64,000 nt of DNA from Limnobacter humi (GTDB lineage Bacteria; Pseudomonadota; Gammaproteobacteria; Burkholderiales; Burkholderiaceae_B). Shown here piece by piece: positions 1-64,000 of this stretch. Where the stretch lies: positions 620,001 to 684,000 of the forward strand of contig NZ_JANIGO010000001.1 in NCBI RefSeq assembly GCF_024518835.1, written 5' to 3'. The notes beneath the pieces were generated by a model, which saw only the letters and a list, made by a program, of their open reading frames with translations, was not told where the DNA came from and did no database searches. Within the stretch, counting starts at the first letter, position 1; each line of letters starts with the position of its first letter. A program made the position numbers and the translations under genes.

Positions 1-1821
1 CGGGAGCGTGTTGCACTGCTCGGTCGCAATGGCACGGGAAAAAGCACGCTGTTCCGGGTGTTGATGGGGCAGGTTCAGCCCGAAGATGGGCAGGTGATTC
101 GCCGGGACGGCCTGCGGGTGAGTTGCCTGGAACAGGCAGTACCCCTGGAGGTGAACGCCACGGTGTTTGATGTGGTGGCACAAGGGCTGGGGCCCATTGG
201 TGAGTGGGTTCATGTGTTGCATGCCAGCCACCTGAACCCCGCATCGGTTGACCAGGCCCGGTTGGAGCACGCCCAACACCTGTTGGCCGAGCACCATGGG
301 TGGCATCTGGAGAGTGAGGTTGAGCAAACCCTGTCACGCTTCCGGCTGGATGGTCAGCAACCATTTGCCAAATTGTCTGGCGGCATGAAACGAAAGGTGA
401 TGCTGGCCCGCGCCCTGGTCAGCAACCCAGATGTGTTGATGCTAGACGAGCCCACCAACCACCTGGACATTCCCAGCATTGAACTGTTGGAAGACCAGAT
501 TCGACAATTCAAAGGCGCCGTGATTTTTGTCAGTCACGACCGCAGCTTCATGCGCAAGCTGGCCACCCGGGTGTGTGATCTGGACCGTGGCCACCTGAAA
601 AGCTGGTCGGGCGGCTATGAGGGCTACCTCAAAGGCAAGGCTGAATTTCTGGCCGCCGAAGAAAAAGCCGTGGCCCTGTTTGATAAAAAACTGGCTGAAG
701 AAGAAGTGTGGATACGCCGCGGCATTGAAGCCCGCCGCACCCGCAATGAGGGACGAGTGCGTGCCTTGATGGACATGCGTCGCCAGTTTTCGGAGCGGCG
801 CAATGTGCTGGGCACTGCCCGGGTTCAGGTGCAGGAAGCCGACCGAAGCGGCAAAGTGGTGGCGGACATTGATGAACTTGAATTGGCGCTGGATGGATTT
901 CCGATTCTTAAAAACTTCAGCAATGTGATCTTGCGGGGCGAGAAAATTGGTTTTCTGGGTCCCAACGGGGTTGGAAAAACCACAGCATTGAAAGCCCTGT
1001 TGGGACAAATCAAGGCGGATGCGGGTACGGTCAAGTTGGGAACGAAACTGGAAATTGCCTATTTCGACCAGTTGCGCAGCCAGTTCAATGAAGCGGACAC
1101 CGCGGTGGACATCATCGGTGCGGGGAAGGAGTTCATCACGATGGATGGTCAACCCCGGCATGTGATTGGCTATCTGCAGGATTTCCTCTTCACACCCGAC
1201 CGCGCTCGGCAACCGGTGCGCAGCCTCTCGGGCGGCGAGCGTGCCCGCTTGCTACTTGCGCAGTTGTTTGCCAGCCCATCCAACGTGATGGTGTTGGACG
1301 AACCCACCAACGACCTGGACATTGAAACCCTGGAGCTGTTGGAAGACAAGCTGATGGCCTACCAAGGCACGCTGATTTTGGTCAGCCACGACCGTGAATT
1401 TCTGGATCAGATTGTGACCCGCTGTTGGGTCTTCGAGGGCGACGGGCAGGTGGGTGACTATGTGGGCGGGTACACCGATTGGTTGCGCCAACGCACGACT
1501 GACCCCTGGCAGAGCAAACCGATTGGCAAAGCACCCGCTGGCACAGACAGCTCAATCACTCAGGCTCAACCGGTGAGCCCAAGCGCCAAGGGTAAAAAGC
1601 TCAGCTACAAAGAGCAGCGGGAACTGGAAAGCCTGCCGGGTTTGATTGAACGCCTGGAGACCGAACAAGCAGAGCTGGTCAGCACGGTGGGTGACCCGTC
1701 GTTCTATCAGCAGCCTGCAGATGCCATGGCCGCAGTGCAACAGCGCCTGCAAATGCTGGAAGCCGAGCTGGCCAGTGCCTATGCGCGTTGGGAAGAACTG
1801 GAAAGCAAGATCAACCCGTGA
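1..1821 (+). CDS. uup: ABC-F family ATPase, Uup type (5' end outside window)
   Basis: Soluble ABC-F protein with two ATP-binding domains and no membrane domain; the family acts on ribosomes, and Uup is linked to precise transposon excision and DNA integrity. The reading frame is open from base 1, where the first Walker A (GRNGTGKST) is already present, so only a short N-terminus is missing. The two signatures are LSGGMKRK and LSGGERAR, each followed by a Walker B with DEPTNHLD or DEPTNDLD. The charged linker between the domains is rich in E, K and R. The last 70 residues form the coiled coil typical of Uup rather than EttA or YheS. It converges on the next gene with a 6-base gap. Confidence 0.93.
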   Translation, partial: RERVALLGRNGTGKSTLFRVLMGQVQPEDGQVIRRDGLRVSCLEQAVPLEVNATVFDVVAQGLGPIGEWVHVLHASHLNPASVDQARLEHAQHLLAEHHGWHLESEVEQTLSRFRLDGQQPFAKLSGGMKRKVMLARALVSNPDVLMLDEPTNHLDIPSIELLEDQIRQFKGAVIFVSHDRSFMRKLATRVCDLDRGHLKSWSGGYEGYLKGKAEFLAAEEKAVALFDKKLAEEEVWIRRGIEARRTRNEGRVRALMDMRRQFSERRNVLGTARVQVQEADRSGKVVADIDELELALDGFPILKNFSNVILRGEKIGFLGPNGVGKTTALKALLGQIKADAGTVKLGTKLEIAYFDQLRSQFNEADTAVDIIGAGKEFITMDGQPRHVIGYLQDFLFTPDRARQPVRSLSGGERARLLLAQLFASPSNVMVLDEPTNDLDIETLELLEDKLMAYQGTLILVSHDREFLDQIVTRCWVFEGDGQVGDYVGGYTDWLRQRTTDPWQSKPIGKAPAGTDSSITQAQPVSPSAKGKKLSYKEQRELESLPGLIERLETEQAELVSTVGDPSFYQQPADAMAAVQQRLQMLEAELASAYARWEELESKINP

Positions 1822-1827
1822 GCGGGG

Positions 1828-2703
1828 TCAACGAAAGCGCCGAGGACGCCCCGTAGAGTCCAGTGCGATGCCGAGTGACTCCCAAACCCGGTTGGCGTCC
1901 TCGTAGGCATTGGCCAATTGCAGGCGCATGCCATAAAACAGCAAGTCTTCTCGGGGTGTGCCGGGCAAATCTGGCACCCGGGCCTCCAGCAATTGACGGG
2001 CAGTCCATTCGCTGGCGATTGAAAAGCTACCCTCCAGCACTCGTCCGCCGGTCAGTTTTCGAACCTCCCAGGTGAAGTTTTGCCCCCAACCGAATTCCAC
2101 TGCGTTGGGGAAATGCACGCGCACATCGTCCAGCTGCTGAACCCAGAAGCGCTTGCCTTGACCATCAAAAATCAACAGCGAGCCTTCGCGGGGCAAATCG
2201 CCCTTGAAAACAAATTCAGGAAATCGGTTGAGCAACATGGCCCCTTCTTTGGGGGTCACAATCTCAAGTCCCAAAAAACGGGGCTCGGGCTGATTGCCCC
2301 GGCGCGGGTACCGCACCAGCCATTGCTCAGCAAGGTCATGCTCCAGCGGGGTCAAGGCTTGAACCTTGGGTTGTTCACCCTGGCGCACTGAAACGAACTG
2401 GTCCTTCAACAACAATCGGGCCGGGCCGCGATACACCCGTCGATTGCCAGTGCTTCGCACCATCAGGGACAATCGCGCGCCTTTGGCCAGCGCAATGCGG
2501 TGGCCAGGCACCAGCCTGTGCAGGGGCAACGCGTCATAGGTTTGACGGTTCTCATTGGTGATGGACACCCGACCCGCCACAGCCAGCACCAGGGCAGTTG
2601 GCTCTAAAAGAGACAATTCACCCGACGGGCTGGCCATTGCGACCGCCCCATGCAAACAGGCCAGTGTGCACAACAGCACCTGCCAGATTGTTCTCAGTAC
2701 CAT
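1828..2703 (-). CDS. Exported FecR-like hypothetical protein
   Basis: Not recognised with certainty. The 291-residue product starts with a signal peptide (cleavage near AMA-SPSG). A FecR-like segment follows at about residues 35-105, with the usual order of a short strand-rich core, a 'PGH' turn and a 'GARLSLMVRS' strand. The rest is strand-rich with many tryptophans and a helical tail that could hold a short TPR-like pair. Its ATG overlaps the last 10 bases of pldA, so the two are translationally coupled and this protein probably acts in the periplasm alongside the phospholipase. No catalytic motif is visible. Confidence 0.7.
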   Translation of the reverse strand: MVLRTIWQVLLCTLACLHGAVAMASPSGELSLLEPTALVLAVAGRVSITNENRQTYDALPLHRLVPGHRIALAKGARLSLMVRSTGNRRVYRGPARLLLKDQFVSVRQGEQPKVQALTPLEHDLAEQWLVRYPRRGNQPEPRFLGLEIVTPKEGAMLLNRFPEFVFKGDLPREGSLLIFDGQGKRFWVQQLDDVRVHFPNAVEFGWGQNFTWEVRKLTGGRVLEGSFSIASEWTARQLLEARVPDLPGTPREDLLFYGMRLQLANAYEDANRVWESLGIALDSTGRPRRFR

Positions 2704-3770
2704 CCCACCAGCGAGAAACCCACGCCCAAGTAATCGGACTTGTAATTGTAGTCAATCAGGCTTTCGCCGTAGCCACTGAAGTACTGGATATGACCACGCA
2801 AATTGCTGGTGATGGGAATGCCCCAGTCCAACTGGATGGCACCCCGTGAACGGTCGCCACCACGGAAGGTGTGCCGGGCCAACATCGACAATTCATGCCC
2901 ATTGATTTTGTGCACGAGCAGAATGTCACCCCGTCCCATGTAGTCGCTGATGTCGGGATTATCATCGGTTTCCTTGGCTTCGGAAATGCGAACCCAGGGG
3001 CGAATTTGCAAGAGGGTGTTTTCACGCTCCAGACCCACCATGCCGATGACACGGTTCCATGAACGCGACAGAGGCAACGCACGGCCATTGGACTGATGGT
3101 TCAAACTCAAGCCCAGTAGCCGGGGCTTCCAGCCGGTGGCCTCCGCAAATTCAGTCCAGCTGCTGCGCCAGGTGAACATCAGCTCTGGCTCGTAGTTGGT
3201 TTCCCGAAACGGTCTGGAGGTGTCGCTGTTGTAGACCTGCCATCGACTAGACTGGGTATAACCAAACCACACATCGCCGTTGTCACCGAAGAGGTTTTCC
3301 ACCACCTTGGTTTTCAGGCTGAGCTGAAATTTGGTTTCGTTCTGGTCCAGGTTTTCCGGTGAACTCACCGTATTTAACGGGTTGGGGCTGCTCGGCCGCG
3401 TGTTGGGTGAACTGTTGTGAATCAGCGGCAACAGGTAGACCGGCTTGTAAGGGCGAACCTGGAAAGTACCGCGCTTGGATTCCGGCGACAATTCCCACCG
3501 CTGGTCCAACCAGGACAAAGTGCTGTCGCTGGTGTTTTTATAGAGCAGCAGACCGCCGTCGAGCGGGGCAGCCACCTCAGGGGCCTTGCCACCTTGGGCC
3601 ACTTGGGCCCGACCTGTCGCATCATCAAAACAACGCAGTCGAAGCTGGTCATCTTCCAGAAACAGACACCGTCGCAATGCCTGCTCATCGAGGGTTTTGT
3701 AATGGATGTCGTCGGCATGGGCCAAGGACAGCGCCCCCAGAAGGGCAGTGAACAACAAGGTGCGCTTCAT
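2694..3770 (-). CDS. pldA: Outer-membrane phospholipase A (OMPLA)
   Basis: Calcium-dependent outer-membrane phospholipase A1/A2 that degrades mislocalised phospholipids in the outer leaflet. The start at MKRTLLF gives a clear signal peptide ending in LAHA; an upstream in-frame start would add 14 residues before it. The catalytic triad is visible as H225 and S227 in the NHQSNGR motif and N239 in SRSWNR. Their 2- and 12-residue spacing is exactly that of E. coli H142/S144/N156. The protein ends in an aromatic residue (GWY), as outer-membrane barrels do. The N-terminal 120 residues before the barrel are longer than in E. coli. Confidence 0.93.
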   Translation of the reverse strand: MKRTLLFTALLGALSLAHADDIHYKTLDEQALRRCLFLEDDQLRLRCFDDATGRAQVAQGGKAPEVAAPLDGGLLLYKNTSDSTLSWLDQRWELSPESKRGTFQVRPYKPVYLLPLIHNSSPNTRPSSPNPLNTVSSPENLDQNETKFQLSLKTKVVENLFGDNGDVWFGYTQSSRWQVYNSDTSRPFRETNYEPELMFTWRSSWTEFAEATGWKPRLLGLSLNHQSNGRALPLSRSWNRVIGMVGLERENTLLQIRPWVRISEAKETDDNPDISDYMGRGDILLVHKINGHELSMLARHTFRGGDRSRGAIQLDWGIPITSNLRGHIQYFSGYGESLIDYNYKSDYLGVGFSLVGWY

Positions 3771-3794
3771 GATTTGGACTGTAAAGGTGATGCG

Positions 3795-3825
3795 TTGGCG
3801 AAAGTCTCTCACATTTGGTTACAAT
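3795..3825 (+). promoter_or_regulatory. Candidate MerR-type promoter with 19-bp spacer, leaderless
   Basis: A -35-like TTGGCG (3795-3800) and a -10 TACAAT (3820-3825) are separated by 19 bp, the elongated spacing typical of promoters twisted by MerR proteins. The predicted start of transcription falls about 7 bases past the -10, on the ATG of the MerR gene at 3832. There is no Shine-Dalgarno sequence in this gap. This suggests autoregulation and a leaderless mRNA. No clear dyad is visible in the spacer. Confidence 0.5.
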
Positions 3826-3831
3826 CACCAC

Positions 3832-4740
3832 ATGGTTTCTTTCCGGTTCAAGAAAAGTTCATCGAGCAAAGACCCGTCCAACGGCACAGCCGGACGGGAA
3901 TACACCATTGATGAACTGGCCCGTACGGCCAACACCACCGTGCGCAATGTTCGGGCCTATCAAGACCGTGGCTTGCTGGCCCCACCTGAAAAACGCGGTC
4001 GCGTTGGCTTTTACAGTGAAGACCACCTGTCCCGACTGAAGTTGATTGGCCAAATGCTCGGCCGCGGTTACACCCTGGGCAACATTCAGGAAATGCTGGA
4101 TGCGATCGACAAGGGCTATGACCTTCGGCAGTTGCTCGGTTTAACGCACGCCATCACCAGCCCGTGGACGGACGAAGCGCCCAAGAATTTCAACCCGGTG
4201 CATTTGGCCACCATGTTTGGTACCAACCTTAGCCGCGGTGCGTTGGCACGCACCATCGAACTGGGTTTGCTGGAACCGGATGGTTTGAGATACCGGGCCA
4301 CCAGCCCAAAAATTTTGCATGCTGGTGCTGAAATGGCCGCTGCGGGCATTCCGCTCATCGATCTGCTGGAGTTGATTGCGTCGCTGCGCAGCCACCTGGA
4401 AAGTTTTTGTGATCAGGCGGTGTCCTTGTTCGTGAAAGAGCTGGACCAATACGGCGACAACTTGCCGCCCAAAGAAGAACTGCCCCGATTGGCTCAGTTG
4501 ATCTGGAAAATTCGACCGTTGGCCATGACAGCGATTGAATCGGAAGTGTCGCGGGCGCTGCAAAAATCTGCCAGCAAGTTTGTGGACGAACGCATCATGG
4601 GTCTGCTGGACAAAATGGCCGAGGAAGCATTGCCGGGCTTGAACCTGTCTGGCATTAAACCGGATTGGTCCATGCCCGCTGCAAGCCCCGCCACGGATCC
4701 GGACGCCGCCAGCAGCGGTGAACCACCTTCCGAGCGCTAA
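3832..4740 (+). CDS. MerR family transcriptional regulator with long C-terminal domain
   Basis: DNA-binding regulator. The winged helix-turn-helix runs from about residue 22 to 92 (EYTIDELARTANTTVRNVRAY, then QDRGLLAPP and FYSEDHLSRL). The remaining 200 residues are helical and do not resemble a metal-binding MerR tail, as no paired cysteines are present, so the effector is unknown. The start was chosen at the ATG at 3832, because the longer open frame upstream runs into the pldA promoter and lacks similarity to the family. It is divergent from pldA with a 61-base gap, so pldA is a possible target besides its own promoter. The C-terminus (A/S/P-rich) is probably disordered. Confidence 0.85.
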   Translation: MVSFRFKKSSSSKDPSNGTAGREYTIDELARTANTTVRNVRAYQDRGLLAPPEKRGRVGFYSEDHLSRLKLIGQMLGRGYTLGNIQEMLDAIDKGYDLRQLLGLTHAITSPWTDEAPKNFNPVHLATMFGTNLSRGALARTIELGLLEPDGLRYRATSPKILHAGAEMAAAGIPLIDLLELIASLRSHLESFCDQAVSLFVKELDQYGDNLPPKEELPRLAQLIWKIRPLAMTAIESEVSRALQKSASKFVDERIMGLLDKMAEEALPGLNLSGIKPDWSMPAASPATDPDAASSGEPPSER

Positions 4741-4749
4741 TCCGAACGG

Positions 4750-7700
4750 TCAATTCACAGTGGTCGGCGGTTGTTGCCGGCCGTGTTCGTTCAGCACCAA
4801 CCACAGGGTGTTGCCTTCCGTGGTGGATTCATAATCAAAACGGGACGACACCAGGTGGATGAACTTCAACCCCATGCCGCCCTCGGGCAAACGGTTCAGC
4901 TCGGTTTCTTCATTGATGGTGCAGCGCTGTGCGATTGCATCCAGCACCGCCACGGGGATGGGCTTGCCCTGGTCGTTTAATACAATGCCCAAGGCATGCT
5001 CAAAAGCCAGCACCGCAATCACGGCTGGCTTGGGGCGCTCTGCCCGGAAACCATGCACCATCACATTGGTCAGCGCCTCAGACACCGCAAGGTCCGCATT
5101 GTAGGCCACTTGGTCGTCATAACCCAGGCGCTCCGAAAACGCCCGCACCGCTTGGCTAACCGCACCAATGCTGGTGGTATCGCACACCAAGCGGTAGGCC
5201 ATGCTGTCCCGCAATTCACCCAGCGTCAACGGCTCGCAGGTGGCATCCAGTCGATCGCGGGTCTGCAAGGCAAGACCCAGCAGCCGCTGCTTCCAGTAGT
5301 CCATTTGGTTGGGCGCAAAGTCCCAGGGCTGGACATCAAATTGCTCGCGCCATTGAATACCGCTGAGCATGAAGTCCTGAAGGTTGTATTCCAACACCGG
5401 ATTCAAGCTGAGCAACCGGGCAAACTCATCTTCCAACCTGCAATGGCCCTGCCATCGCGCATCGTCAGGCAACAACACCGACTGTGTCCACACGGCAGGA
5501 TCGGTCAACCCCAACCCTTCGGCACACACGGATGGATAAATGAAAAGTCGGCTGCCAGGCTTGATCAAGTCCTGAAAAATCACCTGCCCCTGCGGTGCAT
5601 TGACCGCCTGAAACAGGGGAGTCTCGCCGGGCTGTGCAATCAGCACCGACCAATGGCCCAGACCGGCTAGCAGCAGGGAGCCCTGGTCCAGGTTCAACAA
5701 ACCATACAACAGGTCAAACGGCCTGCGCTTGGCACCCAGCGAGGGGGAAATCTCCATGAGTTCAGCCTGCACCAGCGCTGGCGAGGCCAGGTGACGGCGC
5801 AATTTCGAACTGGAGGGGTCCTTGGGAAACAACACCTGGGTGGCCCGGTCCAGCGAGAACCAGCGAGACAGGGCCATGGCCTGCAGGGCCGTGGAGGTGT
5901 CATCGCCAGGCATGGAGATCATGAAAAACCCATACTCATTGGGTTGGGTCTCAAGCAAACCCATTTGCTGGCCACACACATAAGCCTGCGGCTGATACAG
6001 CATTTGCAGGGCAAACGGCCAAGGCTCGGTTCTGGTTTTGGGCAAGAGGGCCCGCTGGATGCGGGACACCTCGCGCATGTCACGTTGCAAAGCGTCGTAC
6101 AGCGCGGCCAACTCGGAATGCCTGGCCTCTAGGCTGGTGTGCAGGTCGGCGATGCGCTCAGCGGTTTTCAGGCGAACCTTCAACTCACTGGGGTTGACTG
6201 GCTTGGTCAGGAAATCATCAGCGCCCACACGCAAGCTGTTGAGCAAATCATCCCGGGTTGCATACCCCGTGATCATGATGATGTAAATGTAGGAATCCTG
6301 GTGCGCACGCACATGCTCGCACAACTCAATCCCGCTCATCCCGGGCATGTCCCAGTCGGTCAATACAAAGTCAGGCTTGACCGAATCAATCAGGGTGACC
6401 GCCTCATGCCCGTTCTTGGCGGCATGCACCTCATAACCCCAACTGTTGAGCATGGCCTCGAAAATTCGAAGAAAACTCTTGGAGTCGTCGACAATCACTA
6501 TGGATTTGGGTGCCAGTTCATGGTGGATGTCCAGCTCATGCGCGGGCAGAATTTCCTGATGGCGAAACACGGTTTCGCCTGAATTTTTGCGGCCGCCCGG
6601 GTTGGCATCCACCGAGAGAAAAGGATCGGCTGACAACATGAGGATGGACACATCGTCCTGGAAACCGTGTTGCTGAACCGCCTTACCGCCCCAGTCCAGA
6701 ATGGTCTCCTCGATCAGGTGTGGCAACCGTCCGGGCAACCCGCCCTGTGCCAGTACCTGGGCCTCAATGCTGCGCAGCAGTCGATCTTCACCAAAGCCTT
6801 CGTCCTGAGGCGACATCACTTCGGTCAGACCATCGGAGTACAGCAACAGCACATCTCCCTGCTCCAGGGTGAGGTCAATGTCCTCGAAATCGTCCGTGTC
6901 AAACAGGCCCACGGGATAACCCCCGCCACCCAACGTGCGGACTCGGCCATCCGATTTGATCAACAGCGGCGAAGGGTGTCCTGCCTGACACAGGGAAACC
7001 TTGCGGGTTCGACTGTCCATCAGGCCATAAATCATGGTGAAGTAGGACAGGTCAGTGTCTGTCTGCTGGAAGAGGCGGTTCAAACGGGCAACCACCCGTG
7101 ACGGTTGAGCCACGGTGCGGGCAGTGGCGTGTCCGCCACCCTGGTCATAGAGCAAACTGGATGCAGATTGATCCGCAAACATTTGAACCAGTTGCATCGA
7201 TTTGACCGCAGCTGGCACCCCATGGCCCGACACATCCAGCAGGTAAAAGCCATAAACGTCCGGCTCCAGCTGAAACACATGCAGGTGGTCCCCAGACACA
7301 TACATGGATGGCGCTGACAGCCATTGATAATGCAGTTGGGGAAACGGCGACACCGCCGGGGGCAGATAACTGCGCTGCAAGACCGAGACTGTTTTGAGGT
7401 CGTCGGCAATGGCCTTGTGCGCCTGTGCCAAAGCGTCGGTTTGGTGCTTCAGTTGGGCCTGCAATTCAATGCGGCGAACAGCCGATTGCAAACGGGCTTC
7501 CAGCTCATTGCCATCAATCGGCTTGCTGAGAACGTCATCGGCTCCGGCATCCAGCGCTTTGATGAGAAACTCCTCATCCGACTGGGCCGACATCAAAATA
7601 ACGTAGGTGTATTGTTCCAGCGCCATGTCGCGAAGCTGCTGGCACAGTTCCGTGCCCTGCATGCCCGGCATTTGCCAGTCTGCAAGCACCAGTTGGAATT

Positions 7701-7866
7701 TGTCGTGTTGAATGCGAGAGAGTGCTTCTTGGCCACTGGAGGCCACTTCAACGCCGTAACCCCATTTGGAGACCATGTGGACAAACAAGCTCCGCTCCAC
7801 CACGGAGTCGTCCACCACCAGTATTCGGGGAAGTGCCCGGTCAACCATCGGGCTGTTTGCAGACAT
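4750..7866 (-). CDS. Partner-switch regulator: REC-PP2C-REC-pseudoPP2C-HATPase
   Basis: Large soluble signalling protein (1038 aa). Domains in order: receiver 1 (about 13-130, acidic pair D19/D20, phosphoacceptor D63); coiled linker; SpoIIE/RsbU-type PP2C phosphatase (about 165-400, metal-binding Asp D193, D211 in DVSGHG, D345 in SDGLTE); receiver 2 (about 455-575, D460/D461, phosphoacceptor D504, TKP lysine); a matching linker; a second PP2C-like module (about 605-800); and an RsbW-like HATPase domain (about 890-1030, N-box asparagine N934 in EALTNV, G-box GGMGLKF). In PP2C 2 the three metal Asp positions read Q633, S651 and Ser (IYPSV), so it should be inactive. Such proteins phosphorylate and dephosphorylate a STAS partner; the STAS gene overlaps the start as TGATG. 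Confidence 0.88.
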   Translation of the reverse strand: MSANSPMVDRALPRILVVDDSVVERSLFVHMVSKWGYGVEVASSGQEALSRIQHDKFQLVLADWQMPGMQGTELCQQLRDMALEQYTYVILMSAQSDEEFLIKALDAGADDVLSKPIDGNELEARLQSAVRRIELQAQLKHQTDALAQAHKAIADDLKTVSVLQRSYLPPAVSPFPQLHYQWLSAPSMYVSGDHLHVFQLEPDVYGFYLLDVSGHGVPAAVKSMQLVQMFADQSASSLLYDQGGGHATARTVAQPSRVVARLNRLFQQTDTDLSYFTMIYGLMDSRTRKVSLCQAGHPSPLLIKSDGRVRTLGGGGYPVGLFDTDDFEDIDLTLEQGDVLLLYSDGLTEVMSPQDEGFGEDRLLRSIEAQVLAQGGLPGRLPHLIEETILDWGGKAVQQHGFQDDVSILMLSADPFLSVDANPGGRKNSGETVFRHQEILPAHELDIHHELAPKSIVIVDDSKSFLRIFEAMLNSWGYEVHAAKNGHEAVTLIDSVKPDFVLTDWDMPGMSGIELCEHVRAHQDSYIYIIMITGYATRDDLLNSLRVGADDFLTKPVNPSELKVRLKTAERIADLHTSLEARHSELAALYDALQRDMREVSRIQRALLPKTRTEPWPFALQMLYQPQAYVCGQQMGLLETQPNEYGFFMISMPGDDTSTALQAMALSRWFSLDRATQVLFPKDPSSSKLRRHLASPALVQAELMEISPSLGAKRRPFDLLYGLLNLDQGSLLLAGLGHWSVLIAQPGETPLFQAVNAPQGQVIFQDLIKPGSRLFIYPSVCAEGLGLTDPAVWTQSVLLPDDARWQGHCRLEDEFARLLSLNPVLEYNLQDFMLSGIQWREQFDVQPWDFAPNQMDYWKQRLLGLALQTRDRLDATCEPLTLGELRDSMAYRLVCDTTSIGAVSQAVRAFSERLGYDDQVAYNADLAVSEALTNVMVHGFRAERPKPAVIAVLAFEHALGIVLNDQGKPIPVAVLDAIAQRCTINEETELNRLPEGGMGLKFIHLVSSRFDYESTTEGNTLWLVLNEHGRQQPPTTVN

Positions 7867-8204
7867 CAGCTTTTGCGCAGCGCTTCCAGCGCTTTGGGGA
7901 TGTCATCCACCAACAGGAATTGGCGGTCCATCCGGGAGAGTTCAAACATCATTCGAACCGATTTGTGCATGCCCACCAACGCCAGTTTGCCTTGATGGCT
8001 CATGACGTTTTTCAGCAGCGCCACCAATGCACCCAGGCCACCGGAATCCACCAATTTAACTTGGCTGATGTCAACAGCAATTTTATTTTGGACGTCAATC
8101 TTGGACACCACGGTGTTGCGAATGATGGTGCCCACCGCGCTGTCCAGCCGGACGGCTTCAACCCGTACCACCAGTGCGCCATCCAGCTCTTCAGTTGAAA
8201 TCAT
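7866..8204 (-). CDS. STAS-domain anti-sigma factor antagonist
   Basis: Small single-domain protein (112 aa) of the SpoIIAA/RsbV type. The conserved phosphorylatable serine is S54 in LVDSGGLGAL, preceded by the usual strand VDISQVKLV. It is the likely substrate of the kinase and phosphatase domains encoded by the next gene, whose ATG shares one base with its stop codon. A Shine-Dalgarno-like AAGGAAC precedes the start. The gene is divergent from the cellulose operon, so it may switch a factor acting on cellulose production; that link is inferred from position only. Confidence 0.88.
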   Translation of the reverse strand: MISTEELDGALVVRVEAVRLDSAVGTIIRNTVVSKIDVQNKIAVDISQVKLVDSGGLGALVALLKNVMSHQGKLALVGMHKSVRMMFELSRMDRQFLLVDDIPKALEALRKS

Positions 8205-8286
8205 GATTATTGTTCCTTGATGAAGGCCCGCCCATGTGCGTTGCCAGAATCATCCAAACGCCTGCTTTGTCATGAATAAATGACAT

Positions 8287-8314
8287 TTGAACCTTAGCAT
8301 ACGGCGAATATTAA
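8287..8314 (+). promoter_or_regulatory. Candidate sigma-70 promoter of the cellulose operon
   Basis: TTGAAC (8287-8292) and TATTAA (8309-8314) with a 16-bp spacer lie in the AT-rich gap between the STAS gene and bcsB, about 80-130 bases before the possible bcsB starts. It was found by eye only and no operator was recognised. Confidence 0.35.
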
Positions 8315-8393
8315 GATATCGTGTGAAAAGAGGGTTAAATTGCGGTGTAGTTTTCAGAAACATCGACAAAAACAGTGGGTTTCCGGCCTGTGC

Positions 8394-10712
8394 ATGCCTG
8401 TCAACCCCACAAAAAAACCCATCCGCTTGACCAACCGATTGAACGCTATGCGCCCATTGCTCCCGATTGCCTTGTTCACAGTAACCGCTTTCGCTGTTTC
8501 AGCCCAGGCTCAACCCGTGACCCTGCAACCCGCTGCAACCGCAACAGCGGTCATCAACGCTGCAGCCACATTGCCGCCCACGGCACCAGCGGGTTCTGAG
8601 CGTACCTTAACACTGGCCAACATGGGTCAGCCAGGCGGCATCAAGCTCACGGGCGTGAACAAATCGATTGAATTGAATTCAGGTGTTCGACTGGATGAAC
8701 TGGTCAAACGGGCCAGCCTGAACCTGAAAATGATGTACCCGTCGGGCATGCGGCACGACCAGTCATTCATTCGGGTGTATGTGAACAACCAGTTGGCCGC
8801 CATCTCCCCCTTGACCGAGAGCAAGGCTGGCGTTTTGCACGCCACACGCATCGACCTGGACCCCACGCTGTTCACGGATTTCTCAGGCATCCGGATTGAA
8901 CTGGACGCAACCTACGACACGACTTGCCGCGACCCCAACAACCCCACCTTGCGGGTGGACATTCGCCCCGACAGCACATTGACCCTGGCCACAGACCCGC
9001 TGACCCTGGTGGACGACCTGGCAGTGCTGCCGGCGCCTTTCTTTGACCCGCGTGACAACCGGAAACTGAGCTTGCCCCTGGTACTGCCTTCGACCATTGA
9101 TGCCAACAGCCTGAAAGCTGCTGGCATATTGGCGTCCTGGATGGGGGCACAGGCCTTTTATCGCCAAGCCGAGTTTGAGGTGCTGACTGCACCCGATGAC
9201 AGCCGCCACAGCGTGATCCTGAATGTGACGGATCGGCTGCCAGAGTCGCTGGGTGGTCAGGCCCTCCAAGGGCCGACCCTGGCCATGGGGTCCACCGCTG
9301 AGAAACCCTGGGTCAAACAATTGTATGTGTTGGGTCGCACCGACGATGAGCTGCTGCAGGCGGTGTATGGCTTGGTGGTTGAGGGCCAGGTGCTCAGTGG
9401 CAAGGTGGCTGTGGTGAAACAGGTGAACCTGGGTGCGCCGCGCAGGGCTTACGATGCGCCGCGTTATGTGGCGACTGACCGCCCCGTGCGCTTTGCAGAA
9501 CTCATGGACTACCCCACGCAACTGGAAGCCAGTGTGGAAAATCCAAAAGTTCGGCTGAACCTTCGCCTGCCGCCAGACTTGTTTAGCTGGGCGGGTCGCA
9601 ACGTGCCCATGGCGTTGAAATATCGCTACACGGCCCCCTCCAAATGGAATGACTCCCTGCTGAATGTGGAAATCAACAACGCGCTGGTGCAGTCATTCAG
9701 GCTGGCCCCCCGCTCGGAACAGGGCCAAAACAGGCTGAACATTGACTTGCTGGGCCAGGCGGAACTGGCCAGCGAAACCGCCTTCCAGATTCCTGCATTC
9801 CGGGTTGGCGGCAACAATGAATTGTCATTCGGGTTTGGCTTCATGCCGGAGGGCGGAAGCGCCTGTGTGACGCAAAACCAGACGGCTCGCGGTGCCATCG
9901 ACCCGGAATCCACGGTGGACTTTTCCGAATTGCCGCACTACACCAAAATGCCCAACCTGACCGCATTTGCCAACGGCGGCTACCCCTTTTCCATCTTTGC
10001 CGACCTGTCCGACAGCGCCGTGGTGCTGCCCCAGCAGCCCAACAGCGCGGAAATTCGGGCTTATCTCAACCTGATGGGTTTGTTTGGCCAGTGGACTGGT
10101 TTGCCGGCCAACCGGGTGGCGGTGATCACCGGCGATCCGAAAGTCTCGGTGGGCACCAAGCACTGGATTGCACTGGGCCGCAGCGACCGCTTGCCGTGGC
10201 TGGCGGCTCAGCAGATGAGCCTGCCGATGGTGCTGAGCGACACAGAACGCAGCCTGGGGCTGTCGCCTGTGCTGGGCTGGTTCGACCGGATTTGGTCCAA
10301 CCGCGAGGACATGCCACCGTCTGAGCAGACTCGCGCGTTGATTCAAAGCGGCGGCAGTCTGGGGGCCATTGTGGGCTTTGAGTCCCCCTGGGGCAGTCAG
10401 AAAACTGGCTTGGTGATTACCGGAACGGACGAAACCGGCTTTGAGCGGGCTGTGTCGGCGTTTGGAAACTACACCGACATTGCCAAGGTGCGGGGCAGCG
10501 TCACCCTGGTGCGGGGAGAGGAGCTGCAGGCTTATCACATCGGAAAAACCTTTGTGAGTGGCAACCTGCCCTGGTGGCTGCGGATTCGCATCGCCTTCTC
10601 GGAGCACCCGGTGCTCATTGCCCTGGGCGGCGCACTGGCTGGCATGGCCTTGGCTCTGATTGCTTACGGCTGGCTGTCTCGAAGGGCGTCGCGTCGCATC
10701 AAAGGCGGTTAA
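8394..10712 (+). CDS. bcsB: Cellulose synthase regulatory/periplasmic subunit BcsB
   Basis: Periplasmic subunit that caps BcsA in the inner membrane and guides the nascent glucan. It has a signal peptide (cleavage near AQA-QPV), a long strand-rich periplasmic body with alternating carbohydrate-binding-like and flavodoxin-like regions, and one C-terminal membrane helix (about the last 40 residues, HPVLIALGG to AYGWLS) with a basic tail. The length of about 770 aa is normal. The start is uncertain: ATG 8394 gives a long basic n-region and ATG 8448 gives a compact signal peptide; neither has a strong Shine-Dalgarno. It is the first gene of a nine-gene operon, with three bases to bcsZ. Confidence 0.93.
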   Translation: MPVNPTKKPIRLTNRLNAMRPLLPIALFTVTAFAVSAQAQPVTLQPAATATAVINAAATLPPTAPAGSERTLTLANMGQPGGIKLTGVNKSIELNSGVRLDELVKRASLNLKMMYPSGMRHDQSFIRVYVNNQLAAISPLTESKAGVLHATRIDLDPTLFTDFSGIRIELDATYDTTCRDPNNPTLRVDIRPDSTLTLATDPLTLVDDLAVLPAPFFDPRDNRKLSLPLVLPSTIDANSLKAAGILASWMGAQAFYRQAEFEVLTAPDDSRHSVILNVTDRLPESLGGQALQGPTLAMGSTAEKPWVKQLYVLGRTDDELLQAVYGLVVEGQVLSGKVAVVKQVNLGAPRRAYDAPRYVATDRPVRFAELMDYPTQLEASVENPKVRLNLRLPPDLFSWAGRNVPMALKYRYTAPSKWNDSLLNVEINNALVQSFRLAPRSEQGQNRLNIDLLGQAELASETAFQIPAFRVGGNNELSFGFGFMPEGGSACVTQNQTARGAIDPESTVDFSELPHYTKMPNLTAFANGGYPFSIFADLSDSAVVLPQQPNSAEIRAYLNLMGLFGQWTGLPANRVAVITGDPKVSVGTKHWIALGRSDRLPWLAAQQMSLPMVLSDTERSLGLSPVLGWFDRIWSNREDMPPSEQTRALIQSGGSLGAIVGFESPWGSQKTGLVITGTDETGFERAVSAFGNYTDIAKVRGSVTLVRGEELQAYHIGKTFVSGNLPWWLRIRIAFSEHPVLIALGGALAGMALALIAYGWLSRRASRRIKGG

Positions 10713-10715
10713 GGC

Positions 10716-11861
10716 ATGGGCATTCGGCGCTTTCTGGGCTTGGTGTGCGGATTGACCACGGTTTGTGCACTGACCACGGCCTGTCAGGCGGCCAACCGCT
10801 GGCCAGCCTGGGAGGGCTACCAGGCGGCATTCATCAGCGACGATGGGCGTGTCATCGACCGCAGCCAGGAGGACCTCCGCACGGTGTCTGAAGGGCAGGC
10901 CTATGCTATGTTCTTTGCACTGGTGGCTGGCGACCAAACGCGATTCAACCAGTTGCTGAAATGGACAGAGGACAACCTGGCCAAAGGAGATATCCGCCGC
11001 AACCTGCCAGCCTGGATTTGGGGACGGCAGGCCGAACAGTGGGGGGTGTTGGATGCCAACAGTGCCTCGGATGCTGATTTGTGGATTACTTACGTGCTCT
11101 GGGAAGCAGGCCGGCTGTGGTGCAACCCGGGTTATCAAGCCAAAGCGCAGGCTTTGGGCCAGCGCATTCTCCAACAAGAAACCTTGACCGTGGAAGGCCT
11201 GGGTTTGAGTGTTTTGCCGGGTCCCCAGGGCTTTGTGGCTGACAATGGCACCGTTCGACTCAACCCCAGCTATGTGCCTCCTTTCCTGATGATGCGTCTG
11301 GCACAAGTCTGGCCCGATGATGCACGCTGGGCGCAACTCTACCTGGGCAGCCAGCAACTGCTGCTGGCGTCGGTTCGACAAGGGGCTTTCCCAGACTGGG
11401 CCGAGGTTCGACAGGGGCAAGTGGTGTGGGCAGGCGATGATCTGCGAGGGGATTACGATGCCATTCGAACCTACCTGTGGATCGGCTTGACCCCAGCCAC
11501 GGACCCCATACAAGGCACGCTGAAACAGCAAACTCGACCAGTCCTGAACCTGGTCAAGGCACGTGGCAATATGCCGGAGTGGTTTACCGGGACTGACACG
11601 GTGTTGCCAGCCGATCATCCCGGCCCAGCCGGATTTCAAGTGGCCACAGCCCCGTTTGCAGCCAGCCAGGGAGAACCTGCATTGGCCCAGGCCCTGTTGA
11701 AACAGGGGCTGCAACAAGCGCCCCGTGAACAATGGGTGGCTTACGGTTATTACAATGCATCATTGACCCTGTTTGGGGAAGCCGCCATGAACAAGCGCTT
11801 CAATATTGGACCGCAAGGCGAATTGTTGCCCGCCTGGAAGGGGAACCAGTCATGCAGCTGA
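10716..11861 (+). CDS. bcsZ: Periplasmic endo-1,4-beta-glucanase BcsZ (GH8)
   Basis: Family 8 glycoside hydrolase that trims cellulose in the periplasm and is needed for proper export. The signal peptide ends near CQA-ANRW. The general acid lies in the family motif TVSEGQAYAM (E59), and the second conserved acidic site is NSASDADLWI (D119, D121). The length of 381 aa fits the family. The stop overlaps the bcsC start by 10 bases. Confidence 0.94.
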   Translation: MGIRRFLGLVCGLTTVCALTTACQAANRWPAWEGYQAAFISDDGRVIDRSQEDLRTVSEGQAYAMFFALVAGDQTRFNQLLKWTEDNLAKGDIRRNLPAWIWGRQAEQWGVLDANSASDADLWITYVLWEAGRLWCNPGYQAKAQALGQRILQQETLTVEGLGLSVLPGPQGFVADNGTVRLNPSYVPPFLMMRLAQVWPDDARWAQLYLGSQQLLLASVRQGAFPDWAEVRQGQVVWAGDDLRGDYDAIRTYLWIGLTPATDPIQGTLKQQTRPVLNLVKARGNMPEWFTGTDTVLPADHPGPAGFQVATAPFAASQGEPALAQALLKQGLQQAPREQWVAYGYYNASLTLFGEAAMNKRFNIGPQGELLPAWKGNQSCS

Positions 11862-14251
11862 CACCGACACGGAAAAAGCCAGTCCTGATCGCCGTGCATT
11901 GCCTGCTGACGGCCATGGCCTGGTCGCCCAGTGCTCAGGCTGCACCGGCCACCGCCGCTGTTGAGCCCAGCAATTTGCAGGTGCTGGAAGACAAAGGCCA
12001 GTACTGGTTGGCCCGCAACCGTTACGACCTGGCCAGCCAGATGTTCAACAAAATGTTGCTGGTGGACCCCGACAATGCGGCTGCCCTGCGGTGGCAAGGG
12101 TTGGTGGAACTGCGAAAAGGGGAAGTCCAAGCCGCTGGCATCTGGGCCAAACGGCTTCAGGGCCTGGTGGGTGCCAACCACCCCCTGGCACTGGAGTTAA
12201 ACCAGGCCATTGAACTGGCTGGCAACAAGCGACAGGCCTTCGCCGAACTGAAATATTTGGCCAATAGCGAACGGGTGCCAGCCGACCTGCCCACCCGACT
12301 TCAAGGCCTGTTGGACAAACCACCCGTGGGGGAAGCTGCGCTGCAGATTTATGGTCAGATGGCCAGAACGCCCGAAGGTCGGGCCTTGGCCCGCCAGCGC
12401 CTGAACAGCCTGAGTCTTCAGTTTCCGAACGACCAGCGTTACCGCGCCGCATTGGCCGAGTTGGGGGGTGGTGGAGCAGCCGTGGCTGCAAACCCGGCCG
12501 CAACACCATCCAGCCGCGCCACGGCCAAACCTGGGGCATTGCCCGTCAACAAGGCCAACGGTGGTGATGCCCCGGGTGAGCTTGCCGCTGGCAACACGGT
12601 GGTGGCCCCCGTCAACACCCTCGGTAATTTTGAGCAAGGCCAACAACTCAGCGACCAGGCTCAGCAGGCCAGGCAGCAGGGTGATTTGGCCAGCGCCATG
12701 GCCCTGCTGAAAAAAGCGATTTCGCTGAACCCAGACTACGCCTGGTTCCGGTTTGAGCTGGCTGGCCTGCAAAATGATTTGGAGACCCGGGAAGGACGGA
12801 TCGCTGCACAGCAGACGATGCAGGACGGCTTGGCAATTAAAGCGGACCCCGACATGCGCTTTGCGTCAGCACTCATTGCAGCCCGCCAAAACCGAAACAC
12901 CGACGCGCTGACCTTGCTGGAGCCCATCGCCCCAGCCGATCGAACCGACGGCATGAACGCCTTGGTTCAGCGCATTCAGCTGGGCGAGTTCCGGGCTCAA
13001 ATGGCGAGCCTGGAAGACGCCGGGCGGTACAACGACCTCGCCACCCTGCTGAGCCAACCCAACCCCTGGCGTGCCGAACCCACGGTATTTGCCAAACAGG
13101 AAGAACTCCAGGAGCGGCTTCGCCCGCGTGTGCGCATGGGCTATGAAGACAGCGCCATTGACGGCAGCCCGGGGGTGTCGGGCATTCGAAGCACCGAAGT
13201 GCCCATCCAGGTGGACCTGCCACTGGATTTTGAAAAACGGCTGTTTGTCCGCTTGGACCAATTGCAGGCCAAGGCCGGGCAAGTGGATGTGCCCAATGCC
13301 ACCAATTTCGCCCAATTGGGCACCACGGTGGCCAACGACCCGGCGATCCAGTCACGTTTTCTGACTCAAAACTACCGCGGACAAGTGCTGGGCGTGGGTC
13401 TGCAGACAGACACCTGGCGAGTCGACCTGGGCAGCACGGCGGGTGATCTGCCCGTGAACAGTTGGGTGGGTGGCCTGCAATGGAAAACCCCCGTGGGGGA
13501 CAATGGATCACTGCGCCTGGATATTGCCCGCCGCATGGTCGGCGGCAGCGTACTGTCCTCCACAGGTGCCATCGACCCGCTCACCGGCCAACGGTGGGGT
13601 GCTGCACGTCGCAATGGGGTTTCAGCGGTGTATTACACGCCGCTGTCACCCACGGTTGATTTTGTCGGCATCGGCAAGGCCAATCTGATCACCGGTGAGC
13701 ACATGCCCGACAACACGGAACTCAATCTGCAAGGCATTCTGAGCAAAGCGGTGTACCAAAACCAGGGCCAGAAAGTTGAAGTGGGCGCCTCCTTGTACCT
13801 GTGGTCTTTCCAGAAAAATCTGCGCTTCTATACCTACGGGCAGGGCGGCTACTACAGCCCACAAGCCTTTGGCTCATTCACCATTCCGGTGACCTGGACG
13901 GGTCGACGCAACCACTGGTCATGGCGCTTACAAGCCAGCATTGGTGCCAGCGAATCGAAAGAAGATGCCACCGATCTTTATCCATTGGACCCCCAATTGG
14001 CCGCAGCCGCCGCAGCGCGCGGCAACGCCACACGGGACGCCGGCGGGCCTGGTGGTGGCACCAGCACAGGGCTGCGAGCCCAAATCGAGCATCGGTTGAT
14101 GCGCAACCTGGTGGTTGGTGCCTTGCTGGAAATTGACCGCTCTGAAGGCTACAACCCAGACCGGGCACAGGTTTACCTCAAGTACTCGTTCGGTGGTCTG
14201 TTTGATCTGAGTGTGCCACCCGAGGGCATCACGCCCTACTCGAGATTCTGA
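11852..14251 (+). CDS. bcsC: Cellulose secretion outer-membrane protein BcsC (short form)
   Basis: Outer-membrane exporter: periplasmic TPR solenoid plus a C-terminal porin-like barrel. The ATG at 11852, inside the end of bcsZ, gives a signal peptide ending near AQA-APAT. TPR-like helices occupy about residues 35-205 and 255-430, separated by an A/P/T-rich linker around 210-250. The last 340 residues form the BcsC barrel and end in YSRF with a terminal Phe. At 799 aa it is much shorter than the 1157-residue E. coli protein, so it has fewer TPRs and presumably spans a shorter periplasmic distance. Confidence 0.92.
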   Translation: MQLTPTRKKPVLIAVHCLLTAMAWSPSAQAAPATAAVEPSNLQVLEDKGQYWLARNRYDLASQMFNKMLLVDPDNAAALRWQGLVELRKGEVQAAGIWAKRLQGLVGANHPLALELNQAIELAGNKRQAFAELKYLANSERVPADLPTRLQGLLDKPPVGEAALQIYGQMARTPEGRALARQRLNSLSLQFPNDQRYRAALAELGGGGAAVAANPAATPSSRATAKPGALPVNKANGGDAPGELAAGNTVVAPVNTLGNFEQGQQLSDQAQQARQQGDLASAMALLKKAISLNPDYAWFRFELAGLQNDLETREGRIAAQQTMQDGLAIKADPDMRFASALIAARQNRNTDALTLLEPIAPADRTDGMNALVQRIQLGEFRAQMASLEDAGRYNDLATLLSQPNPWRAEPTVFAKQEELQERLRPRVRMGYEDSAIDGSPGVSGIRSTEVPIQVDLPLDFEKRLFVRLDQLQAKAGQVDVPNATNFAQLGTTVANDPAIQSRFLTQNYRGQVLGVGLQTDTWRVDLGSTAGDLPVNSWVGGLQWKTPVGDNGSLRLDIARRMVGGSVLSSTGAIDPLTGQRWGAARRNGVSAVYYTPLSPTVDFVGIGKANLITGEHMPDNTELNLQGILSKAVYQNQGQKVEVGASLYLWSFQKNLRFYTYGQGGYYSPQAFGSFTIPVTWTGRRNHWSWRLQASIGASESKEDATDLYPLDPQLAAAAAARGNATRDAGGPGGGTSTGLRAQIEHRLMRNLVVGALLEIDRSEGYNPDRAQVYLKYSFGGLFDLSVPPEGITPYSRF

Positions 14252-14262
14252 GCGGGGCTGGC

Positions 14263-15657
14263 ATGCTACAGGCAACACTTGCGGGCGTTTACGCCATTCG
14301 CTCCGCCAACGCACAAGGAACAGCCCAGGCCATGGTACAAAGCTGGCTGCGACAGGACGCACTGTGGACCGACATCCGTGGTTGCCTCTGGATGACGGCC
14401 AGCCCCCAAAGCCATGTTCGTCAATTTCTACAGCCCTACCTGCAGCGCCGCGCTGCCGCACCGAAGGGTCTGGATGTGGTGTCCGTGCGGCATTTGTGGT
14501 CACGCGGTGGCGGTGAGGATGGCGTTCAGCAACTTTGCCGCTCACTCCATGGCCTGGTGGTGTTAAAGCCGGGCTTGGTGATTCTGGAACACCCGTCTTT
14601 GTGGTTTGATCATGGCCAAGCCGCGCTGTCCGAACTGAACCCGTTGTTTCAGATGCGCCTGATGCAACGCTGGGCCCGGTATGCCAACTGTCGGGTGTTG
14701 TTGTGTATCGAAGGCGAAATTCCCCACTGGTGCGCATTTGCCGATGGCCTTGCTGAACTGGATGAACGCGGAGAGCCCGAGTTTCTGCCCTGGTGGCCAA
14801 GTGCCAGTGAAACCTTGAAATCGGCACTGTGGAACCCCAGCGAGCCTGCTGAGGATCTACCCAGCCTGCAGGTTCGTGAGCGAGATTGCGGCAGCCTTCA
14901 ACAATTGGGGCATACAGTGCACAGCGCACGGTTCAACGCCCATCATGCCCTGCGGATTGTGGTTTACCTGAACAATCCGGAGACCCTGGCCGACGCGTCG
15001 GTATTGCTCAGGCTCGGTGCCGATGAAGTGCGTCTGGTACAGACCGTGTCGCCCAGCGAGGATGCTGCAGCCACACTGGTAACGCCTGCATTGGTGGACG
15101 ATGCGCAGGGCCTGTTGTTCAGTCGAGATCTGCATGAGATTTTCATGCCGGGGCAGCTTTCTCTGCTGTCAAACCATGCATTTGCCAGACTGGGGCTCAT
15201 GATGCTGGAAGTGGCCACCCATTGGGGCATGCAGTGCACGATCACGCGGTTGTCCTTGCAGGGGCATGTCACGGCACAAACCGCCATGAAGCTGGTCAAT
15301 TTCGGCGACGCGGCCTGTATGTTCACCGCCACCCGGGAAGCGATTTACCTCATGAAGCTATGGTCCCACAAGCCCACAGACGGCAGTCTGGATGAATGGC
15401 TGGCACAGTGCTTCCGGGAGCGGATTCCCGTCATTGCCAGTGGCCATGTTCATGTGCAGGACAACGACAGCCAGGCCGATCTGCTGATGGATCTGGAGGG
15501 AGAACTGGAGCCGATTGCGCCGGAAGTCCTCATGACGGACCCGCTGCATGCACCAGCACAACTGGCAGAGGTTTGGTTTGACCCAGAGGCCATCGGCCAT
15601 CAACGCCCCTGGGGACAACGATTGCAGGGATGGTCACAAAAACAGGTGAATGCATGA
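14263..15657 (+). CDS. bcsE: BcsE-like cellulose biosynthesis protein
   Basis: Cytosolic accessory factor (464 aa); in enterobacteria BcsE binds c-di-GMP through its GIL domain and, with BcsF, BcsR and BcsQ, raises cellulose output. The assignment rests on position between bcsC and bcsF, on a P-loop/RecA-like N-terminal half, and on GIL-like strands at about 225-270 (ALRIVVYL, then LLRLGADEV). At the place where I expect the RxGD nucleotide motif the sequence is R223-F-N-A-H, with no aspartate, so c-di-GMP binding is doubtful. The stop overlaps the next ATG. Without an alignment the family call is probable, not certain. Confidence 0.72.
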   Translation: MLQATLAGVYAIRSANAQGTAQAMVQSWLRQDALWTDIRGCLWMTASPQSHVRQFLQPYLQRRAAAPKGLDVVSVRHLWSRGGGEDGVQQLCRSLHGLVVLKPGLVILEHPSLWFDHGQAALSELNPLFQMRLMQRWARYANCRVLLCIEGEIPHWCAFADGLAELDERGEPEFLPWWPSASETLKSALWNPSEPAEDLPSLQVRERDCGSLQQLGHTVHSARFNAHHALRIVVYLNNPETLADASVLLRLGADEVRLVQTVSPSEDAAATLVTPALVDDAQGLLFSRDLHEIFMPGQLSLLSNHAFARLGLMMLEVATHWGMQCTITRLSLQGHVTAQTAMKLVNFGDAACMFTATREAIYLMKLWSHKPTDGSLDEWLAQCFRERIPVIASGHVHVQDNDSQADLLMDLEGELEPIAPEVLMTDPLHAPAQLAEVWFDPEAIGHQRPWGQRLQGWSQKQVNA

Positions 15658-15866
15658 TGAATTGGCTGATCTTGGGCGGTTTGGGCCTGCTGTTGGGTAT
15701 CCTGCTGTCGGTTTGGCTCATCAACCGATTGTTGAAGGTGCCCACCACCCGCGTGTGGTTGTCGGATTGGGCCAATTGGAGCAACAACCAGATTCCGGAC
15801 GGTTGCTACCAAATGGTTCGACACGGCAAGTGGGTAGCCCACGCCGATCACAGCGAGGATGCATGA
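15654..15866 (+). CDS. bcsF: BcsF-like small membrane protein
   Basis: 70-residue protein with one N-terminal membrane helix (about residues 3-24, LILGGLGLLLGILLSVWLI), a basic NRLLK stop-transfer segment and a short cytosolic tail. BcsF of E. coli has the same size and layout and anchors BcsE at the membrane. Position between bcsE and bcsQ supports the call, since sequence identity in this family is low. ATG 15654 overlaps the bcsE stop (ATGATGA), with a second ATG at 15657. Its own stop overlaps the bcsQ ATG. Confidence 0.7.
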   Translation: MMNWLILGGLGLLLGILLSVWLINRLLKVPTTRVWLSDWANWSNNQIPDGCYQMVRHGKWVAHADHSEDA

Positions 15867-16600
15867 TCACCATTGCCCTCATTTCCAGTGTGGGTGGCGC
15901 AGGCCGAACCAGTTTGGCCACCGCACTTGCACACCACCTGAGCCAATTGGGTCGCCCAGTTCGGTTGGTGCAACTCGACCCGAAAAACAATTTGCCTTTT
16001 CAACTGGGTTTGAACACGGCGGCTGACCGTGGCGTGTTTCAAGCTGCACAGCAACAACTGTCCATGCTGGACATTCAGTTGCCGCTGAACGCACCGTTTC
16101 AGGCAGTGCCTTTCGGCAGTGCGGTGTTGTCGCAGCTCTGCGGATTTGAACATCAGTTGGTAGACAACCCACAGACCTTGACCACCACCCTGTTTCGGGA
16201 CGCCCAAGCCGGCCTGATTCAACTGCTGGATCTACCAGCCTGGCCCAGCGCCTTGGCCAATGCAGCCCTTTCTTTCACCGACCTGAACCTGGTTTTGCTC
16301 ACCCCGGATACCCATGCTGTGCTGGGCATTGACCCCTTGCTGCCCCAGTTGTTGCGCAGCCGCGGTGCCTCCTATTTTTTAATGAATCGCTTCGATTCCA
16401 CCAAGGTGTTGCACCTGGACCTGTGGACACTGTGCAAAACCAAGCTGGGCCACCGCCTGTTGCCCTTTTATCTGCATGAAGACCAGGGCTTGCCGGAAAG
16501 CACGGCTGCCGGTGTCTCGCTGGGTGAATACGCCCCCAAATCGCAGTTGCTGGAGGACCACCAGAAACTGGCGAACTGGATTGATGCGGAGCTGTCATGA
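15863..16600 (+). CDS. bcsQ: BcsQ, MinD/ParA-like cellulose synthesis NTPase
   Basis: Cytosolic MinD-like protein (245 aa) that, with BcsR, organises the synthase at the pole in E. coli. The N-terminal P-loop region reads SSVGGAGRTS: both lysines of the deviant Walker A KGGxGKT are replaced (V and R). E. coli BcsQ has a similarly altered loop, so this is a family trait rather than decay. Other ParA-like landmarks are VQLDPKNN and LLDLPAWPS. Start and stop both overlap neighbours by four bases, indicating tight coupling to bcsF and bcsA. Confidence 0.86.
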   Translation: MITIALISSVGGAGRTSLATALAHHLSQLGRPVRLVQLDPKNNLPFQLGLNTAADRGVFQAAQQQLSMLDIQLPLNAPFQAVPFGSAVLSQLCGFEHQLVDNPQTLTTTLFRDAQAGLIQLLDLPAWPSALANAALSFTDLNLVLLTPDTHAVLGIDPLLPQLLRSRGASYFLMNRFDSTKVLHLDLWTLCKTKLGHRLLPFYLHEDQGLPESTAAGVSLGEYAPKSQLLEDHQKLANWIDAELS

Positions 16601-19098
16601 AGGCCGTGCACCACCCGCTAGAACGGCTCCTGGTTCAGATTGAACGTCTGCTGGACCTGCGGACCTATCCCAATCTGGGCGCGCCACAGCGTTTCAAACG
16701 CATATTTCTGTCCATGTGGCTTCGCCCAAACAGCCTGAATGCGTTGCCAGGTCATGTTGGCAGCACCAGAACACCCCAAGCCGACCAGTTAGTCAGGCGT
16801 GTGGTGAACGCGGCCATTCATGATTTGTTTTCACCGGGCATCCAGCTGTTCAACACCCTGCTTCGACAGCCGTACCGCTTTTTGCGCAACAAAACCGGGC
16901 GTGGGGTGGACTGGTTGGCCGAAAAAATTCAGATCGAGCGGCGAGTTGACAACATCAGCGCTGTTGTCCAAACCTCTGGGCCCATCCGCTGGTTGCTGGG
17001 CTTCAGCGCGCTGGTGTCCTTCCTGTTCACAGCGCAGGCTTCGCTGCCTTTGGCCGGGCAGTGGATGTTCATTCTGGTGTGTTACCTGTTGGCCATGGCA
17101 TTCAAGCGTTTGCCAGAACGCTTCTCACACCTGTGCCTAATGGCACTGACCATTCTGGTGTTGGCGCGCTATGTGTTTTGGCGCTTTACCAGTTCGCTCG
17201 ACCTCAACAGCGGCGTGGAGCTGTTTTTGGGGTACACACTGGTGGCGGCGGAAGCCTACACCTGGATCATCCTGATTTTTGGATTCATCCAGACAGCCTG
17301 GCCCTTGAAGCGCCGCCCCTTGCCATTGGACCTGAATTTTGCGGAATGGCCCACGGTGGACATTTACATTCCGACGTACAACGAACCACTGTCCGTGGTG
17401 CGTCCCACCGTGTACGCCGCCAAAGGCATCGACTGGCCAGTGGACAAAGTGACGGTCTACATTCTGGATGATGGCCACCGCCCCGCCTTTGAAGAATTTG
17501 CACGACAGGCTGGGGTGGAATACATTTCACGGCCCGATAATTCGCATGCCAAAGCAGGGAATATCAACTATGCACTGCGCCAAACCCACGGCCAGTACAT
17601 CGCCATTTTCGACTGCGATCACATACCCACCCGCTCCTTCCTGCAGACCAGCATGGGCTGGTTTCGCCGCGATCCAAAGTGCGTGCTGGTGCAAACACCC
17701 CACCATTTTTTCTCAGCCGACCCCTTCGAACGCAATTTCAATTTCTTCCGGCAAATGCCCAATGAAGGCTCGTTGTTTTACGGCTTGATCCAAGACGGCA
17801 ACGACTACTGGAATGCCTCGTTTTTTTGCGGCAGCTGCGCCGTGATTGAGCGCAAAGCCCTGTTGGAAGTGGGTGGCATTGCAGTGGAGACAGTTACCGA
17901 AGATGCGCACACAGCCCTCAAGCTGCACTCGCTGGGTTACCACAGCGTGTACCTCAACAACATTCAGGCGGCTGGCTTGGCCACCGAAACCCTGTCGGGG
18001 CACATTGGCCAGCGCATCCGCTGGGCGCGTGGCATGGCGCAAATCTTCAGGCTGGACAACCCGATGTTCAAGAAAGGGCTCAGCTTTTTCCAGCGCATCT
18101 GTTACTCCAATGCCATGCTGCATTTTTTCTATGGCATCCCGCGGCTGATCTTCCTCATCATGCCGCTGGCCTATTTGTTCTTTGAGTTTCACCTCATCAA
18201 TTCCGCAGCAGTGACCATCCTCAGCTATGCGCTACCCCAGTTGATGATTGCCAGTTACACCAATTCAATTATTCAAGGCAAATACCGGCGCAGCTTTTGG
18301 TCGGAAGTGTATGAAACCGTGCTGTCGTATTACATTGTGCTGCCCACCACGTTGGCCTTCATCAACCCACGCTTGGGCAAATTCAACGTGACAGCCAAAG
18401 GCGGTCTCATCGACAAAAGCTACTTCGACGCCAACATTGCAAAACCCTATCTGGTGCTGCTGCTGCTCAACCTGATCGGATTTGCAGTCGGTTTGGTGCG
18501 ACTGTTCTTTTTCAACACCCATGAAGTGGGTACCGTGCTGATGAACCTGTTGTGGTGCGGCTTCAACCTCGCCATTTTGGGTGCAGCAGTGGGCGTGGCC
18601 ACCGAGTCCATCCAAAAGCATGTTCACCACCGGGTGCGCATGATCATGCCAGCCTTTTTGCGCTTGCCTGGCGGGTACACCTTAAGCTGCCACACCGAGG
18701 AGTATTCGGCGGCAGGCCTGACCCTGGCTGTGGGTGAAACCGGCAGCCTTCGGGCATTCAGCGATGTGCAAGTGGGCCTGCACCGTGGTGATCGCGAATT
18801 TCTATTTCCTGCCAAGCTGATTCCAGTCGACGACTCACGGGTGGAAGCCCAGTTCAGCAACTTGACCCCGGAACAAGAGGCCCAACTGATCCAGTGCACC
18901 TTTGGGCGGGCTGATGCATGGCTCAACTGGCAGGAAGACGAAACACGAGACCGCGCCTTGGGTGGGTTGAAAGATGTATTGAAGAAAGGGGGCATTGGGT
19001 ATGTGCGCCTGTTTACCTGGCTCCATGAAATTGGTCGCATGGTCACCAACCGACTACTGGGCAACAAAGACCAGGCTGAACACTGGGAGCGACGTTAA
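16597..19098 (+). CDS. bcsA: Cellulose synthase catalytic subunit BcsA
   Basis: Inner-membrane family 2 glycosyltransferase making beta-1,4-glucan from UDP-glucose. It has an N-terminal extension of about 125 residues, then membrane helices. The catalytic motifs are D291-D292-G, D339-C-D341, T434-E-D436 and Q472-R-I-R-W476. More helices follow, then a C-terminal PilZ domain. In the PilZ domain the usual RxxxR reads H675-V-H-H-R679 and DxSxxG reads E702-Y-S-A-A-G707, so two of the nucleotide-contacting residues are changed. The length of 833 aa is normal. The start overlaps bcsQ by four bases. Confidence 0.96.
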   Translation: MKAVHHPLERLLVQIERLLDLRTYPNLGAPQRFKRIFLSMWLRPNSLNALPGHVGSTRTPQADQLVRRVVNAAIHDLFSPGIQLFNTLLRQPYRFLRNKTGRGVDWLAEKIQIERRVDNISAVVQTSGPIRWLLGFSALVSFLFTAQASLPLAGQWMFILVCYLLAMAFKRLPERFSHLCLMALTILVLARYVFWRFTSSLDLNSGVELFLGYTLVAAEAYTWIILIFGFIQTAWPLKRRPLPLDLNFAEWPTVDIYIPTYNEPLSVVRPTVYAAKGIDWPVDKVTVYILDDGHRPAFEEFARQAGVEYISRPDNSHAKAGNINYALRQTHGQYIAIFDCDHIPTRSFLQTSMGWFRRDPKCVLVQTPHHFFSADPFERNFNFFRQMPNEGSLFYGLIQDGNDYWNASFFCGSCAVIERKALLEVGGIAVETVTEDAHTALKLHSLGYHSVYLNNIQAAGLATETLSGHIGQRIRWARGMAQIFRLDNPMFKKGLSFFQRICYSNAMLHFFYGIPRLIFLIMPLAYLFFEFHLINSAAVTILSYALPQLMIASYTNSIIQGKYRRSFWSEVYETVLSYYIVLPTTLAFINPRLGKFNVTAKGGLIDKSYFDANIAKPYLVLLLLNLIGFAVGLVRLFFFNTHEVGTVLMNLLWCGFNLAILGAAVGVATESIQKHVHHRVRMIMPAFLRLPGGYTLSCHTEEYSAAGLTLAVGETGSLRAFSDVQVGLHRGDREFLFPAKLIPVDDSRVEAQFSNLTPEQEAQLIQCTFGRADAWLNWQEDETRDRALGGLKDVLKKGGIGYVRLFTWLHEIGRMVTNRLLGNKDQAEHWERR

Positions 19099-20832
19099 AT
19101 GCTGCCGTGGAACCTGTACTTTCTGATTAAACTGGGCCTGCACTTGGGCAGCGTGCTGCAGTTGGAGGGCTGGTTGAACCTGGCCCTGTTTGCAGCCTTG
19201 GTGCTCACCAACCCACTCAAACGGTTTGCTGGCCGATGGATGGGGTTGCTGCGGGACATCCTGTTTGCAGGCCCGGCCATTGCACTGCTGCTGCATGAAT
19301 TGGGTTTGGTGGTGTCGTGGGCTTTGCTGGACCAAATCCGACAACTGTTTGGCTTCTCGGTGGGGTATCTGTGGGAACTGGTTCGGCGGTCGATTGCGCC
19401 GTGGATGTTGTGGGGCGCCTTGGGTGCCTATCTGGCTGTGCGTGTGCTGGATCGATACATCCGCACCAGCACCTGGGTATTTTGTGGATTGATCGCCATC
19501 AGTGCCCACCAGGTGCTGTGGCTGGGGAACGACGGCGACGATGGCACGGACGGCTCACAGACCGTGAAAGCTGGCAGCTGGCTGGCCCGTGAAAACCTGT
19601 CACCCGCTGAACTACTGGCTTTGGGCCAATTGGATTACCAGCGCCTGAAAGTAGCCCGACATGAAGAACGCATTGCAAAAATGCGGGACAGCACGAACAA
19701 CGCCGATGGGCCTGACGCGATCCTGAATGGTTTTTTTGAACGGCAAAAAGCCCTGTTGCCTGGGGCACTGAGTGCAACACCGGTACCGCCCGACTTCGAT
19801 TTGGTGTTCCTGCAAATCTGCTCACTCTCCTGGGCCGACATGCAAGTGGCCCGCCAAACCCAGCATCCGGCCTTGCGAAATGCGGACTTCATTTTCGAGA
19901 ACTTCAACTCGGCCACCAGCTATTCAGGACCGGCAGCCATTCGCCTGCTGCGGGGCCGCTGTGGGCAGCCCCGTCACGATGCGCTGTATCAACCAACCGA
20001 GGACAGTTGCTACCTCTTTGGTCAGCTTCGCAACGCCGGTTTCTCCATTGAAGTGGGCTTTAACCACAACGCCCTGTTTGAGAATTTCAGCAAGGTGGTG
20101 TTGAACAACCTGGGTAGCCAGGCCGACCAGCCCGTGCCTTACAACAGTGTGCCCACCGGCGTGGTGGCGTTTGACGGCAGCAGCGTGGGGCGGGATGTCG
20201 ACTACCTGCGAACGTGGTGGATGAAACGGCAGGAAAGCGGGAAACCCGCCGTTGCGCTGTATTACAACACCATCACGCTGCACGATGGCAACCGCATCCC
20301 TGGCAACGACCAAAACAGCCTGGCCACCTATCCACTTCGGCTGGAGCGTTTGTTGAACGACATACAAAGCATGGTGGGCGACATTCGCAAAAGTGGCCGA
20401 AAAGCCTTGGTGATGGTGGTGCCAGAACACGGTGCCGGTTTATCCGGCGAATACGGTCAACTGGTGGGGCTGCGTGAACTGCCCACACCGGCCATTACCA
20501 AAGTGCCTGTGTTTGGCTATTGGGTTGCCCCCAAGACAGGCGGCGACATTCCCCAAAAAACAGCCGACCCCACGGCCCCCCGGGGCCCCGCACTGGTGCG
20601 CCAGCCATCCAGTTACACCGCGCTCAGCGAGTTGCTCAACCGCTGGGTCAACGCCACGCCGGAGCAACGGCAAAACCCGAACTGGGGTTTGTTAACCGCG
20701 GATTTGCCCACAACCCGCCTGGTGTCCCAACAAGGCAACATCACGGTGATGGAAAGCAAAGACAGCTATTGGCTGAAAGCACCGGGCGTTGAATGGCGCA
20801 CACTGGGCCCGGTCAACAGGCTCACACCGTGA
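19099..20832 (+). CDS. bcsG: Cellulose phosphoethanolamine transferase BcsG
   Basis: Inner-membrane enzyme that moves phosphoethanolamine from lipid to cellulose. Four or five N-terminal membrane helices (to about residue 140) precede a periplasmic zinc-dependent alkaline-phosphatase-fold domain. The nucleophile region is NSATSYSGPA (S276, matching E. coli S278 with a constant offset of two). C241 in QICSLSW and E443/H444 in VPEHG match the E. coli zinc ligands. The product therefore should be pEtN-cellulose. It follows bcsA directly. Confidence 0.94.
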   Translation: MLPWNLYFLIKLGLHLGSVLQLEGWLNLALFAALVLTNPLKRFAGRWMGLLRDILFAGPAIALLLHELGLVVSWALLDQIRQLFGFSVGYLWELVRRSIAPWMLWGALGAYLAVRVLDRYIRTSTWVFCGLIAISAHQVLWLGNDGDDGTDGSQTVKAGSWLARENLSPAELLALGQLDYQRLKVARHEERIAKMRDSTNNADGPDAILNGFFERQKALLPGALSATPVPPDFDLVFLQICSLSWADMQVARQTQHPALRNADFIFENFNSATSYSGPAAIRLLRGRCGQPRHDALYQPTEDSCYLFGQLRNAGFSIEVGFNHNALFENFSKVVLNNLGSQADQPVPYNSVPTGVVAFDGSSVGRDVDYLRTWWMKRQESGKPAVALYYNTITLHDGNRIPGNDQNSLATYPLRLERLLNDIQSMVGDIRKSGRKALVMVVPEHGAGLSGEYGQLVGLRELPTPAITKVPVFGYWVAPKTGGDIPQKTADPTAPRGPALVRQPSSYTALSELLNRWVNATPEQRQNPNWGLLTADLPTTRLVSQQGNITVMESKDSYWLKAPGVEWRTLGPVNRLTP

Positions 20833-20849
20833 GCCCGAGGAAAATCACC

Positions 20850-21053
20850 ATGGCGGAATTTGACCCCGATTCACCCCCAGCGCTGTTCATGCCCCCAGTG
20901 GACATGGCCCATGACATTTACGCCTTGTCGGCCCAATTGGAAGGCTTTGACCACAACCTGTACCAGGACATTCAGCAGGATCAAGCCGTGTACGATTCCT
21001 TTCAGCGTTGGCCCTACCTGTTCACGCTGGCGCTGGCCAACCGGGACGAATAA
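20850..21053 (+). CDS. bcsR: BcsR-like small regulatory protein
   Basis: 67-residue soluble protein. The C-terminal half (DIYALSAQLEG, NLYQDIQQDQ, FQRWPYLFTLA) matches the BcsR pattern of a hydrophobic helix, a 'YxDIxxxE'-like acidic segment and the diagnostic RWPxL. BcsR forms a complex with BcsQ and stabilises BcsA. In E. coli it heads the bcsRQABZC operon; here it is the last gene, 17 bases after bcsG, with a GAGG ribosome-binding site before ATG 20850. Confidence 0.78.
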   Translation: MAEFDPDSPPALFMPPVDMAHDIYALSAQLEGFDHNLYQDIQQDQAVYDSFQRWPYLFTLALANRDE

Positions 21054-21075
21054 AGCCCCGGTGGCCCCGGCTTGA

Positions 21076-22503
21076 TCAAGCCGCTTGTTGGCGCCCCACC
21101 GGTTGTGGCACCCTGCTGGGAATGCCGGCAGCCACCTCCAACTCCACCAACCCCTGTTCCAGAAAGTGCAGCAACCGCTGCATCGAGGGCATGGTGCGCC
21201 GGCAGGCAATCAAACCGAACTCCAGCTTGCCGTTGTAGCTGTTGAGCGTGATGTTCAGCGCATGGCCGTCCAGCACAATCGACACCGGGTAAACGCCATC
21301 CACCTCGGCGCCGTTGTAATACAGGGTGTGCTTGGGGCCCGGTACATTCGAAATCACGATGTTGAACGCCTGCAATTTGGGCGCAATCCCGGTCAGCAGG
21401 TTCACACCGCTGATGCCCATCATGGTGGCCACATAATTCATGATTTCGGTTTGCGTCATGTTGGCAAACCGCTCCTTGGAGTGGTTCACCGAGCGTGCAA
21501 TTTTTTCAATGCGCTCCACCGGGTCTTCGGTGTCCGTCCCCAGGTTGGCCAACAGCAGGGCAACGTGGTTACCGGTGGCGGAATCGTCCTTGCGCAGCGA
21601 CACCGGCACCATGGCCACCAATGGGCGGGCCGGCAGGGCATTCAGTTCGCTGAGGTAAGCGCGCAACGCCGAGCCACACATGGCCAGCACCACATCATTC
21701 AAGGTCATGCTCAGGCCTTCCGCACAGGCCTTGATGCGTTCCATCGACCAACTTTGCGCGGCAAAGCGGCGCGACGCCGTGATTCGCCGGTTCAGTACAC
21801 TGCGCGGGGCCTGAATCACCGAGACGAAATCGGGATCGGCCACACTGGTTTGCCACAGCGAACGGCCCACTTCCTTCAGCACTTTGGGCAAGCTGCCCAA
21901 TTGCGAGGTGGCACCTTGCAGGGCTTGCCGCGCAGCCGTCAGCAGATTTTCAGTCGAAGCGGATCGGTTGCCCTGCGTTCCATGAGGTCTCAAATTGCCA
22001 TTGGCCCAAAATGGCGGCAAATCCATGATTTCCGCATTCTCTGCCATAGAGCGTTGCAGCATCTTCATGCAGGCCACCCCATCCACCAGGGCATGGTGCA
22101 CCTTCATGTAAAACGCCACGCGGCCATCTTCCAGACCATCAATCACGTAGGCCTCCCACAGAGGTTTGGCCCGGTCCATCATGTTGGCATGCAGCTTAGA
22201 CACCAATTCCAGCAACTCGCGAATGCGGCCTGGTTTGGGCAGCGACATGTGAATGAAGTGCGCCTCCAGGTCGAAGTCTTCGTCCTCGGTCCAGAACCAC
22301 ATGCCCAGCCGGCTCACCAAACGCTGGTTGAACGGCGCCACCGGCTGGGTGTGCTCACGCATGCCAGCCACCACCCGCGCCACATAGTCCGATGCTTTTT
22401 CGGTCTTGGGGGGTTTGAGCAAAATCAGTCCACCCACATGCATGGGTTGGTTGCGGCGTTCCAGCCACAAAAAGAGCTGGTCGTTGGGGGTGAGGGCTTT
22501 CAT
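21076..22503 (-). CDS. Wax ester synthase / diacylglycerol acyltransferase (WS/DGAT)
   Basis: Makes wax esters and/or triacylglycerol from acyl-CoA. The catalytic motif HHxxxDG is present as H136-H137-A-L-V-D141-G142, and a second family motif region NDVVLAMCGSALR lies near the middle. The 475-residue length fits the bacterial family. The start at the second of two adjacent ATGs was chosen because GGAG lies five bases before it. The gene converges with bcsR at a 22-base gap. With the downstream PhaC, the cell seems to store both neutral lipid and PHA. Confidence 0.92.
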   Translation of the reverse strand: MKALTPNDQLFLWLERRNQPMHVGGLILLKPPKTEKASDYVARVVAGMREHTQPVAPFNQRLVSRLGMWFWTEDEDFDLEAHFIHMSLPKPGRIRELLELVSKLHANMMDRAKPLWEAYVIDGLEDGRVAFYMKVHHALVDGVACMKMLQRSMAENAEIMDLPPFWANGNLRPHGTQGNRSASTENLLTAARQALQGATSQLGSLPKVLKEVGRSLWQTSVADPDFVSVIQAPRSVLNRRITASRRFAAQSWSMERIKACAEGLSMTLNDVVLAMCGSALRAYLSELNALPARPLVAMVPVSLRKDDSATGNHVALLLANLGTDTEDPVERIEKIARSVNHSKERFANMTQTEIMNYVATMMGISGVNLLTGIAPKLQAFNIVISNVPGPKHTLYYNGAEVDGVYPVSIVLDGHALNITLNSYNGKLEFGLIACRRTMPSMQRLLHFLEQGLVELEVAAGIPSRVPQPVGRQQAA

Positions 22504-22588
22504 CATGTCTCCGCGCAAATCGTTGTTGTTGTCGGTTTAATGGGGTACTTCACCGGGGGGCGGTTTGGATGCAAGCACCCCACCAGCC

Positions 22589-23398
22589 TCAACGAATTTG
22601 GCGCTGCGCAAACGGCATGGCGGCAGCCTCGCGCTTGCTGTGTTTGGCCACCGAAATGCGCTGGTTTTTGAATCCCAGCAATCGGCGTTGCCAACGGCGC
22701 TCTTGCGTCAGGTTAGCCGCTTGGTCGATGCCCCAAATGCGCTGCAGCATGAACTTGCTCGCCGCCACCGAATCGGGTGAGCGGCTCAAAATTTCTGCAA
22801 TCAGTGCGTCTGCTCGGGCTTGGGGATCCGCCTCCACATGGGTGACCAAGCCCAGTTTTTTTGCATCATCGCCGTTGAGCATTCGCCCGGTCATGGTCAA
22901 TTCCTTGGCCACATCCAGGGGCAGCAACTCCCGCAGCAGAGCACCACCGCCCATGTCGGGCACCAAACCCCACTTGGCTTCCAGAATCGACAACACCGCA
23001 TCGGGCTGGCACACCCGAATGTCAGCCCCCAAGGCCAGTTGCAAACCGGCTCCAAAACAGTTGCCGTGGATGACTGCAATCACCGGCACACCGAGGTCGC
23101 GCCAACCCGTGCTCCAGCTTTGGAAAATGTTGCGGGTGGGAAGCCACAGGTTGGCGTACATCACCGCCGCTGTTTTGGGGTCGGAAATCACCGACTTCAC
23201 ATCCAGGCCCGCGCAAAACGACGGGCCTTCGCCCTTCAGCACAATGGCCCGCAAGGTTTTCACGGCGGCCAAATCCTTCTGTGCCTTGCGCATGGCCTTG
23301 AGCATGGGCCAGTCCACGCCATTGTGTTTCTCGGGCCGGTTGAGCAGCACCGTTGCCACGGTGCGTTCGGCGTTAAAATTGATCAGAATTCGGTCCAT
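22589..23398 (-). CDS. Enoyl-CoA hydratase/isomerase family protein
   Basis: Crotonase-fold protein (269 aa). The two oxyanion-hole segments are FCAGLDVKS and CFGAGLQLALG, and the downstream helix has SILEAKWGLVPDMGGG. Such proteins hydrate or isomerise enoyl-CoA in beta-oxidation or related pathways; the exact substrate cannot be read from the sequence. The C-terminal region ends in a basic tail. It lies upstream of the WS/DGAT gene in the same direction with an 85-base gap, so co-transcription is possible. Confidence 0.87.
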   Translation of the reverse strand: MDRILINFNAERTVATVLLNRPEKHNGVDWPMLKAMRKAQKDLAAVKTLRAIVLKGEGPSFCAGLDVKSVISDPKTAAVMYANLWLPTRNIFQSWSTGWRDLGVPVIAVIHGNCFGAGLQLALGADIRVCQPDAVLSILEAKWGLVPDMGGGALLRELLPLDVAKELTMTGRMLNGDDAKKLGLVTHVEADPQARADALIAEILSRSPDSVAASKFMLQRIWGIDQAANLTQERRWQRRLLGFKNQRISVAKHSKREAAAMPFAQRQIR

Positions 23399-23490
23399 GC
23401 GGCTGTTGGCTCCTCGGTTTTGTCGTAGGCTTGCTGCCCTTTGTTGTTGAGCACAGTTTAACCCTGGCCTTGCCCGCCTTCCAGCCTCTC

Positions 23491-24105
23491 ATGAAGTCAC
23501 CCCTGAAACAATTTGCCACCCCAGCCAATGCAGCCAAACTGATCGCCATCGTCCTGGCCTTGGCGGGCTATTCCATCAGCCCCATCGGCCCGCTGTCGGG
23601 TGCACAGGCTCAACGAGAGCAAGCCGACAAAGGCACGGTGTATGAGGGCCGGGTGGTGCGTGTGGCTGACGGCGACACGCTGAGCGTGGTGGACACCCAT
23701 GGCGCCCAGCACAAAATCCGACTGTTCGCGGTTGATGCTCCGGAGTTGAAACAGGCCCATGGCATTCAGTCTCAGGGCTGGCTTGCCGATCAGGTATTAA
23801 ACGAGACTGTCAAGGTGAAGGTGATGGACCGCGACCGCTATGGCCGCGAGGTGGGAACACTATTCAAGGTCACGGAGCCCTGTGATAATCCACTGTGCCC
23901 TGGCGACATCGACCTCAACCTGCAACTGGTTCAAGAAGGCCATGCCTGGTGGTACCGCGATTACGCCAAACACCAAACCCGGGAGGACCGGCAGCGGTAC
24001 AATCGCGCAGAAGACGACGCCCGAGAACAACACCTGGGCCTTTGGGCAAGGCCCAACCCCCAGGAGCCCTGGACTTGGCGCGCTGAACACCGCCGAACCG
24101 ATTGA
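23491..24105 (+). CDS. Exported thermonuclease (SNase) family protein
   Basis: Staphylococcal-nuclease-fold protein (204 aa). The ATG at 23491 precedes a basic stretch and a hydrophobic segment (about residues 15-35) ending in AQA-QREQ, so it is exported or membrane-anchored. Family motifs: RVADGDTLSV, KIRLFAVDAPELKQ with the catalytic Arg and Glu, and DRDRYGREVG with the second Arg. It probably cleaves DNA or RNA outside the cytoplasm. The thioesterase gene follows after 17 bases. Confidence 0.88.
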   Translation: MKSPLKQFATPANAAKLIAIVLALAGYSISPIGPLSGAQAQREQADKGTVYEGRVVRVADGDTLSVVDTHGAQHKIRLFAVDAPELKQAHGIQSQGWLADQVLNETVKVKVMDRDRYGREVGTLFKVTEPCDNPLCPGDIDLNLQLVQEGHAWWYRDYAKHQTREDRQRYNRAEDDAREQHLGLWARPNPQEPWTWRAEHRRTD

Positions 24106-24122
24106 CGACCAACCCATTGACC

Positions 24123-24554
24123 ATGACCACCCCACGCCACACCGATGCCCACGGACGCCCCTTGCTGTACACCAGCCAAATACAACTGCGCTGGGGCGAT
24201 GTGGACCAACTGGGCCACATCAACAACACGGTGTACTTCCGGTGTTATGAGCAAGCCCGGGTGGAGTGGATCGACCTGTATCCGCAAGCCTTGGACGGCA
24301 ACCCCGCCTATGTGGTCATCGTGCACACCGAGTGCAGCTTCCTGAAAGAGCTTAAAGCACCGGGCACGGCCGAAGTCCGCATTTTTGCAGGCGACTTGGG
24401 GCGCAGCAGCCTGCTTCAACACTACGAACTGCGCCGCACGGACGACCCCGCCACGGTATACGCCACCGGCAGCGCCAAAATGGTGTGGGTCAGCCCCGAA
24501 ACGGGCCGCTCAACCCCGGTGCCCGAGCGCTTCCGCCAACTCATTACAACTTAG
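24123..24554 (+). CDS. Acyl-CoA thioesterase, 4-hydroxybenzoyl-CoA thioesterase type
   Basis: Hotdog-fold hydrolase (143 aa). The signature WGDVDQLGHINNTVYF holds the catalytic Asp and the GHxNN turn of the 4HBT/YbgC group. The substrate is unknown. A TTG seven codons upstream is a possible alternative start, but the ATG at 24123 leaves the usual short N-terminus. Confidence 0.88.
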   Translation: MTTPRHTDAHGRPLLYTSQIQLRWGDVDQLGHINNTVYFRCYEQARVEWIDLYPQALDGNPAYVVIVHTECSFLKELKAPGTAEVRIFAGDLGRSSLLQHYELRRTDDPATVYATGSAKMVWVSPETGRSTPVPERFRQLITT

Positions 24555-24663
24555 AACGCATCTTCAGTTTTGTGTATTGTCACCTGCCGCTTTTATTGTT
24601 ACATTGAAAACTGTCACCTTTAACCGTGGCAAACAACAAAAGAACATGTGTAGGAGTCAAACC

Positions 24664-25584
24664 ATGAAGAACATCATCCCTGTACGCCGCGACGTGAAGG
24701 TCAACCTGCCGGAAGACAAAGTGACCGACTGGCACGAGAAAGGTCGCCACGTGACCCATTTCATGAATGCCCTGTCGATCTTTTTCCCAGCCGGTGAACG
24801 CATGTTCATGGACGCCGTGCGCGCCTACCGCGACGACATCACCGACCCCGAACTGAAAAAAGCCGTGGTGGCCTTCATCGGCCAGGAAGCCATGCACAGC
24901 CGCGAACATGTGGAATACAACGAAATTCTGGACCGTGCCGGCTTGCCAGCCTCCAAGCTCGACAGCTTCCTGTGGAGCTTCCTGGCCTTCATCAAAAAAC
25001 GCCTGGGCCGCAAACTGACATTGGCTGGCACCATTGCCCTGGAGCACTACACCGCGCTGATGGCAGACCAGTTGCTGCGCAACCCCGAAGTATTGGGTAC
25101 GAAGTCTGAACAGGCTTACAAAGACATGTGGACCTGGCATGCCCTGGAAGAGACTGAACACAAGGCCGTGGCCTATGACGTGTGGAACCATGTGATTCCC
25201 AACACCGTGTTCAACCGCTTCCTGCGCCGCTTTGCCATGGTGCTGGCCACCGCCATCTTCTGGCCCTTGGTGGGCTACTTCCACACTCGCCTCGTGTTTG
25301 CCGACAAGGCCACCAAAGGCACTCACCTGAAAGGTTTCTGGACGGTAACCACCATGCTGTGGGGCAAACGGATTGGCGTGTTGCGCAACCCGGTGACCAG
25401 TGGTGAGTTCACTGACTACTTCAAGGCAGACTTCCACCCCTGGATGCACGACAACAGCCAGTTCCTGGAGCGCATCGACGGCTTCGTGAAACAGGTGGAA
25501 GGCTCAGGCCGTGCGCCCAATGAAGAACTGCAACAGGCCATTCGCAGCCGGATGAACAGCCAGTTGAAGGCCAGCGCAGCCTAA
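24664..25584 (+). CDS. Metal-dependent hydrolase of the PF10118 family
   Basis: 306-residue helical protein with ferritin-like metal motifs: FIGQEAMHSREH, ALEHYTA and ALEETEHKAVAYD (Glu and Glu-x-x-His sets able to bind two metals). The family is called 'predicted metal-dependent hydrolase' but its reaction is not settled. A hydrophobic stretch (about 190-215, FAMVLATAIFWPLVGYF) suggests membrane association. The start was chosen at ATG 24664 with GTAGGAGT before it. The longer open frame runs back into the thioesterase gene and is not credible. Confidence 0.85.
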   Translation: MKNIIPVRRDVKVNLPEDKVTDWHEKGRHVTHFMNALSIFFPAGERMFMDAVRAYRDDITDPELKKAVVAFIGQEAMHSREHVEYNEILDRAGLPASKLDSFLWSFLAFIKKRLGRKLTLAGTIALEHYTALMADQLLRNPEVLGTKSEQAYKDMWTWHALEETEHKAVAYDVWNHVIPNTVFNRFLRRFAMVLATAIFWPLVGYFHTRLVFADKATKGTHLKGFWTVTTMLWGKRIGVLRNPVTSGEFTDYFKADFHPWMHDNSQFLERIDGFVKQVEGSGRAPNEELQQAIRSRMNSQLKASAA

Positions 25585-25618
25585 TCGTCGAGCAGGCAGG
25601 CGCAACAGGGGCGAAGGT

Positions 25619-26746
25619 TCATCGTCCCTGTTCGTCTTTGTTCAAACCCTGCTGGTAATAGGCACTGGCTTGATAGGCCGCCAGTGTGTGCTGATAAACC
25701 ACCTTGGCAATGGCCGCCAATGGCAGGGCCAAAAATACCCCCACCAAGCCAAACAGCGCGCCGAAAAACGCCAAGGCGAAAATGACCGCCAAGGCCGACA
25801 GCCCGATTTTATCGCCCACCACCATGGGTGTGAGCACAAAACCTTCAATCAGCTGGCCTGACACAAACACCAGCAGCACCCAGGCGATTGGCCACACCCC
25901 CTGCAACTCCAGCGCGGACGTCAACACCGCCACCACCATGGCCACGGTTAAACCCAGGTAAGGCACGATCGACAACAGGCCCGCCAAGATGCCAATCGCC
26001 CAACCGCTTTTCAAACCCGCCAGGCTCAAACCCACCGAGTAATACACGCTCAGGAAGGCAATCACAATCACCACACCCTTCACGTATTCACCCAACACCT
26101 CATCCATTTCCCGCAGCAGCGGCGAGAACCGTTTCCACACATGGGGCGGAAAAAATTGCTTGGCATTGCTCGACATTTGCAACCAGCCCGGCAAGATAAA
26201 GAGGGTGGAAATCACCGTCAACGACACAAAGCCGGTAATACCCAACACCGAGGCAGAGCCTGAACGCACCAGCGCCGTACTCAATTCCGCCAGCGAATCC
26301 CGGTTTTCTTTCATCAGCAAGGCCACTTTGGCGCGGAAGGTTTCGGAATCCATGGCCCAATTCCATCCAAAGGTTTGCTGCAACCAAGGCAACACGGTTT
26401 GCTTGATGTTCAACAGCAACTGCGGCAGGTTGTTTTCAATCAATTCCAGCTGCGTGTTCACCACCGGGATGAAGAGCAAACCAAAGCTGAGCAACACCAC
26501 CACCAACAGCACAAAAGTGAGCACCGCACACAACGACAACGGCAACCGCCCACGCAGTTTTTTGTAAACCCACCGGCTGGGGTTGGCCATAAGGTAAGCC
26601 AGAAAGAAGGCCGCCACAAAAGGCGCCAGCACACTCCACAAGGCAACCAACCCAGCCAGCACCAAGGCAAGGGTCAGCAACAGGCCCCAGTGGCGCTGGT
26701 AAAACTGCCGCACCAAGTCAGACAGGGCAATCTTGGGGTTTGTCAT
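25619..26746 (-). CDS. AI-2E family transporter (PerM-like permease)
   Basis: Inner-membrane protein (375 aa) with about eight helices in the AI-2E/PerM arrangement: two or three N-terminal helices, an amphipathic middle, then a C-terminal bundle containing GILAGLLSIVPYLG and the GDKIGLSALAVIFALAFFG segment. Members export autoinducer-2 or act as sodium/proton antiporters; the substrate here is unknown. It converges with the hydrolase gene. Confidence 0.88.
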   Translation of the reverse strand: MTNPKIALSDLVRQFYQRHWGLLLTLALVLAGLVALWSVLAPFVAAFFLAYLMANPSRWVYKKLRGRLPLSLCAVLTFVLLVVVLLSFGLLFIPVVNTQLELIENNLPQLLLNIKQTVLPWLQQTFGWNWAMDSETFRAKVALLMKENRDSLAELSTALVRSGSASVLGITGFVSLTVISTLFILPGWLQMSSNAKQFFPPHVWKRFSPLLREMDEVLGEYVKGVVIVIAFLSVYYSVGLSLAGLKSGWAIGILAGLLSIVPYLGLTVAMVVAVLTSALELQGVWPIAWVLLVFVSGQLIEGFVLTPMVVGDKIGLSALAVIFALAFFGALFGLVGVFLALPLAAIAKVVYQHTLAAYQASAYYQQGLNKDEQGR

Positions 26747-26774
26747 GCACGCGGCTCCATCATCGGAAAGTTAT

Positions 26775-27659
26775 TCAGGCCCTGGCCCGCAGCACCAGGC
26801 CGATTCCGGCCAGGGTCAACACCATGGCCACCCACACATGGGCTTCAAAAGGCTCGTTCAACAACACAATGCCCGCCACGGCAGCCAACACGGGCACCGA
26901 GAGCTGCACGCTGGCCGCTGAGCTGGTGGGCAAACGGGGCAATACCTTGTACCACACCGCATAGCCTACACCGCTGGCCAGGCAACCCGATGCCAGCGCC
27001 AGCACCAGTCCGCCCCAGGTGGGCGGCAGACCACTGGAAACGGATCCTGCATCATGCAAGGCCCACAACAGCGCCACCAACAAGGCCGACCGCCAAAAAT
27101 TTCCACCCGTGTCGGCCAAGGGGAAACGCGAGCCCCGGCCGACGATGGAATACACTCCCCAGCACAGGCCAGCGCCTGCCATGGACAGCACAGCCCACAC
27201 CGAGTCGGGGTGCTGGGCCTTGGGTGCCAGCAACACCACCAAACCGACCGCAGCCAAGCCAGCCCCCACCGCGCGCCAACCCCGAAGGCGGTCACCGTAG
27301 AACGCCGCATACACCAACATGCAAAACTGCACCGCGGCAAACTGAATCAACGCGCCAGTGGCCGTGTTCAATTGAACATAGGCCAGAGAAAACAGAACGG
27401 CATACGCAAACAGCGACACTGCACCAGCCCAGGAGCCTGCCCGCCACACCGTTGGCGCAGCCGGTGAACCACCAGGCACGCCCCACAGACCCAGCAACAC
27501 CACCAGCGTGACGGCACCACTAATCAAGCGGACGGCGGTAAACGTGAACGGATCAATCTGACCCATGCCCAAGGCAGCGCGGCACAACAAGGAATTGGAG
27601 GCAAAGGCCAGCAGAACAAACAGCAGCCAGATTAGTGTGGATACTTCAATTTTTTTCAT
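26775..27659 (-). CDS. EamA/DMT family transporter
   Basis: Ten-helix drug/metabolite transporter made of two five-helix EamA repeats (294 aa). The first repeat begins at IWLLFVLLAFASNSLLCRAA and the second ends at VLTLAGIGLVLRA. The substrate is unknown. ATG 27659 was chosen over the GTG two codons earlier. It lies upstream of the PerM-like gene in the same direction and is divergent from the Old Yellow Enzyme gene. Confidence 0.88.
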   Translation of the reverse strand: MKKIEVSTLIWLLFVLLAFASNSLLCRAALGMGQIDPFTFTAVRLISGAVTLVVLLGLWGVPGGSPAAPTVWRAGSWAGAVSLFAYAVLFSLAYVQLNTATGALIQFAAVQFCMLVYAAFYGDRLRGWRAVGAGLAAVGLVVLLAPKAQHPDSVWAVLSMAGAGLCWGVYSIVGRGSRFPLADTGGNFWRSALLVALLWALHDAGSVSSGLPPTWGGLVLALASGCLASGVGYAVWYKVLPRLPTSSAASVQLSVPVLAAVAGIVLLNEPFEAHVWVAMVLTLAGIGLVLRARA

Positions 27660-27715
27660 GCCCACAAGTTACCATCCTTTCACACAATTCCAACATCGAG
27701 ACTGAAGGATTTCCC

Positions 27716-28954
27716 ATGCAGATTCAATTGCGCGACCCCCTGGTGTTGCCCTGTGGTTCAACCCTGCCCAACCGCCTGGTGAAGGCTGCCATGAGCGAAG
27801 CCCTGGGCACCACCGACAACCGGGTGACCGAGAAACTGGTGCGCGTGTATGAACGCTGGTCTGCTGGTGGCATTGGCATGAACATCACCGGCAACGTGAT
27901 GATTGACCGCCGCGCGCGCGCTGAACCGGGTAACGTCGTGATTGAAGACGACCGCGACATGCCCCTATTGAAAGCCTGGGCCAAAGCCGGCCAGTCCCAC
28001 GGCGGGAAAATCTGGGTGCAAATCAACCACCCGGGCAAGCAGTGCCCCAAGGGCATGAACAAAGAGACCGTGTCTCCATCTGCGGTGCCCTTTCGCAAAG
28101 ACCTGCAAATGATGTTTGCCACCCCGCGGGCGCTGGAAGAGTCTGAAATCCTGGACTTGATTCAACGCTGGGGCCGCACCGCCCGCATTTGCAAGGAGGC
28201 GGGTTTTGACGGCGTGCAAATTCACGGCGCTCACGGCTACCTCATCAGCCAGTTTTTGAGCCCGCTCACCAACCAGCGCACCGATGCCTGGGGTGGCAGT
28301 TCTGAAAACCGCCGCCGTTTTGTTTTGGCCGTGTATGACGAAGTTCGCAAACAAGTGGGCCCCGACTTCCCCGTGGGCATCAAGTTAAACTCTGCCGACT
28401 TTCAGCGCGGTGGCTTTAGCGAAAAAGAATCGCTGGCGGTGATCGAAGAACTGACCGAACGCGGCATCGACCTGGTGGAAGTATCTGGTGGCACCTATGA
28501 GGCGCCTGTAATGACCGGTGCCACGCAACCCAAAAAAGACAGCACGGTACAACGCGAAGCCTATTTCATCGACTTCACCGAAAAAGTGCGGGCGCGCTGC
28601 AGAGTGCCGCTCATGCTGACCGGTGGATTCCGCACAGTGGGCGGCATGAAGCAAGCCCTGAACACCGGTGCAGTGGATGTGATTGGCTTAGCCCGGTCCA
28701 TCGCCATTGAACCCGAACTGCCCAACCGCTTGCTGGCCGATCAAGAGGCGCAATACCCAGTCAAGCCGCTGATTACCGGGGTGAAAGCCGTGGACAATTC
28801 TGGCCTGCTGGAAATTCAATGGTACACCCGCCAGATTCACCGCATGGGCAAAGGCAAAAACCCCGTACCCAACGAGCATCCACTGAAGGTGCTGTTTTTC
28901 TACTTGATTGAGAGCAGCTGGGGATTGTTCAAATCCCGTCGCTTACGGGCTTGA
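27716..28954 (+). CDS. NADH:flavin oxidoreductase, Old Yellow Enzyme family
   Basis: FMN-dependent TIM-barrel oxidoreductase (412 aa). Landmarks: VKAAMSEAL near the N-terminus, the substrate-binding pair in QINHPGKQ, FDGVQIHGAHGYL followed by SQFLSPLTNQRTDAWGG, and the phosphate-binding end MLTGGFRTVGG with VIGLARS. No 4Fe-4S cluster domain follows, so it is the short form. It probably reduces an activated alkene. AAGGAT serves as ribosome-binding site; a strong terminator follows. Confidence 0.92.
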   Translation: MQIQLRDPLVLPCGSTLPNRLVKAAMSEALGTTDNRVTEKLVRVYERWSAGGIGMNITGNVMIDRRARAEPGNVVIEDDRDMPLLKAWAKAGQSHGGKIWVQINHPGKQCPKGMNKETVSPSAVPFRKDLQMMFATPRALEESEILDLIQRWGRTARICKEAGFDGVQIHGAHGYLISQFLSPLTNQRTDAWGGSSENRRRFVLAVYDEVRKQVGPDFPVGIKLNSADFQRGGFSEKESLAVIEELTERGIDLVEVSGGTYEAPVMTGATQPKKDSTVQREAYFIDFTEKVRARCRVPLMLTGGFRTVGGMKQALNTGAVDVIGLARSIAIEPELPNRLLADQEAQYPVKPLITGVKAVDNSGLLEIQWYTRQIHRMGKGKNPVPNEHPLKVLFFYLIESSWGLFKSRRLRA

Positions 28955-28966
28955 TGTGGTTGACCG

Positions 28967-28990
28967 GGCTCACAGCGTGAGCCTGGTTTT
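28967..28990 (+). terminator. Rho-independent terminator after the Old Yellow Enzyme gene
   Basis: A perfect 7-bp stem GGCTCAC/GTGAGCC with a three-base AGC loop is followed by TGGTTTT, 13 bases after the stop codon. It is seen directly in the sequence. Confidence 0.75.
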
Positions 28991-29035
28991 AATCATTTCT
29001 CCCTAGCAACGCAGTTAGTCATTGCCTGCTTGAGG

Positions 29036-29396
29036 CTGCCGGCAACACCGGTCGGCCGATTTTCTATTGCCCCTCGCAACACCGGCAGCCCGGTCCGAAC
29101 GCCCCCCGAAGAGTAAAGGTTGCCCCGCGCCTTCGAACGGTCCCGAGAACTCGCCACTGCGTGGCTCAAACATCTCGGTCCGTGTGTTCGAATGCTGTGC
29201 GGTTCAAACCGATCGGGTGGCTGACTGTTCGGTGCCGGACATGCCGGTATTGCTAGGTGCGCGGCCTGCGCGGTTCACCTCTCCGGCAGCGACATTCAGG
29301 GCCATTGGCCCGAGCGTGCTGAACAGGCGCAGTGGGCTCAGCGAGGGAAACACCAATGGACCGTCGCAAAGGGGTGTGGCCGCGCAGTTTCGCGAG
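29036..29396. repeat. Intergenic repeat element, copy 1
   Basis: First of two related elements in this window, in the gap between two convergent genes. In order: two GCAACACCGG units 34 bases apart (29042, 29076); a core of about 115 bases (to 29206) nearly identical to copy 2; a 71-base segment absent from copy 2, bounded by the 8-mer GCGGTTCA at 29199 and 29270; the GGGCCATTGGCCCGAGCGTGC block; and the CTCAGCGAGGG ... ACCAATGGACCGTCGC block. Single-base indels between the copies break any shared frame, which argues for a DNA or RNA element rather than a gene. CCATTGG and CCAATGG from the last two blocks could pair. I do not recognise the family. Confidence 0.75.
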
Positions 29397-29435
29397 AAGA
29401 CGCATCAAAAAGATCTGTGAGGCTAAACAACGACT

Positions 29436-30209
29436 TCAATCCTTGTAATCTGCCGCCACCCGATCCAGTTTCCGCAGCAACGCAGGCCATGCAATATTGC
29501 CGCCGGCCTGCAGGGTTACTTTGTCGGCTGCCGCCTGAATACCCGCCACAATCCGTGGGTCCACCTGAATCAATGCACCGCCACTGCTTTGTGCTTTCAC
29601 CTGGATTTCACAGGACCGCTGCAGGAAAAACATGCGCAAAAATGCATCGGCCACCGTGTGTGCGCAAGTCAGTAAACCGTGGTTGCGCAAGATCATGCTG
29701 CAGGTCTTGCCCAAATCTGCCACCAATCGGACCTTTTCTTCCGGGTTCAAGGCCACACCTTCGTAGTCGTGGTAACTCAGGCCTGACATGGGAAACAGCG
29801 AGTGTTGGGAAATCGGCAGCAAGCCATCCTTTTGCGTGGACACCGCCACGCCATCCACCGTGTGGAGGTGGATCACGCAATTGGCATCTTCACGGGCCTC
29901 GTGAATGGCGCTGTGGATGGTGAAACCGGCTGGGTTGATCTCATAGGGGCTGTCCATCACCTTCTGGCCCTGCAGGTCCACCTTCACCAGGCTACTGGCA
30001 GTGATTTCTTCAAACAACAAACCATATGGATTGATCAGGAAATGGTGCTCGGGCCCAGGCACCCGCGCTGAGATGTGCGTGAACACCAGGTCATCCCAAC
30101 CATACATCGCCACCAAGCGATAGCAGGCCGCCAGATCTACCCGCATGCGCCATTCATCGGCGCTCACACGCTCACGAAGTGAAGCAGAATTGGGCATTGG
30201 TGCGTTCAT
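29436..30209 (-). CDS. Class II aldolase/adducin family protein
   Basis: 257-residue protein with the aldolase II fold. Zinc ligands of the family are visible as the His pair in CVIHLHTVDG and the later histidine in MILRNHGLLT; the N-terminal phosphate-binding strand is DLVFTHISARVPG. Members include fuculose-phosphate aldolase and decarboxylase-like enzymes, and the bacterial adducin-like group is mostly uncharacterised, so no substrate is given. Confidence 0.88.
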   Translation of the reverse strand: MNAPMPNSASLRERVSADEWRMRVDLAACYRLVAMYGWDDLVFTHISARVPGPEHHFLINPYGLLFEEITASSLVKVDLQGQKVMDSPYEINPAGFTIHSAIHEAREDANCVIHLHTVDGVAVSTQKDGLLPISQHSLFPMSGLSYHDYEGVALNPEEKVRLVADLGKTCSMILRNHGLLTCAHTVADAFLRMFFLQRSCEIQVKAQSSGGALIQVDPRIVAGIQAAADKVTLQAGGNIAWPALLRKLDRVAADYKD

Positions 30210-30362
30210 GGTGTCTCCTGATTCATGGGTTTGATGTCAGTGTACCAGCCCTCCACAAACCCAAAAACCGGTCAGGTGACACACCAAACTTTTCGGATTG
30301 ATTCTGTGACCAATTCAGCGCAATCTTGGCATCACAGGTTTCATCCACACGAGGTCCACCGC

Positions 30363-31043
30363 ATGCATGCCAAGGTCAAGCAATTTCCCAGCGACCGTGC
30401 AGTCGACAATGCGCGACAACAGTTCAGAAACGATCAGATTTCCCCCACCTATCGAGGTGAATGGCACCTGGCCTTTACCTGCACACTGGCCCTGGCGGTG
30501 ATCATCGGCAGCAGCATGGCATTGCATGCTGTGCAGGCACTGGAATGGCTCGCTGTACCGGTCACCTGGTTGTACGCAAATTTCGCAGAATGGGCTGGCC
30601 ATCGCTTTGTCATGCACCGCCCGGTCAAGGGCTTGGGGCTGGTTTACCGGCGTCATGCCTTGCAGCACCACCGGTTTTTCACCCACGACCACATGGAAAT
30701 CGACGATGCGCGCGACTTCAAGGCGGTGCTGTTCCCGCCGGTGCTGGTGAGCTTTTTCGTGTGTGCGTTTTTTGCACCCATTTTCGCAGTGCTCGCCTGG
30801 TCCATCAGCTTGAATGTGGCGCTGCTGTTTTTGCTCACTGGCATGGTGTATTTCGTGAACTATGAATTGTTCCACCTGGCCTACCACTTGAAAGAAGACC
30901 ACTGGGTGCACCGCTTGCCCGGGTTTCACCGACTGGCCCAGTTGCACACCACCCACCACGACCCGCGGTTGATGGCGCACAAAAACTTCAACATCAGCTA
31001 CCCGTTTACGGACTGGCTGATGCGAACCTGGGACAGACGGTGA
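30363..31043 (+). CDS. Fatty acid hydroxylase / sterol desaturase family protein
   Basis: Membrane di-iron enzyme (226 aa). Four hydrophobic helices carry the histidine clusters of the superfamily: EWAGHRFVMH, RRHALQHHRFF, FHLAYH and LHTTHHDPRL. The family hydroxylates or desaturates lipids or carotenoids; the substrate is unknown. The start was placed at ATG 30363, which sits just before the hydrophilic N-terminus; the open frame further upstream overlaps the divergent aldolase promoter. Confidence 0.85.
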   Translation: MHAKVKQFPSDRAVDNARQQFRNDQISPTYRGEWHLAFTCTLALAVIIGSSMALHAVQALEWLAVPVTWLYANFAEWAGHRFVMHRPVKGLGLVYRRHALQHHRFFTHDHMEIDDARDFKAVLFPPVLVSFFVCAFFAPIFAVLAWSISLNVALLFLLTGMVYFVNYELFHLAYHLKEDHWVHRLPGFHRLAQLHTTHHDPRLMAHKNFNISYPFTDWLMRTWDRR

Positions 31044-31061
31044 AAATTGACCGCGAGAGAA

Positions 31062-31586
31062 TCAGAACGCGTAGGTGGCGGTGAGTGCAAAACCATCGGC
31101 CTGGCTGTTGCCGCGGTCATACAGCGCCTCATAGCCAGCACGTACACTGTAGGGTCCGGTTGAATACATCACGCCGGCACCGTAATTCAGCGATCCCTTG
31201 TCATCTTTGAAACCCACGCCATTGGCGCGCCCCTTGAATGAGGCATAGCCGTAACCCAGGGTGCCGTACAGTGACCAGTTGTGGGCGCTCAGCGGTAGCG
31301 TACCCAGCACATTGGCACCCATGTAAGAGTCGACTTCCAGGCTTGAAGCACCGAAGGTGTCGTCATTCACGCCAGCACCAATGCGGCCTTCAACAGCCAG
31401 GTTCGGGTTGATCTTGTAACCGAGAATGGCCGACAACAGGTCCACATTGGCTTTAAAGCCGGGGGCAGACTCGGAGGTGAGGTCGAGGTTGTTGTAGCCA
31501 ACGCCGGCGTAAATGCCGTCGGCCATGGACGGTGTGCTGAAAGCCATGGTCGCCAGCGCAGCCGTGCACAGTGCAATCTTCTTCAT
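31062..31586 (-). CDS. Small outer-membrane beta-barrel protein (porin-like)
   Basis: 174 residues with a signal peptide (cleavage at SMA-DGIY) and regularly alternating hydrophobic strands ending in ALTATYAF with a terminal Phe, the outer-membrane signature. It is compatible with an eight-stranded OmpA/OmpW-like barrel of unknown role. A good AGGAG site precedes the start. It follows the EamA gene by 97 bases on the same strand. Confidence 0.85.
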   Translation of the reverse strand: MKKIALCTAALATMAFSTPSMADGIYAGVGYNNLDLTSESAPGFKANVDLLSAILGYKINPNLAVEGRIGAGVNDDTFGASSLEVDSYMGANVLGTLPLSAHNWSLYGTLGYGYASFKGRANGVGFKDDKGSLNYGAGVMYSTGPYSVRAGYEALYDRGNSQADGFALTATYAF

Positions 31587-31683
31587 GCGTGCTCCTTGAA
31601 GTGGATGATTGGAGCACTGACAACGTGATACACCGGGATCGGTTTACAAGTCAGGGGATTTCCACACCGTGACCAGCAACCGA

Positions 31684-32568
31684 TCAGGTGTGGCCGGCCG
31701 AGTCATCCAGCGCACTGAAACCAGCCGCCAGCAAAATGAGAGCACCGCCAGCAGCCACTTGCAGGGTCAGGCTTTCGCCTGCAAAAAGAATGGCGCTGGC
31801 CGTGGCAAACACCACTTCCGACAACATCACCACGGCCGACACATTGGCGGGCAGTCGGGAGGCACCATACTGCAAACCATGGTTGGCCAACAGCAGGGAA
31901 GCCGCAAAGCCCAGCAACACCCACAGCCCGCTGACACCGGGCCACTGCGGGGCAGGAATGGCTGCCACAGACCCGCTGGGCAACAGGCCCAGGCCCATGG
32001 CCACTGCGGCTGGCACCAAAACACCACCGACAAACATGCCCAGCAAACGGGCCTGTGCACTGGCGGCCTGCTGATGGCGCAACAGAGTATTGTTCAGCGC
32101 AAAGGCAGCACCCCCCATCAAACCCAACCATTCGCCCAATGTGCTTGGCCAGGGAAAACCAATTTGCCCAGGTGGACTGAGCACCAGGGCAGCACCGGCC
32201 AAGGCCATGCCAATTCGCAACACCACGCGCAGGGTTAACGGTTCATCCAACACGAAACGGGCTAGCAGAGCGGCCCACACCGGCATGAGGTAAAACAGCA
32301 GCACCACCCGGATAACCTCGGCAATGGTGACGCCCCAATTAAAGCCCACCATGGTGGTACCCGCCGCCACACCCAACAACCACAGGGCCGGGTTGCCTGC
32401 ATATTCTTTCAACACAGTCGGTGACACCATCGCGATGGCAACGGTTCCCAACAGATACGTGGCAGCCGATGCCCACAGTGCATGCAAACCCAAGTCTTGC
32501 AGGGTGCGCAAGGGCCACCAGGAGCAACCCCACACCAACGCATTCAATACCAAGGCCAAGTACGGCAT
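31684..32568 (-). CDS. EamA/DMT family transporter (second copy)
   Basis: Ten-helix transporter of 294 residues with two EamA repeats (LALVLNALVWGCSWWPLR at the start, GGALILLAAGFSALD at the end). It is clearly a different paralogue from the one at 26.8-27.7 kb. ATG 32568 lies 16 bases past the stop of the preceding oxidoreductase gene; a GTG eight codons upstream would overlap that gene. The substrate is unknown. Confidence 0.86.
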   Translation of the reverse strand: MPYLALVLNALVWGCSWWPLRTLQDLGLHALWASAATYLLGTVAIAMVSPTVLKEYAGNPALWLLGVAAGTTMVGFNWGVTIAEVIRVVLLFYLMPVWAALLARFVLDEPLTLRVVLRIGMALAGAALVLSPPGQIGFPWPSTLGEWLGLMGGAAFALNNTLLRHQQAASAQARLLGMFVGGVLVPAAVAMGLGLLPSGSVAAIPAPQWPGVSGLWVLLGFAASLLLANHGLQYGASRLPANVSAVVMLSEVVFATASAILFAGESLTLQVAAGGALILLAAGFSALDDSAGHT

Positions 32569-32584
32569 GGCACTGCGCCGGTGT

Positions 32585-33595
32585 TCAACCACAGTTCACC
32601 ACCACGCGCCCCTGCAACTGGTTGGCCAGCACCTGGCGGGCACTGTCCATGGCATGGTGCAAGCTCACTTCCCGAATCATGAAGTCCAGGTCATGTTCAC
32701 CCAAGGCCTCGGCCAGCAAACTCCAGGCGCGGTCACGTTCAGCATGGGTCCGGTATACACAATTGATGCCACGCAGCGTTATTCCACGCAGAATGAACGG
32801 GGCCACCGTTGCATTGAAGTCCATGCCTTGGGCCAAACCACAAGCAGCCACCACGCCCCCATACCGGGTTTGCGCGCAGGCATTCACCAAGGTGTGGCTG
32901 CCCACGCTGTCCACCACAGCGGCAAATTGCTCTTTCTGCAGGGGTTTGCCCGGGCGGGACATGGACTCCCGATGAATCAAATGGGTGGAATTCAGGCCCA
33001 GGCGGGCAAAGTGTGCCGCCGCAGAGTCGGAGACCGGCGCACCGGTGGCATCAATAGACCCCGTCAGCCCCACCACCTCATAGCCCAGGTGATTCAGCAA
33101 CAGCGTGGCCACGGTGCCCACACCGCCACTGACGCCGGTCACCAGCACCGGCCCATCGCCAGGTTTCACCGGATGGTCCTGCAACGCCATGACGCACAAA
33201 GCGGCGGTGTAACCCGCCGTGCCCAGCGCGGCCGCCCAGCGGGCACTGCGCCCCTCGGGGATGGGGGATATCCAGGCGGCTGGCACGGCCAACCGCTCGG
33301 CCAAACCACCCCAGTGGGTCTCCCCAAGCCCCCAGTCGTTGACCTGGCAAATGGTGCCCACGGGCCATTGCGGCGTGGTTGATTCCACGACACGGCCCAC
33401 CGCGTCAATGCCATGCACCATGGGGTAGGTGCGGGCAATCGGCGCTGTGTGGGTCAAGGCCAAGGCATCTTTGTAGTTCAGGCAGCTGTACAACACCTCC
33501 AGCACCACCTCCTGGCCGGCCAGCATTGCATCATCCAACGCCAACAATTCTGCTTCGGTTTGTTCTTTGTTGTGAGATATCCAACCTCGGGTCAT
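32585..33595 (-). CDS. YhdH/AcuI-type acrylyl-CoA reductase-like oxidoreductase
   Basis: Medium-chain zinc-independent alcohol dehydrogenase/quinone reductase family (336 aa). The N-terminal domain has LNYKDALAL and the diagnostic DWGLGETHWGGLAE; the NADPH-binding Rossmann fold has VTGVSGGVGTVA. Members such as AcuI/YhdH reduce acrylyl-CoA to propionyl-CoA. The ATG at 33595 is preceded by AAGGAGA; the frame extends 13 codons further but without a site. It is divergent from the PaaX-like regulator, a plausible controller. Confidence 0.9.
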   Translation of the reverse strand: MTRGWISHNKEQTEAELLALDDAMLAGQEVVLEVLYSCLNYKDALALTHTAPIARTYPMVHGIDAVGRVVESTTPQWPVGTICQVNDWGLGETHWGGLAERLAVPAAWISPIPEGRSARWAAALGTAGYTAALCVMALQDHPVKPGDGPVLVTGVSGGVGTVATLLLNHLGYEVVGLTGSIDATGAPVSDSAAAHFARLGLNSTHLIHRESMSRPGKPLQKEQFAAVVDSVGSHTLVNACAQTRYGGVVAACGLAQGMDFNATVAPFILRGITLRGINCVYRTHAERDRAWSLLAEALGEHDLDFMIREVSLHHAMDSARQVLANQLQGRVVVNCG

Positions 33596-33708
33596 GCCGT
33601 TTGTCTCCTTGCGCAAGCACCGCAATGATCGCACAAACCCGACCCCTCATTTGCAGGCTGCGGCCAGCTTCAATACACTGGCGGTTTATCCAGATCCAAC
33701 CTGCAGCC

Positions 33709-34500
33709 GTGCGCAAACCCACTGCCAAAAGCCTTATTCTCGACCTTCTCCTGGCCAATCAGGGCAAACCGATTTCCGCCAAACAGGCCATTGCTGCATG
33801 CGGTATTTTTGACATCAGCGTGAACAACACCCGGGTTGCCCTGGTGCGCCTGTCGGCCGAAGGCTTGGTGGAGTCGGCTGGCAGGGCCATGTACCAGCTC
33901 ACGGAAGATGCACACACCCTGGCCGATGATGTGGCCACCTGGCGCACGCGGTCCAAGCGCATCAGGGCCTGGGACGGCAGTTTTATCGTGGTGCAAGCCG
34001 ATAAGCTGTCGCGCAACGAGGCCAAACAACAGCGGGCCCGTGCGCGGGCGCTGCTCATGCTGGGCTTCCAGCCCCTGAACGAGCACTTGTTCATTCGCCC
34101 CAACAACATCGAAGACAGCCTGGCCGCTGTGCGGAAAAGGCTTTACAAGCTGGGCCTGGAAAAAGATGCGCCCGTGTTTGGTGCCCAACAATTTGACGCC
34201 GACACTGCGAAACGAATCACCAAGCTCTGGAATCCGCGGGAACTTGAGCAAACCTACAGCGCTCAAACCAAGAAAATACGCACCTGGCTGGACCGTTACC
34301 AAGACCTGGAAACCGAAGAAGCCGCTCGCGAAAGCTTCTTGTTGGGTGGGGCCGCCATCAAGCACGTGGTCTATGATCCGTTTTTGCCGGCTGAATGGCT
34401 GGACACCAGCGCCCGGGAGGAGTTTCTGGCCACGGTGGACGAACTGGACCGGGTTGGCATGGGCATTTGGACAACCCTGTGGGACAGCCAGTCGATCTAG
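33709..34500 (+). CDS. PaaX-like transcriptional regulator
   Basis: GntR-like winged helix regulator of the PaaX type. The N-terminal helix-turn-helix (TAKSLILDLLLANQGKPIS, then SVNNTRVALVRLSAEGLVE) is followed by the PaaX middle and C-terminal domains (AWDGSFIVVQ, then LGFQPLNEHLFIRPNN). PaaX senses phenylacetyl-CoA; the ligand here is unknown. The start is uncertain: GTG 33709 begins just before the conserved domain (263 aa), while ATG 33625 would add 28 poorly conserved residues. Confidence 0.8.
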   Translation: MRKPTAKSLILDLLLANQGKPISAKQAIAACGIFDISVNNTRVALVRLSAEGLVESAGRAMYQLTEDAHTLADDVATWRTRSKRIRAWDGSFIVVQADKLSRNEAKQQRARARALLMLGFQPLNEHLFIRPNNIEDSLAAVRKRLYKLGLEKDAPVFGAQQFDADTAKRITKLWNPRELEQTYSAQTKKIRTWLDRYQDLETEEAARESFLLGGAAIKHVVYDPFLPAEWLDTSAREEFLATVDELDRVGMGIWTTLWDSQSI

Positions 34501-34584
34501 AGTAAATGCTCATCCGAAAACCAGCCCTGGGCGTATAAACTCCATCCACACCATTTACTGCTACGCAACATCGGGCCGGGCATC

Positions 34585-35832
34585 GTGAAACAGCTTTTTA
34601 AAACAGCACTCAAGATCAATGAAATTGCTGCCAACACCGCAACCAATGCTGCGGACTGGCTGTTTCGCAAAGACATTCTGATCCAGTCAGGCAAAACCGA
34701 ATACCAGGTGATCGCTGAAGAAATGCCCATGCGAGTGCGCTATTACGCGCCCGATGCCAACACACCGCACGCCAGCCTGGTGGACGGCGAAGAAGAAACA
34801 CCACCACAACGGCAACACCCCATTCCATTGGTGCTGGTGCCGCCACTGGGCGTAACCACCGAAACCTTCGACCTGATGCCCGACCGCAGCCTGGTCAAGC
34901 ACATGGTGCAGGCGGGCTTCCGGGTCTACCTCATCGACTGGGGCAAGCCAGAGCGCAAACATGCTCACCTGGGCCTGTACGACTACAGCCACGACATGAT
35001 GGGCTCGGCCCTGCAACGCATTCGCCAGCACAGCGGCTCAGAGGAAGTGTCCCTGTTTGGCTGGTGCATGGGCGGCCTGCTGTGCTTGCTGTATGCGGGT
35101 TACGGTGAAGACAAGGCCATTCGCAACCTGGTGACGGTGGCCAGCCCCATCGACCTGCGCAACGGCAAAAACATCATGAGCTATGCCTCCAACACGCTCA
35201 ATGTGATTGCACGCTTTATCCGCAAATACAGCGAATTCCGCTTGGACAATATCAACCCCGCCCTGTTCAGTCCACCCGGCTGGATGGTCAGCCTCGGTTT
35301 CAAGCTCACCGCACCGGTGGCCAGCATCACCACCTACTGGGACTTGCTGACCCGCCTGTCCGACCGAGATTATGTGGAGCAGCACACCACCACGGCCGAC
35401 TACCTGAACAACATGATGCTGTACCCAGGCGGCGTGGTGCGCGACTTCATGGTCCGATTCACCGTGGACAACAAACTGGCCAAAGGCGCCATGAAAATTG
35501 GTGACAAGCAGACCGGTTTGTCCAACATTCAATCCAATTTTTTGGTGTTTGCAGGGGAAACCGACCATTTGGTGCCTGCCAGCATGGCCAAGCAAAGTCT
35601 GAAACTGGTGGCGTCCAAAGACAAAACCTTCATGTTGGCCCCGGGTGGGCACATGGGGGTTATTTTGGGCAGCAAGGCTGTTTCGCATGTGTGGCAACTG
35701 TCTGCTGAGTGGCTGCGCGCCCGGTCGCAGGTGCCCTTGGCGGCGGTCAAAACTGCCCCGGCTGCAGATGCTGTTTCAGCGAAGGCAAAACCCAAAAGCC
35801 GCAAGCGGGCAGACAGTCAAAAAGCGGCTTGA
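34585..35832 (+). CDS. phaC: PHA synthase PhaC, class III-like length
   Basis: Polymerises hydroxyacyl-CoA to polyhydroxyalkanoate at the granule surface. The alpha/beta-hydrolase core carries the synthase variant of the lipase box, FGWCMGG with nucleophile C161, plus D327 (GETDHL) and H356 (GGHMG). PDRSLVKHMV and VYLIDWGKPE match PhaC consensus segments. At 415 aa it is close to class III PhaC and far below the roughly 590-residue class I enzyme, yet no phaE lies nearby. It has an acidic insert (DGEEETPPQRQ, about 68-78) and a lysine/arginine-rich tail. The start codon is GTG with no clear ribosome-binding site. Confidence 0.9.
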   Translation: MKQLFKTALKINEIAANTATNAADWLFRKDILIQSGKTEYQVIAEEMPMRVRYYAPDANTPHASLVDGEEETPPQRQHPIPLVLVPPLGVTTETFDLMPDRSLVKHMVQAGFRVYLIDWGKPERKHAHLGLYDYSHDMMGSALQRIRQHSGSEEVSLFGWCMGGLLCLLYAGYGEDKAIRNLVTVASPIDLRNGKNIMSYASNTLNVIARFIRKYSEFRLDNINPALFSPPGWMVSLGFKLTAPVASITTYWDLLTRLSDRDYVEQHTTTADYLNNMMLYPGGVVRDFMVRFTVDNKLAKGAMKIGDKQTGLSNIQSNFLVFAGETDHLVPASMAKQSLKLVASKDKTFMLAPGGHMGVILGSKAVSHVWQLSAEWLRARSQVPLAAVKTAPAADAVSAKAKPKSRKRADSQKAA

Positions 35833-35871
35833 GCGACCCCTGTGGTATTGGCACCCGGTGCTTGTTGAATA

Positions 35872-36228
35872 CCCCCAGCAACACCGGTAGCCCGGATTCG
35901 CTGATCGCCCCCAGCAACACCGGTAGCCCGGTCCGAACGCCCCCCGAAAGCAAAGGTTGCCCCGCGCATGTCGAACCGTCCCGAGAACTCGCCACTGCGT
36001 GGCTCAAACATCTCGGTCCGTGTGTTCGAATGCTGTGCGGTTCACCTCCCCTGCTGCGACAGTCAGGGCCATTGGCCCGAGCGTGCCAAACAGGCACGGT
36101 GGGCACAGCCGGTAGGCTGGCCCAGAGGTCGATCCCGACTCGCTTTTTGGAGGGGCGGCCTCAGCGATCGTGAGGCTCAGCGAGGGGAATACCAATGGAC
36201 CGTCGCCAAGGGGAGTGACCGTGCAGTG
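35872..36228. repeat. Intergenic repeat element, copy 2
   Basis: Second copy, same orientation, in the gap between convergent phaC and pstS. It opens with a 24-base unit repeated exactly at 35872-35895 and 35908-35931 (36-base period), continues with the core of about 115 bases shared with copy 1, then the GGGCCATTGGCCCGAGCGTGC block. About 70 bases absent from copy 1 follow (roughly 36103-36174, with CTCAGCGA at both ends of part of it), and then the CTCAGCGAGGG ... ACCAATGGACCGTCGC block. A small open frame from 35968 covers part of the core, but the copies differ by single-base indels, so I do not annotate it as a gene. Confidence 0.75.
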
Positions 36229-36285
36229 CCGCAGTCAACTTACTCGCTAATCTGGACGCAACTCCAATAGTGACAAAACCACGCG

Positions 36286-36319
36286 CAAAAAAACAAAACC
36301 CTCCACGTGGGAGGGTTTT
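36286..36319 (-). terminator. Rho-independent terminator of pstS
   Basis: On the minus strand a stem AAAACCCTCC ... GGAGGGTTTT with an ACGT-containing loop (arms 36295-36304 and 36310-36319) is followed by a T-rich run (complement of the A-run at 36286-36298). It lies 23 bases past the pstS stop. Confidence 0.8.
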
Positions 36320-36341
36320 GTACTTCAGCATTACTGACCGA

Positions 36342-37382
36342 TTATTTCACAGCAATCGCCTTGCCATCCGCTGTTTTGATGCCTTTCCAGGAATCATGAA
36401 TCAGCTTCACAGTGGCGTCCGGCAGTGGAACGTAGTCCAGTTCTGCAGCCAGCTTGTCGCCCTTGGCGTAAGCCCAGTTGAAGAACTTCAGCACTTCAGC
36501 CGCCTTGGCACCATCGGTCTGCACTTTGTGCATCAGGATGAAAGTCGCACCGCTGATGGGCCAGGCGCTTTTACCAGGCTGGTTGGTCAGGATTTCGTAG
36601 AACTGCTTGCTCCAGTCGGCACCCGCAGCAGCGGCCTTGAAGTGCTCGTCATCTGGCTGCAGGTACACGCCATCCTTGTTCTGCATTTGTGTGAATGTCA
36701 GCTTGTTTTGTTTGGCGTAGGCATATTCCACGTAGCCAATGGAGCCGGGCAAGCGCTGTACAAAAGCGGACACGCCTTCGTTGCCTTTGCCACCCAAGCC
36801 CACAGGCCACTTCACGGCCGTGCCTTCACCCACGGTGTCGGCCCAGTCTTTGCTCACTTTGCTCAGGTAGTTGGTGAAAATGAAGGTTGTGCCGGAACCA
36901 TCCGCACGGCGAATCACGCCGATGGCTTGGTCAGGCAATTTCACACCAGGGTTCAGGGCCACAATCGCGGGGTCATCCCACTTGGTGATTTTACCCAGGT
37001 AAATATTGGCGAGCACTTCACCATTCAGCTTCATCTGCCCGGGGGCGATGCCCGCCAGGTTGACCACGGGCACCACACCACCAATCACGGTGGGGAACTG
37101 CTGCAGGCCTTTGGCCTCCAGGTCAGCGGGTTTCAGCGGCATGTCGGAAGCGCCAAAATCCACGGTTTTGGCATCAATCTGCTTGATGCCACCGCCGGAA
37201 CCAATCGACTGATAATTGAGTTTGTTGCCGGTTTCCTTGCTGTAAGCGTCGGCCCACTTGGAATAAACCGGTGCGGGGAATGATGCGCCAGCGCCGGTAA
37301 TCTCGGCAGCTTGTACGGAGGCGAAGCCCAGCGCCAATGCGCTTGCAGCTACGACTGTGGATACTGTTTTCAAGTTGAACAT
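36342..37382 (-). CDS. pstS: Phosphate ABC transporter substrate-binding protein PstS
   Basis: Periplasmic phosphate-binding protein (346 aa). The signal peptide ends at VQA-AEIT. The phosphate contacts typical of PstS are visible: [11 protein letters not shown] at the start, the GSGGGIKQI loop, DFGASDMPL and [18 protein letters not shown] acts as ribosome-binding site. In this locus pstS comes last (order pstC, pstA, pstB, pstS), separated from pstB by 158 bases containing a hairpin, which fits separate high expression of the binding protein. Confidence 0.96.
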
Positions 37383-37466
37383 AATGACCTCTCTTTTGAA
37401 AGTACGCCCATGATGCATTCGCAATATTTCAACTGTGTGACAAACATAATATTTTCATGAATGCAA

Positions 37467-37510
37467 CAAAGCCACACCAGTGTGCCCGAAAAGGCGCTGA
37501 TGTGGCTTTG
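37467..37510 (-). promoter_or_regulatory. Hairpin between pstB and pstS
   Basis: Two 14-base arms (CAAAGCCACACCAG at 37467 and CTGATGTGGCTTTG at 37497) pair with one mismatch around a 16-base loop. There is no U-run on either side, so it looks more like an mRNA-stabilising or processing hairpin than a terminator. It could raise the level of pstS transcript relative to pstCAB. Confidence 0.5.
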
Positions 37511-37540
37511 ACATGTCAGCCTTGTTATACAGGGCAAGAA

Positions 37541-38317
37541 TCAGCCGAAACGGCCTGTGATGTAGTTCTCCGTCTCTTGCTTGCGGGGCTTCAGGAAGAT
37601 CTGGTCGGTCACCCCAAACTCCACCAACTCACCCAGGTACATGTAGGCGGTGTAGTCCGAAACGCGCGCGGCCTGCTGCATGTTGTGGGTCACAATCACC
37701 ACGGTGTAGTCTTCTTTCAGCTCGGTGATCAACTCTTCAATACTGGCCGTGGAAATCGGGTCCAGCGCCGAGCAAGGCTCGTCCAGCAACAACACCTCCG
37801 GCTTGATCGCAATTCCACGCGCAATACACAGGCGCTGCTGCTGACCACCCGACAAACCATTGCCGCTCTGGTGCAATTTGCTTTTCACTTCTTTCCACAG
37901 CGCTGCCTTGGTCAGTGCCCATTCCACGCGCTCATCCATTTCGCCTTTGGACAGCTTTTCAAACAAGCGCACACCAAAAGCAATGTTTTCATAAATGCTC
38001 ATGGGGAAGGGCGTGGGCTTCTGAAACACCATGCCGATTTTTGAGCGGATCAACGCAATGTCTTTTTTGGTGGTCAGCAGGTTCTCGCCGTCCAGCAGGA
38101 TTTCGCCCTCGGCGCGCTGCTCCGGGTACAAGGCATACATCTTGTTGAAAATACGCAGCAGGGTGGACTTCCCACAACCCGATGGGCCAATGAAGGCCGT
38201 CACTTTCTTTTCGGGAATTTTCAGGTTCACGTTCTTGAGCGCCTGAAAATCGCCGTAGTAAAAGTTCAGGTTGTTCACTTCCAGCTTGATGCGCTCAAGG
38301 GTGGGGGTGTTCATCAT
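37541..38317 (-). CDS. pstB: Phosphate ABC transporter ATP-binding protein PstB
   Basis: Cytosolic ATPase of the high-affinity phosphate importer (258 aa). Walker A is GPSGCGKST, the signature LSGGQQQR, Walker [13 protein letters not shown], and the switch histidine VTHNMQQA. Length and the PstB-specific FYYGDFQAL start are normal. It follows pstA by 21 bases. Confidence 0.97.
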
Positions 38318-38338
38318 CGCAATTCGCCTAAGACAGGA

Positions 38339-39256
38339 TTATTTGGAGTTCTTCAACAAGGCCCGAGCCACCACATTCAACGCCAGTACGCCCAAAGTGA
38401 TCAGGAACACGCCAGCCCACGCCAGCTGCTGCCATTCGACAAACGGGCTCAACGCAAAATTGAAAATGGTCACCGGCAAACTGGCCATGGGCTTGCTCAT
38501 GTCGGTGTTCCAGAACTGGTTCGACAAGGCGGTAAACAGCAACGGGGCTGTCTCGCCAGCGATGCGCGCCACCGACAACAACACGCCCGTCAAGATGCCG
38601 GCATACGATGCCCGCACGGTAATGGACATCACCATTTTCCATTTGGGCGTGCCCAAGGCATAGGCCGCTTCGCGCAATGCGGCAGGCACCAGCTTCAACA
38701 TATTCTCGGTGGTGCGGATCACAATCGGGATCTGAAGCAGCGCCAAAGCCACCACACCGGCCCAGGCTGAGAAGTGGCCCATGCGCGAAACAAGAACCGC
38801 GTACACAAACAAGCCAATCACGATGGACGGGGCTGACAACAAAATGTCGTTGATGAAACGAACCACGGAGGACAGCTTGTCGTCTTTGCGGCTTTCAGCC
38901 AGGTGAATACCCGCCAGAATGCCCAGCGGTGTACCCAGCAACGTGGCAAAACCCACCATCAACAAGGTACCGGTGATGGCATTGGCCAAACCACCGCCGG
39001 CGGTGCCGGGGGGCGGTGTCATTTCCGTGAACAAGTTGAGCGACAAACCGCCAATGCCCAAGGTAACGGTGGTGTACAAAATCCAGATCAGCCAGAACAG
39101 GCCAAAGGCCATGGCCAACAGGGAAAGGCTCAATGCAAGCAGGTTGATCATGCGACGCTTGCTCTGCATGCGGGACTTTTGCTGGTCACGCTTGCTGAGC
39201 TTCATATCGGGCTCGGCGAGTTTGGATTGTTTCATCGGGTCTATTGTGGAGGCCAT
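38339..39256 (-). CDS. pstA: Phosphate ABC transporter permease PstA
   Basis: Inner-membrane permease (305 aa) with six helices. The cytoplasmic coupling loop is [12 protein letters not shown], and the preceding conserved segment is [14 protein letters not shown]. An extra basic N-terminus of about 45 residues ([18 protein letters not shown]) precedes the first helix; a later Met could be the true start. It lies three bases past pstC. Confidence 0.95.
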
Positions 39257-39259
39257 GGT

Positions 39260-40210
39260 TCACCGCCCATTGCTGGACAGGCGGGCCAGCAAAATTTTAG
39301 ACGCCACCAGCACCAGGAAAGTGATCAGGAACAAAATCAAGCCCAGCTCCATCAGCGCCGAGGTGTGCAAACCCGGGGCAGCTTCAGCAAATTCGTTGGC
39401 CAGGGCCGATGTGATGCTGTTGCCGGGCGAAAAGAGCGAAATGTCGTTGAGGTAATTGGTGTTGCCAATCACAAAAGTGACCGCCATGGTTTCACCGAGC
39501 GCACGGCCCAAACCCAGCATCACGCCACCAATCACGCCCACTTTGGTGTGGGGCAAAATGATTTTCCAGATCACTTCCCAAGTGGTGCAACCCATGCCGT
39601 AACCGGCTTCTTTTAGCATCACGGGCGTGACTTCAAACACGTCGCGCATCACCGCGGAAATGTAGGGAATGATCATGATGGCCAGAATAACCCCCGCGCA
39701 GAGCAGGCCAATGCCAATGGGCGGGCCAGCAAACAGGTTACCAATCACCGGCACCTTGCCCAGGGTGGCACCCAGCGGGGCCTGCACATACTTCCCGAAA
39801 ATGGGGGCGAACACGAGCAAACCCCACATGCCATACACAATCGACGGCACCGCCGCCAGCAATTCGATCGCGGTGCCCAATGGGCGGCGCAGCCAGGGTG
39901 GGGCCAACTCGGTGAGAAACAACGCGATGCCAAAGCTGACCGGCACAGCGATGATGAGCGCAATCAGGGAGGTCACCAAGGTGCCGTAAATAGGAACCAA
40001 AGCACCGTAGCTGTCATTGGGGGGGTCCCAATCGGCCGTCAGCAGGAATTGCAGGCCAAAAGCCTTGATGGTGGGCCAGCTGGCGACAAACAACGACACA
40101 ATAATTCCACCCAGCAGCAACAGGGTCAACGCGGCTGAACCGGCTGTCAAGATCCCGAACAGCGTGTCTCCACGTTTGCTGGGCGGGCGAATGGTCGAAG
40201 TGTTGGACAT
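39260..40210 (-). CDS. pstC: Phosphate ABC transporter permease PstC
   Basis: Inner-membrane permease (316 aa), partner of PstA. The conserved loop is [16 protein letters not shown] and the family segment [13 protein letters not shown] is present. ATG 40210 ([10 protein letters not shown]) was chosen; the frame extends upstream into the Pho-box region and that part is not coding. It is the first gene of the operon. Confidence 0.95.
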
Positions 40211-40269
40211 GTTGTAAACCAGAAATTGGGGGGATTCTGTCGCAGGTTGCCAAGCATACCCCAGCTTTG

Positions 40270-40298
40270 TGACAGAACCATGACACAAAAAAGACAGA
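40270..40298 (-). promoter_or_regulatory. Pho box (PhoB binding site), three direct repeats
   Basis: Read on the minus strand, three 7-mers TCTGTCT, TGTGTCA and TCTGTCA are spaced by four bases each, an exact 11-bp period matching the PhoB half-site CTGTCAT pattern. The site lies about 60 bases upstream of the pstC start codon. It predicts induction of pstCAB at low phosphate. Confidence 0.8.
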
Positions 40299-40325
40299 AA
40301 TGTAAACCGGCTTTGCCCCCGAATT

Positions 40326-42338
40326 TTAAGCCTTGTTCGGTTTCATGAATGTGATGGGAAACACCGATGGGGGCGGACTTTGAAAAATATCTCGCCGCAT
40401 CTTGCCCATCACATGCATTTCGCAGGGCTTACAATCAAAGCGCAGCGTGTATTGTTGGTCACCATTGACCAACACCATGGGCTCGGCTTTGACCTGCCCT
40501 TGCACGCCCTTCACGCCTTTGGCCTGCTTGGGGCACAGGTTGAATGAAAACCGCAAGCAGTGCTTGGTGATCATCACCGGCACCTCGCCCGGCTCCTCGT
40601 GGGCCTCATAAGCCGCCGCAATCATCTCGACCCCGTGCTCGCGGTAAAACGCCCGGGCCTTGTCGTTGTACACATTGGCCAAAAAGCTCAGCGACTTTTC
40701 CGGATATTGGACCGGTGGTTGCACCGGCGCCTTGCGGGCCGGCCGAACCCAGGCGGCGACACGGGCGGCGTCGAGACGTTCGATGGCGGTGCGGCGCAGC
40801 TGGTTAATCACCGAGGCTTGCACAAACCAGGGCTGTGACAATTCCACGTCCAAGCCCAACGCGGTGTAGTGGGTGTTGCCCAGCTTGCCCAACTGGGTGC
40901 GCAGGCTGTCCACCGCCCGCTCGGCCTGCTGTGCCATCACCAACTCGGCAGGTTGTTCCACCGTCACGGCGATACCGTCCTCATCGGTCAGTGCCAAGGT
41001 TAAACCGGTCACGGCTCCAGCGGCATCGCGAAGTTCACCCAGGCGCATCCACAAGCCCATGCGCCGCTCGGCGCTGTCCTTGGTGAGGGCCATGTCCCAG
41101 GCATGGTCCCGGTTGCGGTGAACTGGCAAACCCGCCTTCAAACCGGTGTAAGTGGCTGTCGGGTCTTTGGGGAATATGCGGTATACCGACACGCCATCGC
41201 CCTGCTGGGTTTTCCCGCCACGTCCCGCTGTTGCACTCAGCAACTCGGCCCGGTTCACCTGTACCCCCACCACCTCACGTTTGTGCATGAAATTCAGCCC
41301 GTCGCCGTTGTTCAAGGTATCCCGGGTTTCCACGTCAAAACTTTTGTCGCCCACAGCCACCACATGACCAACCGGCAGTCCAATGTATTTGGGCGAATCA
41401 AAGGCCCCAATGTCGACTTTGCGCCCGCTGGCAAAATAATCGGTCGAGCCCCGGTGGAAATTGCGGTCCGGGTCAGGTCGGAAGTAGTGGCGGGTGGTCC
41501 CGCTGGACGAGCGCACAAACTCGCCCCGGCTTTCCATGATTTCATCGAGCAGAATGCGGTAATGGGCGGTGATGTTCTTGACATAGGCCATGTCTTTGTA
41601 GCGGCCTTCAATCTTGAACGAGCGCACACCCGCATCAATCAGGTGCTCCAGGTTGCCACTTTGGTTGTTGTCTTTCATCGACAACAAATGCTTGTCAAAA
41701 GCCACCACGGCACCGCTTGAATCCGTCAATGTGTAAGGCAGTCGGCAGGCCTGGGAACAATCGCCACGGTTTGCGCTGCGGCCCGTCTCGGCATGGCTGA
41801 TGTAGCACTGGCCTGAAAAGGCCACGCACAGCGCACCATGAATGAAGTACTCGATGGTGGCAGAGTCGCCCACAGCGGCGTGCACTGCAGCCACTTCAGG
41901 CACGGTCAACTCGCGGGCCAACACCAACTGGGAAAAACCACTGTCTGCCAAAAACCGGGCCTTCTCTGCGGTGCGGATATCGCACTGCGTGCTGGCATGC
42001 AACTGAATGGGGGGCAGGTCCATCTGCAGCAGCCCCATGTCCTGAATAATCAGCGCGTCCACACCCGCGTCGTACAACAGCCAAATCAGCTTGCGGGCCT
42101 CTTCCAGTTCTGCATCGTGCAAAATGGTGTTCAGCGTGGTGAAAATCCGCACGCGGTACTGGTGGGCAAACTCCACCAGCTTGGCAATGTCGCTCACGCT
42201 ATTGGACGCATTGTGACGAGCACCAAAGGTGGGACCACCGATATACACGGCGTCTGCGCCATGCACAATCGCCTGGCGACCAATCTCGATGTCGCGTGCG
42301 GGCGACAGCAGTTCCAGCTCGTGTGGCAACAAACTCAT
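40326..42338 (-). CDS. rlhA: U32 peptidase family protein, RlhA-like rRNA hydroxylase
   Basis: 670-residue protein of the U32 family. RlhA (YdcP) installs 5-hydroxycytidine at C2501 of 23S rRNA and has this length, while shorter relatives TrhP/YegQ are near 450 aa. Family landmarks: ELLSPARD start, the cysteine-containing signature [17 protein letters not shown], then [13 protein letters not shown], and a C-terminal [14 protein letters not shown] and [12 protein letters not shown], probably binding an Fe-S cluster. RlhA is preferred from length and C-terminal cysteines. Confidence 0.8.
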
Positions 42339-42434
42339 GATTTTGTGAAGAATTTTCGGGAAGGGTGCCCATTATTCCAAAAACAGGCCCCCAGGGAAAG
42401 CAAAACCGTTGAATGCCCCTTCAAAGCACCCGCA

Positions 42435-43307
42435 CTACAGCACCCAGTAAAGCGCCATGGGCACGAACAGCAGGCTCATGAGGTTACCCACCATCACCAT
42501 GGACGCCACCTGGTGCGGATTCTGACCGTACTGCTCGGCAAACACATAGTTGAGAACAGCCGGAGGCAACGCACCAAACACAATCAGCATGGCTGCATGC
42601 CCTGCAGACAGCGGCAACAACCACACGCACAGGCCCGCAAACAGCAAGCCGGTGAGCGGACACACCACCCCGGCAATCAAGCCAAGGCGAACATCCGAGA
42701 AGTCCGCCTGCACCAGTCGAACCCCCAGTGAAAACAACAGCAGGGGTATAGACACATCACCCGTCATCTTGATGGCGAAGTACAGGGGCTCCCACACCTG
42801 CACCTGGAAAACACTCACAGCAAAACCAGCCAGCGAGGCCAAAATCACTGGCTCTTTCCACAAAGTCCACAAGCGGGCATGGGGGCTCAACATCCAGGTG
42901 CCCAACGAGTAGTGGAGGGTATTACTCACCAAAAACATCATCACCGCAGCCGGCAATGCCTCATTGCCAAAGGCCAAAATAGCCAAGGGCAAGCCCATGT
43001 TGCCGCTGTTGTTGAACATCACCGGTGGCACGAATGTTTTCCAGTTCACCCCCAACAGACGCGCCACGGGCCAGGCCAGCAGGCCCGAGCCCAGCACCAC
43101 CATGGCGGCCCCCACGGCCAGCACGCTGTAGGCTTGCAGGTCGAAGGTTTTGCTGGCCAGTGCGGAAAACACCAGGGCTGGCACAAACACATCCATGTTC
43201 AACTGGTTCGCAAATCGCATGTCAGGCCGTTTGGCCCGTCCATACCAATAGCCCAGGGCCACAACGGCAAACACCGGAAAGATCACGGAAACGATGCGGA
43301 TGAACAT
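42435..43307 (-). CDS. AEC family transporter (auxin efflux carrier type)
   Basis: Ten-helix membrane protein (290 aa), two five-helix halves. MFNNSGNMGLPLAILAFG is the typical broken-helix motif of the first half, with GVVCPLTGLLF and ALPPAVLNYVFAEQYG in the second. Members export organic acids such as malate or malonate; the substrate is unknown. It lies 96 bases upstream of rlhA on the same strand. Confidence 0.9.
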   Translation of the reverse strand: MFIRIVSVIFPVFAVVALGYWYGRAKRPDMRFANQLNMDVFVPALVFSALASKTFDLQAYSVLAVGAAMVVLGSGLLAWPVARLLGVNWKTFVPPVMFNNSGNMGLPLAILAFGNEALPAAVMMFLVSNTLHYSLGTWMLSPHARLWTLWKEPVILASLAGFAVSVFQVQVWEPLYFAIKMTGDVSIPLLLFSLGVRLVQADFSDVRLGLIAGVVCPLTGLLFAGLCVWLLPLSAGHAAMLIVFGALPPAVLNYVFAEQYGQNPHQVASMVMVGNLMSLLFVPMALYWVL

Positions 43308-43416
43308 GGCGCAGGCGAGGCTGATGCGTGAGTCGAAGAACCAAAGCGCGCAGTGTACTTCAAGCGCCCCTGGAAAACGATCGGGGTTTTCAGTGTGTGG
43401 GCGCTGCTCGCAACTG

Positions 43417-44307
43417 TCAGGCTACAGCCGTGGCAAACAATGCCTTGATGGCTGGGTGCTCCATGTTGCGGGGATGGGTGAAAGCGTAATACTCCTCCAG
43501 CACACCCTCCACATCGCCCAAATATTCCACCGAAGTTCCACGGGCATAGTCTTCCATCAGCAGGGCAGGCACAGCAAACAGGCCCAGACCTGCTCGGCCA
43601 AAGGTGTCCAGCAAGGCTAGGTCATCGAACTCGCCAACCACACGCACGGATATACCCTCGGTTTCCAGCCAGTGTTCCAGCTTCATGCGCAACACGTTGT
43701 TGCGCGAGGGCATGAGGAAGGGCGCGCCTTGCAGGCTTTTGGGGAAATCGGCCCGTTTGTCGGCACACAAGGCCGCACTGCCAAAAATGCGCACCGGGTA
43801 AGCCAGCAGCTTGGCCACCTGCAGGTTGGCGGTTCCCTGCCCGCCGGGCCGCTCAGCCAGCACCAGGTCAATGTTGTGTTGAATCAGCTCGGCACACAGG
43901 GCCTCAAACCGCCCCTCGGTACACACCAGCCGCACAGGGCGTTTCAAGGCCAGCACCGGCTCAATCATGTGAAAGCTCACGGTTTTGGGCAATGCATCGG
44001 CAATCCCCACCGACAAACGCAGGGTGTAATCCAGCTCCTCGTCTTCCAGGCTGTCGGTCAACTGCTCGCCCAACTGGAAAATTTGGTCGGCATAGCGCAG
44101 GGCCACGCGACCCGCCTCCGTCAGCCCCAGGCCACGCCCCACCGGCTGAAACAGCGACCGCCCCAGCGACTGCTCCAACTGTGCAATCTGGCTTGATAAG
44201 GTTTGCGCCCGCAAACCCAAACGTTCAGCTGCGGCCGTCAGGCTGCCAGTTTTGGCCACCATCCAAAAATACCGCAAGTGGTGAAAGTTTAAGTCCGTCA
44301 GTTTCAT
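43417..44307 (-). CDS. nhaR: LysR family regulator, NhaR-like
   Basis: LysR-type regulator (297 aa) with an N-terminal winged helix ([21 protein letters not shown]). The opening 'NFHHLRYFW' and the effector domain match NhaR, which activates sodium/proton antiporter genes; no nhaA lies in the window, so the target here is unknown. It is divergent from htpX with a 119-base AT-rich gap that should hold both promoters. ATG 44307 was chosen over a TTG two codons earlier. Confidence 0.82.
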
Positions 44308-44426
44308 GCCCAAACCCTTCGATTAAATCGATAATTTCTTCACTTTTTATTCTATTTATTCTGGCTAATTCGTCAACTAGACTCAAATCTCATTGTTCCG
44401 TTCTCCAGAAGGATCGCTCCAACACC

Positions 44427-45299
44427 ATGAAACGCATTGTTTTGTTCCTGGCCACCAACATCGCCATCATGTTGGTCCTTGGCATCACCGTCCACCTGCT
44501 GGGCCTGAACCAATTCATGGCCGGCGGGCAACTCAACCTCACCATGCTGCTGGGCTTTTCAGCTGTATTGGGTTTTGGCGGCTCATTCATCAGTTTGTGG
44601 ATGAGCAAAACCATTGCCAAATGGAGCACAGGCGCCCAGGTCATTCAGCAGCCCCGCAACGACACAGAACGCTGGCTGTTTCAGACAGTAGACCGCTTGG
44701 CACGCCGGGCCAACATCCCGATGCCTGAAGTCGCCATTTACGAGGGTGCCCCCAATGCGTTTGCAACAGGACCCAGCAAATCCAACAGCCTGGTAGCCGT
44801 CAGCACAGGGTTGTTGCAAAGCATGTCCCGCGAGGAAGCAGAAGCCGTGCTGGCACACGAAGTTGCCCACGTGGCCAACGGCGACATGGTAACCCTCACA
44901 TTGATTCAAGGCGTGGTCAACACATTTGTGTTCTTCATTGCCCGCGTGGTGGGCTTTGTGGTTGACCAGGCTTTGCGCAAAGACGATGAAGAGTCGAGCG
45001 GTCAGGGCATGGGCTACTTCATCACCGTCATCGTGATGGAAATCACGCTGGGTATTTTGGCTTCCATCATCGTGATGTATTTCTCGCGCAAACGGGAATT
45101 CCGGGCCGACGCGGGTGCCGCGCAACTGATGGGCCAACGCCAACCCATGATTAACGCCTTGAAGCGCCTGGGTGGTCTGCAGTCAGGTGAACTGCCATCG
45201 CAAATGGCTGCCTCGGGCATTTCAGGCAAAGGTGGTGTGATGGCCCTGTTCAGCAGTCACCCCCCGATTGAAGAACGCATTGCCGCCTTGAGCCGATAA
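44427..45299 (+). CDS. htpX: Membrane zinc metalloprotease HtpX
   Basis: Heat-shock-linked inner-membrane protease (290 aa) for quality control of membrane proteins. Two N-terminal helices, the zinc motif H144-E-V-A-H148, further helices ([36 protein letters not shown]) and the third-ligand region FRADAGAA. It ends with [13 protein letters not shown], diagnostic of HtpX. A terminator follows. Confidence 0.95.
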
Positions 45300-45336
45300 G
45301 CAGAAACGCGAACAAACACTGTTGGTTTTGCCCTTT

Positions 45337-45376
45337 GCCGTGGTGGGTTGCCGGACCTGCCGCGGCGCTTTTTTTT
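45337..45376 (+). terminator. Rho-independent terminator of htpX
   Basis: A stem GCCGTGG (45337-45343) with CCGCGGC (45360-45366, one G-U pair) closes a 16-base loop and is followed by GC and eight T residues, 37 bases after the stop codon. Confidence 0.65.
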
Positions 45377-45392
45377 ACATGGCTCAAGGGCT

Positions 45393-45947
45393 TTAAAACA
45401 ACACCCGGCGCGCGGTCCAGTAATGCCGCTTCCAATAGGCTTCGTCCAGGCTGTTCAGCGTGACACCTTCGCTGGTGGACGCATGCAAAAACCAGCGTGA
45501 GCCCAGGTAAATGCCCACATGGTTGCTGCGGCGTCCTGTCCTGAAAAATACCAAATCGCCGGGTTGCATGGCCTCTTGAGCCACATCAAAACCCACATCG
45601 GCTTGTTGCTCGGTGGTGCGGGGCAGGTTAAGGCTCAGCCGTTGAGCCAGGGTGATTTGTGTAAATGCCGAACAATCCACGCCCTGGCGGCTGCTGCCGC
45701 CCAAGCGGTAAGGTGTGCCCTGCCAAGCTTTCAATTGGTCCAGCAAGGCTTCCTGAACTGTTTTGAGTGACCCGTCTGCTGGAGCGATCCGAGCTCCCTT
45801 GGGCAAGCGCTCGCCATCCAGTGTCATAGCGGGTTGTAAGCTGGAGCAGGCCGGCAACACCATTGCCACCGCCAACACCCATGCCAACCCACCCGTCAAA
45901 CCCCAACTGCACCCCGTGATCCGCCAACGGGAGAAACGCCCAATCAA
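45393..45947 (-). CDS. NlpC/P60 family lipoprotein (peptidoglycan hydrolase-like)
   Basis: Cell-wall cysteine peptidase, related to Spr/MepS. A hydrophobic segment ends in the lipobox LPAC-SS. The catalytic Cys is in GVDCSAFTQ, the His in RSNHVGIYLG, and the third residue in WFLHASTS. The long open frame begins at 46022, but that start would sit inside the previous gene and put 50 residues before the lipobox. A TTG at 45947 overlaps the upstream stop as TTGA and gives a 184-residue protein with a compact lipoprotein signal, so I prefer it. Confidence 0.85.
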   Translation of the reverse strand: MIGRFSRWRITGCSWGLTGGLAWVLAVAMVLPACSSLQPAMTLDGERLPKGARIAPADGSLKTVQEALLDQLKAWQGTPYRLGGSSRQGVDCSAFTQITLAQRLSLNLPRTTEQQADVGFDVAQEAMQPGDLVFFRTGRRSNHVGIYLGSRWFLHASTSEGVTLNSLDEAYWKRHYWTARRVLF

Positions 45948-46291
45948 ACCACAGCCCTGCGCTCGGAAAACCGCAGTAGACCTTTGGCAAACCGGTACAC
46001 CAGCCACACACACAACACCCAATACAGCAGAAACCCAACCCCCACCACAAACAAGACCAGCGCGGCTGCAAACCAGGCCATGCCAATCCAGAAGGTTGAA
46101 ATGAGCCAGCGGTAGTGGCTTTCATAAATGGTGCCAGCAGCCTCGGTCCTCTTGATGTAACAAATCACCAATGCAATCAGGATGGGAACAAAGGCCGTGA
46201 AAATACCCAGGGCACCCAACAGGTAGGCGACCAACACCGTGGTGCGGTTGCTGTCTTCACGGGGGTCTATCAAGTTGTTCGGAGTGTTCAT
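45944..46291 (-). CDS. Small membrane protein, DUF4870-like
   Basis: 115 residues with three hydrophobic segments (VLVAYLLGALGIFTAF, then FVPILIALVICYIKR; FWIGMAWFAAALVLFVVGVGF; LLYWVLCVWLVYRF). The pattern with 'ESHYRWLISTFWIG' matches small DUF4870/Tic20-like proteins of unknown role. It is co-transcribed with the NlpC lipoprotein (overlapping stop and start). Confidence 0.72.
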   Translation of the reverse strand: MNTPNNLIDPREDSNRTTVLVAYLLGALGIFTAFVPILIALVICYIKRTEAAGTIYESHYRWLISTFWIGMAWFAAALVLFVVGVGFLLYWVLCVWLVYRFAKGLLRFSERRAVV

Positions 46292-46729
46292 GCCAAGGCT
46301 CGGTGGTTGCATACACCGGATGGTAATTCAAGCTGGGCCCAGTGATGAAACCAAGCCACCGCTCCGGTGGATTTCGGGCTTGTCACGCGCTTAAATTGGA
46401 ATAAACACTCCAATCGAAACGATTGTTAACATGCTGATTTACAAGCATTTTATTGACATCGGAGACTGTCAGGGTTTAAATCAACCGTTACTCCGCAGTA
46501 ACATTAAGCAAATGATTTGATTGTCGAATTCCCTGCTTTGAAAATCCCGCTTGCCAGTTTGGACACCCATTCAAATTCGTCCAACCCCTGTCAAAGACAC
46601 CTCAAAATTCAGTGATTTAGGTTTTTTACCACGCTTGTCAGGGCTAACCCGCTCCCCTACACTGCACTGAGCAGTCCGTCGATTTACACCACTTACAACA
46701 ACATTTACCCCTTTCGGGAGACAGTTGAC
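46292..46729. promoter_or_regulatory. Long divergent intergenic region with promoter and two dyads
   Basis: This 438-base AT-rich gap precedes the cytochrome operon. TTGACA (46453-46458) and TTTAAA (46475-46480) with a 16-bp spacer form a plausible sigma-70 promoter. Just downstream, GTTACT-CCGC-AGTAAC (46487-46502) is a perfect 6-bp dyad across the expected start of transcription, like a repressor operator. A second perfect dyad, CAATCG-AAA-CGATTG, lies at 46411-46425. If this promoter is used the leader would be about 240 bases. No gene was seen in the gap. Confidence 0.45.
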
Positions 46730-49201
46730 ATGCGTCTCGTTTCATCCGGCTTCATCCCCGGCTTCGCTGCAGCAACCCTGCTGGCAGCCTTGGTTTGGGC
46801 ACCTGTGACCCAAGCTCAAACCGCCGCCTCCACAGCAGCCCCCAAGATTGAGAAAAAAACCGGCCTGGTGGACGTGAGCAAAGAATACTGGCCCGAAGCC
46901 GGCAAATACCCGGTGCCCAATACGCCCTACCAACACACCCTGCGTTCGGTGTCGCTGGAAGACCTGGCCAAGCGCAATGTGCTGCCACTGGGCATTTACC
47001 AAGGCACCCCGCAACTGAATGCCAACAAAGACTGGTACGAGAAAAACTTCTACGCCACCCTGGCTGCCAAAAAGGTGTGGAACCCAGGCACAGGCCCAAA
47101 AACGCATGAATTCCAGGGCCCGATCACCTGGAAATACGAGCCCATTCCCCAACTGCCGCCACCACCTTGCGATCAACCCCAACCCACCGGCTACGACGCC
47201 GAGGGTTGCCGCTATGTGAACACCCTGTTCAAGGATGTGGAAGCCAAAGACCCCGCCAAAGCCAAACAGCTGCGTGAACAGGTCCGCCGCGGCCGTGACG
47301 TGTGGTTCAAGGGCACCTTCGGCAACCAGGACGAGCCCTACCTGCACTTTGCCCGCGCTGCGGGTGGACAAAACAAAATCTGGTACCCGTGGCTGGACAC
47401 CCGTGAACGCAAACACCGCTTCACCAAGTACGGCCTGGTCAACGACCCGGATTGCACCGAAGGCGACGCCTCCACCAACTGGTGGGACAAGTGCCCAGAC
47501 CCGCACAGCAGTGGTGTATTGGGTTACCGCCGCTACTACGCCGACCCGGTCAAGGACGACAAAACAGGCAAGGTGGTGTTTGATCCCCAAACCTCCCCGT
47601 ATCGCAAAGACGAGTTGCAGAAAAACATGCGCTACGTGGTCGGCCACCCCTGCGTGCAATGCCACGTGGGCATTGACCCCACCAACCCACCGAAAGACCC
47701 CAACCAGCCTCGTTGGGAAAACCTGTCCGCCACCATTGGCAACCAGCACATTGTTCAGCCGCTGATGTTCTTCCAGGGCACCGACCATGACGCCGTGGTT
47801 CGCCAGGTATTGAAGGCTGGCCGCCCCGGAACGATTGACACCTCGCTGGTGGCCAACGACTTCCAGAACAACCCGGGCACCCAGAACAACATCATGGACT
47901 TCCAAAACCGCCGGGTGTTTGAACATGTCATGAAGGATCCAGTGACCGGGGAAATCAAGAAGGGCCTGACCCAACACGTGCTCAAAGGCGGTGAAGACTC
48001 CGTGGGTGATCGCCTAGCGCTGATACGTGTGTACGTCAACATCGGCATGTGCACTGAAGAATGCTGGGCCCCCAACTTCCCGACACCGGGCAAACTGTTC
48101 GGCAAGAAGGCCAGCCAAAGCCCATTTTCCATCAAGCAGTGCGCCGCCGAATGCGAGCCCTGGAATTATGCCGATGCGAAAATGGAAGACTTGGCTGCAT
48201 TCCTCATCACCGGTGGCCCCACTTACCTGGGCAACGCCAAGGACGTGGATGGCTCTGCAGGCCTGAAGTATGTGGACTTCAGCAAAGTACCTCAGGGCCG
48301 CAAGGTGTTTGCCCGTGAGTGCGCCAGCTGCCACTCGTCCAAGGTGGCCCCTGAAAACATTCGTCGCGACAAAGCTGCACTGGAACGTTTCTATGACGGT
48401 CATGTGTTCGGTTCAGAGCAATTCTGGAAATACGAATTCACCGATGAAGAACGCAACTCTGCCAAGTTTGTGGCGCAATACATGGCCAAGGACGACAAGG
48501 GCAACCTGCGACCCAAACAATTCGCCAAAGACGGTGTGTTTGGTCAGGACTGGTTGGGCAACGATGAACTGACGCCCTTCCACGAAATTGGTACCAACAT
48601 GTGCCGTGCCCTGCACGACAACCACAACAAGGGTCACATCTGGGAGGAGTTTTCATCGGAAACTTACAAACAGCGCAAGAGCCCCGGCAAAGTGGATGTA
48701 ACCCTCAACCGCATGGTGCCAGGCTTGGGCGGCACCAAAGTGGGCGAGCGTGAAATCACCGGTGGCCCTGGTTACCTGCGCAACATCAGCCTGCTGTCGG
48801 TGTGGGCCACAGCCCCCTTCCTGCACAACAACGCCATTGGTGAAATGCCCGTGCAAAAGGACGGCACACCCGACGCCACGGTTGCAGGCCGCATCAAGGC
48901 CTTTGAGCAATCCTTTGATGAACTGATGATGAGCGACGACCCGAAAGTGAAGCCATCGCGTCCGGTGAAAATTTCCACCACCGACACCGACATCAAACTG
49001 GCCCTGCAGGAAGACCAGGGTGGATTGGTCAAGCTACCCGTGAAGAAAGGCACAGAAATCGGCAAGTTCACCAGCAGCGACCCGCACCATCCGCTCACAC
49101 AAAAGTGCGATGATTTGGTGGAGAACAAAGGCCATCAGTTTGGTGTTTCACTCTCAAAGGACGAAAAGCGCGCCCTGCGTGAATTCTTGAAGTTGATGTA
49201 A
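46730..49201 (+). CDS. Exported di-haem c-type cytochrome, RoxA/CcP-like
   Basis: Large periplasmic or secreted protein (823 aa) with a signal peptide (cleavage near TQA-QTAA). Two haem-binding motifs: C308-VQ-C311-H312 and C531-AS-C534-H535. The second starts a region resembling di-haem peroxidases and the rubber oxygenase group (later segment GPGYLRNISLLSVWATAPFL). Extra cysteines (CTEEC, CAAEC) may form disulfides. It could be an oxygenase, a peroxidase or an electron carrier; the N-terminal 300 residues match nothing I know. A GGGAG site precedes the start; the next gene begins two bases after the stop. Confidence 0.8.
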   Translation: MRLVSSGFIPGFAAATLLAALVWAPVTQAQTAASTAAPKIEKKTGLVDVSKEYWPEAGKYPVPNTPYQHTLRSVSLEDLAKRNVLPLGIYQGTPQLNANKDWYEKNFYATLAAKKVWNPGTGPKTHEFQGPITWKYEPIPQLPPPPCDQPQPTGYDAEGCRYVNTLFKDVEAKDPAKAKQLREQVRRGRDVWFKGTFGNQDEPYLHFARAAGGQNKIWYPWLDTRERKHRFTKYGLVNDPDCTEGDASTNWWDKCPDPHSSGVLGYRRYYADPVKDDKTGKVVFDPQTSPYRKDELQKNMRYVVGHPCVQCHVGIDPTNPPKDPNQPRWENLSATIGNQHIVQPLMFFQGTDHDAVVRQVLKAGRPGTIDTSLVANDFQNNPGTQNNIMDFQNRRVFEHVMKDPVTGEIKKGLTQHVLKGGEDSVGDRLALIRVYVNIGMCTEECWAPNFPTPGKLFGKKASQSPFSIKQCAAECEPWNYADAKMEDLAAFLITGGPTYLGNAKDVDGSAGLKYVDFSKVPQGRKVFARECASCHSSKVAPENIRRDKAALERFYDGHVFGSEQFWKYEFTDEERNSAKFVAQYMAKDDKGNLRPKQFAKDGVFGQDWLGNDELTPFHEIGTNMCRALHDNHNKGHIWEEFSSETYKQRKSPGKVDVTLNRMVPGLGGTKVGEREITGGPGYLRNISLLSVWATAPFLHNNAIGEMPVQKDGTPDATVAGRIKAFEQSFDELMMSDDPKVKPSRPVKISTTDTDIKLALQEDQGGLVKLPVKKGTEIGKFTSSDPHHPLTQKCDDLVENKGHQFGVSLSKDEKRALREFLKLM

Positions 49202-49203
49202 AC

Positions 49204-50982
49204 ATGGCAAAACGAACACGGGTTTGGGTGGCCTTGGCCACCATGGTGGCTGTGGCCGCTGGGTGGAACTGGATGCGGGACAATGAAGCCCGCAGCCAGG
49301 CCAGTGTGACAGCACTGGCCAAGGTGGTCGACAAAGCCGACCCGCACCTGGCGCTCAGCGCCACCGTGCTGGCCGATGGCGACTTGCCACCGGAAGGCAC
49401 CCGATCCCTGTTCGACCATGTGGCCGCCCAAAACGGCGGCGTGCCATACCCCTTTCCCAAACTGATTGAAGCCCTTCAAAAAATGAACCCAGAGGGCGCA
49501 CCACCTGTGGCGGTGATGCTACCGCACGGGCGCTCTTTGTTGAAAGGCCAGGCCGATGACGCACACCCGCGTGTGCTGCTCGCGGCTGACTTCCAAGCCC
49601 CCAACACGCCCGCTGCATTGGGTGTTAACGCACGGGGCCAGCTGTTTCTGGGCTTTGTGGAAAACGCCAATGAAATTGAAGTGCTCAGCTACAACGAAGC
49701 AGCGGGCCGTTATGAATTCCAATTGGTGCAAGACTATTCAGCAATCGGGGCACGCAAGTTGGTGTACGCCCGGCGGCAAATTTGCCTAACCTGCCACCAG
49801 GGCGGGGCACCCATTTTTCCGCAACGCCCCTGGAACGAGACCAACGCCGCCCCCGACACGGTGGAAGCCATGCTGCGCGCCCGCACCAAGGCCGGCCTTG
49901 ACACACAGACCTACCTCGGCTTGCCATTGCAGAACACGCTAAGCTCACCCGAACGTTTTGATGAACTGACCGATGTCGGCAACTTCTTTGCCACCACCCA
50001 ACAGCTGTGGCTGGATGGCTGTGGCAATCAGGGCAACACATCGGTGGATTGTCGTAAAACCATGCTCAAGCTGGCGTTGCAATACAAAGTGCGCCCTGGC
50101 GATTTCAAGGAAGAGGGCGTTCAAGTGGAACGCTTGAAAACCCTTCAGGCCAAGGCCCTGAGTGACCGCACGATTGCGGTGGCTGAATCTGACCTGACCA
50201 ATCGAGATCCAGTGGCGGAGCAAAAGGGCATCAAGGGTTGGTGGCGCAGCTTGACCACCGCGCGCATTCAACTGGGTGACGGTGCCAAAAACAACGAAGA
50301 CCTGGAGGCTTTTGACAAGCTACCCAAGCTGCCCCTGGCGCTGGACCCGCTGACCAAACGCGCCCCAAAACGCATTCTGACGGCAGCCAATGTCGACGGG
50401 GTTTATGGCTTGGCCAGCCTGTTGACAGAGAGCGACATCAACACCTTGATGGAAGCCGCCAACTGGCAATTCGACAACCTGGCCAAGGCAGTCGACAAGC
50501 TGCCCGACCCCCTGTTTGATGCCAAACCCTTTGAACGGGTCAAGACCGTTCAGGCCTTGATGAAAAGCACTGAACTGCCCAAGGTACGCAGCGGCGGCCC
50601 AGTTCAATTGGCGTATTTGTTCACCGATGTCAGCGACATGTCACCCCCAATCGCCACTGGCGTACCCCCATTGCAATTAAAAACAGGCTCATCGCTTGAG
50701 CCTTTTGAAACCTATTGCTTTTCATGTCACCGCGGCAACCCTGCCAAGCGGCTCAATTTCATGGGTGCCGACAGTGAAGACAAGGTTCTCGCCCAAATGC
50801 GCGACAAAACGGAAATTCGGGATGCGTTGGATTGGGAGCGCTATGAAGGCACCGACAAGGCGTCCATGTTGATGCCGCCGCGCGACTCCAAACAATACGC
50901 GTTGATGGTTGAAGATCAGAAAAAAAATCCAAAGCTGAGAGAACAAATGCGGGCGGTTGTCCCGAGCCTGTTCGGCTTTTGA
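49204..50982 (+). CDS. Exported c-type cytochrome with two haem motifs, unknown family
   Basis: 592-residue protein with an N-terminal signal or anchor helix (VWVALATMVAVAAGW). Haem motifs C194-LT-C-H198 and C505-FS-C-H509 lie 311 residues apart, separated by a mostly helical region. The first is within RRQICLTCHQGG and the second within ETYCFSCHRGN. I do not recognise the family. The tight spacing to its neighbours says that it works with the other cytochromes here, probably in periplasmic electron transfer. Confidence 0.75.
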   Translation: MAKRTRVWVALATMVAVAAGWNWMRDNEARSQASVTALAKVVDKADPHLALSATVLADGDLPPEGTRSLFDHVAAQNGGVPYPFPKLIEALQKMNPEGAPPVAVMLPHGRSLLKGQADDAHPRVLLAADFQAPNTPAALGVNARGQLFLGFVENANEIEVLSYNEAAGRYEFQLVQDYSAIGARKLVYARRQICLTCHQGGAPIFPQRPWNETNAAPDTVEAMLRARTKAGLDTQTYLGLPLQNTLSSPERFDELTDVGNFFATTQQLWLDGCGNQGNTSVDCRKTMLKLALQYKVRPGDFKEEGVQVERLKTLQAKALSDRTIAVAESDLTNRDPVAEQKGIKGWWRSLTTARIQLGDGAKNNEDLEAFDKLPKLPLALDPLTKRAPKRILTAANVDGVYGLASLLTESDINTLMEAANWQFDNLAKAVDKLPDPLFDAKPFERVKTVQALMKSTELPKVRSGGPVQLAYLFTDVSDMSPPIATGVPPLQLKTGSSLEPFETYCFSCHRGNPAKRLNFMGADSEDKVLAQMRDKTEIRDALDWERYEGTDKASMLMPPRDSKQYALMVEDQKKNPKLREQMRAVVPSLFGF

Positions 50983-51001
50983 AAACACACAAGGAGCCTG
51001 G

Positions 51002-51790
51002 ATGTTTGCACAACCCATCACCAACCGGATGCGCTGTTTGCACGTTGCAGTGCTGCTGGCCCTGTCGGCCACTGCAGCGCAAGCGCAACCTCTGTTTGCC
51101 AATCTGTACAAGCAACAATACGGTTATTCCCCTGCCTGCACCGCCTGTCACCGGGACGGTGGCGGTTCGCCGTTGAACAATTTCGGCAAACAGTTCAAAG
51201 ACGCGGGCGAAAGCCTGGCTGCCTTTACCAAAATTGGCGACCTGGATGCCGATGGCGATGGGTTTAAAAACGTTGTGGAAGCCATGGCCAAAGCCAACCC
51301 GGGCGTGAAGGAGTCTACCCCCAACAACAAGGGTGCGTGGCTGGACATTTCCAGCTTGATTCCCAAAGAGGTGCAGGAGCAGTTCCCGGATGTGAAGGAA
51401 TACCTGCCGCGCGATGCCTTCCTGACTCCGCAGGATATTGAACGAGCCAAAGGCATGGGAGCCACCCTCAGTCAAAAAGATGACAACACCATTTACATTC
51501 CCCTGAAAGACAAACGCCCAGCCGGTGCGGCTCTGATTTTTCCGGCGGAGTACCAAGGCAAAGCATTCTTCTTGATGCTGGTCACCGATCGGCAATTGAC
51601 CATCACCAGCGTACAACCCATCAACACCCGCCAGGTGAAAGAAGCGGCCAACCCCGCTTTGTACGGCGCCTTCAAAGGCATGGCATTGGACAAACTCACC
51701 GCCGGTTCTGGCCAGGACTTGAAAGCAGCAGTGGCCAACGCAGTGAAAAAGGCGGGTACCTTGGTGTTTGTTCGATTAAAAACCGCCTGA
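51002..51790 (+). CDS. Exported mono-haem cytochrome with EF-hand-like loop
   Basis: 262-residue protein. A strong AAGGAG site precedes ATG 51002. The signal peptide ends at AQA-QPLF, followed by one haem motif, C46-TA-C49-H50 (ACTACHRDGGG). A calcium-loop-like segment DLDADGDGFKNVVE follows at about residues 80-93, as in EF-hands or dockerins. The C-terminal half is a strand-rich domain without a recognised family. It is the third cytochrome in the operon. Confidence 0.75.
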   Translation: MFAQPITNRMRCLHVAVLLALSATAAQAQPLFANLYKQQYGYSPACTACHRDGGGSPLNNFGKQFKDAGESLAAFTKIGDLDADGDGFKNVVEAMAKANPGVKESTPNNKGAWLDISSLIPKEVQEQFPDVKEYLPRDAFLTPQDIERAKGMGATLSQKDDNTIYIPLKDKRPAGAALIFPAEYQGKAFFLMLVTDRQLTITSVQPINTRQVKEAANPALYGAFKGMALDKLTAGSGQDLKAAVANAVKKAGTLVFVRLKTA

Positions 51791-51812
51791 AAATGCGGCA
51801 GGGGGCTGTAGC

Positions 51813-52733
51813 GTGCTGAAGTGGATTCGACAAGCTGGGTTGATGGTGGTGCTGGGCTTAAGCCTTGGCGTGGGGTTAAACCTTGGCCAGCATTGGCTGG
51901 GGTGGGCGACCAACACGCAACTGATTCAATCTGCTGACGCCCAAACCTCTACGGCCCAAACAGCGGCATCTGAATCAGGCTCAAGCAGTGAGCCTGCGGG
52001 CACAGGCCCTGCCACCGCCAGTGGTGATGCCAATTTTGATTTCTTCAGCGACAAGCCGGTTGAAAGCACCGATGTGGTGGTAATACCTCCCGAACAATCG
52101 CCATGGATTACCGTGGGTGGCCCCATCGCACTGCTGATGTTCGGGGGTTTTATTTTGTGGGTCACCAAACTGCTTATCCCATTCGACAAGCATTCGGTGG
52201 ACATCAACCTGCGCAACTTTCCACCTGCTGCCAAGCGGGGCATGGCCATTGCCGTGGTGCTGTTTGGTATTGCGTTTGCGTTTGGTGCGAGCGAGATTTG
52301 GTATCAAATGCAGTTCTTCGGCAGCTCGGCTGAGTTCATTAAAGCCATGTCGTTGGGGAAACTGATCGTGATGACCCACGCCCACCTGTTTGGCTTTACC
52401 ACCGCCTTTTTTATTGTGGGTATTCCGTTTTCCATGCAGTTCAATCACATTCGCCTGTACCAGTGGATTTTTCCGATTGGCCTGACGGCATCGCTGGTTG
52501 ACGTGATGAGCTGGTGGGGCATCAAGTACATTGCCAACTCGTTTGAGATGGTGTCCATGGTGTGCGCGTTGCTGTTCTCCGGCAGCTACCTGTGGATGCT
52601 GATCGGCTTGCTGCGCACCCTGGCCTTCCCTGAAGTGATTTGGGCATCAGACAAAGACCGCGCCTTGCGCGCCGAAGAACTGAAGCGCAAACGAACAGCC
52701 AAACGCGAATTCCGGAAGTTCTTCAACGGATAA
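51813..52733 (+). CDS. Multi-pass membrane protein of the cytochrome operon
   Basis: 306 residues: an N-terminal helix, a low-complexity S/T/A/G linker (about 45-75), then five hydrophobic helices (WITVGGPIALLMFGGFILW; AIAVVLFGIAFAFGA; LIVMTHAHLFGFTTAFFIV; WIFPIGLTASLVDVM; SMVCALLFSGSYLWMLIGLL) and a strongly basic C-terminus. Histidines in the THAHLFGF helix and in MQFNH could bind haem or metal. It is a plausible membrane quinone or electron-transfer anchor for the three cytochromes, by context only. The start is GTG at 51813 with GGGGG upstream. No confident family. Confidence 0.7.
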   Translation: MLKWIRQAGLMVVLGLSLGVGLNLGQHWLGWATNTQLIQSADAQTSTAQTAASESGSSSEPAGTGPATASGDANFDFFSDKPVESTDVVVIPPEQSPWITVGGPIALLMFGGFILWVTKLLIPFDKHSVDINLRNFPPAAKRGMAIAVVLFGIAFAFGASEIWYQMQFFGSSAEFIKAMSLGKLIVMTHAHLFGFTTAFFIVGIPFSMQFNHIRLYQWIFPIGLTASLVDVMSWWGIKYIANSFEMVSMVCALLFSGSYLWMLIGLLRTLAFPEVIWASDKDRALRAEELKRKRTAKREFRKFFNG

Positions 52734-52822
52734 GGGCAGGGTGATAACACCCAGCACCCACTTCTCACCCGGATATCCGCACTGGTAACCTTTGTCTCCC
52801 ACGATGAGGAGTGAGGTTGCCC

Positions 52823-53341
52823 ATGCACCCTGCATCCCAATATTCAACAGCCCGACTTTCATGGGTGCTCGCGCTCACAAGCCTGGTGCTGCTGGCACTT
52901 CCATTTCGTTCTGCGGAGGCCTTCTTGTTTAAAAAATATGTGTATTGCTCTCCAATGATTGGCAAGGTTCATTGGGCTGGAAAACCTCTGCAAGGTTTAA
53001 CCATCAAGCGCAACCTGAAAAGTGGTGGATTTAAAGGGGGACGATATGACGATGAAACCATCACTGATTCAGCAGGGCACTTTGAGTTGCCTGTTGTCGA
53101 ACACCGCAGACTTGCTACTCCCGACTTTTTTTCGGCCAATCCTCAAGTCTCACAAAGCCTTAAGACCACGCTGGATGGCATGGATTATTACCTGTGGTCT
53201 TGGTCAATCAACCAATTTGAATTGGGCGCTGAAGGCTTTGGAAATCCGATGACATTTGATTGCGATCTATCTGTCTACGAACTGATCGGTGGATCCCCCA
53301 TGGTGAAGTGCACCGTATCCGGAAAAAAGTCCTATGAATGA
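52823..53341 (+). CDS. Exported DUF6795-like protein, putative lipase immunity protein
   Basis: 172 residues with a signal peptide (cleavage near AEA-FLFK). The body looks like a small carboxypeptidase-regulatory-like beta domain: MIGKVHWAGKPLQGLTIKR, then DDETITDSAGHFELPVV. This pattern resembles DUF6795 proteins, which often lie next to lipase effector genes. The lipase gene begins inside its last codons (8-base overlap). Because it is exported, it could neutralise a lipase acting in the periplasm. The immunity role is inferred. Confidence 0.68.
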   Translation: MHPASQYSTARLSWVLALTSLVLLALPFRSAEAFLFKKYVYCSPMIGKVHWAGKPLQGLTIKRNLKSGGFKGGRYDDETITDSAGHFELPVVEHRRLATPDFFSANPQVSQSLKTTLDGMDYYLWSWSINQFELGAEGFGNPMTFDCDLSVYELIGGSPMVKCTVSGKKSYE

Positions 53342-54521
53342 ACTCAATCCGGCATCGGTTTATGAGTTGGCACGTCTGGCCTACGAAGCAAAAACGCAGG
53401 ATGAGGACAGTTTGGCGCGGCAGCTTCGCACCTTCCCGCATTTGAAATTGAAAACCAATTCAACAAGAATTCTCACTGGAACTGCAGGGTTCAAATCATC
53501 CACCCTGAGCGGGTTCGGTTTCTGGGTTGAATTGGGTGGTGCTCGTCAAGGGGAAGTAGTCCTCACTACCCGTGGCACCATGACAAGCTGGTCCGATATT
53601 GAAACCGACATGGATTTTCCGTGTGTGTTGGGCCCCACGGGTCATCCGGTACACCAAGGGTTTCAAAACACGTTCCAAAGCTATGTCAACCAGGTTCAAC
53701 AACTCGTGGAGCAATGCGGGCGAGCCTTCAGACCGAAGGTCATCCACTGCGTTGGTCACAGTTTGGGCGGGGCTTTGGCCAACCTCAATGCTGCAGCCTT
53801 CAACGCGTTGGGTCTGACCACCTACCTGTACTCGCTGGCAGCACCCCGGGTGGGCCGCTGGGCCTATGCAGAGCACCTCAGCAACACACTCCATGAAGCG
53901 CGGGTGAAGCGAGTGGCCAATCAATCCGACATCGTCACCATGGTGCCCTGCTTTCCCTTCATGCATGCCCCCCATTCCCACGGGCATATATTGCTGGACG
54001 GCAGCATGTTTAAAATCAGCATTAACCAACACCGTCTGGGTGTCGGTTATTCCAGTATGAAAAATCGAAGCTGGGATCAACTGATTCGCGACACGCGTGG
54101 CAAGCAAGACAAACTCAAACAAAAGCTTAACAAAGCCCTGACGGATGGCGATGGTTTCTTGAGCGGGCTGAGCCAATACACTGGTGCCATGTATTCAGCC
54201 GATCTGCTCAATGTTCTCAGCAATGCATTACACCTGTTGATGAAGCGCGCGGGTGTGGGTGGTTTGATCTCGGTCGAGTATTTTGGCACAGGGGCATTCA
54301 CCACGTTGGATCAAATTGCCGAAATACTGTCCCAGTACGCCCGTGGGGCTGTAAAGGCGGGAGAACAAGTGATGCTGTGGTTAAACGGCGTGATGGCGTT
54401 CTTGGGACGAATGGGACAGAAGGTGGCCGATGCATCCATCGGCACCATCCGATATGTGTTCAACCTGCTTTGCAATGCCTTGGAACAATTGGCGAAGCAG
54501 GCCGTTCAAAAAGCAGAGTAA
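53334..54521 (+). CDS. Class 3 lipase, putative secreted (T6SS-type) effector
   Basis: 395-residue alpha/beta hydrolase without a signal peptide. The nucleophile elbow GHSLGGALANL contains S143; the acid and base probably lie in NQSDIVTMVP and HSHGH. The fold from TTRGTMTSWSDIETDMDF to the elbow matches Lipase class 3. The last 120 residues are helical and amphipathic and may contact membranes. Lack of a signal, the overlapping exported partner and T6SS-type genes 8 kb away suggest a type VI phospholipase effector. Confidence 0.8.
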   Translation: MNELNPASVYELARLAYEAKTQDEDSLARQLRTFPHLKLKTNSTRILTGTAGFKSSTLSGFGFWVELGGARQGEVVLTTRGTMTSWSDIETDMDFPCVLGPTGHPVHQGFQNTFQSYVNQVQQLVEQCGRAFRPKVIHCVGHSLGGALANLNAAAFNALGLTTYLYSLAAPRVGRWAYAEHLSNTLHEARVKRVANQSDIVTMVPCFPFMHAPHSHGHILLDGSMFKISINQHRLGVGYSSMKNRSWDQLIRDTRGKQDKLKQKLNKALTDGDGFLSGLSQYTGAMYSADLLNVLSNALHLLMKRAGVGGLISVEYFGTGAFTTLDQIAEILSQYARGAVKAGEQVMLWLNGVMAFLGRMGQKVADASIGTIRYVFNLLCNALEQLAKQAVQKAE

Positions 54522-54538
54522 TACGCTCATGAGGGAGC

Positions 54539-54952
54539 TCAGTGGCTGAGCCCGGCGAACTGAACCACCCAGTACGCCGCGATACCCCACTGAACCACGA
54601 AGAAGGCAAAACGCGCCTGCACGGCAATATTGCTGGTTGAAATCAGGTGCACAGTGGACTGCAGCACACGAGCCCCCAACAGGATACAGGCCAGACCATC
54701 GGTCACGCTGGTGTTGCCTGTGGCCAAAGCCAACAGCAAAGGGCCCGCCAGGTAGGGAAAGCCTTCGTACATGTTGGCGTGTGCGCGGCACAAGCGCTGG
54801 GAGAACGGGCTGACATCAGCACCGTCAGGGCTGTAACTGTTGGCTGGGCGTTTGGTGAACGTGGTCAGCCCAGCGCGGATCAACCAAATCATGCCCAGCA
54901 AAATCAAATACCAGGCAATCAAACCATTCAATGCCAACGCTGTGTTGCTCAT
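54539..54952 (-). CDS. MAPEG family membrane protein
   Basis: 137-residue, four-helix membrane protein of the MAPEG type (GLIAWYLILLGMIW; the conserved CRAHANMYEGFPYLAG loop with the RAHxNxxE pattern; LLGARVLQSTVHL). Bacterial members are of mostly unknown role. AAGGAG precedes ATG 54952. It converges with the lipase gene. Confidence 0.88.
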   Translation of the reverse strand: MSNTALALNGLIAWYLILLGMIWLIRAGLTTFTKRPANSYSPDGADVSPFSQRLCRAHANMYEGFPYLAGPLLLALATGNTSVTDGLACILLGARVLQSTVHLISTSNIAVQARFAFFVVQWGIAAYWVVQFAGLSH

Positions 54953-55007
54953 GCTGTCTCCTTGTTGTGTGTTGAGCAAAAATTAACAGCCTGTAGCATA
55001 GCGGTTT

Positions 55008-58000
55008 TCAGGGTGAACAGGTCAAATGACCGTCCCCTCCTTCGCATGATGCAGGCCGCATCAATTCTCCAGTACCTTCAGTGGCCGGTCGCCCAGGCCC
55101 CACTTCGACCACCACCCCGTTGATGACTCGGCTGGCCACGTTTTCTGTGCGGACCACCGACATGGTCTGTTCTTGCCGTGCCAGCACCAAGGCACCTTGA
55201 GCAGAGGTTAGGGCTGCAGCCTCCTGCGGGGAAAGCAACAACGAGCCGTTGTAACTCACCGGTATGCGCGTCAAGTCACGGGCACCATCGTAAAAGAATG
55301 CGTACACACCCGGGTTGTCCGGACCGGACAAAAACACCACTTGCCCCGGCAGTTGCTTGGCACCATCCACTGGCAACACAGTGACATAACCCCCCAAGCC
55401 CTTGCGAGTGGTTTCACCCACCGCCACGGCGATTGCCCCGCCACCGGCATTGGCGCCAACACCACCAGCGCCAAAGGGGTAGACCTGGCTGTCGCCCACT
55501 CGACTGCCCTGGGTGCTTGGAATGGACAATGTCAAGCCCGGAAACGAGGCCCGCTCACCAGCTGCGGTGTCGTTGTAGGGCAGGCGAGCACGGATTTGGC
55601 GTCCAGCTTCGGTTCGCAAGCCTGCGGATGCAATCGCCACCATGTCACCCTCGATACCCCCACCCCCGACAACCAACGGCGCTGCGTTTTGAACGCTCAC
55701 CAAACTCAAGCCTTGATCGGCCCGGTAGGTGTAGGCCTGGCTACTGGCTGACCCTGCCAACACGCCCAATGTACCTTCGACTTGGTTTTGTTGGTTCAAG
55801 AACACGGAACCATTGCCCAAGCTGCTGAAATTCAACCGACTGACGGCCTGGGTTCGAATGCTGCCACCGGTCTGCTCAATCATTGGCGCTGCGATCTCGA
55901 TTCGACCCAAACCTGTGGTGGGCTCCACGGCCTCTTTTGCAGAATACACATCCAGCGAAGCAGGCAACTTCAGAGCTACATCGGCCGACGACAAAGGCTT
56001 GGGGATACCACGCGCCACAAAGTCCAGTTGGCCGGCCCCCAACTCCACAACACCATTGAGCAGCAGCTTGCGCTCAACCTCCACGGTACCCCCAGCGTCC
56101 AGCGTGAGTTGTGCGAGATTCAGATCACCACGGGCTTTCAAATCAAGCCGATTGGCCACCACGCTGACGCTGGATCCAAACTGATTGTTGGGTCCGGTCA
56201 GCTCAACCTGACCTCCCAATGCTGCAATCGCTGTTTGTCCAGATACCTCAAGACTGCCGACCTGGCTCACCGATTGAGCCTGAATATCCAGAAAACCTTG
56301 AACGACAGTGTCACCCAGTGTCAGTGCGTTGGATGTCAGGCGCGCATCGCCTTGCGTATGGACACTCAACGGACCGCTCCATGAAGTTGTATCCACGGTC
56401 AACGACGGCCGGTTGGTGATGCTGGCCACCCCATTGCCCACCAGGGTCAGATCACCCTGAATGGCATTCTGTGCGTGATCCAGATCAATTTGAGAAGCCT
56501 GAATACGGGCATTGCCCCAATGCACGACATCGCCGGGTGTGGAGGTTTGTTCCACACGATCGGCAAACAGGTCCACAGCACCCTGCACGGTGCTGCCGGC
56601 CAGGGTCAGTCGATCAGCATGCACCACCAGTGCACCGCCGATTTGCCCACCCAAAGTCAGGTCGGTGCCCTGCACTTGCAAATCATTCCGGTCGCTCAGG
56701 GTCGCCACTGACTGGCCCCCTGCGGGATTGCTGACCGTGACCGTCTGCTTGAAATCATTCTGATGGTTGCTCAGGTTGACCAGCGCCGCATTCAGCGTCG
56801 CGTTGTTGACAGTCAACGCATTTTTCTGCGACATAAAATCGGCCTTCGCAGTCAAGTCATCCATGCCGCCAACACTGTCGAACACAATGCCATGGGCATC
56901 CAACACAGCCGTCTGTAGGCCATCCGAGTGCAAGGTCAACACGCCATCCGTCCGGGCATTCAGGCCGCCAACCTGCGTACTTCGCAAATCCACATCACCC
57001 CGTGCTGTCAGCGTCACCGACTGTCCACGAACCTCCACGGTTTTGGCCTGGGTTTGCAACACCAGATTGTTTTGGTCCGAGATTTGAAGCTGCTCAGCGG
57101 TCACATCCACCACCCCGCCAAAATCATTGTGCGTGTCCGCCAAGGTCACTGTGTTGGCCTTCAAATGGACACGATCTTCCACCACAACAGGGGCTGCTTG
57201 AACAATGCTGCTGGCCGTCACATCCAGTGTTTGAAGCGGACCTGTGGCCAAAGTGGCCTGGTCCGCTGTGCTCAGCGTGAGTGCATCAACCTGGCCCAGT
57301 ACAGTCAGGCTGCGCTGTGAATGAAGTGCAGCGGTGTTTCCGTGCACGGTGACTGTGCTGCCCAACAGGTTTTCGCCATGCCGCAAGTCGATATTCCGGG
57401 CTTCAAACTGACTGGGGCCATCCACCTTCAAAGCACCCACTTGCTCAATGGATTGCGGTGCATTGACAGCCAAAGTGCCGGTAACCTGGCTTTGGCCCAG
57501 GGTGATCCGTTCATCACCGGTCAACTGCACATTGGCCGCACGCACAGCGACCGTTCCACCCCAGTGGTTGTCAGTGTGTGTCAGCTCAATGGATCGACCA
57601 TTGAAATCTGCAGGCCCTGCGGACCGGATGGCACCCGATTGGGTCACTGTCCCCGGGGTTTGTACTGTCCACGCATCGGACTGACCACTCAATATCAGGT
57701 CAGACTTGGCCGCCAATGCCAGCGTGCCTGCATCCACCGAGACTGGTCCGGTCAACTGATTTTTCGCATTGAACAAGTCCACTTGTGCGGCCTGTAAATG
57801 CAAGGGGCCAGCCACCATCAATGCGCCATCTTGCGCCAAGCGTTGGGCAACCAGGCTTGTTTCGCCTTGGGTGCTCAAACCCGCTGCCCCCACGGTTAAT
57901 GTCTTCCCGGAATGGGCATCCAGACTGTCGGTAGAACCGGTGATTGAATAAGAAGCGGCGCTGTCTATTCGGGCTTCCTGGGCTTGCAGTTGAACATTGC

Positions 58001-59504
58001 CCAGCCACTGATTGCTGCGGTCTTGAAGCACTATTGAATCCGCCTGCAAATCACTGTTTCCGCTGACCTGCAATGCACCGTGTTGATCAATCCCTTGCGA
58101 GGTTTTAACCGTCAGGCTACCCAGTGCACTGGCATTCAGGTGTACAGCACCCGTGGACTGCATAGTCAGGGAATCCGCCTGAACACCCAGCTGCAGCGCA
58201 TCCTTGGCCACCACCTGCACTTGATCAGCCTGCATGGTCAAGGCACCCCGCACAGCGGGATTCAGCAACCGAAGGGTACCAGTGACAGCCAAGTCCGCCT
58301 CGTGGGCGGTGAGATTGATGGTTCCAGACACGGCATTTTTGGTGTTGCGCAGGCCAACTTGGTCTGCCGACACGGTGAGGTCACCCCCAACCGACAGGGT
58401 AGTACTGCCTGACGACGACTGGGCCACGCCCGTGGCGATAAACACCGCATCGCGATTGACCCGCATACCGGATTGGGCAATCTGCAGATGTTGCGCGCTG
58501 ACCATCAAATGATCCGCCGTCCCGGCCAGTTGAACATCGCCTTGAGTCTTCAATTGTGCATCGCCTGCTGCAATACGAACCACACCTTGAAACTGGTTTT
58601 GCGCATGGTCCAGCGTGAGCATATTGGCTACCAAATCTGCAGATCCACGCACGTTGACGGCTTGGGCCTGACTCACATGGTCAGCCCGAACAGACAGTGC
58701 ACCATCGACCGTACCAGCCAGTACAACCTGATCCCCCTGTGCAATTAACGACTGTGCCTGCACCAACCCCCCAGTGTTCAGCACACTGGGGTTGCCACTG
58801 CCGGTGCTGCGGGCCACCAGTATCACCGTGCCATCGGGCGCATTGATCTGGCCCAATTGCTGAATCAACGCTTGTTCATGCCCGGCATCCACTTGAAATG
58901 CAATGAAGTCGCCCTGGACATTGGCTGTCACCGCACTGGCAGCCAAGAAGTCAACCTGTCCACCTGACGTGGCTCGCAAGGTGCCTGCATGCGAAATGCT
59001 GGGTGCAATAAAGGCCAATTGTTGACCTTCAATCACCCCATTTAGTTGAATATCACCAGTATTTTTATCGGCTGCCAGCGGCACCGCCCCCTGCTTGACT
59101 GGCCCTTGAAGATCGAGGGTAGAAGCCACCAGTGCCCCCACATTGACTTGGGCATTGGTTCCAAACACGATGCCGTTGGGGTTGATCAAAAACAGTCGGC
59201 CATTCGATTTCAATTGGCCGAGAATGTCAGATCCTTCACGGCCTGTGACCCGATTCAGCAATACAGCGTGGGAATCTGGTTGGACAAACTGGACTGTTTC
59301 GCCACTGCCCACCGAGAAATTCTTCCACAACACAGTCGCCACCGGTGTATTGGATGTCTGATTCACCACCAGCGTTTTATTGACCGAGGTATCGAGTGTG
59401 ACGCCACCGCCCGGGTTGGCCTGAAATTCCGGCAGTGCCAGTGCGGCACCAGAGCAAATCCACAAGACAGCAGCCGCCAGCGGCTTGAGCTTGAAAGCGC
59501 GCAC
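55008..59504 (-). CDS. Two-partner secretion exoprotein TpsA (haemagglutinin-like adhesin)
   Basis: Large secreted beta-helix protein (1498 aa). The signal peptide is followed by the TPS secretion domain with LFLINPNGIVFG and LPEFQANPGGG. The body has at least eleven repeats, each with an N-rich turn and a glycine (for example HAQNQFQGVV, DRSNQWLGNV, DTHNDFGGVV), spaced mostly about 80-130 residues. Two cysteines close to the C-terminus (C1487, C1496) recall HMW1-type proteins held at the surface by a disulfide loop. GTG 59504 was chosen because GGAGAG lies seven bases before it; a TTG at 59519 is the upstream alternative. Confidence 0.88.
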   Translation of the reverse strand: MRAFKLKPLAAAVLWICSGAALALPEFQANPGGGVTLDTSVNKTLVVNQTSNTPVATVLWKNFSVGSGETVQFVQPDSHAVLLNRVTGREGSDILGQLKSNGRLFLINPNGIVFGTNAQVNVGALVASTLDLQGPVKQGAVPLAADKNTGDIQLNGVIEGQQLAFIAPSISHAGTLRATSGGQVDFLAASAVTANVQGDFIAFQVDAGHEQALIQQLGQINAPDGTVILVARSTGSGNPSVLNTGGLVQAQSLIAQGDQVVLAGTVDGALSVRADHVSQAQAVNVRGSADLVANMLTLDHAQNQFQGVVRIAAGDAQLKTQGDVQLAGTADHLMVSAQHLQIAQSGMRVNRDAVFIATGVAQSSSGSTTLSVGGDLTVSADQVGLRNTKNAVSGTINLTAHEADLAVTGTLRLLNPAVRGALTMQADQVQVVAKDALQLGVQADSLTMQSTGAVHLNASALGSLTVKTSQGIDQHGALQVSGNSDLQADSIVLQDRSNQWLGNVQLQAQEARIDSAASYSITGSTDSLDAHSGKTLTVGAAGLSTQGETSLVAQRLAQDGALMVAGPLHLQAAQVDLFNAKNQLTGPVSVDAGTLALAAKSDLILSGQSDAWTVQTPGTVTQSGAIRSAGPADFNGRSIELTHTDNHWGGTVAVRAANVQLTGDERITLGQSQVTGTLAVNAPQSIEQVGALKVDGPSQFEARNIDLRHGENLLGSTVTVHGNTAALHSQRSLTVLGQVDALTLSTADQATLATGPLQTLDVTASSIVQAAPVVVEDRVHLKANTVTLADTHNDFGGVVDVTAEQLQISDQNNLVLQTQAKTVEVRGQSVTLTARGDVDLRSTQVGGLNARTDGVLTLHSDGLQTAVLDAHGIVFDSVGGMDDLTAKADFMSQKNALTVNNATLNAALVNLSNHQNDFKQTVTVSNPAGGQSVATLSDRNDLQVQGTDLTLGGQIGGALVVHADRLTLAGSTVQGAVDLFADRVEQTSTPGDVVHWGNARIQASQIDLDHAQNAIQGDLTLVGNGVASITNRPSLTVDTTSWSGPLSVHTQGDARLTSNALTLGDTVVQGFLDIQAQSVSQVGSLEVSGQTAIAALGGQVELTGPNNQFGSSVSVVANRLDLKARGDLNLAQLTLDAGGTVEVERKLLLNGVVELGAGQLDFVARGIPKPLSSADVALKLPASLDVYSAKEAVEPTTGLGRIEIAAPMIEQTGGSIRTQAVSRLNFSSLGNGSVFLNQQNQVEGTLGVLAGSASSQAYTYRADQGLSLVSVQNAAPLVVGGGGIEGDMVAIASAGLRTEAGRQIRARLPYNDTAAGERASFPGLTLSIPSTQGSRVGDSQVYPFGAGGVGANAGGGAIAVAVGETTRKGLGGYVTVLPVDGAKQLPGQVVFLSGPDNPGVYAFFYDGARDLTRIPVSYNGSLLLSPQEAAALTSAQGALVLARQEQTMSVVRTENVASRVINGVVVEVGPGRPATEGTGELMRPASCEGGDGHLTCSP

Positions 59505-59519
59505 GATAGGTCTCTCCAA

Positions 59520-61223
59520 TCAGAAGTTGTAAGTGAGGGTGGCGAACAGGCGAGGGGTTTGAATCTTGGGATCGGACTTGGGCTGCCCCTGAAGCGCCCA
59601 GGCCACGCTGAGGTTGAATGCAAACCGCTGATCCATCTCCCATGACAAGGAAAGACCATAGCCCGCCAGTTCAGTCAGATTATTAAAACTGGATGGTCGA
59701 CCTGATGCGTCGTTCCTCAGATGTACCCGACCCTGGTCATAAAACAGGTTCAGCGACATATTGAGACCTGCATTGCCCAGCCACGCATTGTTCAACACAT
59801 GCCGAAGCTCAAGCGTGGCCAAGGTGCAAGTATCACCAGCGGCCTCCCCTTGCGCAAATGCACGCACTGCTGTTGAGCCCCCCAGCGCACATTGATCACT
59901 GCTGTCCAGGTTGTCATAGGCATCCTGGCCCCGCACATTCGCCCACAACATCCATTGCCCTGGCACCAGCGTCTGCAAACGTGCAAAGCTGTATTGGCTG
60001 CGCAATGATCGAGGCTCATCGTCCAGACCAAAAGGTCGACCAGCGGGGTAAAAGGTTTTGCTTTGCTCCAGTGTCCAGTTGAAAAAATTCAAACCGCCGC
60101 CCAGAGCAGCATCGCGTGCATCGCCGGAGAGGGCCAATCGCACACTGTCGATGGTTTTGCGGGTCTCTAGGCCCGCCAGCGACTGGCGATCCGTCAAGTT
60201 GCGGTGGTCTTGACCCGCCAACACAAATAAGTTCAAGTTTCGGGAACGGACCAGTGGATACAGTCCAAACACACCCACAGTGGTGGCCTCTCCATTCAAG
60301 TCCAATGGAAAATCATTGTTGTTCAGCCGATAGTGCACGGTGGATGAATTCAGTCCCAATTTGAAACCATCTGACCCAACCGGCACTGTGTATCCCAACA
60401 GCGAAAACGCCAGCCCGCCAGTGTCGGAGCGCAGGTGACTGAGCGACAGGGAATCACCCAAGCCCAGAGGGCTTTCCCAATAGGCTGACACAGTGGTCCG
60501 ATTGCTGCCAGCAAAGCGGGAGCCATTGGCATCCAGCGACACGCTTCCCGATAGAACATCACCCTGAGAAGGCATGGCCACCAGGACCGCACTGCCGGGC
60601 TGGTCACCTGGCTTGACGGCAAAGCGCACATGAATTCCACGCAGATCGTTGAGCAAAAACACCACCCGCTCAATCTCGGATACCCGAATGATTTGACCCG
60701 GCTTCAACGCACTCAAGTGTGATTCAATCACGCTGCGCTTGACCCGCAGGTCTTCAGTCGGCCACTGCACTTCCACCCTGTCCAACACGCCGGGTAACAC
60801 CTGAATACGGACCACACCGTTGCTCACATGTTGCGCAGGCAGGTAGGCATACGCCAGGTAAAGCCCAAGGTCGCGTTGCAAATAGGCGGTCACCACCTGA
60901 ACCGCATTGGACAGGTCCTCAAAATGTCGGCCTGCCCCGGTGTAGGCTTTGAGTTGTTGCTGCAATGCCGCCGTGTCCGCAGGTGCGTAGCCCTCAATGG
61001 CATAGCGCTCCACATCGACGGATAAATCGCTCAGGGGTTTGACCAGTTCAGGGGTAACACCGGAGGGCAGTGCTTGCGCATGATCTGCCTCAAGCGGACG
61101 GTTGCGCTGCTCCTGCATCGGTGTCGACTCGTTTAGCAGCGGCGTGGGCGTGTTCACCTGCGCACTAACCATGGACATCAACCCCATGGCTGCACACCCC
61201 AAGACCCACTTCAATCCAAGCAT
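59520..61223 (-). CDS. Two-partner secretion transporter TpsB (ShlB/FhaC/HecB family)
   Basis: Outer-membrane pore that exports the TpsA encoded next (567 aa). A signal peptide ends near VSA-QVNT; POTRA-like domains cover about residues 70-220 (YLPAQHVSNGVVRIQVLPG; VIESHLSALKPGQII), followed by a 16-strand barrel ending in TLTYNF. The loop-6 motif, normally VRGY/F, reads VRAFAQGEAAGD, with Ala for Gly. The stop precedes the tpsA start by 15 bases. Confidence 0.92.
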   Translation of the reverse strand: MLGLKWVLGCAAMGLMSMVSAQVNTPTPLLNESTPMQEQRNRPLEADHAQALPSGVTPELVKPLSDLSVDVERYAIEGYAPADTAALQQQLKAYTGAGRHFEDLSNAVQVVTAYLQRDLGLYLAYAYLPAQHVSNGVVRIQVLPGVLDRVEVQWPTEDLRVKRSVIESHLSALKPGQIIRVSEIERVVFLLNDLRGIHVRFAVKPGDQPGSAVLVAMPSQGDVLSGSVSLDANGSRFAGSNRTTVSAYWESPLGLGDSLSLSHLRSDTGGLAFSLLGYTVPVGSDGFKLGLNSSTVHYRLNNNDFPLDLNGEATTVGVFGLYPLVRSRNLNLFVLAGQDHRNLTDRQSLAGLETRKTIDSVRLALSGDARDAALGGGLNFFNWTLEQSKTFYPAGRPFGLDDEPRSLRSQYSFARLQTLVPGQWMLWANVRGQDAYDNLDSSDQCALGGSTAVRAFAQGEAAGDTCTLATLELRHVLNNAWLGNAGLNMSLNLFYDQGRVHLRNDASGRPSSFNNLTELAGYGLSLSWEMDQRFAFNLSVAWALQGQPKSDPKIQTPRLFATLTYNF

Positions 61224-61331
61224 TGCTCAGTTCCTGAAAAACGCAAAAAACGCATTGAACAACAACATGGTCAAAACCACGAATGGCGTCGTTGAACCAG
61301 CATCAACCTGCGGAACTAACCCATACCCCGT

Positions 61332-62099
61332 TTATGCCAACAACCGAACCAGCAAGGTGGTCATGTTGTCGGCGCGTCCAGCAGCGCGTTTTCGGGCCAC
61401 AGCGTGTAAATGCATCACAGCCTCTTGGGCAGAGGCCGTACAGGCCACAATAGCGGCCATTTCGTCGTCGGTCACCTGTTCCCACACTCCATCCGAACAC
61501 AGCGCAAACCAATCGCCCGCTTGCAGGGGGGAGATGCACGCATCGACCTGGCAAACCATGTCCTTCGTCGGCTGGCCCAGAGCGCTATACAGGGTGTTGC
61601 GGCCCACCGATGGCCAGTTGCCCGGATGATCCGCCTGCCACTGCAGCACACTGTGATCGCGAGTCCTGAACACCATTCGACCGGCCCGCCCCTGGTACAG
61701 CCGTGTATCACCCACATGAACCCAGGCAGCCGATCGGCAATGCACATCGATGACCAACAAACACGCGGTGGAATGCATGTCAGACAAGGCTGGATTGAGG
61801 GCTTGCTGATTCAGAATCTGTTGGTTGCAATCCTCAAGCCAGGTTCTCAACGCCGCTTGCGCTGGTAACGCGTGCAGGCTGTGCAGGTGCTGAAGGGTCG
61901 ACTCGATGATCAGACGTGACGCCACTTCACCGCCACGATGTCCGCCTGCACCGTCAGCCACCACCCCCACAAATTGACCAGACTGCAAGTGCCAGACAAC
62001 AGCGTCCTGGTTGCTGGGTCGGTTGCCTTGCTCACTGACGGCGGACACATCAAGTTCCAGCAGTGGACCCGGAGTCCACTGCACCGTTCGTTCTGCCAT
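61332..62099 (-). CDS. PP2C-type serine/threonine phosphatase, T6SS PppA-like
   Basis: Stand-alone metal-dependent phosphatase (255 aa) with all motifs: SEQGNRPSNQDA, VVADGAGGHRGGEVAS, VHVGDTRLY, CSDGVWEQVTDDE and GRADNMTTLLVR. In type VI secretion loci PppA reverses PpkA phosphorylation of the FHA protein. Here it begins directly after the stop of an FHA gene, which supports that role; the kinase is not in the window. Confidence 0.88.
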   Translation of the reverse strand: MAERTVQWTPGPLLELDVSAVSEQGNRPSNQDAVVWHLQSGQFVGVVADGAGGHRGGEVASRLIIESTLQHLHSLHALPAQAALRTWLEDCNQQILNQQALNPALSDMHSTACLLVIDVHCRSAAWVHVGDTRLYQGRAGRMVFRTRDHSVLQWQADHPGNWPSVGRNTLYSALGQPTKDMVCQVDACISPLQAGDWFALCSDGVWEQVTDDEMAAIVACTASAQEAVMHLHAVARKRAAGRADNMTTLLVRLLA

Positions 62100-63254
62100 T
62101 CAAGTGTCCTGTCGGGGCCCAGGTGCGTCTCGCAGCACATCCTCCAGAAGGCTGGCAAACGGCAGTGATCGCTCACCGCGCAACCATTGAAACTGCTGGC
62201 AATAGAGATCCCACATCCGGGCTTTGCGATGGACACCGATGGGCAATGTGATGCCACTCATGCGCTCCAACTGACGCTCAATGTGCCGGGGTGCCAAATG
62301 TTGATCCAGCTTTGCCATGACGTGACGGATACCATTGAGCAAATGACCCGATTCATTGAGCAGATCGCTGGACAATTCTTCAAACGCCTGCTCGGTGGAC
62401 AGGTAAGCCTCCGAATCGGGATGGATCAACTGGGCCAACGCTTGCGGAACACTGACTGCCACCTTCAATGGATTGTTTGAACGAGCTCGAATGGTGGTTT
62501 GATGGCCACCCAACTCCTGTCTCACCAATCGGCGAGCCTCCAGCAATGACAACAGCAGCGCCAAACTTTGGTGTATCACCACCTTGAGACGTTCGGTGTG
62601 CATTGGATCCCAGGGTTGAACAAATCGCAGTCCCAAGGCATCGACCCAATCCGCGGACGCTGTCGGCTGTAGCCCCTGCGGCTCGGATTGCAATGCAGGC
62701 GACGGTGCATCCAGATCATCCAGCCATAGGCGATGCGATTGCACCGGCGTTCGAACTGGCAGCGGCGTGGGCTCGACAGGCAGGGGGGATGCAATGGGCT
62801 CAGGCACTGAGCCCAGCACTGCATCAATTGACCAGGTGCTTCGCGCCAAAGGGTCTTGCAGCCAGACTGGATCGGCGTCAGGTGACAACGGCAGCGGCGA
62901 TAACTCAAACGGCTTTGATTCACGCGCTACAAAATACACTTGATAAGGCCCCAATTCCAGCACATCACCAGGCACCAACGGATGGCGTTTTCCAGACTGC
63001 AACACTTCTCCCCGGCGCTGAGTTGGATTGGAACCACGAGGGGTCCAGTAGACCTCATCCTGATGCCGTTCGATCAATGCATGCTCCCGGGAAATAACCC
63101 GACTCGGATCGGGCACCGAATATCGGCAACCCGGTGCGCGACCGAATATCCCACTGCCCGCACCCACGGTCAACACCTGGGCTGCAGGCAGGGACGGGTT
63201 ACTGGGGTCCATGTCATGGTCCTTCACAATCCGAAATTCAAATTCAGCCTGCAT
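62100..63254 (-). CDS. Type VI secretion FHA-domain protein (TagH/Fha-like)
   Basis: 384 residues. The N-terminal FHA domain (about 20-110: GSGIFGRAPGCRYSVPDP, then VISREHALIERHQDEV) recognises phosphothreonine. A proline-rich linker (about 125-200) leads to a helical C-terminal domain with LKVVIHQSLALLLSLLEARR and AFEELSSDLLNESG, typical of T6SS-associated FHA proteins. It probably acts in post-translational control of T6SS assembly with the adjacent PP2C phosphatase. Confidence 0.85.
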   Translation of the reverse strand: MQAEFEFRIVKDHDMDPSNPSLPAAQVLTVGAGSGIFGRAPGCRYSVPDPSRVISREHALIERHQDEVYWTPRGSNPTQRRGEVLQSGKRHPLVPGDVLELGPYQVYFVARESKPFELSPLPLSPDADPVWLQDPLARSTWSIDAVLGSVPEPIASPLPVEPTPLPVRTPVQSHRLWLDDLDAPSPALQSEPQGLQPTASADWVDALGLRFVQPWDPMHTERLKVVIHQSLALLLSLLEARRLVRQELGGHQTTIRARSNNPLKVAVSVPQALAQLIHPDSEAYLSTEQAFEELSSDLLNESGHLLNGIRHVMAKLDQHLAPRHIERQLERMSGITLPIGVHRKARMWDLYCQQFQWLRGERSLPFASLLEDVLRDAPGPRQDT

Positions 63255-63258
63255 ACCA

Positions 63259-64000
63259 TCACCTCAGGATATAAACATCGTCCGGCAACACAGCGAGGTG
63301 ATGTGGCCACACCCACGTTCCGTCACCAGCGGTCGAAACAAAACGCAGCAAGTCATCGCCCTGGGCATTGCAAACCCGATGAAGTGCTGATTTGCGCTGG
63401 GACTGAAATACCCACTGTGTTGGCTCTCGTGCCGCATCATCCAGGGCATGGGTACTCATCAGGGTTTGCAGATGAACACCAAACTGATGCTGCTGCGAGG
63501 AATGATCCTGGCCATATGCCAGGGACAATTCCCGATTTCGCCGGGTGTAGCGTGGTAACAAAAAATCGAGGTCACGTGCGTCCCAAGCAGCAATCCAGCG
63601 GAACAGAAAATCCTCAAGCCGGTCTTGAAGATTATCCAGGACCAGCGGTGGCGGCACATTCAAAAAATCCCAAACGGGAAAGCGCACCGGCAGATCAAAG
63701 GCCACATCCAGCGCGCGCTGGCGGTCCAAGCGCTCACCCATGGCCCGATTCGTGGTGAACTCGTACAGCACTTCGGGTTCAACCCAATGCTGATCGCCGC
63801 GGTGTTTGTTCAACACCAAGCGACAATTCAATTCCAGCGGCCTGCCCAGTCGGTGCTGGTGATTGCTGGGTACCGTGATGCACAAACGGTTTTCACCAGC
63901 ACGCACGAATTCATGAATGGGCCTGGAATAAGGCGAACCCGCCGGAACACTACCAACAACCACACCATTGAGTTGGAGCTCCACCCGCTGATCGAGCGGT
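63259..64000 (-). CDS. Unidentified protein next to T6SS regulators (5' end outside window)
   Basis: The frame is open to the right edge; the first in-frame start inside the window is GTG 63984, but five more codons continue beyond it, so the N-terminus is probably missing. At least 241 residues, strand-rich at first (ELQLNGVVVGSVPAG, ENRLCITVPS), then a helical acidic and aromatic part (WIAAWDARDLDFLLPRYTRR) and a C-terminus with WVFQSQRK and WVWPHHLAVLPDDVYILR. I do not recognise it. Its stop is four bases before the FHA start, so it belongs to the same operon. Confidence 0.6.
   Translation of the reverse strand, partial: PLDQRVELQLNGVVVGSVPAGSPYSRPIHEFVRAGENRLCITVPSNHQHRLGRPLELNCRLVLNKHRGDQHWVEPEVLYEFTTNRAMGERLDRQRALDVAFDLPVRFPVWDFLNVPPPLVLDNLQDRLEDFLFRWIAAWDARDLDFLLPRYTRRNRELSLAYGQDHSSQQHQFGVHLQTLMSTHALDDAAREPTQWVFQSQRKSALHRVCNAQGDDLLRFVSTAGDGTWVWPHHLAVLPDDVYILR

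Follow-up and report, generated by a model that had tools for sequence, protein, structure and literature searches.

The window, a stretch of 64,000 nucleotides from the water bacterium Limnobacter humi, carries an ORF with an ATG start codon which, on translation, gave a protein of 1038 amino acid residues, here called the switch protein (Table 1). Pfam searches, alignment and structure modelling showed the domain order REC1-PP2C1-REC2-PP2C2-HATPase. Response_reg was detected by Pfam in two stretches (8.8e-59), SpoIIE only once, at residues 203–412 (7.3e-41), and HATPase_c_2 at residues 897–1024 (1.8e-14). The second PP2C region was not detected by Pfam in the switch protein, and among the 16 Limnobacter genomes there was none in which the SpoIIE model matched it. 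Both linkers were single long helices in the AlphaFold2 full-length model.

Table 1. Features of the switch gene and the adjoining genes (positions in the window).
Feature	Position	Strand	Basis
REC1-PP2C1-REC2-PP2C2(pseudo, predicted)-HATPase protein, 1038 aa	4750..7866	-	ORF, translation, Pfam, orthologues
REC1, residues 13-118, phospho-acceptor D63	7513..7830	-	Pfam; pocket damaged in 3/14
Linker helix 1, residues 119-165	7372..7512	-	AlphaFold2 model, helix 119-165
PP2C1, residues 176-416	6619..7341	-	Pfam; alignment; RssB match by sequence
REC2, residues 453-558, phospho-acceptor D504	6193..6510	-	Pfam; pocket invariant 14/14; median dN/dS 0.044
Linker helix 2, residues 559-606	6049..6192	-	AlphaFold2 model; median dN/dS 0.043
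PP2C2, predicted pseudo-phosphatase, residues 615-841; Q633, S651, S779, Q830 at metal positions	5344..6024	-	Alignments, model, Foldseek, hhalign
RsbW-type HATPase kinase domain, residues 880-1026	4789..5229	-	Pfam; six motif residues invariant 14/14
STAS protein, 112 aa, S54 in DSGG	7866..8204	-	ORF, Pfam
Divergent cellulose operon	8340..20832	+	Pfam; synteny up to 14263-15657
bcsB (start codon as listed)	8340-10712	+	Pfam
bcsZ	10716-11861	+	Pfam
bcsC	11732-14251	+	Pfam
ORF without family	14263-15657	+	Pfam
bcsQ	15650-16600	+	Pfam
bcsA	16597-19098	+	Pfam
bcsG	19099-20832	+	Pfam

The stop codon of the STAS gene and the start of the switch gene share 1 nt, and S54 of the STAS protein was invariant in all 16 Limnobacter copies aligned. 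The adjacent STAS gene and a divergent bcsB were found in 15/15 other Limnobacter genomes and in Limnobacter sp. P1 (L058), and from this neighbourhood cellulose is probably the output of the system. In 15 genomes, a scan of the 360 bases surrounding the STAS start for the sigma-54 type of motif alone revealed no site.

Each of the 15 other Limnobacter genomes examined contained the switch gene, and a sequencing artefact is therefore very unlikely. The protein of the window was aligned with 13 other Limnobacter copies, leaving out that of genome G005, where the gene is divided between two contigs, and that of G011 (a contig of 4729 bases with the later part in other frames). The residues named in an earlier note on this DNA, D63 and D504 of the receivers, D193, D211 and D345 of the first PP2C, Q633, S651 and a Ser (S779) of the second, and N934 of the kinase, were all borne out by translation and alignment. 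D193, D211, D345, D404 and D405 of PP2C1 were invariant in the 14 copies, and the positions of PP2C2 matching the first four were occupied by Q, S, S and Q; the fourth site, where D404-D405 corresponds to Q830-D831, is an addition to that note. The claim that the first PP2C retains its metal ligands and the second lacks them was thus supported by the alignment, and none of the 14 copies had Asp at either of the first two metal positions of PP2C2.

A model of PP2C2 of middling confidence (mean pLDDT 64, pTM 0.70) gave PP2C phosphatases as its best PDB matches in Foldseek, SpoIIE first (E 2.6e-7), with RssB, SiaA, RsbX and tPphA among the others, so that the structure prediction proposed in the earlier note returned a predicted PP2C fold. 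TM-scores by query length were only 0.38–0.55 among the best 50 matches, none of which was a non-PP2C fold as judged by titles and general knowledge. When PDB sequences were searched with the PP2C2 profile, the only matches were two canavalin chains (E 0.37 and 0.89) and none was a PP2C; the assignment of the fold is consequently based on the model together with the homology to PP2C1. With the predicted fold and the missing metal ligands, PP2C2 is seemingly a pseudo-phosphatase.

The two REC-PP2C halves are homologous, with 32% identity over 308 aa in BLASTP (E 7e-50). Comparison of the PP2C1 and PP2C2 profiles by hhalign gave a probability of 99.2 (E 1.5e-19), and the PP2C2 profile matched PP2C1 of the same protein (E 8.8e-19). 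The similarity is far above chance, in agreement with the internal duplication postulated earlier. A sister relation of the two units was neither supported nor rejected (p-AU 0.216; six of the 14 aligned copies and eight outgroup rows), and the PP2C tree (eight of the 14 copies and 13 outgroup rows) left the order of duplication undecided, with a long stem branch of 2.38 for PP2C2.

In Limnobacter humi both D63 and D504 lie in full receiver pockets. The REC1 pocket was damaged in 3/14 aligned copies; all five residues checked in that of REC2 (D460, D461, D504, T533 and K555) were invariant in 14/14, as were E930, N934, D965, G967, G997 and G999 of the kinase domain. Pfam and the alignment therefore support the assignment of two complete receivers and a predicted RsbW-type kinase in cis to one chain. 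Median dN/dS, calculated from pairs with dS of 0.1–2 (33–53 per domain out of 91, many near saturation and the values rough), was lowest in linker 2 (0.043) and REC2 (0.044), followed by REC1 (0.094), PP2C1 (0.100), linker 1 (0.105), PP2C2 (0.157) and HATPase (0.184). The most conserved domain is thus the receiver preceding the seemingly dead phosphatase, a finding more in line with signal transduction than with binding alone, and it suggests that the dead copy gained a signalling role of its own.

In the order, 399 genomes were sampled and the PP2C2 profile matched two, both Limnobacter; in the class it matched seven of 369 genomes, namely the own genome and six others with frames of only 207–450 aa. 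The PP2C1 profile matched 199/398 genomes of the phylum, and among the matches listed two in one frame occurred in the own genome only. Loci L070–L074 from Gammaproteobacteria (one labelled Steroidobacteraceae), matching at about residues 1–579, were first taken for REC-PP2C-REC proteins and then rejected; their ORFs, labelled by eye, encode hybrid histidine kinases and a neighbouring protein with a REC, and matched through the receivers. The five-domain order did not emerge as a common named family: Pfam showed single domains only, and none of the best 25 of 108 NCBIfam models matching the protein described it, the top-scoring one being RssB, far below its cut-off. Neither this layout nor Limnobacter PP2C proteins were described in the titles and abstract openings searched in the open-access literature. 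The layout had been new to the earlier reader, and among the matches listed the order was indeed not found outside Limnobacter in the sampled genomes; the protein is nevertheless no lone oddity, being shared by the genus and accompanied in the same genome by two further tandem-PP2C proteins (L006, 4700-7843; L007, 5953-8499). These likewise combine two PP2C domains in one chain, preceded in the alignment by receiver or receiver-like regions, but are only 27% identical to the switch protein. The first (1047 aa) has a HATPase, one Pfam receiver and a degraded second PP2C; the second (848 aa) has neither HATPase nor Pfam receiver, both its PP2C domains carry SGD/DV/SDG motifs, and its receiver positions in the alignment have no acceptor Asp.

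Our best explanation, held tentatively and at somewhat less than an even chance, is that the switch protein governs the adjacent STAS protein by partner switching, with REC2-PP2C2 kept as a signalling module gating the kinase. The C-terminal RsbW-type kinase would phosphorylate Ser54 of the STAS protein and PP2C1 would strip the phosphate from it; the state of the STAS protein would then set the output, most likely production of cellulose (biofilm) from the divergent bcs operon. After duplication of the REC-linker-PP2C cassette, the first copy would have kept the enzyme and the second lost catalysis. REC1 would gate PP2C1. When REC2 is phosphorylated at D504, linker helix 2 and the pseudo-phosphatase would change position and in doing so gate the kinase that follows them, a movement modelled on what is described of RsbU and RssB (PMC12143880); we infer the direction of each gate, as well as dimerisation. 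Two histidine-kinase pathways could in this way set phosphatase and kinase separately, not both via one receiver. This explanation is favoured by the intact REC2 pocket, the slow evolution of REC2 and linker 2, a PP2C2 whose N-terminal half is better conserved than its C-terminal half, the helical linkers and RssB matches of the protein, the invariant kinase motifs and STAS S54, and the constant gene neighbourhood. Analogous precedents for such a controller may be seen in the accounts of HsbR (PMC6482189), SypE (PMC3610818) and the linkers of RsbU and RssB (PMC12143880). Since the relative placement of the domains in the full-length model is unreliable (pTM 0.43), the model gives no support for a contact between PP2C2 and the kinase, and the poor conservation (0.50) of the intervening segment 842–879 disfavours a precise rigid coupling there. 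The faster evolution of PP2C2 as compared with PP2C1 also counts against this explanation, as does a link to cellulose that runs through the gene neighbourhood only. More specifically, and as a doubtful possibility, the dead PP2C may be a receiver-driven allosteric transducer, phosphorylated REC2 setting the serine kinase through it and phosphorylated REC1 independently setting the live phosphatase, so that two phospho-inputs would converge on one STAS protein and hence on cellulose.

According to the earlier note, the pseudo-phosphatase may bind the STAS partner or a second target without hydrolysis. As a docking or trapping site it would keep the phosphorylated or free STAS protein near the kinase or shield it from PP2C1. 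It is common for a pseudo-enzyme to bind what its active relatives act on, the PP2C2 fold is apparently retained, and conservation is high in the N-terminal half (mean majority 0.84–0.86 by segment; 0.76–0.92 in PP2C1). This reading is rather unlikely, as the former active-site positions have not become fixed as a new set (K, Q or E at 633, N or S at 651, and varied residues at 779 and 830) and the strongest constraint falls on REC2 and its linker instead of PP2C2.

It is quite improbable that REC2-PP2C2 is an RssB-like adaptor for a target other than STAS, such as a sigma or anti-sigma factor. E. coli RssB, described as a REC joined to a C-terminally truncated, inactive phosphatase domain acting as adaptor (PMC12143880), is a precedent; Foldseek ranked P. 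aeruginosa RssB first for the full model, and residues 449–611, that is, REC2 and linker 2, gave the strongest match to the E. coli-type RssB model of NCBIfam, far below cut-off. The genome also contains two FlgM matches over cut-off, FlgM being reported as a target of HsbA in P. aeruginosa (PMC6482189). However, the RssB models NF045505 and NF007969 reached 208 of 700 and 161 of 329 bits, below their curated cut-offs, and PP2C2, unlike RssB, is fused to a kinase. On a role as RpoS adaptor, no RpoS exceeded the NCBIfam cut-off in the Limnobacter humi genome (best 277 bits vs 378.7), which counts against it.

That PP2C2 is a decaying, functionless relic of the duplication is highly improbable: its metal ligands are lost, its stem branch is long, its C-terminal half, with two metal sites, is loosely conserved (mean majority 0.59 vs 0.77 in PP2C1) and contains insertions, and the G011 copy on its small metagenome contig is broken in this region, but purifying selection acts on PP2C2 (from 47 of the 91 pairs), 12/32 and 10/40 positions are invariant in two of its inner segments, and the reading frame is unbroken in 14/14 copies. 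In favour of catalysis by PP2C2 with other or fewer metal ligands are the invariance of D831 and the presence of Asp at both the third and fourth positions in one copy (G004) of the 14. This reading is scarcely credible, since D831 matches the latter Asp of the DD motif of PP2C1, none of the 14 copies has Asp at the first two positions, and no alternative invariant acidic set was seen by eye near the cleft.

Several known systems share parts of this architecture. In P. aeruginosa, HsbR is reported to combine REC, PP2C and a kinase/anti-sigma domain in one chain and to act on the anti-sigma antagonist HsbA in lifestyle control, and CrsR of the CrsR-CrsA pair of Shewanella oneidensis is named with PP2C and kinase domains (PMC6482189). 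Of the traits of this HsbR/CrsR type, the switch protein shows a REC with a phosphorylatable Asp and a PP2C with metal ligands, and the STAS neighbour with its invariant S54 is consistent, by sequence, with phosphorylation and dephosphorylation of a STAS protein. HsbR has, however, a single REC-PP2C unit, whereas in the switch protein a second one with a dead phosphatase is interposed before the kinase; the passages on HsbR and CrsR in PMC6482189 do not mention bcs genes, which the switch gene adjoins. SypE of Vibrio fischeri, presented as a single chain of REC, PP2C and serine kinase that controls SypA, a putative anti-sigma antagonist, and a polysaccharide biofilm (PMC3610818), has the order kinase-REC-PP2C and one unit. 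RsbU and RssB are described as being under linker-driven control, the REC-helical linker-PP2C arrangement of RssB, active in P. aeruginosa and a pseudo-phosphatase in E. coli (PMC12143880), being common to the switch protein; RssB has neither kinase domain nor duplication. Rv1364c of Mycobacterium tuberculosis (PDB 3ke6) unites, by its entry title, an RsbU-type phosphatase and an RsbW-type kinase in one chain, and that title names neither a receiver nor a second phosphatase. The switch protein offers a specific, testable case of the question raised for RssB and RsbU, how PP2C linkers transmit signals without catalysis, since a seemingly dead phosphatase persists in the genus behind the receiver under the strongest constraint, and it may add a layer of control over cellulose synthesis in Limnobacter. 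The closest controllers, HsbR and SypE, toggle phosphatase and kinase, as far as they are described, through one receiver; the switch protein has twice as many inputs.

The switch gene of Limnobacter humi is a single open reading frame of 1038 residues (window 4750-7866, minus strand), in which Pfam recognized two receivers, one SpoIIE-type PP2C domain (residues 203-412) and a HATPase_c_2 domain (897-1024). An AlphaFold2 model built with 12 Limnobacter sequences gave the domain order listed below; its pTM was 0.43, and the inter-domain arrangement is not reliable. The stop codon of the STAS gene (7866-8204, 112 residues) overlaps the start of the switch gene by one base. An earlier note had described a duplicated REC-linker-PP2C cassette with a dead second phosphatase and a fused RsbW-like kinase; this layout proved to be real and genus-wide, the gene being present in 15/15 other Limnobacter genomes examined. 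The gene was also found in Limnobacter sp. P1. In one genome (G005) the gene was divided between two contigs, and in another (G011) its later part lay in other frames on a small metagenome contig.

Segments of the switch protein (residues) and tandem-PP2C paralogues of the same genome, G000 (locus coordinates)
Feature	Position	Source or remarks
REC1, then helix	helix 119-165	AlphaFold2 model
PP2C1, then loose stretch	stretch 418-451	AlphaFold2 model
REC2, then helix	helix 559-606	AlphaFold2 model
Second PP2C-like domain (PP2C2)	about 618-839	AlphaFold2 model
HATPase	885-1026	AlphaFold2 model
1047-aa paralogue	L006:4700-7843 (G000:C1)	two PP2C and HATPase; near type II/IV secretion-like genes
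848-aa paralogue	L007:5953-8499 (G000:C25)	two PP2C, without HATPase; a few genes before flagellar genes

The two halves of the switch protein showed 32% identity over 308 residues (BLASTP, E 7e-50), the PP2C1 and PP2C2 profiles were aligned by hhalign with probability 99.2 (E 1.5e-19), and the PP2C2 profile matched PP2C1 of the switch protein when run against the own genome (E 8.8e-19). Modelled alone, PP2C2 gave a mean pLDDT of 64 and matched PP2C structures, SpoIIE best (E 2.6e-7); the TM-scores among the 50 matches listed were modest, 0.38-0.55 by query length. Since PP2C2 is homologous to PP2C1 and its model resembles PP2C structures, the predicted fold of the second domain is PP2C-like, as had been proposed, and not one unlike PP2C.

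The metal site is kept in PP2C1 and lost in PP2C2. Residues D193, D211, D345, D404 and D405 of PP2C1 were present in all 14 full-length copies, which comprise the switch protein of the window and 13 others; the first Asp of the last motif (D404, Q830 in PP2C2) is presumably its metal ligand, from PP2C alignments. At the matching positions of PP2C2 the same 14 copies have Q/K/E at the first, S/N at the second, a mixture of S, Q, R, K, one D and one E at the third, and a mixture of Q, G, S, one D, A and P at the fourth. In one copy (G004) the third and the fourth residue are both Asp, the first two not being so, and the sole invariant Asp is D831, the second of the last motif.

Median pairwise dN/dS values (33-53 of the 91 pairs were usable, depending on the domain) were 0.044 for REC2 and 0.043 for linker 2; 0.094, 0.105 and 0.100 for REC1, linker 1 and PP2C1; and 0.157 and 0.184 for PP2C2 and the HATPase. 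Invariant positions numbered 52/106 in REC2 versus 30/106 in REC1, and the five pocket residues of REC2 were complete in 14/14 copies; a REC1 pocket residue was lost in three (G001, G004, G002). By these rates, counts and the intact pocket, the most constrained domain is REC2, the receiver preceding the dead phosphatase. PP2C2 itself is conserved and not decaying, its N-terminal half about as well as that of PP2C1 and its C-terminal half less.

Each REC-PP2C half grouped with its own kind in the trees, so the duplication is apparently older than the diversification of Limnobacter. Sister grouping of units 1 and 2 in one clade gave a p-AU of 0.216, and the data would be compatible with either a duplication inside the switch gene or an older origin.

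The own genome encodes two further tandem-PP2C proteins. In the 1047-aa paralogue, which adjoins T2SSE/T2SSF and N-methylated pilin-like genes, PP2C1 is kept, PP2C2 is degraded and REC1 lacks an Asp at the acceptor position. The 848-aa paralogue retains the SGD/DV/SDG motifs in both PP2C domains; it has no receiver recognized by Pfam, and residues other than Asp stand at the aligned acceptor positions. Degeneration differs between the two paralogues, and the 848-aa protein is nearly a mirror image of the switch protein. Another tandem paralogue (L054:2918-5932, G015:C21) has a first PP2C without the motif Asp (SGV, SEG) and a second retaining SGD and TDG, the opposite half being degraded as compared with the switch protein. 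Outside Limnobacter, the best PP2C1 matches, among those listed, lay in frames of about 400-470 residues; the five inspected by eye resemble REC-PP2C chains.

The STAS model matched three proteins of the own genome: the window's STAS, a 126-aa frame (C1:236084) and a 764-aa frame. The HATPase_c_2 model revealed no RsbW-type kinase as a small protein of its own, since its 15 matches were two large proteins, the switch protein and the 1047-aa paralogue (each about 1e-15), and 13 frames of 368-766 aa (1e-8 or weaker).

The gene series bcsB-bcsZ-bcsC-unknown-bcsQ-bcsA-bcsG runs divergently from the STAS gene; BcsG adds phosphoethanolamine to cellulose. The STAS gene adjoining the switch gene and the divergent bcsB were found in 15/15 other genomes and in strain P1, the bcsB piece of G011 extending past the contig end. 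In G002 the bcs side is kept, and the 3.7 kb taken on the opposite flank showed none of the genes that the window has there. Within the cellulose operon, a 464-aa gene (14263-15657) had no Pfam or NCBIfam match and 29-46% identity in the compared Limnobacter loci that hold it; from its position it could encode a BcsE-like protein. A MerR-family regulator (3706-4740), convergent with the switch gene, is 78-92% identical to its Limnobacter counterparts and more conserved than its neighbours. Upstream of STAS (about 8204-8340), a cacgttatcctattgtttttgtatatgctc-like block, as judged by eye, is common to 11/15 aligned Limnobacter genomes, those of L. humi, G004, G015 and G002 being different; a promoter or operator role, for either STAS or bcs, would be conceivable.

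The PP2C and kinase domains of P. aeruginosa HsbR dephosphorylate or phosphorylate HsbA, one receiver being in control (PMC6482189); for the biofilm of V. fischeri, SypE is described as acting on SypA as both phosphatase and kinase (PMC3610818); and helical linkers govern RsbU and RssB by pairing or repositioning the phosphatase domain (PMC12143880). Combining these precedents, we propose that REC1 would gate PP2C1, that REC2 would gate the kinase through linker 2 and the pseudo-phosphatase, and that two upstream pathways might set the STAS state separately. The conservation pattern agrees with this proposed gating scheme more closely than with binding alone or with a relic; the loose segment 842-879 preceding the kinase argues against tight coupling. 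The poorly kept C-terminal half of PP2C2 recalls the phosphatase domain of E. coli RssB, which is C-terminally truncated and inactive (PMC12143880). The five-domain layout, which in the genomes sampled was found only in Limnobacter, adds a new form to the REC-PP2C-kinase partner switches.
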